Assembly: GCA_950106755.1 (NCBI GenBank)
Contig: OX467082.1
Coordinates: forward strand, 1,302,001 to 1,366,000
Direction of reading: 5' to 3'
DNA length: 64,000 nucleotides
Source: Climacium dendroides
Lineage: Eukaryota; Streptophyta; Bryopsida; Hypnales; Climaciaceae
In this document: positions 1 through 64,000 of the stretch, piece by piece
How the letters are laid out: each line of letters starts with the position of its first letter
Position numbering within the stretch: position 1 is the first letter of the stretch
Program-made: the position numbers and the translations under genes
Notes under the pieces: generated by a model
The model's input: the letters and a program-made list of their open reading frames with translations, nothing else
Database searches by the model: none
Told to the model about the DNA's origin: nothing

Positions 1-421
1 ATTTAGCTTTTGTCATTGCAAATCCTCCTCCCCTTTGGTTTAATCCTAAAAAATGCCCCATCGTGACTAAGTTTGTTACTAAAATACTGTGACTCAGAGA
101 ATGCACTTAGTTGTACTACAACAAACCACGTGCAAACAAGTGGTTTCTAATAAATTATACTCAGTTTAACCTCAAATATTGAGCATTGTTTACTAATGAT
201 TGTAGGATTCTATTCCCAAAATTTCAAACTCAAATAAAATATGGAATGATTTCTAGAAGAGGTTAAAAATGCACTAAAATGGCATGTTTTTTTAACTCAA
301 ATATTTTCAGTGAACTCATTTAGATGACCATTTGCATCAATATTCAATTCAAAATGAGCTTTCAATAGAGAGTTATTTTTAGGAATTTTTTGTTCATTTT
401 TTAGACAATTTTTTCTTATAT
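1..421. other. AT-rich flank, no gene seen
   Basis: AT-rich sequence with no credible reading frame or RNA gene. It is the host DNA into which the 13.7-kb transposon beginning at 426 inserted. Confidence 0.6.
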
Positions 422-425
422 AATA
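422..425. repeat. Target-site duplication AATA, left
   Basis: AATA immediately before the left inverted repeat. The same four bases follow the right inverted repeat at 14164-14167. Confidence 0.7.
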
Positions 426-455
426 GGGTGATTGCAAGAAACACTTGTACTATTT
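426..455 (+). repeat. Left terminal inverted repeat of the 13.7-kb element
   Basis: Thirty bases beginning GGGTGATTGCAA and ending ACTTGTACTATTT. They pair with 14134-14163 in reverse complement with one mismatch. The segment GTTGCGT recurs just inside both ends at slightly different offsets, so the homology may extend past the 30 bp with an indel. Confidence 0.85.
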
Positions 456-1514
456 TCCGTCACCCGTTGCGTGCGGAAGTTGTTTGATGCCATAAGTATT
501 GGAGAAAAGATGGGATCAACTTGAAAATTGGGCTGAGTGCTCTTCCATCATCTCCTCATGTACTGGAATTTTTAGAAAATTTTCAAAAATGATTCTGGAT
601 GGCTTTTTGAATTTTAAGCAAATGTCACATAAATAGTTTTAGGGGTTTTTAGTACTTTTGAGTACCTTTTCTGAAGAGTTAGGGTGTCAGACTTTGTGGG
701 CTCCTTCTTGTTATGGAAATACAACTTCCCAGGAGAGGGATTTGTGATTGCCTCATTTCATGGGCTTAGACATTGGCCAGAACAAAGCTACATTTGTAGG
801 TAATTTCCACTCATGGAAATTAATATTATGAATTGGTTTTTGCACTTCCAGTGACTTCAGGGAGTTGGGAAAAATGGCCATTTTTTATATTAATTTTTTA
901 AGGACCTCCTATAATTGTAAAAAATAGAAATAAAAAACTGCCATTTTCTAACAATATTCTGAAGTTCTGTCTCCCTGTAGTATTCCAACGTAGACAAATA
1001 GTATTGCATAGTCCTAGGGGGGGGGGCACGCCATTGCTACCGTGGACTGCTTGTCCAACTACCTCTTCATCCGCCCCTGCGGTTTGCTTTTATGGAGACT
1101 TCAAAATTGCCTTCTCTGGCGTCTATGCATCGGGAACGATGAACGCCGCCAGCTTTTCTTGTTTCGGAGTTCCGAAGAAGAACAATGACAGTTCCTGCAG
1201 GGAAAGTTAGTGCACGGAATGAGCAGTAGAACTACGATGTTGGGTTTGGAAGGCAGTATACAGAAATCCAATGCTGCATCTTCATGCAGGGAAGAAGGTA
1301 GGGGTAGGAGTGATGAGAACCCGTTTTATGATCAGGGGCTGCTGCAATGTCGCCTTTGAAGTATTCCGGCAGATGAGTGGATGATGCGGCCGGGCTACGA
1401 ACGCGGCGGCGGGCGGAGGATGCTGCGGTACTAAATTAGTGACAACAATGGAGGGATCGTCAGCGGTGTAGTCGCAAGCAACGCAGCATTGCCGAGGACG
1501 CAGTCGCAGCAGGT

Positions 1515-4500
1515 GTGGAAGCCAATTCTGCGCCAAATCTGCGATGGGGATGCAAAAGGAACCGGACTAGTATTTGGAGGAGTGCGAGTCGCATCACGAA
1601 TTCCCTTTCTCGATTGCTACAACGTATTGGGGATTCCGATTTCAGAGCTGCTGTTTTGGAGAAGGTTTTTAGTAGTCATACCATTCGACCGCTCCTCCCT
1701 AGTTATTACCCTACTCCTGAAGAAGCAAAGGCCCAACGACAAATTCTGCTCAATATTAAGTCGGATTTGGTGGCCATAAAAATTCTTCATTCTTCGGGTA
1801 TGCTGGCTCGTAAGAGGGCGATTTTGGAGGCAGTGGTGAGCGAATTAGATTCCGACATTTCAAAGTTCTATAGCATACTCGGTACAAGAAAGGAGAATTT
1901 ACTAGTTGCTGTAGAGCGACTATGATCAGCTACAACAGAAACTTCCTCACGTTTTGCAATTCCAGCTCGAAAGACAAGGGAAGGTGGAATCCGCAATGAG
2001 GTCAAGCAATTGGTCTTGCAGTGGTGGACACAAGAGACGCGAGTGAGTCCCGGGAGATGGGATGTGCGACGCAAACGCCTCGGACGGAATGCATACGACA
2101 CTCATGCAGCGCATCTTCTAATGGAGAGTCAGGTACGGCCTCCCTAATTTCCAATCATGGCTTCAATTTTTTTTGTACAATCTTTGTTTGTTCAAACCTT
2201 CATTGCTTGAGGAAAAGGGTTCTTTGGAAAAGTCATGCACGCTTTCAGGATTGCTAGCCAATAGAGCCCATTCGTGTTCATTGTTAGCAAGTGCGTGATG
2301 TCTTTTCTTTGCAAAATAGAGCGGTTTGATATTATCTTCCCTAAGAAAAAATATTTGTTGCGTCACATGACTGCTGCTTATGTCATCATAATACTAGAAG
2401 TGACTTCTCGCATGTTTGGAGGAGTCCTAATCCGATTCATATTATATACAAGGATTTTCAGATGGAATGCATTGCATTCCATTAGTCCTTCTCGGACACA
2501 TTGTAGGACTTTGGGTATTGTTGTAGTACGTCCACATTCTTCACACATTTGAAGTGCATTTTACATTGTAGTGAACTGCCTACATTGCAGTGATCTATAT
2601 ATCGCAATACGTGGACATGGCTAAGGCCTCCGCTGCCCTGTCGTCCACGCTTATGGATATGCCTCCATAGTACTCAATAGGATGTCCACTACACCCTCCC
2701 TACACTTGTGGTATGTCTTTGCTTTCGAGATGACATATTCAGAATCTTCTTCTCCGACAGGTAGAACACTATTGCTTCAGACATTGTACTATGCATTCGT
2801 TGCTAGTGCTTCCCGATGCAAACATGAGACCTATGTAGTAGCAATGAACACTACATGGATACTTATGCAGTACTTCGAGCTCCTACTTCTGTCGGATCCT
2901 CTTGTACAGTCCTCTGCTACACTGAGATCATACCTTGGGCTCATTTTGAAATTACTAGCGTGTCACTAGCGCTCATGGGCTTAAGTCCCCTATAACTTCC
3001 TTGTAGTCCACTATGTTCTATCTGGACCAATATAGAACTTCACAGTCCTCACTTCGTACTAGTGAGCACCGAGAGAGCAATGCCTTGTATGACGCGAATT
3101 CAGTAGAGTACAATTACATTGTCTGTAGCATTGAGTCTATACTAGCATGCCGCGTTGTAGTTCTCATTTGTCGTCAGCTTTACCCTTGCAATCCGCATGG
3201 TACCAGTGCGACGTCTAATACAATACTAAGCCCATATTCAACGACTCGCTGAAGAAGTCCTCGGTATGCTATGGTCACAGTCAGACAAAGTCCTAGTACT
3301 GAGGTTAGTCCTTTCAGTACTACAGGGTGTTCTTTGTAGTACTTAGGAGTACTTTAAGAATTTACTGACACACAAACTTCACAGCACCCTGAACTCTAAT
3401 ACTGTATAGTACTAATTTGTACTTATTCTTGTACATACTTGTACGTCAAGTACCTCTTCACATGCACCTCATTTTCTGCAGTACGTCAGCATACATCAGA
3501 CGTGCATTGTTGTGTACTTTCCTTCTGATATATATGCATGTTCTCTAAACTTTTTCTGACTATTGTGCTGGAGTACTTGCAGATGGAGTTGTACACACGC
3601 TTTATAGAAGCACATCCACAGTGCTCCATCCAGCAGCGCTCCTTCATCTACTTGCGCCTTTTCTTTGTTATCAAGTGCAAGGACCGGAACGTCTGTTGTT
3701 GCCGGTACCACATCCAAGTGTTGTACTTGTTGGAGGCTTTGAATGCCTTCCGAGACCCCCGGAAAGGGGCACATGTAATTTTCCTCTACAATTGCACTTG
3801 CATTGTGTGCGATAGAGATGATGAAGGCCTCTGCAGTGTTGGCAGAAGTCGATATGCTGGTATGACGGTCCTTTGGGAAAGTCTACTATGTCCGAAGCCA
3901 GAGGATGAAGAATTCCATAACAAGAAGTGCTTGCTTGGATGTTGTAGTCGTTGTGGCGCTAAATTCTTCAACATCTGTCCTTGAGAAAGGGTGGTAGATG
4001 CTACACGGACAATTCACTGGAAGCAATTCCAGTACAAAGTGGTCGGCCGAACTGCGGATGGACAACCAAAGGACCGCATTAAGGAGGTTCACATGTCATC
4101 TTCATTCCGTGAGTTCCTTGAATTCTTTGTGCCGACTGTACAACACTTTATACGGCACAATTTCATTGCAAAGTGGCAAAGTGCCGAGGCAAAAATATTG
4201 AAGGCTTCCTTGTAGACCGGGGCAATTTTGACGCACATTGATTTTGCGGAGAACTACACATTCGAAATCCAAAATGAGATCCAGTCAATGTATTACCATT
4301 CCGACCAAGTGTCAATCTTGGTTCAGGTGACATACTCCGTTTTGGTTTTGGGAGGGTGCTTTGGAGGAGGAAATGCAGTTGGTCAGGGAGACGCACTACT
4401 ACATCTCCGATGATAAGATGCATGACAGTGCTTTTGCCCAACATTGCCTACTCCTGCACTGGAGGTGGGTGCAGTCAAAGGGATCTTCTCCAAACACTCA

Positions 4501-6025
4501 TTATGTATTCAGTGACAGTTGTGCTGCGCAATTCAAAAGTGCAAAGGCCATGTACTTCGTTGCTAGGTCACTGTCTTCTACACTTTGGTCAAAGTCATCC
4601 ATTATACTTGTAGCCGTACTACTGTGTACCCTGTTGTATTACACATTGTACTAGGTAGTATTGTGCTTCGACTGCTTCACTGTAGACGGTCGTTAGGTAT
4701 AGCAACGGCTACTCATTTGAAATGCATGGCTTTCTGTTTAAGTGGACGACTTTTTCATGAATATGACGGAGTCGTTACACAATGCCAGAAATACACGGCC
4801 ATCTCTGGTGGATGCACAATGCATTGGAACTACTATGGCATAGGCCATGGAAAGGGTGAATGGGATGGGGCCGGAGCAGTTGTGAAAAGGGCTCTTCGGA
4901 ATGAGCAGCTCCTGAATCCTCACCGACGACTCCAGAATGCAGCAGACTGTGTTCTCTTCCTAGATGCTACTATGGCTGGATAGGTTCCTAATCAACGTGG
5001 TGACACAAGGTTCCTTCCACACCGTATGCGTCATTTGTCATCCTGCCAAATTCCACGTATGGTTCTCTTGAATGTACCACTATACTTGGGTATTGTAATG
5101 AAATGAGTACTAGGGACAATGCTCGGGTTCGTCAAAGCAGCAATTAGTACCTTTTCTTGGTACTACATCACTCTTGAGGTACTATATAGTGTCCCACGTC
5201 TGTCATAGTACTCATAGTACTATATCCTCTCTCATTTGCAGAAACCACAAAGGGATAGAATTCGTTGTATATACCGCTGGTGTACGCGCTAACAACATCT
5301 GAGGAAGTAGATGCAGGTCATACATGTATTTCCATCACATCGAAGCGCAAGATGTTGACCGCTTGAACACTCAAAGTTGTAATCGTATTCTAGGTTCTTC
5401 AAAACTGCACTCCACTTATGCCCCTGATAAGCATGATCCAACCAAATTGTTCCTCAGACATCTCTCGTGCTTCTGTGGCCCGTGCGTGGAGGGAAACTTC
5501 GTTCACTGTGAGAAGAAAAAATATGTTGATTTGTGGACTGTCACGAAGATTCAACCACGAAATGTCTCCTTCGCTGTTGCCCAATTTGCTGAGGAGGATG
5601 AAGAGGATACCTGGGATTACGAGCTAGATGGTGAATGCATGGGGGACCTAGTGCAACCTAAAGATAATTTTGTTGTGCCAGCCGAGGAGGACAATGACGA
5701 AGGTGTCTCTTTCTACGTTTTACAATGTTAGCAACCAAAGCACATTGTCGAAGGGGACTTTCAATGCGTCTAGGGAGGGCAATTTGAAGCAGGCGACTCT
5801 GTCATTTCCGGAAAGTACTATAAAAAATGGGGACGCCAAGATAGCAACAACTATGTATTCCTCCGTAATTCAAGGGAGGCTTTCTTTGATGCTTATTCTG
5901 TATTTGCTTGCAAGTTTCAAATGATCCCTAGACAATACAGAGTGAAAGGCAGAGAAGTTGTATATAGCATGGCAAAGGAAACAGTAGACGTTATCAACAC
6001 TGCATTGGAAGAGATGAATCTCTGA
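1515..6025 (+). pseudogene. Decayed DDE-type transposase, spliced, with in-frame stops
   Basis: Exon 1 (about 1515-2132) encodes a helical N-terminal region with the motif ETRVSPGRWDVRRKRLG and ends at a donor CAG|GTACGG. A 1450-bp intron follows, and exon 2 starts at 3583. Exon 2 has a Cys/His cluster: CIVCD, then LLCPKPEDEEFHNKKC, CSRCG and CP. Next come the likely catalytic blocks DFAENY (about 4239), FSDSCAAQFKS (about 4507) and, after a probable intron near 4567-4788, HWNYYGIGHGKGEWDGAGA (about 4819). The C-terminal part includes HIEAQDVDR (5338) and a CFCGPC...C cluster (5468), and it stays in frame to a stop at 6023-6025. The frame is broken by stops at 1923 (TGA), 3982 (TGA), 4213 (TAG), perhaps 5300 (TGA), 5729 (TAG) and 5771 (TAG). 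A frameshift lies near 4335-4358 and the frame is also uncertain at the 4567-4788 intron. I recognise the domain order as that of large transposases found in non-seed plants and other eukaryotes; the superfamily is not assigned. Confidence 0.75.
2133..3582 (+). other. Long intron of the transposase, dense in AGTACT
   Basis: Runs from donor CAG|GTACGG to acceptor TTGCAG|ATGGAG, and both flanking exons are phase 0. No conserved coding sequence is seen inside. It holds nine AGTACT palindromes, five of them between 3295 and 3353, plus many GTAC and AGTCCT words. Confidence 0.6.
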
Positions 6026-6603
6026 GTTACAAAAAATGGCATGATGTACAATACAATACCTTACATGAGAGCAATGTTCTCTTTCTCTTGTCTTCTTCCT
6101 TGCCAACTACGTTGGCAAACACACTATCTCCTTCAAGTACTGTCGTCTCTACATAGGGAACGCAATGTCTTCCTCAAATCTTAGCGGTAGGTTCATAGAA
6201 ATATCTGGCACACTCACATGTAGACTACCTACTCGTAGCCCTTCTTCTCTAATAACCTCTACATATTTACAGGAAGTAAACCTATATTCCTCTCACGGAG
6301 ACTGACACAGGCGTACTCTAAAGTACTGACTTGTATTTGTAAGGAAATATTAAAAGTACAATATAGCAATGTGCAGTGTGGTAATGTTCTAGATGTACTA
6401 CATTTAATACAACAACGATAAATTGGTACTAACGTAGTACTAATGTGTACTGTCATAGTATAGTGTGCACTGCACAAGAGTTCTAAAAGTACTATGGATA
6501 GTACATCTATTGAGTACTATTACAAAATTAGCGACCTATAGTACATGTCTGACACTTCACAATGTACTGGAATGCTATGTACAATCGGTCTCAATGTGTG
6601 TAG

Positions 6604-8082
6604 TCAAAGTTGTTCACTTTCCCCTCTGCAGTGCTTGCTGCCACAGGAGCATGGAAATGGCATCCTCAGACCGTTTTCAGTATAAAACGTGCACCCATAA
6701 TCCCATGTGAGTTCCTCTCTCGCCCGCACTTCCCGATTTGTAAAGAAGGCCACTTGCGAGACCTTAGTAGTAATGAGAAACACTTCTTCTTCATGCAATA
6801 TGCAGTGCAGGCCGTCATTCACTCCCCATGTCTACTTCTTCCTCCCAAGGACGCTTTTGGCTTACTTACATGGTATAAAGTCGAAACATTGTGTTCAATC
6901 AAAACTGGATGTCCACCAGATTTGCATCCCCACATCTGCCCTCGCATAGACATCAATTCTACAACTGTCACGTCAGGGCATGTACTCGGCATTTTCAAAG
7001 CATGGAAAGCTAACTTTTATAGAATTGTAAAGAGAGTGAGGACATCACCTGTGGTTCAACCAGTGCGAGACATTCATATATTTGGATGCGTCAATGGAAA
7101 GTAATGAGTCATCTCCTTTAAAGACCTCTGACTGCCAATGTGCATCCAAAGCTAGAGCAAAATGCTGCCCTGTTCCCCGCCTCAATAACTCAGCATTGGT
7201 TACAATTTCCCCACCATATTCAAATACGAAGCATCCCCGGTGAAGTCTCTCCAATGTCCGAATGCCCCAACCTTTCGTATTGCTTGCATGGAACACCTGC
7301 AATGTTTGCCAAGCTGTCAATACCTGGAAATTGCAACATCCACGTCATTTGATTCAAAGAAGAATACGGCACGAGACAAATCGCTTGATGCAATGAATCC
7401 AAAGCTAGAACATGAGGAAACGCTGCGGCTGCCGGAATTGCACCGACCTCCAGTTGCTTCTGCACGCCTCCTTGCACAACTCGATTACGACAGGGAGGCT
7501 TACAACCACACACATCGTAGCACTCCCGGATGTACAGTCTTTGAACATGGCCGCCACATTTTCCGTCCTCACTTTCCGGACAAGAGGGAAGCTCTGCACA
7601 GCGGACGAGGCCTCCGTTCTGTAGTGATCTCGGCCGTCTGAACTGCCGTGGCAAATGCACTCCATGCAAGTCATTTGGCCACGCTAGAAACCAAATGTCG
7701 TTTTGCTAATAAACATGCACTTCCTTGGTCACCAAACGTTAGTGCTGTGAATAAGGCAAATGCATAAGTACACTAAGAGTACATAGTGTGGTACTCTACT
7801 TACCTCTGCCAAAAATTGGTCGCTCAAAGTATCAATTCCAACATAAGCTGACCCTAGAATGGCTTCGGAGTAGACGGCGCCTTCAATGTCACTGCATTTT
7901 CTCTCAGAAGCTACAAAAGGACAAATGTGAGCAGTGCATGCTGATGCTAGAGCACCCACATTCACTGACTCATGCAAAACAGGTTTGTGTGTGTAAATGT
8001 AGCCACTATGAATGGGTAACTTGCAACTGTGTGCATCAGCATCGTGAAATAGAATAGGAGGTGCTTCCAATCCTCCTGACAA
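6604..8082 (-). pseudogene. SUVR-like SET-domain histone H3K9 methyltransferase inside the transposon
   Basis: Exons read on the minus strand as follows. Exon 7804-8082 contains a DLSGGLE...P stretch like the region before pre-SET in SUVR proteins. Exon 7448 to about 7660 has the pre-SET cysteines and IRECYDVCGCKPPCRNRVVQ. Exon 7049-7296 opens the SET domain with KGWGIRTLERLHRG, EYGGEIVTNAEL and ending NHR. Exon 6870-6935 begins CGDANLVDI. Exon 6604-6762 has VAFFTNREVRAREELTWDYG and the post-SET CSCGSKHCRG. Introns have GT-AG borders at the positions the protein requires, and NHR|CGDANL restores the cofactor-binding motif across a splice. Exon 6870-6935 seems to lack one base near 6911: the frame reaches TGA unless one base is added after GACATCC. 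So the copy is broken, or one base was missed in assembly. Family knowledge predicts a nuclear enzyme methylating histone H3 lysine 9. Further 5' exons may reach about 8.6 kb but are not certain. Confidence 0.75.
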
Positions 8083-8685
8083 GTCATGTATAAATGTTGA
8101 ACGTGCACTCTGTGGATAGCACCATATTATACAAGAGATATGTAGGACGAATAAATAGTATATTGCATACTGTGATGAGCTGAAATACAGAAAATTTTAG
8201 AACTTCATAGCACACGGCATTGCAACACCCCTCTTCAACATTCGTACTCGGCCCCTATATTGCTGGCACTAGGCCCGTGCGGGCGTTTACTACAGGCAGC
8301 ACATGTCAGTCCTATCCAAAAAAGGAGCACTTTTGTAGAAGTAGATTTGTCAGAAGTAGGGAAGGGTTTCCCCCTGCACATCTTCTCCATGTGGTACGAC
8401 CTCAGTTGGAGATGCATGCGCTGTAAGTTCACTAGTTACCCACCTCATCCGGACTACACGCTCCAGCAGCACTTGCCGATGGAGGACTTCCTGATGACGC
8501 AGGCATCTTCGAATGTAACTGTCTTCTGCTAGGTTCCGGAGGATTCCGTGTCTTCGCTGACGCAGACCTGCCTCCTCTACCTGACACAATCATACAAAAC
8601 ATTGAAGAACAGTATGCATTCATTAGTTACATATGAAGTAAGAGACCGTCGTGCATCCTTATGTGGACTTTATTTTTCATTCGTG

Positions 8686-8793
8686 AAGCGTACAAAGATT
8701 AGGACTAATGTCATCATCGTCGCGTACTGTGGAGGACTAAAGCGTACAAAGATTAGAACTGCCAATATCATCGTCGAGTACTGTTGAGGACTA
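8686..8793. repeat. 54-bp tandem duplication
   Basis: Two units, 8686-8739 and 8740-8793, share AAGCGTACAAAGATTAG at the start and GAGGACTAA at the end. They lie between the SET gene and the RING-H2 gene. Confidence 0.7.
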
Positions 8794-8916
8794 AAGTACT
8801 ATTCATGCGTACGTTATATACTAAGAGGAATCACAAATAGTCCTTGTAAGACGAACAAGGACATATTGTAATACTAGAAAGAGGAACACTTCCACTGCAA
8901 CGGACATTGGGTACTG

Positions 8917-11900
8917 TTACACACTATACGCGGGTCGTCTTGTCCCACGTTTCACTGGGCTGGCTGCGGAGTCTACTAGCTCAATCCCTTCTTCTCTGAG
9001 CACCCTTGTGTTGCTACGTACAAGCGCAATAGGGACTTCCTTCCCGTTGGAATTCTCCTTCAACTCTGATGCATCTAGAATCGTGATATCCCAGGGATCC
9101 TCAACTGTAGCAGTCGGTTGAGACTCTACACGCTCGGTCTGCAACAATGTCGAGCATTTATGGCATCAAAGAACATTTGAAATCTCACACTTCGAAGCAC
9201 CTGAACAGAAAAATGAAGACATAGTAATGCAGCGTACGAAGGAATAAAGCAAATACGAAGTCCGTTGACTCCAACACAATGACGTACCTCTAGCGGCTTG
9301 TCTGGTACAGAGCACGTAGCAGAATTTGGGCTCGCTTGCAAAAGGATGTCATCAAAGTCCTCTCCTTTCGCATCAAACTCCATGAGCTGCTTGTCAAAGT
9401 CTGAAAGTGGTGTTGTGGTCTTCTTGTAGTTTTGTAGGAAGTCGTCCACAATGTCTACCTCATTGGTGCGAGGTTCCAGAAGTGTGACTTTCTTCTTCAT
9501 AACGGATGCATTATTTGCAAGAGGGGTTGGTGGTGTCCCTCTCTTTTCCAAAATGAATTCTTTGGTGCTTCAAGGATGTGGCTGTGCTCCTCTCTTTTTG
9601 TCAGTTGAGTCGGCATCCACTTTTTTGGTCGCTGATTCAGATAGTGGTGGCACAGATTGCGGAGTGTCTGTGTAGGCGACCTTCACATTAGCTTCGACGA
9701 CAGAGCCCTTGGAATCAAAAGGATTGGAACTACCGCCGCCTTCACGAATGACTACAGTCGGAGTGCCAAGCAATGTGTCCTCCTACTCTTTTGCCATTGC
9801 GTGGCCAGCATAGTTCATTTCCTTCAAGACAATTTTAGAGAATGTGCTATCTGAGGTTGACATGCTGGGTGCACCAACTACAAGGGATCATAGTCCTGCC
9901 CATTGACACCGCAGTACTTGTTCTCAATGTCTTCTTGAAACGAGGACGTCTTCATGACAAAGAATACTAAAAACTCATAGACCAGACATTGCCCCGGCAT
10001 TCCTTTACAAAGAGTAGCATATTATGTTTGTGATCACAACATGCATGAATCACAATTTGGAGAAGCAATAATGTCAAGAACTTCAGATTAGGTACGTCTT
10101 TCACTATCTAAGTACTGAATTTTGAGTCCAAGGCCTTGAAGTGAGGAACATCGTCGTGGCCTACAATAAACCCTGAAGCACTGGAAGTCGTTACTGAAGT
10201 ATCCACTGAGAAGAAAACGTATGTCACGTACCAAGTGTTGAAGGCCCCCCAATTTGTTGACCACGTATTCCAGTTGCGGGCAATTTCTTCATGGAGTTGT
10301 CGTCTACATCATGTCCACGCACTTCAGTATTGCTGAAGCTGACGGGAAAACCCCAGCTCCTTAGCCACTTGGGATTCACGACTCCGCAAAGAGAGTGAGC
10401 GCACATAGAAGATGTTTTAAACCATTGCGCCGCACACCATGGGTGATACGTGTGCCTGCAACTGCAAAGCACGACATCTCCATGAGGAAAAAGCTCCTGG
10501 CATGCGGCACAAAGCGGCTGCTGTAACATGATGTCTTCCATTACAGCACCGGGTAGAGCCTCTGTGGTATTCACCAATGGATGTGGGTGGAGTAGCACTC
10601 CATCCCCTCCACGCATCAAGTCTTGCAAATTTTCTTCTAAAGCTGTCAGCCGTGTTTGGATACCCAAAATCTTTCCAATCACGTTGTCGAGAGCCGTCTT
10701 GCAACTAGCCTCTACTGCGGTCAACTCCGCGGACTTCTTTGAATGCCCTTTCAATATCCCCTTGAAAATGGCCGATCCACTGTCCTCTCCCATCTCTTTC
10801 ATTGTCTCCTGCACTTGCTGAATTCCGAGGACACTCGCACGAAGTTGATCAGCTGCAAGGTCGGCCTTTGTTTGGAGGTCTTCTGAGTCGGCCTCGAACT
10901 TATTGAGTGATTCGTTTAACGAATTCACCAACTCTTGCACCGCAACAAGTCTGAAAAAATGGAGGTTCATGTTAGTAATGAAGGTCCAAGAAGTACGTAG
11001 TAGTACTACTTAGTAGTACTATGTCACTCACCGTAATTGTAGTCCTGAAGCGGAGGACTATGTCGTACTACTAACTAGAGAGAAAACAATGCACAGCAAA
11101 GTCCTAGTACTCACAGAAGGGACTGAACTTGTACAGTAGTATTTTCGAAGGCTACGACACTGTTTTGTTAGTCCTTCTAGTACAGTGTACGAGTGTAGGT
11201 GAATGCATGGAGTACATTGTCTACGCTAGAGGAAGCCGCCGGGGGAGTAGTACTCAGTCTTGGTACTAGTCCAACGTCACGTTCCTAAGCCATTGAACTA
11301 AGCACCTATAGGGATTGCTGAAGGTGGCGGACAACATAATTGCCTTGCATAGTACTAGTACCACTAAGCTTTTCCGACAGCAAAGTAGTATATGATAGTG
11401 GTCTACTTACTATGAAATATCGTCATCGAGAACTTCTTGACAGTGGGAGTACTTATCAGAGTTAGAGTCGTGGCTGGCAGTACGTGTTAGCCTTCATGCA
11501 AGTATTACGCTAAACCACTAAGCAGATTGCATTGCTGTCCGGCTAAGGTGGATAATTAAGTAGTACTCTACGTATGCATACAGAGTCCTCGAGGTCCGCC
11601 GACTACACAGCGTTTGCGTCAACTTTTTTGCTATAGTTGGTAGTACTGAATGAAGGCACAAATGCTCACTTTTAACAACGTTGCAGTGGTGCAAGTGCCA
11701 GAAAGCAGCATAAAGGTTCTACATGTGCTAGCCTGAACGTACTTGGAAATGAAAGCTATGTACAATGATCACAACATTGCTGTACTCAAACATAGTGCAC
11801 TATGCAACACGCGGAAGAAGAAATGAAAAAGCCACATACAGAAACTTCCTAATACATGCATAGAGTACTTGTAGGACAGTCGTGGAAGACTAAGGATACG

Positions 11901-12818
11901 TAGTACCGGAGTGCATTGCTCGGCTGTGGTTACAGTTACGGTCTTCTCTTCAAAGGACTGGAAGAATTGAATGCGCAGCTTCTTTTCGTCAGCAACATCC
12001 AAGTATTTGGAGATGACCTTCGCTTTGACAACCTCTTCGAATGTCTTATTTTGCGCTTCAACCAGTCGTGTCAACCAAGTCTTCACACGCCTAGCATACG
12101 ACTGCCGCTACTCCAAATTCGTTTTAGCTGCGAAGCCTACCCAATTAATGCTCTTTCCTTTCGTCTACAAAGTCCAGCCCATAGCCATTTCCTTGCCGAT
12201 GTGGGTAGGGCATTGTATCCTCTGGTAGATTTGGCAGTATAAAGACTCCACTTCTGTCCGAAGAGTTGGTGTCAGTTTCTCCGCAAGGAAGAATCCATTT
12301 CGCCCTTTCTCTTCATTAAACATATCCTCTACGTCAGTCTTGGGGACGTCCTTCTCCAAGCGTAGTCTGTGAGGGTTCAACCCATCCCTTGTCAATTTAC
12401 AAGAAGTGTGGAATATGTCCTCGGACATGGCGGTGGGAGGACGCCAGGAGGGCTGGCTCAACATATTCAGTTGTCTCCAGCATTCAACTTCATCGTAAGT
12501 CGTTGCAAAGAAAGCAACCTTCTTCCGCTTCAAGCGTGGGCTCCGGTACTCTTCGTCCGGACTCTCCTGTTCGGAGTCTTCATCTCTGTTGCCGTCGGAG
12601 TCGTAGTCGGAAGAAACTTGTCGGGCCTTCTGCTTTCGAGGGAGTGCTTTTCCCTTGCCCTTCACTTTACTGGCACCATCGGAAGATGCACTTGCCGTAG
12701 TGGCTTTACCCTTTGCTGGACTGAGCGCCGGTGCTTGCGACGGAGCTTTTCTCTTGCCTTTCTTCTCATAGGTAATAGTTACGTTGTCGTCAGCGGGAGT
12801 AGTCTTCATCTTCGCCAT
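8917..12818 (-). pseudogene. Coiled-coil / RING-H2 protein gene of the transposon
   Basis: The start is a true ATG at 12816-12818. Exon 1 (12818 to about 12177) encodes a lysine- and serine-rich disordered N-terminus with a basic stretch, then a more structured part ending KEMAMGWTL. A second exon near 12100-11890 gives VKTWLTRLVEAQNKTFEEV. Exon 10963-10232 encodes a long helical, coiled-coil-like region and then a RING-H2-like cluster: CAAC, CSCRHTYHPWC and CAHSLC. C-terminal exons (about 9782-9288 and 9140-8917) are disordered and acidic and end at TAA. The donor GAG|GTACGT and acceptor TTGCAG|ACC agree in phase. A TGA interrupts the exon at 9570-9572. Joining these exons into one gene is inference from strand, order and splice phase. 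RING-H2 domains usually give ubiquitin-ligase activity; a role in transposition or silencing is unknown. I do not recognise the family. Confidence 0.55.
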
Positions 12819-13223
12819 TGCAGAGTCCTACACAAGGTAAGCAAGCCATGAACATCAAGAACAGAACATTAGAAACCAAAGTCTACATTGTTTGTGCAAA
12901 TTCTAAAGATAGGGTGAAACCAGTGACATATGTGTAAGAAACAACGGAGTAGTACAAGTCCAGTAACATGAGGAATCCACCAAAAAGAAAAAAAAGGACA
13001 ACGAGCATGATATAAGAAAATATACAAAGCATTATAAAGTACCATGACAAGAAGGGAATTCTTATAGAACAACGCACCCCGTTCAGTAGTTGTATGCGCA
13101 GTCGTTGTTCTCCTTTGACGATGTGCTGCTCTAAGAAATCTGCACAAGAATAAATTCCAAACATCTACAAACGGTGGGTGGAGGACTTGAGGACAACGAG
13201 AAGAAACTCACAGCTAGCCTATA

Positions 13224-13244
13224 GACCCTAAACCCTAAACCCTA
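13224..13244 (-). promoter_or_regulatory. Telobox cluster upstream of the RING-H2 gene
   Basis: Nearly three CCCTAAA units in a row, about 410 bp upstream of the ATG at 12818. Such interstitial teloboxes are common in promoters of plant genes. It is too short to be a telomere. Confidence 0.55.
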
Positions 13245-14133
13245 GCACCGCAAACCACCATTCACTGAGAGCGATTACCAAAACAGCAGTACATCACTGT
13301 GTGTGAATTGAATCGCGAACAAGAAAGAACACCGTCATCCTATTGAAAGGAGGCAAGTCCTGTCGTACTAGAATTCAGCCCTAAACCTAAGACGGTAGCA
13401 TGAGCTTCGCTCGGGCTTCCCTGTGACAAACCACAAAGGGCGCACTAGTACGTCCGTCATGCCTATGCACACAAAGACGCATCTAAACCAATGTCGAACG
13501 AAATTGAAGAGGATAGGGGCAGGTAGGGCGTACCTCTTCTGAAGCGGAGACGTTCTTCTAGGCAAATGAATGGCACAATTGAAGCTCACGCAGCGAAAGA
13601 TACTCCCATCCACACAATGAACGCCTTCCGAACCCACGCCGTTGTCGTGCACTACAAAGCGCGCACTTCACTGAAGTTGGCAACTCCAACGATGCCCGAA
13701 ATCGCCCGAGTCAATTTTGTCTTCAATCCAAAAACCGACAGCAACAACAGTAGTTGCAAATGGGAGCTCAATTCGACGATGCAAGAGAGTGAGGATGCCA
13801 TCGCCGACAGAGTTGTGGCAAAACTCAACCTTCGTAGCGCTCCGTGAGGTCGCTTCAACGGCACGTGGAAGTGGAGTCCTAACTCAACCGTCCTCCACGT
13901 TGGCACCACAATCAAGCGAAACGAGAGTAAAGTGCATGATGGCGGCATTATGACAGGCATCTGACATCCTCCACCCGCCATGTTAGTCTTTCGAAAGTTT
14001 GCTGCCACGTGTACTTGCAGCCGTAGATCGGAATTCAAATCAACGGCCCACGTTTCATCCTGCGCACCTTTCGTAGTACTCACAGTACTTGTAGTATTGG
14101 AAGTACAGGACCCTCGAAAACCGAAAACGCAAC

Positions 14134-14163
14134 AAATAGTACAAGTGTTTTTTGCAATCACCC
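14134..14163 (-). repeat. Right terminal inverted repeat of the 13.7-kb element
   Basis: Reverse complement begins GGGTGATTGCAA. It matches the left end at 29 of 30 positions. Confidence 0.85.
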
Positions 14164-14167
14164 AATA
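14164..14167. repeat. Target-site duplication AATA, right
   Basis: AATA immediately after the right inverted repeat, matching 422-425. A 4-bp match alone is weak evidence, but it falls exactly at both ends of the inverted repeats. Confidence 0.7.
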
Positions 14168-14616
14168 TAGGAATGTGAAAGTTATTTTTTAATTCTATAG
14201 TGTATCTTTTTACTTCAAAAGTTTGAAACTAATTAATTTAATTCCACTTAGCAGCTAATTTCCCCAATTGTTGTGCTAACTAGTAAGACAATTAGTCATA
14301 TTTAATATTCACCAAACCAGGGCACACTTCTTACGCCCCAATTCACTCACTAATATAAACTAATCACTAGTTCAAATTGACTCTTCAAAATCAGCCCTTT
14401 GACAATTTGTTTAATTACCCCAAAATTATAGATTAGAGATCAAAAGACAATTTGTTAAATTTTCCAATCAAGAAATAAATTATATAACAAATTGAAAGAT
14501 CACTATAAACTATTATTGACTTGCTTGTAGTCATACAATTTAATCCACACAACCATAAATTTGATTCACACAATCACACATACACATAAATCACAACAAG
14601 CAAACAATTAAATTTT

Positions 14617-14618
<2 letters not shown>

Positions 14619-14664
<46 letters not shown>
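14619..14664. repeat. (TA)n microsatellite
   Basis: About 23 uninterrupted AT dinucleotides. Confidence 0.95.
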
Positions 14665-14668
<4 letters not shown>

Positions 14669-15649
14669 AAATGACAATTTGTCTGCTTCCAGCTTGTTCT
14701 TCACTGTCTTCAATAGTACCACACAACTTACACAATTCAAGCATGACAATTAGTTTTATTATAATGCAAGTATTAAATTAATGAATCACACAATTTACAA
14801 ATTGTTCTCAGCTCTTATCAATACCAATTTAATTTAGAACATCACGGGTCCATATAATTAACAACGACAAAATTGTCTACAACATACAATAAGCAAATCC
14901 AATCTCTGGATCATTGCTTCAAACTAACGACTTGCCCCACCAGTAGCTTCCGTATCTCTATCATCCAACTAGATGAAGGGGATATGCAAGGCAAGCGCCC
15001 ACTAGTGTTCACAAAACTCACTAAAATTTGCTTCATTGCTACAAGAAATTTTCAATACCTAAATGTACATTGGAGTAAATCTTTGAAAAAAATAGACTTC
15101 AGTCAAGACTCCAACAAATAATAGAATTTCATAGCCTACTTGCAACTTTTTCCACATTGAAATTAGCATCTATTGAGTTAGAATGGTGAAGTATAACTCA
15201 TATTAGAATGGTGAAAAGTGGTTTTAAGATTGCAAAAAAGTAAAGAAAAAGTGGTTTTGATTGTAGGCGGTGAAGGATTATTCCATTTGAGTTCTCCATC
15301 CACCATCTTGTGTAAGGAATTTGGACTCTCCCTCCCTAAATATTTAGGGATAGAGAATGCCAATGGGAGGATTCATTCATTATTGGGATGAAATTCATTT
15401 GGATAGGGTTAGGTAAGTCCCTTGGTAGAGATGCTCTAAAATGGATCTTTGTATATATCCTTGTGGAATGTAGACTATCTTGTGCCCTTGTATAGGATTC
15501 ACAAATGAATAAGGGAGTCCCTTGTCAACCTATGAGGATAGAGATAGAATGTCACCCACTCACTTCACCCCGAAAGTCCCATTGTTCCCTTCTAGAGAGG
15601 CTCTTATAGTCTCCTATTGATTTGTCATGATTTTCTGAATTTTTTTTTG

Positions 15650-16140
15650 GTCAAAATAGAAAAATACATTAGCTTTTTTAAAACATAACTTTTACTTCAA
15701 TTGGTGACCAAGAACAAAAGTTATGGTATGAAAATCCCAAATTTTAGTTCGGCATGCAAAAAAATCTTCAAAAAATCTTCAAATTGTTTTATATAGGTTG
15801 TATTTTTGTCCACATGGAAAACTTTGGTTCATTCCATTTGCATTTGTTATGCAAAAGCTATGGACAATCTTATTTTTGGGGCAATTGGAGCATCTTCTTG
15901 AAAAAATAACTTGTAAGATTCAATTTAAAAATCAGTTTTTACAATTAAAAAAAAAAGTTTCACAAGGTTATGATCTCTTGTTAGAACAATCTCACTATTG
16001 AGATCAAGTGTTTTAATTCCATCTTAGAGCTATTAACACTTTAGATTTCCCTTCAATCATGAACCTACTTCTACCAAATAATTTTTTAATGAGTGAAAAT
16101 TTAGATGTTATTTTAAAAATTTCTTTTCCTAAACTCTCAA
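15650..16140 (+). repeat. Diverged direct repeat, copy 1
   Basis: Matches 17135-17640 in the same orientation. Shared landmarks are the AACAAAAGTTAT/GCAAAAGTTAT block, TTCATTCCATTTG, GACAATCTTATTTT...GGGGCAATT and CATCTTAGAGCTATTAA. Divergence looks high. Confidence 0.65.
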
Positions 16141-16263
16141 CTCCATTCTTCATCATTTTAAAATAGAAATTCAAAATCAATATGACAAAAAATTCAAGTT
16201 AAAAAGGTTCAAAGCTAAAAAATGTAGTTGAGCAAGGTGCAAAAAATCTTGTTTCTTTCACTT

Positions 16264-17066
16264 GAAAACCTTAACCCCTAAATGCCCAAACTCTGTTTTT
16301 TGGCATTTTAGCAATTTTAGGTAGATCATTACAAATGGAGTTTTCATTTTTTTTCTTTGAAATTTTCACACAACATTTTCCTGGGGAGTAGCTTTAAGGT
16401 CCAACAATTTTCATAACTTTTCATTGAATGGTTAAAAAGTTATTGCATAATATGTCATTTTCAATGTTTGGCGGGCAGCCTGGGCAGCCCAAAAAACTTC
16501 TTTAAAAAACTTTCTTTTTTTCAAAAAAATTGAAATTGGTTCCACATGTTTAAATACAAGTGGGAAGCTTTGAATCATTCTATTTTGATAGATGACAAGA
16601 AAGTCATGAAGATTTTTAGTTTGTGAGTAGGTATGCCACTTTCAATGACTCCATACCTATCCACAAACTAAAAACCTTCATAACTTTCATCTCACGTGTT
16701 GAAATGGAATGATTAAAAACTTCCCACGTTTACATAAATCTAAAGAATCAATTTCAAAAAGAAAATTGTGAAAAAAGTGATTTTTAAAGAAGATTTTTGG
16801 ACTGCCCAAGCTGCCTACCGAGCCGTTTGCTAAGCTTAACGACGCCATCTCAGCAATGAAAATCATATATCATGCAATAACTTTTTAACAGTGTAGTCAA
16901 AAGTTACAAAAATTGTTGGGCCTTAAAGCTACTTTTAGGGTACATGTTGTGCGAAAATTTCAAAGAAAAATAAATAAAAACTCCATTCGTAGTGAGCTGC
17001 CCAAAATCACAATGTTGCCAAAAAATGCATTTTTTGCATTTAAGGGTTAAGGTTTGTTGTCTCCAC
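16264..17066. repeat. Large imperfect palindrome
   Basis: Arms of roughly 370-400 bp meet near 16640. ACCTTAACCCCTAAATGC near 16270 pairs with GCATTTAAGGGTTAAGGT near 17038. TCTTCATGAC-type and GTTATTGCATAATATG-type segments are also mirrored, as are the CCTGGGCAGCC/GGCTGCCC-like blocks. It lies between the two direct repeats. Confidence 0.65.
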
Positions 17067-17134
17067 GAGGGACAAAATGGATTTCAAGCAAGATCCTATA
17101 AACTTAATTTTTAGTGAAACTTTTTGAAACTTTC

Positions 17135-17640
17135 TCATAAGATACAAAAAGTTATTAGCTTCATGGAAATATAATTTTTATTTCAAATAGTGCCTAGGAG
17201 CAAAAGTTATACTACAAAAAGTCCAAATTTTCATTGGCGGGCAGAAAAATAAATCCAGAAAAACTTAAACTTAAAATTAGTCTTCTTTTTTCTTGTAAAT
17301 CATATTTTTGTCTACATGTGAAGATTTCATTCATTCCATTTGAATTAGTGATGTGAAAGTTATGAACAATCTTATTTTGGGGGCAATTTGAGCATTTTCT
17401 TCAAAAAATAACTTAGAAGATTCATTTCTAAATACAATTTTCACAATTTTTCAAAATCAATTGTTTCATGAAGTTAAGTTTTTTTGCCAAAACAATCTCA
17501 GTGCTGAGATTATTGTATTTCAATCTCATCTTAGAGCTATTAATGATTTAGCTTTTCTTAAAATCTTGGACTTCCTCCTACTTAGCAATTTTTTAAAGAA
17601 TAAAAATCAAGTGTATTATTTTTGAATTTCTTTCTAGATT
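17135..17640 (+). repeat. Diverged direct repeat, copy 2
   Basis: Same orientation as 15650-16140, offset about 1.49 kb. Confidence 0.65.
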
Positions 17641-19626
17641 TTCAACTCAATAGTTCAACACCAAATTTTTTTAATTCAAAGTGCACCTTTTTTTTACAAA
17701 TGGAAGTCAAAGTCATTTAAAATTACAAGCTAGTGTAAAGAAAAAAAGTACAAGTTCCTATGGTTAGATTAAAAGAAAAATTATTTCCTTAAGTGAACGC
17801 AACAAAAATGGGAGATTTTAGTGTTTTTTGATAGAAAAATGTCCTTGGCTCCTTGGGGATTAAATGTAAATGTCTTGCATTCTACATGGTTAAAGTTTTT
17901 GAAATCTCTTCCATACATTCTTATACTATTTTAGTACAAGATCCTACAAAAAACATTTATAATTGTTTTAGCTCTTTGCTTTAGAAATGGCAGTTTTAAG
18001 TGTTTTTTGACGAAAAAAAGGCCTCGAGACAATAGGGGTAAACCTTACAATATGAGTGTTGATTTCAAGCCTTGAAGTACATCACTTTGTTGCCATTTTG
18101 CAATTAGATAAGAATTCAAAAAAAAATTCAGAGAGATAGATGTATGTAGGAAAAATTTGAAATTATTGTGAATTTTTTAGAAATAAAAGGAGGCCAGATA
18201 ATTCATGTTAAAGACAAAATGTACTTGAAAAATATGAAATATCCAGCACTTCCAATTGGAGTAGAAACTGCTTTTGATAAGCTTTGTGCCATGAGATGGA
18301 CTTAAATTCAGAAAACTTAGTTTTAAGGTGAAAATTGACATCAATAGTAAATTTTAAGAAATGGTTAATTCCTAAATGTCCAAGGCCTATTCTAAGCTTC
18401 TTGAAATTTGCTTGAAATTGAACAAAAAGCCAACATTTTGATAAGTTGCATCAATTTTTTTGAATTGCAATCATACAAATTTGACCTAGATGTGTTAGAG
18501 ATCCCATAGGAAAAAAACACACAATAATATCACTCATGGATTAAAAGACTATAGTGTTTTGATCATTAAGGTGTTAAAGTTACAAAAGTGGTTCAAAGTA
18601 TTTAAATCCTCTTTTCACGTGTCAAATCCAGAAAGTTGATCACTAAAAAAATATGGCAATATTACTAAAGGGACTACCATGCTACAACTTCTGTAATTGA
18701 ATTTTCAATAAGAACTTTTCTCTAAAATCTAATGTACCTTAGGATAATTTCCACTATGGGAAGTCAATGGACACCCTTGCACAAAATCTTGAATAGAAAA
18801 ATCACAATCAATCATTTCTGAAATCAAATTTTTGATAAATTGTAGCATCTTCAATCGCTCTATTTTTAATTGACAAATAAAATTATTCACAAAATATACA
18901 AACTTGTGAATATTTTTATGATTCAAATTACAATTCAAAAATCTCATGAAAAAACTCAAGAAAAAGTATGTTTTAAGATCATACAATAAAGACTTCCCAA
19001 AACACTTTGATTCCAAGGAGTAAATTAAACAATAGTGAAAACACCAAAATCAATGGAAATGTGATTTTTGCCTCAATAAATAATACAATTGGTTACTTTG
19101 CAACAAATTCTTGCAATACCTAAATAACTTCATGTTTTACTAAGTGCAACAATCTTGAAAGTTCTTGAATGCATTGTTTGAATTGAAAAAAATTAGAAGA
19201 ATCTTTGAACGAATGTTTATTCCAAAGATGAAATATCCTTCATTTTCCAAATCACATAAAAGAAACTTTTACAAAGAGATTTTAAAAAGGTAAAAAAGGG
19301 TACGAAGGAATATTATATTTGAAAAAAATCCTCTTGGAATTAGCTCTTGAAAGTACAATTAGTGATTTGTAAACCAAATCCATCTTTGCAAGTTATATAA
19401 AGGATGCTATGGAATTATTAGATTTACAACCTACCACAAATCTATAGATTCTTGAGGTGGTTTCTAAAGCCATCATCCCATCCATTCTAGTTTTATAGAA
19501 TAAACACATTGATCATTAAATTGGTAATTTTAGCATACCAACTACACTATTGATATTGAAAACCCAAGTAGTCCCTTCGACACAATGATGTGTGCATGGT
19601 GTATGTCAATGCACCCCAGTTTTGGT

Positions 19627-19842
19627 TCACTCGGTACTTTTCGGTTTAGATGGTGCTGGTGACGAGGATCCTCCACAAGGGCCGTGAAGGCTTCTTTCTC
19701 TTGGTTCAAATGGAGGAAGTTTTCTAGAAGAAATAAAGTCCTCGCTTGGTTCAAATGGAGGAAGCTTTCTAGAAGACATAAGATCCCTGTGTATGACTAA
19801 GGCCAAAGTCACGATGACTTTCCTTACACCCAACAATGCCAT
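19627..19842 (-). CDS. Small putative secreted peptide with a 15-residue internal repeat
   Basis: A 71-residue intronless frame starts at a true ATG (19842). It opens with MALLGVRKVIVTLALVIH, a basic then hydrophobic stretch like a short signal sequence. It continues with two copies of SSRKLPPFEP spaced 15 residues apart (45 nt in DNA: about 19704-19734 and 19749-19778), and ends in a Ser/Pro/Lys-rich tail with GGSSSPAPSKPKS. A TATAAATAA box lies about 140 bp upstream on the same strand. Small size, single exon, N-terminal hydrophobic stretch, a Pro-rich conserved-looking tail and a TATA box fit plant signalling-peptide precursors in general. I cannot place it in CLE, IDA, PIP or CEP. The hydrophobic core is short, so it could also be cytosolic or spurious. 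Confidence 0.45.
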   Translation of the reverse strand: MALLGVRKVIVTLALVIHRDLMSSRKLPPFEPSEDFISSRKLPPFEPRERSLHGPCGGSSSPAPSKPKSTE

Positions 19843-19978
19843 TTATCCAAGAAGTTGTACTAAATGGACTGAAAATCTGTAAACAAGAGAATGATGGTCA
19901 AATGAGTTGAACAATTATAGGGAAGAAATACATTGAAGAAATGTGTGTTTGAAGATGCATGAAAGTCACACAAAGGCC

Positions 19979-19987
19979 TTATTTATA
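19979..19987 (-). promoter_or_regulatory. TATA box of the small-peptide gene
   Basis: Reverse complement reads TATAAATAA, about 140 bp upstream of the ATG at 19842. That predicts a transcript start near 19955 and a 5' leader of about 110 bases. Confidence 0.45.
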
Positions 19988-19994
19988 CTTCAAA

Positions 19995-20513
19995 TGAAAG
20001 GTTTAGTAACAAAGTAAAAGGAAATGAAAGTAAAAAAAGAAAAGCAGGATAAAGTAAAAAAGAAGGAACACTTTTTTTAATATTGAATTATGTAACGATA
20101 GATGAAAGTGAAGAGCAAAAAATAAAAGCCTTTCAATAGTTGAGACTTCTAGGATGTTCTTTTTGTTCTGCACCAAGGCAGTCCTCGTTCCTTAATCGAA
20201 GGCACGCAGAGGAAACACAAAAAGTAAAGCAGGAGGATTTACAAATGATCATTTATATTACAGCAAAGATGACACATGGAGGACCAGCTACATCTACCCT
20301 CGTCTGGACTACTTCTTCAAAGTGAACTAAGTCCCAGAAAAACAAAACTAAGTGAGCTAAAGCTGGAAGTATGCCGCCTGGGGTAAGAATGACCTCGTTA
20401 ATTAGAGGCCTGGAAGCTTGATAAGCTTTCACTCAGTCGAGGCGGGGTCAAGAATTGATCTTAAGAGCCTCATCACCAGATTACTCCCTTCCGCCTTCCT
20501 TTGACGAAACCTC
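19995..20513. other. Intergenic / probable BRR2 3' untranslated region
   Basis: No coding region is supported. The part nearest 20513 is less AT-rich and is probably the 3' UTR of the BRR2 gene, which ends at 20514. Confidence 0.4.
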
Positions 20514-23500
20514 CTACTCCTCCATTGCGTTTCCGTCGTCTTCAGCATCGACAGCCTCCTTGACATCAATAGTGAATTCGTTTTCCTGATCACAGCCAAG
20601 ATAAGCATCACACATAAAGAACAGTGTGTAGGTCTTCTTCCCCAAGTCATTTGGTGCAGTAAAATCAAGTTTCACTTTGGATCTTCGCTGCAATGAAACT
20701 CGCTTGATAGCCAGCAACTGGTTGCTCTTGGGGTCGCACACAACTAGCCACCACCCTTCCTCTTTGGGTTTAGGGAACCTGGGAGCATCCACAGGACCTA
20801 GCTCTTGCCGCCCCTCCATTTCTCTCTCAAGAGTAACCTGAAGCGTCACAGTTTCACCTGCAGAAATGTCATCACTGTCTAGAACCTCATGGGCAAGGTC
20901 GATATTCGGGAAGCGGTTGCAGACCCTGGCAATGTCCATCAACTGGGCATCACTCATCTGCAGAAGCTCCCTTCTCTCGTCATCCTCCATCTCTACTAAA
21001 TCGAAAACTGTCTGAATGGGCTTGCCTGGGTTATCAGCACATCTCTTTGCAAGATCTTTTGTGAAGTAGGGTAACTGAAGGAGATATGAATCACGCTCCC
21101 ATAAACCTTGAGTTACCATCTGACTAAGCTCCATTGCTGCCAAGGCAGGATGCAGCCACCCGGAGCTTGAAATCACATCAACCATGGCTTGTATCAATCG
21201 ACTTGCATCAATCAATACATCTCTCTGATCCAGCGCAAGGTTCCCACTCACGCCGTGCCTGGCAAAATGAGCTTGCAGCAGAGCATTGGCCTTCACATGG
21301 GGGTCAGTGAATTTCGGTTTGTCCATTGAAAAACGTTGGTGCATGACCAGCTTTCGAACCAGCTCATCTTCACCAGGCCGCATCGGCAGTCGTGCATACT
21401 CCGAAGCTGATGACAGTATCTCACACAGGCCCTTCAACTTGGTCTTAGCAGTCAATGAAGAGCTGAATAGCTCAATCGTGGTATAGCTGATGTAGTAATA
21501 GGCCGCAATCATTCCGAGATTTAAAGGTGACAAGTCCATGTCGTCTTCTATTGCAACGCACTTGCTGGACTCCAAATCTGACAGAGTGGCTTCCACAAGC
21601 TCAGACAGATGGTCGGACAAATGGCGATGACTCACACCTTGCAGGTTGTAGTAGTTCGGATTCTGGGTGAGCCGTCGGTACATAAACGTCCACGTCAAGT
21701 AGTCTACAGCATCCTGCTTGTTTTCGATCGTGCGCACGACAACTTCCGCATTCAAGTGGTCATGTAGGTAGTGATCCAAATGACTCTCCACAGGGAAGGG
21801 TTCGTACAAAAACTTCTTATAATAGTCCTTGCGAGGAGCATGGCAAAGAATTACACACTTGCCGGATGTATCGACTTGAGGACGACTAGCTCGCCCCATC
21901 ATTTGAAGCAGGTCAGTAATAGGGTAGTCGGTATGTGCATTTTCACGCCCATCGTAGAACTGCGTTCCCATTACAACCACCAGGTGGGCTGACAGAGTCA
22001 TACCCCAGCACATACTACTAGTAGCGACACAAACCTGACAGGCAACAAGCAACTTTAGATGAACACACCGGTATCAACACAAGCAGGGATAAATGCAGGC
22101 CCTTCCAAAGGAACTTCAAAACTATGCAACAGAGGAGCTAAAATCAAGGCAGATGACTGGGCCAGAAAACTGACCATTAATACATTCATACTAAAGAACA
22201 AAATGAATAACTCTAAAATAGATATAACTTGAATGAATTCTCACACCTGTATTGCTTCCGCCATAAACAGTTTTGTTACCGCCTTTTGTTCGCTGGCAGT
22301 CAAACCCTCGTGCAGATAACCAATCCCTTGGCTCAGTGCATGTTTAAGAGCCTCGTCCTTTACATCCGCTAAATATGGAGCAAGATCTTTTGGAGTGCAG
22401 TGCAAGAAAGGCGACTTTTCACCCCCACTCACGGTAGCGTAAGTGACTAGATCCAAGGCTGTCAAGCGTGCGTGCTTCCGGGTAGGTACAAATACTAGAG
22501 CAGGTTCTTGCTTTTTGGCGTGTTGAACTATAGCCGTGTAAGTCGGCTTTGTCATTGCTTGCATACGAGCTTCAAAATTCGCAATGTCAACGCCTTGAAT
22601 ATGAATTTCTAGAGGAACTGGTCGCACACCAGGAGGGAAATTGAACAAGCCGTGAGAACTGGCACCAATCCACTCTCCAAGGTCCTTCGCATTCGCTAGA
22701 GACGTTGACAGAGCAACAATGCGAATCTGATTCTCGGTTTGGCTGCCAATGTACCGCATGCGAGAAACAATCACCTCAAGAACAGGTCCTCCTTCTCCAC
22801 CAATGAGATGCAACTCATCAACCACAAACAAACTCACCTGCATTCACCGAGCAGACATGCCAATCAATAATTCGTTTGTGTAGTTCAGTTCGATCAGAAT
22901 ACTGAGCTTAGAACGAGACTCAAATCCAGAAGGGGTTAAACTCTTTTAAGAGATGTTCTTCGGAAATGGTGAGCTGGACACATCAGTGAATCAACCGACA
23001 GAAACAGTAAAGCCTATCGCACCTGTTGCACATGTTTCCGCTGCTTCCATCGCCGAGAGAGAACATCCCACCTCTCCGGAGTGCTAATAATTATCTGGCC
23101 TTTCTCCAACAGCTTGATGTCAGTAGCTGTCTCCCCAGTGAGCTCCACCACCTTCACGCCCAACTCTTTGCCGAACTTCGACTCCCAATCACGAAGTCGC
23201 TCTTTGGCAAGTGCTTCTACTGGTGCAATGTAAACACATCGCCCACCAGTTTCTCCCTTCTGTAGCATCCGGAGCACGGCAAATTCTGCGCAGATAGTCT
23301 TCCCACTGCCAGTCGGAGCGGCGACGAGGACATTGTCGTCTGTGTTGTAAAGAACAGGAAACACCTGCAAGGCATTAGACAGCCGTCCTTGTTAGTTGCA
23401 TGTCGGCAATTGAAGAAGGGAGATTGGATAAATCACAACTGCAGGAATATACAAAACAACCTGAATAGAACAGTCATTGTCGAAGAAAGTTGAATGTTCA

Positions 23501-26500
23501 GATCAACATACTAACAATCTAAGGTAGATGCTATCTCCTGTCTCCTACGGTGATCCCTGTTACGAGCAGTAACTCATCTAGGCACACTGGGTTGGAGTCA
23601 TTAGGAAGTGGCGTAAGCATGACGTAGCTAATATCTATGGCCACTAATCTTCGAATGAAAATGGGGTTGTACACTCACTCAAAATCACGCACATTGAAAT
23701 TGCATAAGGAATTCGTACAGAGTACTGAACATTTGATATCTACAGATGAGACTCTTGTACCAAAAGAGCTCTCCACAGCTCTTTACACGCTCCAAAATCA
23801 CAATCCTACAGATGTTGAAATGCTTCAAGTGGCGCCAGTAGTATCCTCTACCTACTTCTCTAGCCATTGCAGATATGACCAGATGGTGATTGAGTACGAA
23901 GTACGTGAAAAAGATCCAACCCACACATTTAAGGAGACAGTGTAATCACTATGAACTACAAGAAATAACACAAAAAAATTCAAGAGGTTTTGTACCTGCG
24001 TCTGTATAGGGTTGAAATGCCGAAACTCCTTATATAATCGCTCGTACGAAGGATTACGCAGAGCAGAGACAGGAAGCGGCTGCAAGTCAAGAAGTTCCGT
24101 GGGTGGTGGGTACTTCTCGGGTAAAATGAGGTGCCGGAAAGAAACAGGCAGAACTGTTTCTGAACCCAACCACCGGTCGGATACAACTCGCACAAAATAC
24201 TGAGGCGGCAAAGGCTCGTAGATGGGAACAGTGAAGCTCAAATTGTGATCTTCCTCGATATACTGCATCTTCAGTAGAAAATACTCATGGTGCAAAATAT
24301 TCTCCCCATCATTGTCTTCGACGATGATCCAGAAAGATTCAACGTAACCATGATACTTTTCATCCCACTGAAAATCAGGGGTAATGGTAAGATCCACCTT
24401 GAGGATCGAGCGAGTAATGGGTTGAACATGAGCTGCAAGTTCCAGTTTGGGAAACTGATGGATGTATCGATGAATGGATTTACCCATCTTGGGATATCGA
24501 ATCAGTTCTCCAATCTCTTGAGAGGACAAATCATAGTAGCGCTCCCAAGGCAGGTCTTTCTTTTCGATTTTGCTGAGGATGTCATTTGGGATTCCCTTGA
24601 ATTGGCGGAGTGGTGTTTGACTGCTCCACATTCGCCTATTCACCATTTTGCACAGCGTAAGAGCTTTTTCGGCCAGCTGAGCCCACCCACGCTTGAGGAC
24701 TATTTCAAAAAGGGCTCTCATCAGCCGTCCGGCGCTCTGCGTGATGAAGACCATATCTGATGTCAGAGATAAGCCCTCCAGCTTTAGTTGCGAGATGTAG
24801 GCTTGCAACAACACATTGATTTTTGCACTAGGCTCCTCCAGACTCTCTTTCACTGGAATAGGGACCCTATCCAAAAGCTTTGCAAGCTCCATCTTCTCCT
24901 CCTCGCGAACAGTAACATATTTAAACTCCTCGGAAAGCGAAAAAAGACGACACATCTCGATGTCTCCCATGGTTGGCTTCAAGTGCTCATTATAAGTAGC
25001 CATAGAGCCATGGGAGATGTAGTAATAACTTGCAATGCGTCCAAGATCAGTGACCTGAAAATATCCACTCTTCCGATCGTACTTCACTAAGCTGTTCCTG
25101 TCCAATACAACCGCTGCGGAGTGCACAAGGTCTGCTCGTCGCTCTTCCAGTGACGGATCAGCCTCGAGAGCGTCACGGCTCACCCCATATAGAGTTGGAT
25201 TCTTCAGCATCCGGATGTACAGATAGGTGTAACCCAGCCAATCACACGCTTCACGAGCATCTTGCACACTACCTAAAACAATCTCGGCATTGAGATTATC
25301 CGCCAACTTCGATATGTACTGGCTCTCGATTGGCAATTGCTGGTTCATCAAGGACAAGTAGTACTGAAGCTCACTGTGACCAGTAATTATAATACCCTCG
25401 CCATAAGAGTCGAACTGTGGTCGACCAGCTCTCCCTAACATTTGCATAACATCTAGAGGACTTAACTCGGTCCAGGCGCCTTTCTCTGGGTTGTAAATCT
25501 GAGTTCCCTTGATGATAACGGAATGCGCAGGAAGATTGACACCCCACGCAAGGGTGGCCGTAGAGACCAAAACCTGTATGTGACCATCTGCAAACAAATC
25601 CTCCACTAACGTCCGATCTGCCCTAGCCATACCAGCGTGGTGAATAGCGAACCCATAAGGAAGAAGATCTTTCAAATCGTTGTTCTTTACCACTTCGTTT
25701 TCCTTCTGCAGAATTTCACGACTTGCACTATCTTCCTTCAGAAATCGCCCCAGCGTGTCATTTGCCAAAGCTGCGTCCCTGATCGCACGAGCTGTTTTAG
25801 CCGTTTCCTTCCTGGAATGGACAAATATAAGAACTTGATGTTTCCCAGCCACTTCCATCACTTTCTCGTAACAGATATCATTCATGAGCTGAAAACGTTG
25901 CAGAGGCTTCCGAACAGTGACTCCGATGTACTGTTGAGCCAAAGGACAGGGGCGATAGCTATTGTCGAAATGAAAAAGCCCTTTCTTGTCGTCGACTTTC
26001 AAAAATAGCGACACATCTTCATAATTTGGCAGCGTAGCTGATAACCCGACCAAACGAATCATCTCTTGTGTAGTTTCAATCTGCCTCACTGTTCGTGCCA
26101 CTATGCTCTCAAGTACAGGCCCCCGATTGTCATGCAGTAGATGAATCTCATCAATGATCAAAAGCTTGACCATTTGAGTATATGTCCGATCTCCCGACTT
26201 CCTCGTAATGATATCCCACTTCTCAGGAGTAGTAACAATGATCTGGGTTTCTTCAATCTGCCCTCTTGAAAGTGTGGCATCCCCAGTCAGTTCTTTCACA
26301 GAAACTCCATAAGGCTCCAAACGCTGGGAAAAATTACCCACCATTTCTGCAACAAGAGCCTTCATAGGTGCCACATACACAATTTTGAAAGAACTGAGAT
26401 CAAACGTACCATCAGCCTGCTTCCTCAGACCCAGCTCATGTAAAATGGTGAGCATGGCCACATTGGTCTTACCAGCACCTGTTGGAGCGCATAAGAGAAC

Positions 26501-28081
26501 GTTTTCCGAGGTAAATAGGGCTGTTTCGTAAACTTTGCTCTGAACCCTGTTCAAAGTCTTCATCCCTTTGAACGCCGGTTGCGCCCAATCGGGCATATCA
26601 GTAATTTTGACAAGCTCTTCACCCTCCTCAAACGGCTTTGGTTTCAAATACGGCACGTGCACTTCTTCGTAGCCTTTCTTCGGAGTTCGATACGAAAGAG
26701 CAGGCAGCTCGCACCTCTTGTTTGCCATCAACAATCCTCCTTGATGGAAGGTTAGTTGCTCCAAGTCCAGCAATTGCCGCTGCCCCTTAAGCCATCCACT
26801 CTCTCCTCCTGTGGCACCCACTTCCCGGTCCTTCCTTCGACCTTTATCTTCAGTCTCACCACCATCATCCCTCAGCTTCTTGGCCTCCTCTCTAATGCTA
26901 CGTTCCAAGTTCTTTTGTCGCTCTTTCGCAGTTGCCCTGGTAGCATGCAGTTGCTCAAGAATCCCTGCTAAAATAGAACCCCCATTGCTCATCTCTTCCT
27001 CTATGCTCTTTTTTGCATCCTCGTCCTCTGCTCGCGCAAGTCGAGTGCACCACACGACCTTTAGACGGTTCCGCAGCAGAAGCTTAATCAGGTCAAATTT
27101 GTCATAGTCTAGCAGCATGACCAGGCGATTCTCGACTTCACGATCATCCCCTTCTGCCAAGGTGCTCAAAACCTCCTCCGCAAGCTTCTGGCCCAGCTGC
27201 GGATCAATGTCGCCATGGGCTTGTGAGATTTTCCTCTGCAGCCAGTACGCGTCAATGTCTTGCACGTTCAAACCCTCGTCCGCTTCTTCCATATCCTCAT
27301 CGTCCTGTCCGCCCATTTGCATAGCGGATGCTTGACGCGTATCCTGACCATCTCCGTCTTCCGCGTCACTTTCCTCTTGCACCTCATCATAATCGCTTTC
27401 ATCCTCTTCTTCCTCCTCCTCAAATTCCACAGCAACCCCAATATCATCATCCAGCGCTTCTCCGGCTCCTTCGGTCCCTGTATCTCCTCCCTCCGAGTAG
27501 TCACTAATGAGTTTCGCTATAGCCACCAACTGGTGGAACCGCTCAATCGACATCGAGTTCAACAGTTTTTCAATCTCTTTCTTCTTATCCGAATCCCTAT
27601 ACTTATCGTTCTTCAAACACCCTAGCACTTCATCCGCCGCGCCCCGCAGAATATCCTGCGGCTGGTCCCCAAACTGCTGCTGAATGGTACTCAGCAGGGC
27701 CTCGTAGGCAGCCCGCGTCTCTTTGGTTTTCGGTCGATACATGCCATCGTCCACAATGGACAGAACACTCTCCTCTTGGACCTCACGTAACCGCTTACTG
27801 GACCGCTTAGGCCCATCCTGCCCCGCCTGATCCTTGTCCTTGGCTTCGCGCTTGCGCCGATGCTTGGTGAGCTTCTCCTCCAGGTCCGCGGCGCGACCAT
27901 GATACACGCGATCACCAAACGAGCGGGGTTCGATCTTGCCATACAAACTCTCGGGCTCGCCCGTGGGCTCGTGCGTGTCGCGAGGCCGAGTATCGGTGGT
28001 CAACACCAGACTGGAATTGGCGCGATACTCATACTGCTTGAAGCGCGCGTGCGCTTCCGCGCCACCGCCAAGATGCGCCAT
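20514..28081 (-). CDS. BRR2: U5 snRNP RNA helicase BRR2 (Ski2-like, two helicase cassettes)
   Basis: Four exons, join(20514..22034, 22247..22837, 23023..23364, 23996..28081), encode 2179 residues, close to the roughly 2170 of plant BRR2. The ATG at 28081 is chosen because [20 protein letters not shown] matches the plant BRR2 start. BRR2 unwinds U4/U6 snRNA to activate the spliceosome. The N-terminal region is acidic. Cassette 1 has Walker A APTGAGKT (about residue 530), DEIH (about 643), LSATLPN and [12 protein letters not shown], then a Sec63-like part. Cassette 2 has APTGSGKT (about 1378), DELH (1483), ALSTS in place of SAT, and [12 protein letters not shown], then a second Sec63-like part. 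The changed SAT and GRAGR motifs agree with the known non-catalytic, regulatory role of the second cassette. All introns are GT-AG, and the first begins in the phase-0 codon after FNPIQTQ. The gene looks intact. Confidence 0.96.
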
Positions 28082-28116
28082 GGCGGGGCAACGCACGCAA
28101 GCAGCACGCGAAGGCT

Positions 28117-28126
28117 AAACCCTAAA
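28117..28126 (-). promoter_or_regulatory. Telobox in the BRR2 5' leader
   Basis: AAACCCTAAA about 36 bp upstream of the ATG. A second box, CTAGGGTTT, lies at 28358-28366. Teloboxes are typical of plant housekeeping gene promoters. Confidence 0.5.
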
Positions 28127-28429
28127 CCAAAACCCCAGCCAAAGAGAAAATGGGGGAGAAGCGATGGAAAGACGAAAGGATAAAAGAGGAGCACAATGGA
28201 CAAAATGAAATGAAATGACGGGATGAAGGAGGCAAATAAGAAAGAGGGAAGAGGAGGTTACAGAAGGAAGAAGGGAGTGAGCTCCAAGCGATGCTGCGAA
28301 GACGAAGCTTGAGCTGCACCCATGCAGCACTCCGGCCTGTCAACAAAACGCCGTTTCTAGGGTTTGCTTGACCTTCACGAGATAAACCCCAGATAAACCC
28401 CTTCGACAAAAGTTCAACCTCTAAGGTGA

Positions 28430-31400
28430 AGGCACCATTCTTGGACTGCTGTCCCTGGCCTTCGTGAATGTGTTCTCCAAATGCTTAACTCTAATTTGCT
28501 GACACATTTGAAGGACATATACTTAACTCTGATTCACTGACTTCTGATTTTTGCAGATTTTGATTTAGGGTCCACCTATGTTGAATTGCTTATAATGACA
28601 TTTTCGAGTACTTTCTTTAGCATGGTCACAATGGAAGACAACTTCACTTCTGGATCTCTTGTGCTTTTAAGGTAAGACATTGTTGCAAGTTATCCCATTC
28701 ATATTATTATTACTATTAGTGCGCATTTCAAAATTTTAATTATGCAGCATAAATAGGATGGTTTACCTTTGTATTTTAAACTGGGCAATTGATAAAAATG
28801 GCATCTAAAATCTTTCAACCTTGAAATGTTGTGGTAGACAAAAAGGGTCTAATGATTCTCTTATTTGGCCCTTGGCCTAGCTATTGTGTATTTTGATACT
28901 TTATAATGAATTTCCATTTATTTAAAAAAGGGGTCCAATAAAAGACTTAAAAGAAACAAAGAATGCACATATTCATTTAAAATTATGACAATTTTTGGCT
29001 TAATACTTTAGTGATCGTTTTTTTCTCCTTTTAGGATTTATCCTACAACTTATTAAAGTCCAAGGGTTAAATGATAGAATTTTTGTTGTTTGTTTTGAGG
29101 TAGACAAGAAATAAAAATCATCACTTCAATAGATTATATTAAGCTTCAATTTGTGCATTACAATTTAGACAATTCACTTTATTGTAGATTGGAGTTTAAA
29201 GATGGTTGTATTTGACAATTTCAATGGAGTTTGGAAGACAATGCCAAGAACCTATTGCTTAGTATATTTGGTTTTATTAGTCTTTTGTCAACAATCATGC
29301 CATAGGATATGTGACAATCAACTATTCCAATTAAGGTAAGAAATGAAAGCACATTGATCACCTAATTTCTAACTTGCAACAATTATTTTACCTTGGACAT
29401 TTTTACCATGTAGGAATTGCTATTACACACAATCAATTGATCCTATGCAAGCAAATATTACAAAATTTCATGAAAGAGGTGAAAAAGACATAGAAGAACT
29501 TTAACTATTATATAGACAATTAAATCATATAATATCAAATTGTACCAATAGTCAATCAATCATTGAGTTTGAGACACTTAATATACAAAAACACATAGAT
29601 TCAAATTAATAATGGCTTAAGTTTGTAGTTGAATACCATAGAAACTTTACAATATTGACCTCTAATCTACTTCCATGTTTTATTCTGTGCACTAAAGTTT
29701 AAGAGGAATAAAAGTAAAGATATCAAGGTTGATGCACTTGTGGATTTTCAACTAAATACATCCATCCTTGGGATTTTATACAATAAAAACAAAAATATAC
29801 TAGGTATGGCTGCTATTGTGGCTATAATTATTGATCTAATTCTTTTAGTTGGAAGATTGAAGAAATATCAATTTTTTTACATATAGAAAAATAATATACC
29901 AAATAATAGGATGTAAAATTATATATTTCAAACAAAATATGAATTGTTATGAAATTTTGAAGCAATTTAACAAGTCCATAAGTACCATTGGGCACTTCTA
30001 AAACCAACATAAAGTGCATTAATAATGGTCATTATATGCAACCTAAAATGTTTAGAATGTATTTTATAAATAATAACAATATTAGGTCTCTAAAATGACT
30101 ATATTAGAGTCAACACTTCATACTTAATAATTAGTTAAAGTTGAAAAAAGTGTTTTGGCAATTACTTTTAGAATTATTAGGATTTAGAATTAAAAAATTA
30201 AGTACTTTAATTATAGAATCGTTAAGAAAGTAGAATATTTATTATATTGAAATTTTCATGTGGACCATTTGAAGATTTATTATATTAGCAATTCTAAGAT
30301 TTGCATGTGGACCATTTTCAAATAATAATTAGCATTTGCAACTGGAAATTTTTTTGGCTCTTTCTCAAATAATTTCCAATAAAATTCAATTTTTATTTTT
30401 TTATTTGATTTTAGCTAACCGTAATAAGTGAGTACAATACATTCTTTGATGGTTTTACTCTCCAAAGCTATGTGACCTTATTGAAGCCACTTACTCTCTC
30501 AAAATGCTTTGAAAGTTGCACACTACCATCATATCCCACAAATATACATTACTTCATTTACTAGAAGAACCAAACTTAAACTTGTAGTATGTATGACTAA
30601 AAGAGCATCACCATTCTTGTATACCAAGCTAACTAAACTAGCAAAATCTACAATTTTTTTTTCTTTTTAGAATTGCTTTAGTGGTATTAATTTTGATCAT
30701 TCTCCAAGCAATGTTGGTGTAGTGATGTTCAATGATGTTCTTGATATTCAATTCCAATTATGTCCTGTGATTCATGTCCAAGAAATTCTCAAGAAAAGAT
30801 TTGTAAGTAGTGGCTTTCGTATAGTTGTAGGTTGAATTCTTCGCCTTTGGTTGGTTAGAGATTGCATTTCAATCCCCTCTGCAAGGATTGAATTGCTATA
30901 AAGTCTATGGAATGTGGTATCTACAAATTCTTTTGCTTTAGGGTATTCAAACTAGCTTTAGTTGTTGTCCATCAAGTTATGGAGAGCAAATCTTGAATTT
31001 AATTTAGGACAAGTATATTTGAAAACCCTAGATTTATTTTGAGATGGAGGTAGTACTTATAATCTTATATTTAAGATTATACTTAAAAAGTCACTTAAAA
31101 CACCCCTTTATCTTGTAGTGTCAAGTAAGACACAATTAGCAAGTTAGATTTGGAGAGTGAAGGTAGTAATGTTCTTATGGAATTCTTCCTATAATGACCA
31201 TCCATACCTTAAGTTTGTCTGTTTAATTTGTTTTGTTATGTTGAAATTTTGTTTCATGGTGTTCCAACTCATAGTGTGAAAGTTACTGATTTTTGAGTTA
31301 TTTCTGAATCTTAAAAATTAAAAAATTACTTTTACTTTAATTTTGATTGTGACAAAGGCACAGGGCATACTGATAGCATTTAAGATGACCACAGTAGGGT

Positions 31401-31490
31401 GGCTCAATTTACTTTTTAGGCTTACATATTCATAAACCATTCCCAAGAAATGTGCTGTTCATTTCCTGGGAGGCTTTTAGGGTGCAACGA
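28430..31490. other. AT-rich intergenic region
   Basis: No gene is supported. It contains a solo MITE end near 31066-31120. A stretch near 31260-31390 recurs in inverted orientation near 48050-48170 and 48296-48350, an old dispersed repeat with AAAAATTACTTTTAC as landmark. Confidence 0.55.
31066..31120 (-). mobile_element. Solo end of a CACTA-like MITE
   Basis: Reverse complement starts CACTACAAGATAAAGGGGTG and continues TTTTAAGT. This resembles the end of the complete MITE at 61401 (CACTACAAGATAA...GTGTTTTAAGT). The opposite end was not found, so it is probably truncated. Confidence 0.45.
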
Positions 31491-31493
31491 GGC

Positions 31494-31531
31494 TGTAATG
31501 CCTGATTACGCGGGCGTAATCGGGCATTACA
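31494..31531. repeat. Short near-perfect hairpin upstream of the NmrA-like gene
   Basis: TGTAATGCCTGATTACGC pairs with GCGTAATCGGGCATTACA with one mismatch and a tiny loop. It lies about 430 bp before the predicted start codon. Confidence 0.7.
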
Positions 31532-31958
31532 GATTTTCCATCCAACTGCAATTTTTCATCCTACTGATTTCATCCAACTTTGACGTTTTTTGCTTGTGAT
31601 TTCCGCCGGTCAATGCCCTCGTCGTCTGGGATCCTCATCAGGCTCCGCCCTCCTTGTTGGCATTTTAATTCGCAGAATCCCCTCCTCTTCGGCCCCATAC
31701 ATAATCATCTCTCCCAATGGCGTCCCTTATGTTCGCCATTCCTAAATTTCTGGACAGAGATGTTCATAAATTTTAGATTAGTGACTGGAATGATCGTGAA
31801 AGGGAAGATTTTGAGTAAATTATCGGTTGTTTTGACAGTGACACTTGTGCGCGAAAGAAGATAAAGTGGCACAATGCGGAGCATTTCACCGGTGATGGAA
31901 CAGGCCGAAGCTTCCATGGCTGCCAATTTCAAGAGCGCAGTTCCCCGCCACGGCAGCC

Positions 31959-34900
31959 ATGGCCACACTGACCGTTCCGCTCCTCTTCTGCCCCACCGCT
32001 TCCTCCCTTTTCTCTTCAGCTGCTGCTCGCAATCGGCTAGGCCAAGTACCGTTTCCTCATGCTGCAAACTTCCGCCGAGTAGTGTCTCCACGGTGCTCCA
32101 ATTCCGCTGGCCATACCTCGCACCTCGATTTCCCGCTGTACAGCGAGCGCCTCCATGTCCAGCGAAGCTCCGTTCTGAATAAGATGGTAAGCACACCTAA
32201 TTGCGACGTCTAATTGCAACAATGAAGTGCTATTATAGTGTTATTAGAGTTCTCAGATTTTAAGTATTCTTGTTAGTAAATAAAAGTGGATTTCAACGCA
32301 ATGAAGAATGCTCTATTTGGATATCGTATGTAAATGTTTTAGTGCAAAAGTTTTATTGATAGATGATTCACAACCGGCATGAGTTGGTGTACATTCTCAA
32401 AATCAATACGTCCTCGTTTCGGAGTGCCGCATTTAGGTAGGTATCTCAATTATGTGTGGTTCCCTTTGTGCACCTCATTTCTTAGTGCTGTGGAAGTTGC
32501 AGAGTGCGCAAGAATTGGTTGCGAGAGCAGCGGCGGAGTCTACGCAGGCAGGCAAGGGTGACGGTGTTATTCTTTTAGTCGGAGTCACTGGCGGAACGGG
32601 GAGTTCGGTAGTGAGCGGACTGTTAGCCTCTGGTGTCGAGAGTTCGAAGCTGCGCGTTTTGACGCGATCGCCTGAAGGCGCTGCAGCTCGCAATCTCGCG
32701 GCAATAGGTGTACAGGCGAGTGCCGGAGACTTGGACGATGCGGACAGCCTGAATGAAGCTTTGAACGGTAGAAGAATTGATGCAGCATCCTATCATCAGT
32801 CTGACATACTGCATTTCGACTGATATGAGGGCAATTTATATGATCAAGCTCTGCTATCTGCAGCAAATTTTTTTTGGGTTTCGATTTGAACTTAGTTTTT
32901 CCATCATCCTGTTACTTGTACATTAATCTTCGGTTGTCTAGTTCTGTCGGACCTAATCCTGGCTTAGTCTTGCCGCTGAATCAGATGTTGATGTTTGTGA
33001 AATTGATCCCAATTTCTTAGACTGAAGACCTAGCCCCTTGGATTTTGGTTGAATGCATTCCACATTCTGGATATTTACTGCCGCTTCTCGGCTTGTCCAA
33101 ATGTGCATAATTATGCTCATTTAAATCAAGCGGATTGTGGAAATTATTGAAAAGCTCGAAAGCTTATTGTCTAGTACTTTGATTTAGAGTGAACTTCCCA
33201 GGCCTTGCTGAAGGAAGTAATTCATTCTCTTTTTTGTTTTTAAGTCATTCCAAGTGTAACACTTGCGCTTCAGAAGAATTGATCCCAATTTTGTCGAGGA
33301 ATTGGAAATCTAAATAGTTATCCATCTAACGTGAGGCTTTAGGTTACATGTCCAGTCAACGGTCATCGCATGTACCTTAAGGAGACCATTTTCTTACAGG
33401 AGTGGAAGCCATCTATTGCCATGCTACAAGTAAAGATGGCGCGGAGGCTGATCCTGCAGGCGAACTTCGAGCGGAGAGACTAGCTAAAGCTGCTGCTTCC
33501 GCGGGAGTTAAACACATCGTTTACAACAGTTCAGGTATTGCTTGTATAAATTTAGGGAAGACATATGATCTGCCCCTGTTCACGAGAATATTTAATTTGT
33601 ATGGCAACTGTATCGTTGTAATGTATGAAGAAATGATCATGGATGCGATTTAATGCTTTGATGAGGCAATCTTATTGGTTTAGTTACTCGTTCACTGCTC
33701 TCTCTCCTCTTGTTTCTTGCAAGAAACAATGCTCGAGATTCACATACGATAGTTATGTGAGTAATGGAGAATATTGATATGAAACCTCTTGGTGTATGAT
33801 ACGATGGATATATGCAATCGTGCACGTACTTATTTGAACGCATTTTCACTGAACACGAGCTGGAGGTTTACAGGAAGTGTTTACTTGTATAGGAGGTGGC
33901 GGGCATGGAATTTCTCAGGTAGAGCAGAAGCACAACATCGAGAAAATATTTAAGGACTCTGGCATACCGACTACCAATCTTCGCGCAACTATGTTCATGG
34001 AAGAATTTTGGAAGGTTTACACGAGGCCGCAAATTTTGAAAGTAAGAGAATTTACCCGACTTGGCTCAAAGCTCCAGTTCTCTTACGAAATTTTGCCTCC
34101 TATTCGAATGGTTTATTGATCATTACCATCATTTCTGTGAATTTGCAACAGATTTAGGAGTAACGAAAGCAGGAAACTGCTCTTGCTGTGAACTTGAACC
34201 AGTTTTCTTAGGGTTGTAAAGGCGTGGACAAGGTTGTTCCTGATGAGTTAATTCATTGTGGTTTGCCTGTCGACGATGCCTTTCGTACCTGATGTGCAAG
34301 ACTTTCTGATAATGTTATTGCCCACGATCACAGGGTAGATTTCCTTTCAGCGTGCCAAGTGACAAGCCCCTACAACTGCTGGCGGTCAAAGACATGGGCT
34401 TAGCCGCGGGAATTGCCTTGAATGAGGTGTGTATATAATGCACACTTGTCACCAATTTCAGTATGTGTTGGATATGTTGGTAACGCATCGATATTTTTTC
34501 ATTGTTCTCTTATTTTAGAAGTTACTGATGAAGTTCTTGTAACAGTTTAAAATTTAACTGCTTCTGATCAATGACTGGTGATATTGCGCAGCCAGAGGTG
34601 TATGGCAGAGTAAGCTTGGAGCTGGCTGGGGACGAGCTTACTGCAGCACAAATGTGTGAAGCCTACTCAAAAGCTCAGGGTTCTAGCGTGAGCCATTTTA
34701 GTCCTCCTAAGTTCTTGTTCTGGTTTCTCAACAGGTATATTCCCGCACATCTTCTATCATAAGTCACCTCACATTATGGTGACCTGGGTAGTTTTCCTGT
34801 AAATCATCAATCCATGATGGGCATGCGTTCTCACGTTACGATAATTAGCCCATCTTGCTTACCAGCAGGTGTATTGCATGGAACATCGTTCATGTTAACT

Positions 34901-35201
34901 AATGCATCCAGTTCACTTACCCATTTTGATTCGATGTGAAAACGTGCGTTGCTTTTCCTCGTCTGCACTCAATCGCGCATCTGTAACTGATCAATATATT
35001 GTAGAAAGATTGACAAAGACTTCTCTTGGGTAGTGCAGAGACCTGTACAGAATAGCCAAATTTCTCTCTGAGGAAGGATACCAAGCAGACATCGATGACT
35101 GCCGAAGACGATTCCCAGGGTTGCTCACCTTCAGTGAATTTTTGGATCTTTCCCATTGGGGCGATGCCTCCAAAAGTTATGCTGATGGCTTCAATTACTG
35201 A
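31959..35201 (+). CDS. NmrA-like NAD(P)-binding Rossmann-fold protein, probably plastid-targeted
   Basis: Seven exons, join(31959..32186, 32503..32767, 33400..33534, 33878..34041, 34334..34426, 34592..34734, 35039..35201), give 396 residues with consistent GT-AG phases. Exon 1 encodes about 76 residues rich in Ser, Ala and Arg and poor in acidic residues (MATLTVPLLFCPTASSLFSS), typical of a chloroplast transit peptide. Exon 2 opens the Rossmann fold with VGVTGGTGSSVV, the GxxGxxG dinucleotide-binding loop, near residue 102. Exon 3 has the AGVKHIVYNSS strand, and exon 4 has IPTTNLRATMFMEEFW. NmrA-like proteins bind NAD(P)(H) and act as redox sensors or atypical reductases; the substrate is unknown. 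The exon 3-4 junction is the least certain: I used the acceptor AGGAAG|TG at 33878 because it keeps the frame into GGGGHGISQVEQKHNIE. An upstream ATG at 31874 is in another frame. Confidence 0.85.
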
Positions 35202-35689
35202 GAGTCTGATGTACATTCCATAAATATCTTGTTATTATTCTTGTACATGTTCAGGGATGAAGTAAATTAGAGACCAATTGAAATTTGGGATAATTGAACT
35301 AATGTTATAGCTTATGTCGGAACTTATGTCTGTCGTATGTGTAGTTAGTTACCTTATGTCGGAACTTATTTCTGTCGTACGTGTACTTAATTGTAAGTAT
35401 CTTCACAACAACAAAATGTTGCAAGATGTCATGAGTTGTTGTTATGGGGAATTCTAGTATGGTGTTGTTGGTTCAAGGTCTTTCGAAATGACCCTATCTC
35501 TCTCCAAACACCCAATCCACTCGTAGGGTCTATTATCTCTTTATTTCATTCCGGAAACAAAGACTTTCTGGATTTTGATCCGGATCCGATTACACGTAGA
35601 ATCTAGTTCCGTCTCCTCAAATTGTTGGTTTTGTTGTCTCCAGTTCCGTCTCCTCAAATTGTTGGTTTTGTTGCTTTTGTTTTACCTTC
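35202..35689. other. Intergenic region after the NmrA-like gene
   Basis: Probable 3' UTR and spacer. It contains a short diverged duplication of about 50 bp (CTTATGTCGGAACTTAT, near 35310 and 35350). No gene is seen. Confidence 0.5.
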
Positions 35690-36032
35690 AGAAGGTTCGT
35701 CCTTGATCTAAAGAGGGGTGGGGACTCACCACTCGTTTGTCTAACACTTCTATATTTCAACTTTAAATGATAAAGTTGTATTGTGAAGAAAAGAAAGTAT
35801 TCTCTTATAGTTTCTGAATTGGTCAACTTTAAATGACAAAGTTGTATTGTGAGGAAAAAAAAGTATTTTCTTATAGTTTTTGATTTGGTCAATCAGAAGG
35901 TCTGTCCTTGATTTAAAGAGAGGTGGGGATTCACCACTCGTTTGTCTAACACTTCTATATTCCAACTTTAAATGACAAAGTTGTATTGTGAGGAAAAGAA
36001 AGTATTCTCTTACAGTTTCTGAATTGGTCGAT
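35690..36032 (+). repeat. Nested tandem repeats
   Basis: A unit of about 204 bp occurs at 35690 and 35894 (AGAAGGT.CGTCCTTGAT, CACCACTCGTTTGTCTAACA). A 68-bp subunit with GACAAAGTTGTATTGTGA occurs three times. A related piece in the opposite orientation is at 42611-42674. Confidence 0.75.
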
Positions 36033-36144
36033 CCGAAGATAGGTCATATAGAGATATTATCCTACTCCTCTCACTAAAACAACAAATGTAGATTTTTAGA
36101 TTCAAGGGAGAGAATGTTGGTAGAAGATTAGCTCACTGATTCAA

Positions 36145-36318
36145 AGGTTGGTAGACCTTCTGGTATAGTGGGAGATCTTTCTACTGGTAGTTGTTTATTT
36201 CTAGGTTGGTAGACCTTCTGGTATAGTGGGAGATCTTTCTACTGGCAGTTGTTTATTTCTAGGTTGGTAGACCTTCTGGTATAGTGGGAGATCTTTCTAC
36301 TGGCAGTTGTTTATTTCT
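36145..36318 (+). repeat. Three 58-bp tandem repeats
   Basis: Units start at 36145, 36203 and 36261 with AGGTTGGTAGACCTTCTGGT. They are almost identical, so the array is recent. Confidence 0.9.
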
Positions 36319-37138
36319 GTATGAAATCACTCTGATTTTGGACTCACATTAACCTCCACTTTCTTACCCAGATCACCGTTACGACAAATTAAAAGCGCGT
36401 TACGCTCACATTCTTTCACTTAGATCACATTTCTTCACAACTATTCCAACTCCCAAAAATTTGTTATCCACAATCTGGATTCCTCCTCATCCATCCCTCT
36501 CTCATCCCAGTATACAAATATACATATACCAACAACAACTCTATGTACAAAAGTCAAGCCAATGGGTACCCCAACTTTCTTGGATTAAAGAAGGAAAATG
36601 AAATGACATAAGCAAACGCACTAAGATGAAATCCAAGGCAACTATCTTGCCCGCCTTTAAATACTAACACAAAATCAAAGTCAACATGTTTAAAAGTCTG
36701 AAAAGGCACTCGGAAATCTAGGGCAACCAATCAATGAACACCCCGGGATATCCGGAAAGTCTAAAATTAGTTGTCCCTAGAAATCCGGAGATTCCTAAGC
36801 TACTTGCCCTAGAAATCTGGAACCTGGGCCCACACTTGGAAACCCGTTCAAAAACTATCAGTCCTAAAACACTACTACCTCGCCTTCCGAGTCTTCTTTG
36901 ATTGGTTGTTTACATTACTTGCCGGCGTCCCCTTTTCGCTCCTAGCTGGAGTTGTCTTCGTTGCTGCTTGGGTTCGAATGTGACGCTATGCCGGAGACAG
37001 ATTGCTATCTACCTCCATTCCGAAAGTAGAATGAACGTTGTCCTCCTCGGAATCTTCGATGATTTACATTTCCTCTTATTTCTCCGGAGGTGTCTTCTCC
37101 ACTGCCATTGGTTTGCTCTCCTTCTTTGGTGTGGTCTC

Positions 37139-38953
37139 CTACATGTAGGTAAAACTTTCCGAATTCGTCCGGGCCGGATTGGTCATTGTTCCGACCCACT
37201 GGATCAAATCACCCTTTGCTCTTTTTCCCGGAACTTTGAAGGTTCTCCTTGAAAGGTTTGGTACTGTCTGGGCCTTGGGAGCTTCCGGCGTTGAAGCTCT
37301 TGGTGGCATCGGAACGGTCTTCGCGCTGGACTCGAGCTTTGGTTCAAATGTCGGCCTCAAAATCAATTCCGTCATGCGTAACTTGCTTGAAGTGGGCTCT
37401 GTTGGCACTAGTATATCCTTCAGCCCTTCCGTTCGAGTCTACTGGTGCGCTGATGGACGTTCTGGAGTGCCTATGACAAAGAGAAGTTTCAAAAAGGTTG
37501 AAAAATCCATCACTTGATTCGGATCTATGCGATGCAGCAGATGCTTCATTTCCACTAAGATACACTCCATCCGGGCGGTGAAATCCACCAAGATAGTCAC
37601 CACCTTCATTTTGGTAACGTGACTCTCTTGTAACAATCTTGCATCAAACAAGGCCGCCTTTATGACGACGTCTGCTGGCTCGGCTACCAACCTTGACAAG
37701 TTCTTGACTAGGGCTAGGGCCTCGTTCTCCCGTTGCTTTGTGGCTGCTAACTCTCCCTCCGCCCAATTCAGCCGGGATTGAAGTTGTTCCGTCTCTAGCT
37801 CATAAATCTGGTTCTCCCTCCTCTTCAAGTCTTCTGGTTTTGGCAACCGTTTGACTACTTGCGCGATTTGGTCTAGTTCCACCTTTAGTGCGTCTGCAGT
37901 ATCAAGTACAAAATCCGCCAAATTGTCATGAAGAACCTTGGCTTCCCGTATCCATTCGAACCCAGTATTGAAAGATGCTGAACCTTGGTCCTCTTCCGAA
38001 TCCTTGCTTGATTTATCTTTCTCCGTAACTAGAAGTTTGATCCGTAATGATGGATCCGTAGACTTCCTCTTCTTCGGTCAAGTGCTCCTCAGGTGGTTCT
38101 TCCAGTTCTGACACTACTAGAAAATTTAGTTTTTCTGTTGTTTTGGTCGCGTTGATCCTGTCAAAATCTAACAGAAATCTGTTGAAATCGATTTCTGTTA
38201 GATTTTGACCGGATCAACGCGACCAAAACAACAGAAAAACTAAATTTTCTAGTAGTGTGACTCAACCGGAACCTCTGGCTCTTCTCTAGTAAGTCCATAC
38301 TCCAAAATGGTATTACTTGTATCATACTAGATTACCTCGTCATTGCTTAGGATTTCTTGGTAGTGATACAAATGAAAAAGATAGGTGCTAACCAGACTAG
38401 CCTTAGCCCGGATCACGTGCTTTGCTAGCTTGGCGACAATTCTGACCATAATTCTACCTCAGTGGACGATCCTATTCTCCATAGCTCCAAAAATAGTGTT
38501 GGCTACCGTAACGGTGATCCGCGTAGGTTTTTTCGAATACAAGATCGAAATGAGAAACTCTAGGACTCTCCTATGTCTTTCATCTTTACAATCACTAATG
38601 GCAAAACCATCTTTAGAGCTTATCGATTCTGAGAATTTATCCGCTATGAATCGATCCGTCCTTGAGGCTAACCCGGCTCCACTCTTCCAGAACTGGTATA
38701 CATCTGCCTAGATATCTTCCGTCCACATGGCCGGGCGACCTCTCAACATGAGTTCGAACTGGTTCGGAACTCCACTAATCAACTCCTGAATCATTCCTTC
38801 ACTTTTCACACTCCACGTTTGACGTAACAGACCGATACATCCAATGCTGGTCAAATCTTCCTCTAACTGCCTATACTGTTCTTTATTCTCCGGAATAGAT
38901 GGAGAGATCATCCGGGCACGTACAACGAGTTTCCGGATAGGTCCTGACACCAT
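37139..38953 (-). pseudogene. Decayed retroelement-type ORF, split by a MITE
   Basis: The frame starts at an ATG (38953) with MVSGPIRKLVVRARMISPSI. It continues through a globular part with VLEFLISILYSKKPTRITVT and VANTIFGAMENRIVH, then the MITE at 38112-38257, an acidic linker, a long coiled-coil-like stretch (about 37921-37500) and a Pro/Thr-rich tail to about 37139. It is broken by TAG near 38708, TGA near 38480, a frameshift near 38030 and TAG at 37439-37441. A second fragment of the same protein lies at 42930-43160. No reverse transcriptase or integrase motif is seen. The gag-like shape, repetition and surrounding tandem repeats suggest a retroelement, but this is inference and I do not recognise the family firmly. 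Confidence 0.5.
38112..38257. mobile_element. CACTA-like hairpin MITE
   Basis: A 146-bp near-perfect palindrome with ends CACTACTAGAAAATTTAG and its complement, flanked by a TGA duplication (38109-38111 and 38258-38260). CACTA-superfamily elements begin CACTA and make 3-bp duplications. Each arm is about 65 bp, so a transcript would fold into a long hairpin. Confidence 0.85.
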
Positions 38954-39159
38954 GAAGCTAACCGGAAATGAGATACGAGGGAACAGAATACACCTTACAC
39001 GGTCTCTATCTCACCACTCTTTCACTCACCTATCAACGCAGAAGACTATTGTAAAGAAAATGAAGAGTGAACTCGGGAGCAACCAACTGAAATACACACA
39101 CGTCAACTACGGTTATTGCGGTAATGGCTACAAGAACGTCTTAGAAATGGTACCTTAAT

Positions 39160-42100
39160 CTCGTAGCCCGGAGTCTAGGTTATAGGTTCCTGGGTTCCGG
39201 CAATTTCCGGATCCAGATAGGATCCAGTTGCAGATTTTGCCGTAATGTTTATTCTACAATTTAAGTTCACTCAGACTAAATCCAAGTTTTAACCTAATTT
39301 TTTTGAAATTTTCACCTATTTCTACCTGTTGTCATCAAATCTGAATCCGTCCCAAGTTTCCGGATTCCTGCAATTTCAAAGGTACACCATTTGAGGTTTT
39401 TTCAAGTTACTCTTGATGTTGGATGCATGGCATCTTGAAGGGTCCAAGATGGCAATAAGGTAAAACAACCCATTATGGTTAGAATTAGGAGTTTGCCTTT
39501 GTGTCATTGTTGACATTTAAAAAAAATTCTCCACATAAAGACAAGTATGAGAAACAATGAGAGTGATTAAAATTATATTTATTTGACAAAGTATGAATTT
39601 GTTATGAATTTTGAAAGTGTTCAACTCATCCCTAGGTACTTCACTAGTGGTTATTTTAGATCTATTACAAAGTAAATTTTAAATTTTGGAGTTAATAGTT
39701 TTACAACTATTGTATAATACATGTATTGATCTATAATATATAATTTGTAAATCTACCCAAGGGGTAGATTTAACCCCAAAATGACAAAGAAGACAGAAAG
39801 TGTCCTCACACAATTTGAAGTCCAATTCAAAGTGTTGTAACTTTTACATCCAAGGTCCAAATTCAATAAAACTTGTTGGAAAAATTGTGTTCTCCCCTCT
39901 AATTTGTGTGGCAAATACTTCAGATTAATCCAAGATGTACTGAGTTTTGGGGGGCCAATTGAAGTTCACAGCTTCAATTTGAGTTCACCAAATTGCATTT
40001 AGGGCTGCAACTTCGGGGGCTTGGATCTCTTTTGTAAAACATTCATTTTCAATAAAATTTGTTGGATTTTGTTCCCCTTGAAGTCTAGTTATTGTGGTAA
40101 ATTTTCATGTCAATCCAAGTTGTTGTGAATGTTTGGGAGCAATTCGAAGTTCAACATCATGGCATTTTGGGAGTAGATTGAACTTCGGAGGCCTATTTCT
40201 TCTTCATACAAAGTCCATTTTCAATAGTGTTTTTTTTGAAAAGTTGTGTATACTAGTCAAGTTTGTAAGGCAAAAATCTCATGTCAATCCAAGAAGTAAT
40301 GAGTGAATGAGAAGCATTCTAGTAGTAGTAGGTTCAGCCTTAGATGTGTTTTTTGCAATTTTTCTTGTTGTTTTTTGACAATTCAAAGCTGTTTTTTAGA
40401 CACAATGAGTCGATTGAATGAAAAAAATTTCACCAATGTGTTTGTACACTAGTTTTGAATCATTTTGTAGTGTAAAGTTTTTCATTTGAGTAGGTTTAGA
40501 AAACAAATTTCACCTCCAAATGTGTTTTGGGAAATTTTCAGCATTTATTTTTGACACTAAAACATTATGATCTTGCAATCTATAATTCTATATGGCCAAA
40601 TGACTTCAAATTTTGTACATATCATCTAGAACATATACACTACAAGATTGTACAGTTGAGATTTGTATAACTTGAAGATATCTAGACCTATAGAGCTTCA
40701 AAAGCAATGATGTTTTTGAACCCTAGATATCGAATGTCACTTTGGAGTTAAAGGAAGAATTTGCATGAAGAGTTTTCATTTTCCATTTGCAAATAGATAA
40801 ATTCATGAATGTCTCATTTTGGGTGGTTAATATTTGTTTGTTTGCTTTAACTTAGATATGTAGTAGGTGGTTTTAAAGAATGCATTGCATAAGTCAAACT
40901 TAGCCAATATAATATTATTTGTTGGATTTTGAGTTTTCTTGGTTTTTTCTCCTATTGTACATGTATGATTCATTTGTATGAATTGTTTGATATATGATAT
41001 TTGTATATGTACTATTTGTATAGGTTGTATTCAATAGTGGTTAGAGTTTGTATATTGTACAAATTACCTTGAAAACTGGATATAAATTTTTGAGTTATAG
41101 TAAGGACATATTTAAGTGCCTCAAATTTTAATTTTAATGACCATAAGATGTAGGAAAATGGACAAAAAGTAAAAGTTGAAAAAAATATGGGCATATATGT
41201 TTTGAAATAATAGTTAAATAAACTCCCACATAAAAAATTTCAACACATGTATATATGGATTACAAGGTATAATGAAGTACTTGAATTTTATTGTTAAACT
41301 CATTTGAGTTTAATAAAATAATAAGGTAAATTTATTGCCTTGGACTAACTTAGTAGTTCTCTCCATACAATTAGCCCACCTCATCCAATTAAAAATGGAA
41401 AGATATATTTGTAGTAGTTGAATTATATATGATTTGTATACTACGTTATTTTAACTTACACCGTATCATAAATTACTTTTGGATTTTTTACATAGATCTT
41501 CCAATGAGTGAAAATTTGGAACCAAAATATCAAATTTGGATGATCAAACTTGGAATATTTCAATTCACAATTGGAATAAATGATCCCTAAATAGTCAAAA
41601 AAGATCTTGAAGCAGAAATTTAATCAATTAGTAGGTAGGTTTTAACATTTATACATACTTACTTTATTAGAAAATGAATAATACATAATTATTTTATTAG
41701 AAAATAAATAATTCTATCAATGATATTTATATAGCCAATACATGGCCATTTTGGCTATATTGAATCTACAACCAACCTTTATTGTGCCCTACAAAGCCTA
41801 GTAGCTACCTATCATTAAATAACATGACATATGACATTTTTTTAACCTCTTTTGTAAACTTTGTCTATAACTTTTGATTGAGAGCTTGAAATCACAAATG
41901 AGTGTTTGGAAAAGCATTAATTGTCAAACCATAGCAACGGTTGGTTGAGCCATTGTCCTATTTTTCTAGTGGTTGTTGAGTTTTTCTTTTGTGATTTAAA
42001 TGGCTGGGTAGGCTTGTTGTCCGGGGATTCCACCTTAGCTTGTTCTACTCCAGCTTTTGATATCTGAGTTGATTCCATTGTGTTTACATTCCGGATGTAA

Positions 42101-42610
42101 TTTGAGCAATCAGACTTTCGCCCTGGGTACCTTTTCTTATACGGTGTTTTCTTGTTTGTTCATCTGATTGTTGGAGTGTGAGAGGAAATGAGTGAGGGCG
42201 GAATCCGAATCTAGAGCAACCTAATTTGAGCTAAGGAGGATAGTTGGGCGAGGGATTTAGACTTGTAATTAAGGATTTGTACACGGTGCCTTTAAATTGC
42301 TGGAACGATGATCTGGTGGTTACTTGGGAAGGATGTGGAATGCGAGTCCGGAGGTCTAGGGAGAATTCCGTGCAGAGATCAGCAACTGCTAACAGAATAT
42401 TTCCACCCTTCAGAAGTTTGCCAACCACATGAGCAAGTCTAGGAATTGAGTTCCGGAAGCCTTCTAAGTTCAGGGTGTTTAGATCTGTTGTTGTAGTAAT
42501 AGAAGATCATGTGTGACCTGCTGACCAATCCGGAAAGTTGTGAGGGAGCACCTTTGAATTAACAAATGTTCTTGGTGTTGTTTTGTATTGCTTTTGGAGA
42601 GAGTGTGAGG
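39160..42610. other. AT-rich repeat debris, no gene
   Basis: Contains a degenerate tandem array at 39790-40315. The part after 42000 holds old retroelement sequence with words such as TCCGGA that are shared with 36-39 kb. No intact frame. Confidence 0.5.
39790..40315 (+). repeat. Degenerate tandem array, unit about 170 bp
   Basis: Three diverged units share TTTTCAATAAAA.TTGTTGGA, GG.AAA....CA...TCAATCCAAG and AATT.GAAGTTCA. Similarity is recognisable by eye only in blocks. Confidence 0.5.
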
Positions 42611-42674
42611 ATTACGAGTGGTGAAGTCCCTACCCCTCTAAAGACTAATAGTTGACCCTCTGAAGGTAAAACAG
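42611..42674 (-). repeat. Inverted diverged copy of the 35.7-kb repeat
   Basis: Reverse complement reads TTTTACCTTCAGAGGGTC...TAGAGGGGTAGGGACTTCACCACTCGT. It matches 35680-35740. Confidence 0.6.
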
Positions 42675-42929
42675 AGGTATAGAATACCGATATGGATTGA
42701 TTTTATTCCCAAAATCCGAAACAGACCAGATTTGAACTGTATTCCGGATAATGGTAGAATCCAAAAAGGAGAAGAAAAGTAAAGACGGATTGTTGTCTTG
42801 GGTAGAAAACTCTTGGAAACCATCAAATCCAGATACCTAAGTTTGAAATGACATACTAAAATTTCCTGGGATGATAATTCATGTCATCTTATCACGTTTC
42901 GTGTGGTAAAGATACCTATGTCTGCACTG

Positions 42930-43160
42930 CGCGTACAATAGTGACCGTAACTCAGGTAGGCTTTCCCAGATATAGGATCGGAATTAGAAATTCCAACACC
43001 CACCTACGTCTAGCATCCCTGCAATTACTAATGGCGTACCTTTCCTTTAGCTAAGCCGAACCTTGGAACTTTCCGGGGACATATTTATCCACCCGGAAAG
43101 CAAATCCGTATTCTATCTTGGCGAACCCATAAACCTCCGCCCACATGTCTGTGGTCTAGG
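42930..43160 (-). pseudogene. Second fragment of the retroelement-type ORF
   Basis: The minus strand reads DMWAEVYGFAK, AISNCRDARRRWVLEFL and ILYLGKPT with internal stops. It aligns with 38440-38710 (ADVYQFWKSG, AISDCKDERHRRVLEFL, ILYSKKPT). The surroundings have no further intact coding sequence. Confidence 0.6.
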
Positions 43161-43492
43161 TTATAACATTGTATTCAATATTTTGAGAGTTTTCCAGTGA
43201 AATAGGAGTCATTTTCTAATGACTTGGGACTCTCTAGAGGCACATAAGTAGTAAACAAAGAAGAATTTGAGGTTTGCAAATACATAAACTGCAATGCAAG
43301 GACATCCAAAACAAGTTTGCGAATGCAGGATTTGAAAATGGTTGAAAAGAAGCGGCAATATGCCATACCATTAATAAAAAATAGTCACCAAATGTACAAG
43401 TATTGGATAAAATGCAATGGAAGCCTAACCCACCGTTACACTCTTGGTAGTAAAATATCACGTCTCCACCACCTGTGTTAGCCATTGTAAAT

Positions 43493-43776
43493 AGATTGCT
43501 TGAACGAGCAATTACATGATTGAAGAATGAAGTGGATGTTAAGTTGCGACATGGTTCTACGCATAGATATTATTTCTAGAAACAAGTCATCTAGACGCCA
43601 CCCTTGAACTTTGAGAAATTGCACTTCAGACATTGCAAGTCGCAATGCCACGTATGAATGTGTTGAGAGCAATGTCTGCAAGTTCTGTTTCTATAATATT
43701 TGTGCCCAGAACCATGTCGCAACTGAACATGCAATTCATTCTTCAATTACCATATGATTGCTCGTCCAAGCTTCTA
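43493..43776. repeat. Fold-back, arms about 95 bp
   Basis: The segment from 43493 (GATTGCTTGAACGAGCAATTACAT) is mirrored by the segment ending at 43776. GAAGAATGAA, GTTGCGACATGGTTCT and TATTATTTCTAGAAACA are matched by complements in order. The loop is about 100 bp. It could be a MITE or an inverted gene fragment that makes small RNA. Confidence 0.6.
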
Positions 43777-44052
43777 TTCACATGACTATCATGAGCAATG
43801 AAGAAGTGACATTTTGACTACCTCGCTTGTAATATTAAACGGTTTGCATTGCTTACAATCTAAATTGGATGTCCTTGCATTATATAACCAGCCTGATATT
43901 TTTCACATATTTTTCACATATTTGTTTTTCTGTTTTCCAAAAACTATTATGATTGTGTACGTAGCTATAGTGAGTGTGATTCACTCACGCAGTGTGTACT
44001 AAAACTGCGATTGCACGATGCGTTCATATACATGGAGTACTCTTCCAATGTA

Positions 44053-45006
44053 CAGTGGGGTACCAATTAAGATGTCATTTTCGAATTCGTAGTGAGAAAA
44101 ATTTCAATACTGCCAACTTTGAAAGCCTCGCAAGAACTCAAAAATTGGTATTTTACCACGAAATTCTTACCACAGCATCATTTTTAAGTTAATTATGTGT
44201 ATGACAAATTTCAAGGCCAAAAAATTTACCAAAAAAAAGTTATTCAAAATTTACCAACATTGGTAGCTGTGGAAATTTTTTCACTATTGCCAACTTTGAC
44301 AGCCTCCCAAAGATGAAAGATTGAATTTTTTTTTGCCATTAAATTCTTGGAACAAAAACCTCTTTATGTTAATAACATATGATAAAAATTTCAAGGCCAA
44401 AAGATTAATACAAAAGAAAATATTAACAATCTACCAACATGTGTCATTTTGAGAAACAATTGTGTAAACCGTTTCACTACTTCAACTTTGACTCCCTCCC
44501 AAGGGTTGAAAAATTGCTTATTTACTATGAAATTTTTTCCACAAAGTGATTTCTATGTTAATAACATTTGTGGCAAGTTTCAAAGCCAAAAAAGTTATAC
44601 AAAAAAAAATTCAAAATCTATCAACATGTGTAGCTGTGAAAAACCATTTCACTACTTCCAACTTTGACATCCTTCTAAGGGCTGCAATTTTACTTATTTA
44701 CCATGAATTTTTTTGCACAAGATCCCCTCTATGCAAATAACATGTGTGCCAAATTTGAAGGTCAAAAGATTTACACAAAAAAAGAAATCCACAATCTACC
44801 AACATGTGTAGTTGTGGGAAACAATGGCAGGGGGAAACCATTTAATTGCTACCAACTTTGACACCCTTCCAACAGTTGAGAAATTGTCTATTTACCATGA
44901 AATTTTTGGCACAACATGCTCTTTATGTTAACAACATCCATGCCAAATGTCAAGGTCAAAAAATTTATACACATAAAATATATTTACAATCTGCCAACGT
45001 GTATGT
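44053..45006 (+). repeat. Left long inverted repeat of the Tc1-like element
   Basis: CAACTTTGA-type blocks recur near 44112, 44288, 44483, 44657 and 44851. Spacing alternates about 175 and 195 bp. Confidence 0.85.
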
Positions 45007-45998
45007 CCTCCATTTGCCTCAATCACTGCTTGTAACCTAGAGGGCATAGAACGACATAGTTGAAGGAGATTTGTACCATTGATTAACCTTCACTCTCTTT
45101 CAATAACTACCTTCAAGTCATCTAAATTTTTTAAACATATTGGACCATGTTACACAGCATCTTTCAAAATCTTCCAAAAGTTCTCAATTGGATTGAGATC
45201 AGGAGAATTTGCAAGCCAATCAAGCTTCTCCAAGAGGTGTGTTTGTCTCCATTCTTCACACAGTTTGTTATGATGGAAAGGTGTTCCATTTGCCATGAGC
45301 AATCCCTATGGCATTCTACTCATAAAATGAAGCAACTCGCCATTGTAAACCACTTCAACAAAATCCTTAATAGAACGTCTATCTTTGGGCATAAAAACAA
45401 GTTGTGACTTCTACCCTCTAGCAAATGCACCCCAAATCCTCAAAAAAGTTCTCCCACTCTTAAAAGTTGGAACTATACAACTTGATGAATAGCGCTCATA
45501 TGCATTTCTTCAAACATGAACTTGTCTAAAATTTTTTCTAATTTCAAAGGTAGACTCATTTGTCCAAACAACTCTCTTCCATTCTTCTACACTCCACCCA
45601 CAATACTTTTGAGCAAATGCCAATCGTTGAGACATGTGACGAAGTGTCAGGAATTTTTTTTTAATTGCAGTTCGACTGAAAATGCCACTCTCATGTAAGG
45701 CCCTTCGAATAGTCAATTTAGACACTTGAGTAGAACATATATTAGTGATCTCAAAGAGTGTTGAGCAACGATGAGTTTTTGAGACACGTATAATAGCACG
45801 GACATCTCTATCACTAAGCTTTTTAGCATGACTTCCACTACAAGGTTTGCACTTATAAATTCCATCTTCTCGAAATTTCTTCACTACCCTTTGAACTGTT
45901 CTAACATGAACTTCAACAATAGTTGCAATGTCAACTCCTATCTTCCCTGCCTCACTCAAACCTACTATGTGAGCACGAGTTTCATTTGAAATAGCCAT
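45000..45998 (-). pseudogene. Tc1-like transposase, catalytically dead
   Basis: The ATG at 45998 opens MAISNETRAHIVGLSEAG, followed by paired helix-turn-helix motifs (VHVRTVQRVVKKFREDG) that bind the element ends. The DDE domain begins VVWTNESTF, where Tc1 proteins have TDE, so the first Asp is Asn. The frame then hits TGA at 45510-45512 but stays readable to about 45000 through further stops (TAG, TAG, TAA). The second catalytic block reads MANGTPFHHNK, again with Asn for the expected Asp. The third, SPDLNPIENFW, is intact. Two catalytic Asp-to-Asn changes plus four stops mean this copy makes no active enzyme. Confidence 0.9.
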
Positions 45999-46009
45999 CA
46001 CTCAATGAC

Positions 46010-46330
46010 CATGATCTAGCCTTCACTTAATTACCATGATCCAGCCTCACTCACGAGCATATATATAACCTCACTCAGTCATCATAAACAAATCTCACAT
46101 ACCTTCAATCACTCACCATGATCCAAGCTTATTCACCACATGCATAACCTCACTCAGTTATAAAAAAAACTCACATACCTTCAATTACTCACCATCATCC
46201 AACCTCATAACGTTCATTCATTCATCAGACCTCACCAGTCACCACATGTAAGATATAACCTCACTCACTCTTAAAGAAAATCTCATATACCTCCATATAT
46301 CCTCAGTCACTCATCCCATGCCTCATTCAC
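46010..46330 (-). repeat. Degenerate tandem repeats upstream of the Tc1-like transposase
   Basis: Three to four units of about 85-90 bp share CACCATGATCCA.CCT, ATAACCTCACTCA and ACTCACATACCTTCAAT. Confidence 0.55.
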
Positions 46331-46721
46331 TTAATTATCACATAGCCTAAACTTGCTTAGTTAACTCATCTTTCATATACTCAATCACTCATGTTCACAA
46401 AGTTTCAATCATCTGCTTAGAAAATAATCATCCATCACTTGCTTCTCTCATCATCCCACATCCCACCTCCAATAATGCTCTATTGTAAATGCAAGCATTC
46501 TTATTGAGAGGAAAAAGCTTCTTCATACATGTATGGTCTCCAATTTTTAAACAAGTGCATTCTTTGAGATGTGACAAGTGCATACAACTAGATTTGGCTA
46601 TCCTTGATTTTATTAAAAAGCATTTATGATTAGAGATTGCATCATCTAGAGAATTTCAATCTAGAAGCATGAGTGTCTAACATACTTCAACAATTTCAAT
46701 GTCTTTAATATAATGTATCTC

Positions 46722-47679
46722 ACAACTACACACACTGGTAGATTGTAAATATATTTTATGTGTATAAATTTTTTGACCTTGACATTTGGCATAGATGTTG
46801 TTAACATAAAGAGCATGTTGTGCCAAAAATTTCATGGTAAATAGACAATTTCTCAACTGTTGGAAGGGTGTCAAAGTTGGTAGCAATTAAATGGTTTCCC
46901 CCTGCCATTGTTTCCCACAACTACACATGTTGGTAGATTGTGGATTTCTTTTTTTGTGTAAATCTTTTGACCTTCAAATTTGGCACACATGTTATTTGCA
47001 TAGAGGGGATCTTGTGCAAAAAAATTCATGGTAAATAAGTAAAATTGCAGCCCTTAGAAGGATGTCAAAGTTGGAAGTAGTGAAATGGTTTTTCACAGCT
47101 ACACATGTTGATAGATTTTGAATTTTTTTTTGTATAACTTTTTTGGCTTTGAAACTTGCCACAAATGTTATTAACATAGAAATCACTTTGTGGAAAAAAT
47201 TTCATAGTAAATAAGCAATTTTTCAACCCTTGGGAGGGAGTCAAAGTTGAAGTAGTGAAACGGTTTACACAATTGTTTCTCAAAATGACACATGTTGGTA
47301 GATTGTTAATATTTTCTTTTGTATTAATCTTTTGGCCTTGAAATTTTTATCATATGTTATTAACATAAAGAGGTTTTTGTTCCAAGAATTTAATGGCAAA
47401 AAAAAATTCAATCTTTCATCTTTGGGAGGCTGTCAAAGTTGGCAATAGTGAAAAAATTTCCACAGCTACCAATGTTGGTAAATTTTGAATAACTTTTTTT
47501 TGGTAAATTTTTTGGCCTTGAAATTTGTCATACACATAATTAACTTAAAAATGATGCTGTGGTAAGAATTTCGTGGTAAAATACCAATTTTTGAGTTCTT
47601 GCGAGGCTTTCAAAGTTGGCAGTATTGAAATTTTTCTCACTACGAATTCGAAAACGACATCTTAATTGGTACCCCACTG
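46722..47679 (-). repeat. Right long inverted repeat of the Tc1-like element
   Basis: Reverse complement of the left arm. Reading frames of 64-72 residues are identical between the arms, so they have diverged very little. Confidence 0.85.
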
Positions 47680-49014
47680 TAGTTCGTAATTGAACTAGAC
47701 CTGGTTGTACTTAGTTACTTTAATTATATCAAATTGGTGATAATGATTATTTTAAAGTTTCAAATTTGAAAATGATATTTTTGTATTTTCTAATAAAATT
47801 TTGAAATATTCAAAAAATTAGGCAATATGGATGAAATTTTTTTGTAGCATTTCAGACATTTCACTTATAATATTCTAAACAATCATTTAGAGATTCCAAA
47901 AAATACTTACTTTTATGTCTGAATCTGGCTTGGCTTTGCTTTCTTTGAACCTACAACATCTTTTAGCAATATATATGTCGACTCGATATTTGTGACTGGT
48001 TTTTATTGACATTGGTTTTTAGTTGCATTTTCAACCGCCACTAGTGTGTCCCATGTTGTTGCCATAGTCAAAATCAAAATAAAAGTAATTTTTTAATTCA
48101 TAAAAATTTAAGCTTGTTGGTATTCAATATCTTTCACACTATAGGACCAAACGCTATGAAACAAAATCCGTGCTCTCTTCCTTACAAAGAGTTTTTTGAC
48201 AATACCCCAAAGAAGACTCGGGGAAGTCCGGTGCAAAAAATCTCATTGTAACAAACAAACACATAAAAAGCTTACCTTAAGGTGGTACTAGTGTGCCCTG
48301 TGCCATTGCCACAGTCAAAACAAAAGTAAAAGTATTTTTTATTTTTTTAATTCATAAAGCCTTGGCAATGCTGCTTAGGGAAGCCTTTAGCCCGTGAATG
48401 TGTATTCTTTCAATAAGCTAATTCCTTCATGTTGTCCTTGGCCAAGTTCCTTCAAATCTTGGCTTCATCTTGGTTGTTTTTTGTCATTGAAACTTAGGTT
48501 TTGGGTCATTATTGTTGGATTTTTGGCTTGTACTAATCCTAGAGAGAAACCCCAGTCCGTACCTTGGCAATGCCGCTTAGTGGGGGTCTCTAGAGTTAAT
48601 TTGTGTTGTACTAATCCATTGTCTTAAAAGGTTGTACTAACACATGTATAGGAACTTGTACTAATTTTTAGTGGGAAGTGAAAGTTCTTTTGTTTTAAAT
48701 TTCTTGTCCCATTGGGGACGGCGAAGCCTTAACTTTGCTTGTCTAGAAGTTATAGTAGTTGTTTTGGTAATTTAATAAAATCACGGCGAAGCTTTGGCTT
48801 TGAAAAGAGTTGGGAATACTAGAATTTAGAGTATTTAGAAATGACGGCGAAGCTTTGAACCTCCCCCTTCCTTGATCTTTTCTATGTAGTTAGGCCCTTT
48901 GGCCTTAGTTTGGTCAAATTGTTATTTTTACTAACCTTTCTTTAGGGCCAAGACCAAGGGTGTAGTCAGACCGTTAAGAGGAGGGGTCAGTACAAATTGA
49001 AGTCCATAACCTCA

Positions 49015-49258
49015 TAGTAGAGGTCAAGAGCTTTCCAAAAACATAAAACACAAAGAAATCCGAGCTAAAATGAGTAAGATATAAGCGGATGAAGTTTCAA
49101 ACACTAATTAGTAATTAAAACTTCATCCATGCATATCTTTTAGTAGGAAAGTCCAAATTACAAGTGTCTTATAGTTTCGGAAAGGTAGAAACAGTCTCTA
49201 TCCATCAAACACAACAAACTTCTAAAAATAGTAATCAATCAAAAGTCAATCTGAGAGT
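49015..49258 (+). repeat. Direct repeat with hairpin core, copy 1
   Basis: Matches 49344-49585. Shared segments include AAGATATAAGCGGATGAAGT and AGTAGGAAAGTCCAAATTAC. Confidence 0.85.
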
Positions 49259-49343
49259 TAGAGTGTATGTAGAGCCCAAGGCTAAAAATCAAATTGAGAT
49301 CATTAGAAGAGGATTATAGTATAGATTTGAGTTAAGAATCTAA

Positions 49344-49585
49344 TAGTAGAGGTCAAAATCTTTCCAAAAACATAAAATACACAAAAATACGAGCTAAATT
49401 GAATAAGATATAAGCGGATGAAGTTTCAAACACTAATTAGTAATCAAAACTTCATCCATGCATAACTTTTAGTAGGAAAGTCCAAATTACAAGTGTCTTA
49501 TAGTTTCGGAGAGTTAAAAATAGACTCTATTCATAAAAACAACAAAATTCTAAAAATAGTAATCTATCAAAAGTCTAACCGAGAG
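49344..49585 (+). repeat. Direct repeat with hairpin core, copy 2
   Basis: Same orientation as 49015-49258, offset 329 bp, about 90 percent similar by eye. Confidence 0.85.
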
Positions 49586-51369
49586 CAAGAGCATATAGAA
49601 GTAGAAATTAGAGGAAGTATGAATTAGCAAGCAAGTAGTATTTAGTTCCCCCTATCTCACCACTCTTTCTCTCTTCTAGCTTAGACTAAGTGGAGTTCAA
49701 AAACTCAATAGAATTGGTAGTTGTGAGGATTTGCAAAAAATATTGAAATTATTATAGTTGAAGTTGGAGAAGGAAGAGAAATCAAAAATATTTTGAACAA
49801 CCAATTAGAATTGAAATAAGGAAGGAGAGAAGATTGATCAAGTGAATGTAGTCAAATTACGTATTTTTATCGAAATACGCAAAATAAGTAAAGGAAGGAG
49901 GAGGAGAAGAAATAATTGAATAGGATAGAATAGAATATAGGAAAAGAAAAGAAAAGATAAAGAGAAGGGAAGGAAGAAGTTGAGAGAATTAGAACTTAGA
50001 TTTGTATTTAACACCCTCTTTTAAGCCGTGGGCAAAAATATCAAACGATTTTGGAAGATGGCGGATGATGGAGCATTCCAAGATGCCTAAATTGGATGAA
50101 ATTTTGACAAAACCAAAAGTTAAGAACAAGTCAAATTAGTAAAAAACAGAGAATATTAATTAGAATCTAGAACCGAAGAAAAACTTAATTTCAAATTGTA
50201 GATTAATAGATATTAATGGATGAAGTTTGAAGAACCATTTAAGTGGTCAAACTTCATCCATTGATAATTTCTAGTAGAAAGATCCAATTAGCAAGTGTAA
50301 AACCAATCTAGAATCTTAGAATGGAGAACTACATGAAAAAGGGGGTAAACTTTCTAAAATTAGTAAAGTAACAAGAATTAGACTGAAACCAAGAAGAACA
50401 GAAAAGGCTAACTTAAAGCTTAGAATTGAGAATAGAATGATAACTTAGAACCACAAACTTGTAGAGGAGGATAATTAGAACCCATGGGAACTTCAAACTC
50501 AAGAAAAGACTAAAAACCCAACAAGATATTAAAGGATGAAGTTCGAGGCTGGGATTGGATGAAACTTCAATAGATGTGTCAACTTAAGACCAAACTTCAG
50601 AGTTAGGTAGTAAGAAATGTTTCAAGTATATCTTCAAAACCCCAAAGTCCTTTGAATTAGGGAACCAAACTAAAACCGTGGATGAAGTTTTTGATGAACC
50701 ATTTAGCAATCAAACTTCATCTACCCGTATCTTTTGCTAGGAGTGTCCGATTAGGGTGAATTTTATAGTTTTGGAAAGGGGAATTAATCATCTACAATGG
50801 AATACTTATTTTGTATTTGAATCACCTTTTGCAAAATAACTTCAGTGGCTCATCAGAATTAGGAATTACCAAATAACTAGTAGGATAAAACTTGGTTTGG
50901 TTGGGTTTTTGCATGCTTGAAACATACTTAGGAATTAGAAAAGATTCATTGCTTGGAAGGCACAATGAACTGACGTTAAAACACCCATAAGATAGGACCG
51001 ATTTTAAGAATCTGGTTGTGTTTGTTGATTTACCAAGGGTAGATAAATAAGCGCTCACAAAAACATGAAATTGTTTTCTAATTTTGACATAGTATAGAAG
51101 TCCGTCTCCAATGTAGAAGTGACTTTAGTATGCTATTGCACTTGAAAGTCTAGTTTGGCACCTAAATGCTGGTATTGAATTTTCACATCAAATTCTCAGC
51201 GATTCAAGTCACCTTTCACCATTCACAAGATGACATGTGACATTTTTTCTTTTAAAAAACGACTTAATTTCTGCCAAATCTGACCTTCATGTAGGGTAGA
51301 ATCTCAACCAAAACCAAATAGAACCTCAGCAGTGTAGTAGAGTTTTTTTTGCAAAGAATTGCGTTGGCG

Positions 51370-53088
51370 ATGGCGCGTCTGAGTCATGATCTCCTGAAGC
51401 TGGCCGTTCTGCAATGCGAGCGCTTGCAGGAGCATTTGGCGCCCTCAGTTTTCCAGCGGACGGGAGGCTACTCGCATTTGCTAAAGAAGGCTTTCGCGCA
51501 GGTCGCTACTCCGGCTTCCACCGTTTTGCATCCCCAGATCACCGTGTCGCCCCCGATTTCCTTCACAGGTCAGTATCTCCGCCCTCTGCAATTCACAGTT
51601 GGAGTATTGATGACTAGCTCCAACTATCATGGTTGTTGTACTTCGATGTCTAACCCCTTAGTGTAAGGATGAAGGATTTTAGGTTTGAAAAGGGCAACTT
51701 CAATTGATCGTATTGTGAAAAATGTAATTCAGATGAGGCCATATTTTGTGTCACCAGAATCAGGGAAGAGCATTACATATGTTGGTCAAAGGACACAAAT
51801 GACCAAAACTAACCAAAGCTGGGTCAAAAAATTGAGGCAAAAATTGGACATCTTAGTCTTACAAGGGCTAATCGGAATTTGGAATTAGGAATTAGCCTAG
51901 ATGGTGCATTCCTCGTTCTTAATTCCGTGTGTTTGTGGTGTCAGAATTCGACGTGAAGTCCTTGTGCTATCCAAATGATGTGACGGAATTTGACGGTGTC
52001 TTGATCACCGGATCGCTCAGTGGAGTGTATGATGGCGATGCTTGGATTGAGCGCTTGCTTCATGTGAGATACCTCAACTTCAGGTACTCTTTCTTGTAGT
52101 CAATCCATGGCACCGAATTCTCGGTTCACACCGTGGGGCCTTGTGAAATGTATCTGAAATGCATTAAAGCACAGCTGTAAAGAACCGTTTAGATGATGTC
52201 CGCGTGATCTCTGCAGGAAATTCGAGATCTCGACAGGAAAAAGGTGAAGACGGTCGGCATTAGCTTTGGACACCAAGCAATTGCGCAGGCCTTGGGTGGT
52301 CACGTAGGTCGGAATCCAAAGGTGAATTTTCATCCTAGCCGGTCATGACCTAAAATTGTAGTTATGTGTGCGGTCGATTCCTCTCCTTGTGTTTCCTGAT
52401 GCATTCCTGGGGGTTCTCTCCGTAGGGTTCCGAGGTATCTGTGCGAACCGCAAGGGTGACGAAGGCCGGAGAGCAGGTCTTCTTACCCCCTTTGAATGAG
52501 TTTCGACTCCATTATCATCACAATGACGCCATCTTGAAACTGCCACCTGGTTTCCTCAACTTGGCAACTAACAACGTTACGGAGTTTCAGTCGATTGTGA
52601 GTAAAGCCGTCTTCTAATTCCGAGCTATACTTGTCTTTCATTGTGTATGGTGGGAAGCGGGAACCTCATGCTTGCGTTACAGTGGTTGACTCATTCTGTT
52701 CAGATCGATTGAGTTGGGGTGTACTACTGACGCCAGTTCATACTCTATGTTCTCTCCAGTACAAACGGCAGCAATTTCTCACGTTTTGTGGGTACGTTTC
52801 AATTCGTGGTTTTGTGTTTATTACTTACATTTGCAACCCTGTTTTGTTGGTATGTTTTGTTGACTAATGCAAAAGGCATTGACCTTTTCGGTTTGATTCA
52901 GGCACCCTGACTATTCGCATAACATTGAGGTGTTAGAAAAGTTGTTGGAGTATGACCGTGAGAAGCTGTGGGTGCCCGAGCAGCTTGTGGAACATGGCCT
53001 TGACACTCTTTCCCAGCCTACAGATTATGAGTGGGTTCTCAAGCAGATCCTGCTCTTCTACTACGGTCTCTTTGACAAATCCCCATGA
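51370..53088 (+). CDS. Class I glutamine amidotransferase-like protein with altered triad
   Basis: Six exons, join(51370..51568, 51945..52063, 52217..52321, 52426..52596, 52760..52791, 52902..53088), give 270 residues with consistent phases. The product resembles single-domain GATase1 proteins (GMP-synthase-like, gamma-glutamyl-peptidase-like). It has LAVLQCERLQ at the start, FDGVLITGSLSGVYDGDAWI, the nucleophile-elbow region VGISFGHQAIAQALGG (about residue 120), the LHYHHNDAILKLPPG strand and GHPDYSHNIEVL (about 209). Class I GATases use Cys-His-Glu, with GxCxGHQ and HPE motifs. Here the nucleophile position is Ser (residue 122, AGC) and HPE reads HPD (210-212). The fold is probably kept, but glutaminase chemistry is doubtful. 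All else looks intact and spliced, so it is not an obvious pseudogene. Confidence 0.85.
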
Positions 53089-53893
53089 TTGACTTTCCTC
53101 TTTCGTTTCACGTTCTTCCCTTCAACTTGTAAGTTGGTGGAATATTTTCTTACATTCTGTGTTTATTTTGGTTATACAGTAAATTGTAACGTATAAGTGT
53201 CAGAAATTGGGACCTCCGCATTTAAGCTTTTTTCATCATTTGAATTCTTCAACACTTACAATTTATCAAGTTTCATGAAGGTACCTACAATTCAAATAAT
53301 GTGCTTTCAGTATTGAGTACTTTCATTGCAGTCAACACTGCATTTATACATACTGGAGCAGAAGCTTTTCCTGCAATTCATTCCAAATTCCCCCGCCTTT
53401 GAATCCAAGTTTTTCATGGCACTTTGAGGAAGCTTATGAGATGCAATCTTTTGCAGTTTGTGAAATACAACTCTATGCTTGTATGACATAATTTTTTGCC
53501 AAGTCCATTTTGATGAAAGGTCATGGTTTGTCAAACATAAAACCATGCAATGTGGTATACTATTTTCCACTAATTCTATTTTTTTTAATCGTTTTTCCAC
53601 TTTTATAGTTCAAAAATGTTAATTTTGAGTTAAATAGTTAAATACTTTATATTTTGTACTTCACATTGGTGTTCTTCTATGGTCACATTATTTTTCATAC
53701 CAAAAACTTCGATGATTAATAACTAACATTTATATAATTTCAAAAAATTAAATTAAAAAAACTTTGGATTTGATTTCTATATATCATTTGTAGTTTTGTA
53801 TACACTAATAATGATATAGGGTGTAAATCACATAACAATATTACTTATCCTCTTCACACTTTATCAATAGGCTATACCATTTACAACAATATC

Positions 53894-53895
<2 letters not shown>

Positions 53896-53927
<32 letters not shown>
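53896..53927. repeat. (TA)n microsatellite
   Basis: About 16 TA dinucleotides. Confidence 0.95.
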
Positions 53928-53929
<2 letters not shown>

Positions 53930-54470
53930 AATAGTCACTTGACATGTTGCACATGTAAAAGTATCTGTATTCATGTATGGTGGTATACCCTAGTGAAAGT
54001 CCTATTGATCATTTGGGTGTCACAATCATGAATAATGTATCTTATTTATTGGCTTCAAAGAATTAAAGTTAGTCTCTTCATTTGGGCATATCTTTAAAAT
54101 TTCTCAAGGAGTGTTGAATTTGGAGGATTTCATCCCAATCCAATCATATTCCGTTTGATTTAGATATCCATGTGTCTATGCAATGTGGTTGTGGTAAGGG
54201 ACTTAGTTAGCCATGGGTATTTTAAATTGAGTTCATAGGTCTTCTATCTACCTATTCTTTTATTTTGTTTAGCATTTCAAGGATGGGGACCATTGGATCT
54301 CTTCATTTAGTAAATTTTGGCCAAGCTTTAAAATGAGGACAATGAATGAATAGGAAGGCGACTTCTTAACAAGTCATTTCACAAGGACAAAGTTTGCTTG
54401 TAGTAGTTTTTTCCTTTGTCACTTCATTTGTCATCCTTCCATCTACATTTCTCTTGGCCTCTGGGCTTTT

Positions 54471-54729
54471 TCCTCCCTTTGAACTTCGTCATGCCAATCC
54501 TAAATCCTTCTGCAACTACCTTAACCTCCTTTCTTTTGTATTTGTGGCTTTTATTTGTTGTGTGAGGTATTCAATTTTGTATCATATAACTAGTCCTACT
54601 TCCTCCCTTTGAACTTCGTCATGCCAATCCTAAATCCTTCTGCAACTACCTTAACCTCCTTTCTCTTGTATTTGTGGCTTTTATTTATTGTGTGAGGTAT
54701 TCAATTTTGTATCATATAACTAGTCCTAC
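54471..54729 (+). repeat. 130-bp tandem duplication
   Basis: Units 54471-54600 and 54601-54729 differ at about two bases, so the duplication is very recent. Confidence 0.95.
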
Positions 54730-55076
54730 ACTCCGTTGCAATGAACTCAAATTGTTTTGCCAAATATCAACAACATAGTTTAGTTTTATTAAATGCATAA
54801 TATGATATTAGAATCCAGCACAACTTTCTAATGATTAATTTCAATTCAAATGTTGTAATCAGTTGTGGACTATTTTCCATTTCAGTATAACCGAAATTGC
54901 ACATTGTTTCCCAATGATTCTCATTGTTTGAATAATTCTGCTTTTATTGACATGTTTCAAAACTATTCTCAATTTTTTTTCCTTTTCCTATTGATTCTCA
55001 GTGTGATTGTTCGGCAATACTAATGAATTCTTTTGCAGTCACAAACTTGGCGTTCACTTTCAGAAGACATCACAGA

Positions 55077-55739
55077 TCACAAATTGGACTTTGGTAGAAC
55101 TGCATTTCCTGAGGGAGCACCCACATGAAGGCCCGCACTTGCATCGACAACACTGGGGCCTTCATTTGCTGTCATAAGAAGGCTTTCATTGCCGACATCT
55201 ACAAGAGGATCCTCATTTGCATCCACAAAAAGGCCCTCATTCACATTTACATTTAGACCCTCATTGGTACCGTCATTTGCGTCTTCACTGGCATCCATAG
55301 GAGGACCCTCATTGACATCAATACCAGGGCCATCATCTGCATTCTCAGGAGGGCCCTCGTTGGCATCCTCAAAAGGGCTCTCATTGACAAAGGATTGACC
55401 CTCGTTGTCCTCCCCATCGGCATCCACAGGAAGGCTTTCACTTGCATTCACGGGAGGAGGGTCCTCGTTGGCATTCACAAACTGAGAGCCCTCATTAACA
55501 TCAACAGGAGAGCCTCCATTCATGCTGGCATCAACGGGACCCTCGTTGGCATCTACAAACGGGGCCTCATTGACAGTCAAATTGACAACTGAAACATCTG
55601 TGGGTATCCATTCGTCATCGTTGAAGAATATGGAAGGCTCGTTAAAGAACCCAGACCCGAGCTCATCAGGAAACCGCCTCTCCCCGTCAAACCCTAAACC
55701 TGATATATGCAGATAGAACACAGCACTTTGATTTTCCAT
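55077..55739 (-). CDS. Acidic protein with about 12-residue VNEGP/DANEGP repeats
   Basis: An uninterrupted 220-residue frame from a true ATG (55739). The first 60 residues are non-repetitive (HISGLGFDGERRFPDELG, FFNDDEWIPTDVSV). The rest is some twelve imperfect repeats on the theme VDANEGP, VNEGP, ENADDGP, strongly acidic and probably disordered, ending GNAVLPKSNL. The DNA repeats follow the codons, so it could be a minisatellite that happens to stay open. Against that, the unique N-terminus has normal codon use and the frame has no stop. No known domain is recognised. It could be an exon of a larger gene. Confidence 0.4.
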   Translation of the reverse strand: MENQSAVFYLHISGLGFDGERRFPDELGSGFFNEPSIFFNDDEWIPTDVSVVNLTVNEAPFVDANEGPVDASMNGGSPVDVNEGSQFVNANEDPPPVNASESLPVDADGEDNEGQSFVNESPFEDANEGPPENADDGPGIDVNEGPPMDASEDANDGTNEGLNVNVNEGLFVDANEDPLVDVGNESLLMTANEGPSVVDASAGLHVGAPSGNAVLPKSNL

Positions 55740-56798
55740 GCACTTACTGCATCATCAGTTTTTGTGATTACACTCAGCATTCCCATCCCCAATGCCAAGC
55801 AAGAAATGGCAGTCGTAAAATTGATCGATTGTTACCTTCACAGCCATCTTTTTCAGACGAATGCCAGTTAGATTATAATCAAGTTGCAAAACATAATCAT
55901 ATGCATACCCTACGTCAGGTTATAAGCCCAACCACAATCTAAGAGCAACAGGTAGTTGAATTCAGAATACAACAATATCATATAGACGCTGACAATTTGA
56001 AAAAAATATATAGACCTAATCCAGTCCACCTGTCTTCACAAACCGCCAGTGGAATCATTCAATGAACTTCCCAAAGCCGGAACTGACTTCCCAAAAAAAC
56101 AAAGAAGAACAAAGAAGATCATCCATTCGATATTGCAATACCACGTCCAATGACAGCATAAAGAGAGGTAGCAGGATTTCAAAGATTCCAAAAACGGAGT
56201 AAGTAATATATTGCATGAAAGCTTCTCATATTCAAGCTTCACAATACATTAAGCAAAGCCAGCAAGCAGAATATATGGTACATTACCTACCACCTAATAA
56301 CCTACAACCTAAGAGCGAAAGAGTGACGAAAAACTTCTAGTATTCTTTCAACCCAAACCTTCTAGCATTATCTAACCTCTGAAGCCACACTAACTAACCC
56401 TATCTACCTCCCCCAATATACACAGGAAGCGTCAAAGCGTACATCAGCCATCGATGATTCTACTATTGACCCCAGATGATAAACCCTTCCAATGATCTTA
56501 TTTCGGTGCTCCCAATAAATAGAAGTCACGACCAGGTTACAATGACTCCTCCGCCTCGGGTCCCTCCGCCACCAAATAAAACCACATCCGAAGACATGCT
56601 ACGTACACCATCCATAAACTCTACAGCGTCTCTTTGCTTTTGCATACAAAAAAACCCAAATCCCGTCCTTCCAGCAGTTTGCCACACCATGATTCAATTC
56701 CTTCAGTCAGTCGACCTTGTGTTCCAAGGCAGAAAAGAAACCTCCGTAACGCAAGCGACTCGGAAGAATGCGCGTGAGTTCCTAAAATTGTAACAAAA
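55740..56798. other. Spacer between the acidic ORF and the RING gene
   Basis: No supported coding region. The part nearest 56798 is likely the 3' UTR of the RING gene. Confidence 0.4.
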
Positions 56799-57602
56799 TC
56801 AAAAGAGGAGGAGGCAGACAATCACAAAAACGCCCAGGAGCACCAGTAGGCGAGAAAGCAGCGCTTCTTGCTGATCTGGAATGATGGGCTGATTAGTATG
56901 AATGTGACTGCCAGGCAATCCGTTTGTAGACCCGAGATGGATCCCCGGACCTCCCCCCATCCCGCTGGCCTCCGGGAAGCCATGCAACTGGAATCCAAAG
57001 AGAGACGGAAACAATCCAAATCCGGCGGAGAGTGTGATGTTACCGAATCGTGCAGTCGCAGCCGGGCCAGCTGAGCCTGCCATGAAATTAAACCCCGGTG
57101 GCGGGTATGGATTCTCAGCGTGTCGTGCAGTCTCGGGCCGTTGTCCAGCTGGGCGATGCGGAATGCTAAGCCCTGGAACAGCTTTCGTGCGAGGATCGAC
57201 GCAGTTCACTTTGCCTCTCCCGTACAAGGGGATCACCTTCTCCTCCTCCACACTGGCCTTGCAAACGGGACACTCTTGGCAGATACTGTGCATCTGCAGC
57301 CAACGGTACAGGCACGGCCAGCAGAACAGATGCCCGCAGAGGGTGACGACGGGGTCTTGAGCAAGCTCCAGGCAAATGTTGCAGTCGAAGCTTCCGCCTT
57401 GGTCGCTGGTGGCCGCACCGCCGGCCGCGGAAGACTCCTCACCAGCTGGACTGGGACCAGCTGCCGCATCTCGGACTCGCGAGCTCGGCCCGTCCTCCCC
57501 GTGCGGCTTCATGACGCTGCGCGCCTCATGCGCGTTCTCCGCGCTGGCGTCTCGACTTCCAGCAGCCCTGGCGGCGTGCACTCCAACCGTGGCTTCGCTC
57601 AT
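56799..57602 (-). CDS. RING E3 ubiquitin ligase, tail-anchored, RMA/RNF5-like
   Basis: A single exon of 267 residues. I start at the ATG at 57602 (MSEATVGVHAARAAG) because the 18 codons upstream are not conserved-looking. A disordered Ala/Ser-rich N-terminus is followed by a C3HC4 RING near residues 72-116: CNICLELAQDPVV, CGHLFCWPCLYRWL and CPVC. A Gly/Pro-rich middle follows with an NPYPPPGFNF segment. The C-terminus is one hydrophobic helix (LLSRLLVLLGVFVIVCLLLF) ending at the stop, a tail anchor. RMA/RNF5/RNF185 proteins sit in the ER membrane and ubiquitinate misfolded or regulated membrane proteins. The RING ligands are all present and the gene looks intact. Confidence 0.9.
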   Translation of the reverse strand: MSEATVGVHAARAAGSRDASAENAHEARSVMKPHGEDGPSSRVRDAAAGPSPAGEESSAAGGAATSDQGGSFDCNICLELAQDPVVTLCGHLFCWPCLYRWLQMHSICQECPVCKASVEEEKVIPLYGRGKVNCVDPRTKAVPGLSIPHRPAGQRPETARHAENPYPPPGFNFMAGSAGPAATARFGNITLSAGFGLFPSLFGFQLHGFPEASGMGGGPGIHLGSTNGLPGSHIHTNQPIIPDQQEALLSRLLVLLGVFVIVCLLLF

Positions 57603-57986
57603 GCCCGACCGTCGGCGCAACCCCAAAAATTGGCACTCAGAAAATAAAAAAAACAATCACCACAACCGAAATGGCACAAACCCTAAAACTCGAAACGCAT
57701 CCCAAATCTCCCCAATTCGCAAACCCATAAACCTCTCTCTTCACCGGGGGCGGAGAAACGAAGACGCCAGAGAAGATGCGATATTATCCCACGGGCGAGG
57801 CGAGGCGAGGCGATGTAATTTTCCCACTCCACGACAGATTCGAGTTTGCTGCAGCAAAAGAGGAGAGACCACCGACCGACGGACCCTAGCGCTTCTTCTT
57901 CTCCTTCTTCTTCTTCAAACCCTAAGGAGAGTTGGAACGGAGACTTCAGTTCCGCGAGGAGGCGGATCAAGAGATTAACATCTCGA
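57603..57986. promoter_or_regulatory. Probable divergent promoter with teloboxes
   Basis: GC-rich sequence between the RING gene (minus) and a possible plus-strand transcript. It has AAACCCTAA boxes near 57676 and 57917 and a CTTCTTCTT-rich leader-like tract (57892-57915) pointing right. Confidence 0.35.
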
Positions 57987-58100
57987 ATGTGTTACAGACA
58001 GAAGAATGGCAAGATTTTGTTTGACGAGCACGAGATGAGCGGGAAGGTGGCGATGGCGAAGTTTGAAGAGATTGATTGCGATAGCAAGCACGCGCCCCGT
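57987..58100 (+). CDS. Possible first coding exon of a divergent gene
   Basis: An ATG after a CT-rich, telobox-containing leader opens 38 codons (MCYRQKNGKILFDEHEMSGK) up to a donor CGT|GTGAGT. No matching downstream exon could be found before the repeats at 58.3 kb. The gene may be truncated by repeat insertion, or the frame may be chance. Confidence 0.25.
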
Positions 58101-58306
58101 GTGAGTGCGTGTCCGTCTCTGAGAGTATGTCGCTGCGAAGGGACGAGTAAGTAGCGCGTGCCAGCTGCTGTGCAGGCACTGCAAAAGACCGCCTGCGTGC
58201 CTCACGACCAGAACCCTCCAGATCTTAAGCTCTCAGGGTCTCAGGCAAGGCCTCCTCGTAGGTTCAGGGTCCTTCCTCGTAGGTTCCTTCACTCCACTCC
58301 GAAGTT

Positions 58307-59217
58307 GCCGGCCTGCCTCGTCCTTCCCCTCTTTTCTATTAACCCCGACCCGACCGTGGACCCTTTCCTCGCAAGTACTTACTTCTATTGAAAGTGTCCC
58401 CAAAAGAGCAATTAACTCTCGAACGGGGGGTAGTCACTCTGGAAACCATTCTTTTTTCTATAGTGTTTGGTCATCAACTACAAATATTCGAAAAGCACTC
58501 ATTGGAGGTCAAATTAGCATGCAAGACCTCTCCTTTTTGCACCAAATTTTTAGGATGAATATTTGCACTATTGTCTCATATGGAAGGATTCTTTCTTATC
58601 CAGTGGAGCACTCTCATCTGCAATTTTCTTATAGGGTTAAACCATTCCTATATTTGATGGCGATTAGTTGACTATAGCATTCGCATGAAGTTTTTCGAGT
58701 TGCCCTAGTAATTTGCCTCTTCTTTATAAAAAAAAGATGGAGGGATTTCTAAGAACATCAGTTGTCGGCCTACCTTGTCTTTTCCTTCCTTTTTATTAAC
58801 TTCAACTTGTCTAAAGATCCTTTCCTCACAAGTAAACTTCTATTGAAAGTGTCTCTCAAAGAGCAATTACCTCTCAAAGGAGGGGGTGGTCATTGTGGAA
58901 ACCACTCTTTTTCCCATAGTGTTTTGTCATCAACTTAAAAAATCTGAAAAGTATTCATTAGAGGTCAAATTAGTATACAAAACCTTCCTTTTTTGCACCA
59001 AATTTTTAGGATGAATATTTGCACTATTGTCTTACGTGGAAGGATTCTTTGTCATCCAATGGACCATTCTTGTCCACAATGTCCTTATATGGTTAAACCA
59101 TTCCTATATTTGATTGCAATTAGTTGACTGTAGCATTTATGAAGTTTTGCGAGTTGTCTTAGTAATTTGCCTCTTCTTTATAAAAAAGATGGGAGGATTT
59201 TTAAAAGCACCAATTAC
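58307..59217 (+). repeat. Tandem direct duplication, unit about 457 bp
   Basis: Copies 58307-58763 and 58764-59217 share GGATGAATATTTGCACTATT, GCACCAAATTTTTAGG and TATTGAAAGTGTC. At many differing sites copy 1 has C or G where copy 2 has T or A, for example GACCCGACCGTGGACCC against AACTTGTCTAAAGATCC. Confidence 0.85.
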
Positions 59218-59806
59218 ATCCTCTTCGTAACAAAATCCCCTAGTTCATTTCTTCTAGTATCATAATCTCACTGCCTATTTTCCTTCAAATTTAAATTTGT
59301 CAAACTACAATCTTCTTCTTTCAAGGATATGTTGGTTTTGAAACTAAAAGCCTAAATTTCATTACATCAAGCAAACATAGATGATAGAATAGAGACTAGC
59401 CACTATGACCAACTCTAAAGCAATATCTATCCTCACCTAGTCCAAGCATTCCAAGCCCTTTAACAACCAATCTGAAAGCACTATAAACCTTATCTATGAA
59501 TAAACCCACCTCCAACAATGTGAATTTTAGCCTTGGATTTGAAATGGCAAGCAACTATAATCTAACAATTTCATGAAAGTAGAGGCTATAAATCCACCTT
59601 TTTTTTGCACATCAATTGGATGTTGGTCCAACCAATTTTTTGTTCAGTTTTGGATCCTCTATTTTTACACTTCAATTGATTATTTTTCCAATTAAAGGTT
59701 GTAGTTTAGAATCAACTAACCAACAATTTTCCTTGAACATTGGTTGACTACTATTTTTTTAGATTTGGGTTTTAGGACCAAGCTATGTGATGGGTTTTTA
59801 GCCTAA
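59218..59806. other. AT-rich spacer, no gene
   Basis: No supported feature. A diverged duplication of about 100 bp is suggested near 59600-59760 by repeated CAATTGG/CAACCAATTT words. Confidence 0.5.
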
Positions 59807-60680
59807 AACTAGCGGTTGGCGCTTGCTATACTACGCATTCATCATTACAATTTTATAAGAATTTTGATGTATTAGATAGAATGCAGAGCAAAAATTTCAA
59901 TAAATCTTCAAATAAAAATGACTAAAATCTTTGTATAATTTTTTTTATAAGTAAGCATATATTGAAATGTACAATAGAAATTTATTGAATGATGAATGAA
60001 ACATATGCAATGGTAAATACTATAAAAGATACACATACATTAGAATGCATTAGAAATTTGACTTCATTGTTACAAAAAATGACAACCCAAATTGAAGAAT
60101 TGAAAAGAAAAATTTATAAATCTCAAAAACTTTGTGAACAACTTAATTGTTGTGGAATCCAAAATCACTTTTATTAAATAAATTTCTCAAAATCATTTGG
60201 TAGTAGCAATAGAAAATTGAAATCATGAAAGCTCAAAGCTCATAAAAGCACAAAATCATAGAAGTGCAAAGAAGTGTAAAGCCAAGAGAAGCAATGGATT
60301 TGCTACCTCTATAATATCATCCTATGGATCCTCTTTAATATCACCTTAATTACAACAACTATATTATTTTTATAATATCACCCTTTGTAAAAAGTGATAT
60401 TACAAAAGTGATTGCAAATTGCTACTTTATTTTTGTAATATCACATTGTGTGAAAATACAATTTCTATGTATGTATGATTGAAAATAATTTTACAAAATG
60501 TTTAAAATAATTATTTTAAAGACTTATTGAAATCATTATCATGCACTCTATTCAAATATATCAAAATTTTACTAATATGTGATACAATGAATGTGTAGCA
60601 TAGCTAGCAAGCATGAGTCCCTAGTATTAATGGTAGCATTTGTGATATTGCAAAGGGAGTTATGATTTTAGTAGTATGAT
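59807..60680 (+). repeat. Left arm of an 870-bp inverted repeat, MITE-like
   Basis: Starts AACTAGCGGTTGGCGCTTGC and ends GATTTTAGTAGTATGA. The complement is at 62332-63199. It contains an internal end-like motif near 60590-60645 (TAGCATAGCTAGCAAGC), so the arm resembles a complete MITE of about 830 bp plus flank. Confidence 0.85.
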
Positions 60681-61400
60681 AGCTTTCACTTCAAAAATTT
60701 ATAGTAGTTTCATATCCAATCTAAAAGTTGTAATTTTTAAAAATTTGGCTATTGAAAATATCCAATTTTTCAGATTTCATATACAATTTTCAATTGCTAA
60801 TACTACTAAATTAATTTTTTTGAAAAGCATACCTCCAACTACATTGAATTGGTTATTCAAACAATTTTGGTTATTTTCACTTTAGAAAATGAACCATAAA
60901 AAGTTGTCAAAGATAAAAAAGTATCTAAAAAATATCTTTTTTAGTTTAAATAGAAATTTTTAGAATAGCATAAGTATCTATATAATTTTGCTTATTAACT
61001 TTAATACCTATCAAACAAGTCTCAAGACATTGATGCCAATGGATGACTTTTGAGATTAGTGTAGAAATCAAGAATGCATCTATTAGTTCCAAGCCAGATC
61101 AATTTTGGCTAACTACCTTGATAATAGGTCTTGTTCTCCTAGGATTAAGAAATTCTTCAAATTGAAGGAAATGTAGATTTAGAGTTTGTTAGGCAAAATA
61201 AACTAGGGATGAAAATATAATTTTCAGTTTCTATCAAAGTGTTTGGGGCTAGAAAATTAGCAATTCATGAATGATTTCACATGCATAATATTAAGTGAAG
61301 GACTACAATTTTTCATCCCCTTTTATTAGAAGACCTTTGAATGTATTTGTAGTGAATGGTGTTAGAATTTCACTTATGAAAAAATTATTGAAGTCCCTAT

Positions 61401-61530
61401 CACTACAAGATAATTGAGTGTTTTAAGTACAGTCCAAGTAGTATAGTCCTATAATTTATGACCTAAAGGTCATAAATTATTGGACTATACTACTAGGACT
61501 ATACTTAAATTACCTTTTTCTCTTGTAGTG
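61401..61530. mobile_element. CACTA-like MITE, 130 bp
   Basis: Ends CACTACAAGA and TCTTGTAGTG, with a palindromic interior (AGTATAGTCCTATAATTTATG against CATAAATTATTGGACTATACT) and a TAT duplication at 61398-61400 and 61531-61533. It sits in the loop between the 870-bp inverted arms. Confidence 0.9.
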
Positions 61531-62331
61531 TATAGAAGATGCTAAAAAGATGGATGACAAAAGATATTTTCTTAGTAAATTTTGACAATATTTATATCTT
61601 TATTTTCAATCTAAATTTTAAATACTAATAATGATTTTAAAAAATATGAGTCCAACTACACTAATGATGGTAAATAGTATTGGCAGCAAATTGAAAGAAA
61701 TATAGATTACGAAGCATAATACTAAATGTCAACAATTTTCTTAATGTTACCAACACTAAATTTCAACATAGACACTAATTGTCAACTACTGGATATAAAT
61801 TTTTTACAAGTTTATATTTAGTGTTATATATTATTTCATTAAATTATAGGGAGGGAGAGAGGAAGGCAAGGAAGGTAGTTTTAATGTTCAACTCTATATA
61901 CAAATTGCAACTACTTGGAATTTAGAGTGTGTGGGATAAAAGGCATGTAACACTATTAGTAACATAACACTAAATACCATCATTAGTGTAGTATTATGAA
62001 GTTTTCTAAGACTAATTTCTACTCTAATTCGAAATTTTGTAAAATCCTTCAAATTAAATATTTTATTATAATTCAAATTTTAAATCTATATCTATTATTT
62101 TTAGATTTCCTAATTATAGGTGACACAAATTTTTGACTTACACCATAATATTCTAAACTATAGTGTATAACTATAATGAAATTTTCATATTTTTTTAAAC
62201 CATTTTTTGTATTTAATATAAATTTCTTTCACTTATTCTTTATAAATTCAAAATAATCTCAAATATCTTGGTGAAAGTTTGAAATTTTTAAGATGTATAG
62301 GAGACATGTGATTTTGACTTTGAAATATAAA

Positions 62332-63199
62332 ATCATACTACTAAAATCATAACTCCCTCTGTAATATCATAAATGCTACCATTAATACTAGTGGCTCGTG
62401 CTTGCTATGCTAGGTATTCATTATATCACATATTAGTCAAATTTTGATATACTTGAATAGAATGCATGATAATGATTTCAATAAGTCTTTAAAATAATTA
62501 TTTTAAATATTTTGTAAAAATATTTCCAATCATGCATACATAGAAATTGTATTTTCACACAATGTGATATTACAGAAATAAAGTAGCAATTTGCAATCAC
62601 TTTTGTAATATCATTTTTTACAAAGGGTGATATTATAGAAAAATATAGTTGTTGCAATTAAGGTGATATTAAAGAGGATCCATAGGATGATATTATAGAG
62701 GTAGCAAATCCATTACTTCTCTTGGCTTTACACTTCTTTGCACTTCTATGATTTTATGCTTTTGTGAGCTTTGAGCTTTCATGATTTCAATTTTCTATTG
62801 GTACTACCAAATGAATTGAAAAATTTATTCAATTGAAGCATATTTGGATTTCACAATAATTAAGTTGTTCACAAAGTTTTTTAGATTTATAAATTTTTCT
62901 TTTCAATTCTTCAATTTGGGTTGCCATTCTTTGTAACAATGAAGTCAAATTTCTAATGCATTCTAATGTATGTGTATCTTTTATAGTATTTACCATTGCA
63001 TATGTTTTATTCATCATTCAATAAATTTCTATTGTATATTTCACTATATGCTTACTTATAAAAAAAATTATACAAAGATTTTAGCCATTTTTATTTGAAG
63101 ATTTATTGAAATTTTTGTTCTACATTCTATCTAATACATAATTTTTTTTATAAAATTGTAATGATGAATGCGTAGCATAGCAAGCACCAACCGCTAGTT
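62332..63199 (-). repeat. Right arm of the 870-bp inverted repeat
   Basis: Reverse complement of 59807-60680. The 62-residue frames in the two arms differ at only a few residues, so the duplication is fairly young. Confidence 0.85.
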
Positions 63200-63722
63200 C
63201 ATACTACTAAAATCATAAGTCTCTCTGTAATATCACAAATGTTATTATTAATACTAGGGGCTTGTGCTTGCTATGCTACGCATTCATTGTATCACATATT
63301 AATAAAAATTTGATATATTTGAATAGAATGCATGATAATGATTTCGATAAGTCTTTAAAATAATTATTTTAAATTCACAACAATTAAATTGCTCACGAAG
63401 CTTCTAAGATTTATAAAGTTTTTTTTTAAAAGTTTCTATTTGGTTTGCTATTGTTTGTAACAATTAATTCGAATTTCTAATGCATTCTAATGTATGTGTA
63501 TCTTTTACCATATTCATCATTGTATGTATATCATTCATCATTCATTAAATTTCTATTGTTTATATCAATATATGTTTATTTATAAAAAAATTATATGAAG
63601 ATTTTAGTAATTTTTATCTGAAGATTTATTGAAATTCTTGATCTTCATTCTATTTAATAGATAAAAATTCTAATGAAATTCTAATGGTGAATGCATAGCA
63701 TAGCAAGCACCAACCACTAACA
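63200..63722 (-). repeat. Internally deleted third copy of the MITE-like unit
   Basis: Directly follows the right arm in the same orientation. It starts with the same ATACTACTAAAATCATAA flank and GCTTGTGCTTGCTATGCTACG end. It then jumps across a deletion of about 345 bp (after TAATTATTTTAAA) and ends GCATAGCAAGCACCAACCA. Confidence 0.8.
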
Positions 63723-64000
63723 TAAAATTAAAAAATTCCAATCAAACTTTGCAAAAAATATAACATACACAACTAAACATTTACTATTATTTACTACTAT
63801 TATTATGGGGTTACCAAGTAAGAAGTCCCATTTAACTATAAAAAAATTCCTTGCTCTTTTAAAATGAAAATCTTACAAATCCTAATCCACTTTACTTAGT
63901 GTAGTTACATTACTATTCCATAAAGAAATGGATATAAATAACTTTATCACCCTAATGAAGATCACAACAAAGATAGCCCTCTCAAAATTGAGATTGACAA
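63723..64000. other. AT-rich end of window, no gene
   Basis: Nothing recognised. Confidence 0.5.

Follow-up and report, generated by a model that had tools for sequence, protein, structure and literature searches.

A decayed DNA transposon of the moss Climacium dendroides with a SUVR-like SET gene placed between its two core genes

Structure of the element

The window analysed here is a stretch of 64,000 nucleotides from Climacium dendroides (assembly GCA_950106755.1, contig OX467082.1, positions 1,302,001-1,366,000), and positions below refer to it. A DNA transposon of 13,738 bp occupies 426-14163. The arms of its inverted repeat were computed as 423-455 and 14134-14166, while the terminal repeats proper are 30 bp long (426-455 on the plus strand and 14134-14163 on the minus strand) and agree at 29 of 30 positions, with one mismatch. 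The termini are of the GGG..CCC form: AATA (422-425) is followed by GGGTGA on the left, and TCACCC by AATA (14164-14167) on the right. The chance agreement of two random 4-mers from the AT-rich flank is 0.0085, and target-site duplications of 4 bp also flank two further copies (TAGG in copy B, ACTT in copy C; the window copy is copy A). In the genome searched (412.6 Mb, 123 contigs), the 30-bp end with up to three mismatches occurs 337 times forward and 353 times in reverse (690 in total, with 100 of the 690 places listed), against no occurrence of a control end reversed without complementing. The original description of an element whose inverted ends are 30 bp long and flanked by AATA is upheld by the match of the ends, the duplication and the recurrence of the ends. 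With terminal repeats, duplications of constant length and an RNase-H-like catalytic core containing three acidic residues, the element has the features of a cut-and-paste (DDE/D) DNA transposon.

Three genes lie between the ends, as had been predicted: a DDD transposase on the plus strand, and a SET gene and a RING-like gene on the minus strand. Elsewhere in the window, the host gene BRR2 is found on the minus strand (region tested, 23855-28018), with matches at 86% (Marchantia) and at 85% and 83% (both Riccia) as the nearest named liverwort proteins, and a best match at 97%.

Genes of the element

The transposase is open from 1443 and was modelled from 1806 to 6025. Exon 1 (1806-2132) is open back to 1443, with an uncertain start codon; it ends at a donor site, its frame is common to copies B and C, the homologues P0018 and P0019 reach into it, and the window copy has a stop near 1923. 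Exon 2 (3583-4566) holds a Cys-rich part with the first D (DFAENY) and the second (SDSC or SDGC, AAQFKS), and is damaged in the window copy by two stops (3982 and 4213) and, near 4350, by the insertion of one base. The third D (HGKGEWDG) lies in exon 3 (4743-5009; 3' edge uncertain), which has a stop at 4981 in the window copy, and exon 4 (5310-6025; 5' edge uncertain) encodes the C-terminal part.

The predicted transposase group matches no Pfam family, and we could not assign it a superfamily name. Placement in KDZ/Zisupton was rejected because the duplication given for Zisupton in the available text of PMC12730594 is 8 bp, as against 4 bp here. CMCT/Lanisha (Lanisha is described there as EnSpm-like) was rejected because the features tested were not found. 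By eye, no C-x2-C occurs between D306 and D348 of transposase A1, with D348 taken as the last catalytic residue. The 4-bp duplication agrees with that of Academ (AcademX), given as 3 or 4 bp in the portion seen of PMC10045372, and no nuclease or helicase was among the Pfam matches of the element pieces scanned. Transposase A1 returned 15 pattern stretches and no relatives from the viral_contigs search, and the BFVD fold search gave no match at E ≤ 0.001. Retroviral integrases and IstA stood among the 50 rows from VIA, and no eukaryotic cut-and-paste transposase was among these 50.

The RING-like gene spans 12818-8917. Its N-terminal exon (11898-12818) is Lys-rich, open over 307 aa in copy C, has no Pfam match and is probably joined to the exon that encodes a coiled coil and a RING-H2-like domain (10227-10960). 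The domain falls below the cut-off of PF13639 (23.2 vs 27.3 bits); its final zinc pair reads C-x4-C by eye, and the PDB match of the protein is RNF24 (6e-6). The C-terminal exons (8917-9780, about 9780-9287 and 9152-8917) are open in copies B and D.

The SET gene runs from 8109 to 6604 in five assigned exons that together make up pre-SET, SET and post-SET; its 5' part falls within 8110-8640, upstream of the model. The exons encode the start of pre-SET with DLSGGLEAPPI (7804-8109), the pre-SET cysteines and NRVVQGG (7448-7642, acceptor picked by eye), GWGIRTLE to NHR (7049-7296, with an intron after NHR), CGDANLVDI (6870-6935) and EELTWDYG with the post-SET CxCx4C (6604-6762). Copies B and C have an Arg codon in place of the stop found at 6604-6606 in the window copy, which suggests that the true end of the gene may lie beyond 6604. 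The Pfam SET score of the window piece barely exceeds the cut-off (22.5 vs 22.4 bits), while that of copy C is clear (45.4 bits, PF00856, 1.2e-11); copies A and B both read CSCGSKHC in post-SET. Neither pre-SET nor the N-terminal WIYLD was reported by Pfam in the 325 aa scanned, the 5' exons lying outside the piece.

A protein search with the SET sequence gave 10 matches, two of them plant proteins with a family name, in both cases SUVR4 (42% and 44%); the search covered subject lengths of 0.55-1.75 of the query, so a long plant SUVR protein could escape it. SUV39H2 and EHMT2 came first in the PDB search. As judged from these matches, the SET domain and the post-SET motif, the predicted protein is SUVR1/2/4-like, in line with the initial proposal. 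Plants use the SUVR1/2/4 class, which acts on H3K9, against transposons.

Copies and decay

Three further gene-bearing copies were read: copy B (C1:16595748-16609478), copy C (C1:36019066-36031339), whose RING exon is gone (about 9774-11497 missing), and copy D (C1:1145139 downwards), which has about 1 kb inserted and a right end outside the stretch read. Copies A-D share one gene order at 93-95% pairwise identity, and all are decayed, each with stops or frameshifts of its own. The window copy is dead: stops interrupt the reading frames of its transposase and RING genes, and the SET exon at 6935-6870 is frameshifted by a 1-base deletion relative to copies B-D.

A DNA search placed the SET gene of this family at 16 sites, of which 15 are full length (the window and 14 others at 90-95%) and one is partial (93%), its remaining part having no stop; a 17th match is a 70% relative. 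The predicted recurrence of SET between the same ends holds in the copies read, and SET recurs at these 16 places genome-wide. As for intact copies, all four elements are decayed; one SET gene of the 16, that of copy C, is uninterrupted over its five exons, with one post-SET Cys lost.

The majority of the ends read belong to a 735-bp MITE that has the same ends without any gene, and these MITEs behave as non-autonomous derivatives do. Among 15 single exact ends on C1, followed 10 kb inward, 10 were MITEs, one was gene-bearing (L021) and four were other or truncated (L022, L024, L026, L027); on C2, 19 of 20 ends followed about 1 kb inward were MITEs. Their flanking repeats, in 32 rows, were exactly 4 bp in 28, 3 bp in one, 1 bp in one and 0 in two; rows L007 and L023 are one copy, which leaves a 4-bp duplication in 27 of 31 distinct copies. 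Ends without the proposed cargo exist as MITEs, and copy C lacks the RING exon; for the gene-bearing copies, neither outcome named at the start as refuting the proposal (copies with the same ends but without both cargo genes, or SET and RING as syntenic host sequence in relatives that lack the ends) was observed.

Gene order across transposon families

Relatives of the transposase were sought with P0011 (scoring 70 of 295 candidates gave 76 matches at 70 merged loci, which do not include the window copy), relatives of SET with its protein (125 matches; all 122 candidates scored, grouped into 41 loci) and relatives of RING likewise (101 matches; 150 of 350 scored). Because candidates were scored in part, the family counts are lower bounds. 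Neighbours were counted within 15 kb in convergent geometry, and the family labels Ia-Id, II and III were read from identities and frames rather than from a clustering.

A RING homologue lies in convergent position beside 52 of the 70 transposase loci, in several families, whereas 1000 runs with shuffled RING placement averaged 0.24 such loci and never exceeded 3. The RING gene had been proposed as cargo; this count rejects that idea, and RING is better described as a core gene. SET is found at 16 of the 70 loci, 15 of them with RING and one without (copy C), and 17 loci have neither; no RING or SET neighbour occurred in a non-convergent geometry within 15 kb of the 70 loci. Two further SETs lie beyond that distance, 17 kb from C39:364513 and 23 kb from C16:454855.

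At all 15 loci with both genes, SET stands between the transposase and RING, in the same slot and orientation. Ten belong to the window family and five to other, diverged families (C1:10692025 and C40:8382518 in Ia, C3:2763998 and C1:51594851 in Ib, C3:45259444 in Ic). Seen from the SET side, RING lies upstream on the same strand at 29 of 41 loci, 14 of these 29 outside the window family. The two large families that stand at about 41% and 47% to P0011 carry RING but lack SET over the same 15-kb distance. No SET match lies within 15 kb at 54 of the 70 loci, so SET is dispensable for the group as a whole; it is branch-specific, while RING is core.

Selection, function and origin of the SET gene

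Compared between families (window, Ia, Ib and Ic) over 107-112 codons, the SET cores differ by pN of 0.23-0.41 and pS of 0.68-0.91, that is, silent change is near-saturated while replacement is limited. Core residues including NHRC and LTWDY are conserved between families; Ib has EGLTWDY at the site of EELTW in the other families. Replacement and silent counts within families (6.5/5.5 for copies B and C of the window family, 8/6 in Ib, 6/0 in Ia) are too small to show selection, and the argument rests on the cross-family pairs; with six replacement and no silent changes, at least one of the two Ia copies is relaxed. Nothing clear was seen within the window family, where exons and introns of the four copies decay alike.

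The presence of SET in the same slot of diverged families, together with purifying selection, indicates that the gene is owned by the element, and it appears to have been retained for long, under selection, in one branch of the transposon group. Beyond the observed structure and recurrence of the element, the position of SET and the pattern of selection, we consider it probable that the window holds a decayed autonomous copy, with a core of transposase and RING and an element-owned SET under purifying selection, whose product would have been an active H3K9 writer while the families were active. The group would be a cut-and-paste one with two core genes, the DDD transposase and a convergent RING-H2-like protein, and a SUVR1/2/4-type SET would have been fixed between them in one or a few branches. 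The SET protein may have been a working H3K9 methyltransferase that acted in trans on element chromatin, most likely setting H3K9 methylation on the element's own copies, either as self-restraint or as a chromatin state that suits the transposase; the RING protein may be a core partner of transposition or act in protein turnover. More tentatively, and with slightly less than even confidence, the lineage may already have owned a functional H3K9 methyltransferase before the families diverged and have retained it, writing marks on its own copies or on competitors.

The main rival to the H3K9 writer, which we rank as the likeliest role, is an anti-silencing decoy that competes with or misdirects the SUVR/SUVH proteins of the host and keeps H3K9 methylation off the element; we give it perhaps one chance in a handful. 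Anti-silencing proteins encoded by DNA transposons of plants have precedents in VANC, described in the available text of PMC5735166 and PMC10398659. Further, among private substitutions of the four aligned copies, 801 of 1130 are C>T or G>A, affecting 20% of available CG sites (202/1012), 24% of CHG (259/1084) and 8% of CHH (340/4110). Such a heavy load, with its peak at CHG and CG, is consistent with ageing copies that carried methylation at these sites, as would be expected if the host methylated the element. MITE singletons (49 of 141 C>T or G>A; 3 CG, 4 CHG, 42 CHH) are a poor control, the MITEs being AT-rich with 30% G+C. A pure decoy has, however, no obvious need for the SET core residues that are conserved between families.

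It is also conceivable, though rather improbable, that the families each captured a host SUVR gene independently, so that the conservation reflects selection on the host gene before capture. The intron after NHR is common to the window SET, families Ia-Id and the host homologue L071, which suggests that the DNA captured was a genomic piece of a SUVR gene, and the tree does not resolve the transposon SETs as a single clade, so that more than one capture is possible. Against this stand the same slot and orientation at every locus with both genes and the position of the two host SUVR homologues, L071 and L073 (49% and 46% to the element SET), which group with angiosperm SUVR4 (aLRT 88, UFBoot 70) and with no transposon SET; among the matches listed, no RING or transposase lies near either. 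The separation of the element SET from the host SUVR genes in the tree thus has moderate support. The window-family SET is nearest to that of Ic (59% identity), and Ia and Ib join the metagenome proteins P0004 and P0005 (aLRT 93, UFBoot 51); these two could themselves belong to transposons, in other organisms.

That SET is a functionless, hitch-hiking fragment of a host gene, as in Pack-MULE-type transduplication, seems very unlikely: of the 16 SET copies in the window family, 15 are partial or carry interruptions, yet at least four diverged lineages retain the introns and the full order of pre-SET, SET and post-SET, and their pN is much lower than pS. Accidental nesting of unrelated host SET and RING genes with a transposon is rejected, its probability being negligible given the same gene order in copies elsewhere in the genome and RING at 52 of 70 loci against 0.24 expected.

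Comparison with known systems and significance

Among plant DNA transposons, Arabidopsis VANDAL elements resemble the present one, as far as the accessible descriptions go, in encoding a protein that acts (here putatively) on their own epigenetic state; they differ in that VANC is a sequence-specific anti-silencing protein. To our knowledge, VANC is not a SET enzyme. SET histone methyltransferases have been incorporated by the HarbingerS and MuDR families of Phytophthora (PMC12730594, available text, citing Kojima and Jurka, 2014). These are likewise DNA transposons carrying a SET histone methyltransferase gene, but with oomycete hosts and Harbinger-related or MuDR transposases, whereas the present element has a plant host, another transposase with a RING partner, a 4-bp duplication and a SET of plant SUVR1/2/4 type. 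Fungal KDZ (Kyakuja/Dileera/Zisupton) and other TET/JBP transposons also have a chromatin- or DNA-modifying gene aboard, which is a TET/JBP dioxygenase rather than SET, in fungi and with the longer Zisupton duplication (same source). The DNMT retrotransposons of dinoflagellates and charophytes similarly carry a silencing-type writer, although they are retrotransposons and the enzyme is a DNA methyltransferase (PMC5890265, in the part available). In SETMAR/Metnase, SET adjoins a DNA-transposon transposase, but the sections seen of PMC8994322 describe a domesticated primate gene and not a mobile element carrying SET. No plant example of a SET-bearing DNA transposon was mentioned in the titles and abstract openings of the literature searched, with subscription papers mostly outside it. 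On these sources, a transposon with a SET gene is as such already known, and the plant SUVR-type case is a new variant.

In the automatic annotation of such genomes, SET genes that belong to transposons may be mistaken for SUVR genes of the host. Families with and without SET occur side by side within one transposase group and one genome, where their age, copy number and chromatin state can be compared. More broadly, epigenetic enzymes carried by transposons open the contest between mobile DNA and the silencing systems of its host to direct tests. The SET gene in the same slot of related families suggests that the parasite has the enzyme as a functional component; if so, this transposon would bear a branch of its host's silencing machinery and evolve it as its own.

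Surroundings of the SET-bearing element

The SET-bearing transposon contains, at window 13222-13245, a short stretch of CCCTAAA units resembling plant telomere repeats. The host BRR2 helicase gene (window 20514-28114, minus strand; 23855-28018 tested) lies about 6 kb away from the element and has an open frame of 1420 aa, and the open frames reaching down to 20514 look like the remainder of this gene. Further along the window, both on the minus strand, are an open frame of 224 aa composed of NEGP/VDANE-like repeats (55077-55751) and one of 285 aa (56799-57656) which, read by eye, resembles a membrane RING E3 ligase of the RMA type.

Related families in the host genome

An AT-rich 735-bp MITE family, exemplified by the copy at C1:1954715-1955449 (L028) and present at many further places in the host genome, has the same 30-bp ends as the window element, 4-bp TSDs and a mean pairwise identity among copies of 95%. 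On contigs C1 and C2, 35 single exact ends were read, and 29 of these belong to this MITE. Loci L022, L024 and L026 also have the window element's ends, with different AT-rich interiors and no transposase or SET match by tblastn within 10 kb, and are probably additional non-autonomous families.

Two large families that belong to the same transposase and RING group lack SET within 15 kb, one at about 41% to the transposase P0011 (e.g. C34:9715667, C39:21690916, C37:31309455) and the other at about 47% (e.g. C35:24050590, C16:1935589). Because several members have open transposase frames, parts of the transposase and RING group may be young.

The SET loci at C3:43478171, C34:2061363 and C37:10228848 share a common internal layout. 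Upstream of each, at a distance of 3.3 kb and on the strand of the SET, lies a RING, and no transposase match was found among those scored. These loci probably represent another SET-bearing family (Id, L072).

SET proteins from metagenomes

The transposon SETs of families Ia and Ib group with two metagenome SET proteins, P0004 (8.6-kb contig) and P0005 (50-kb contig), both of which read through an intron whose position, at NHR, is the same. These proteins are possibly transposon SETs from other species.
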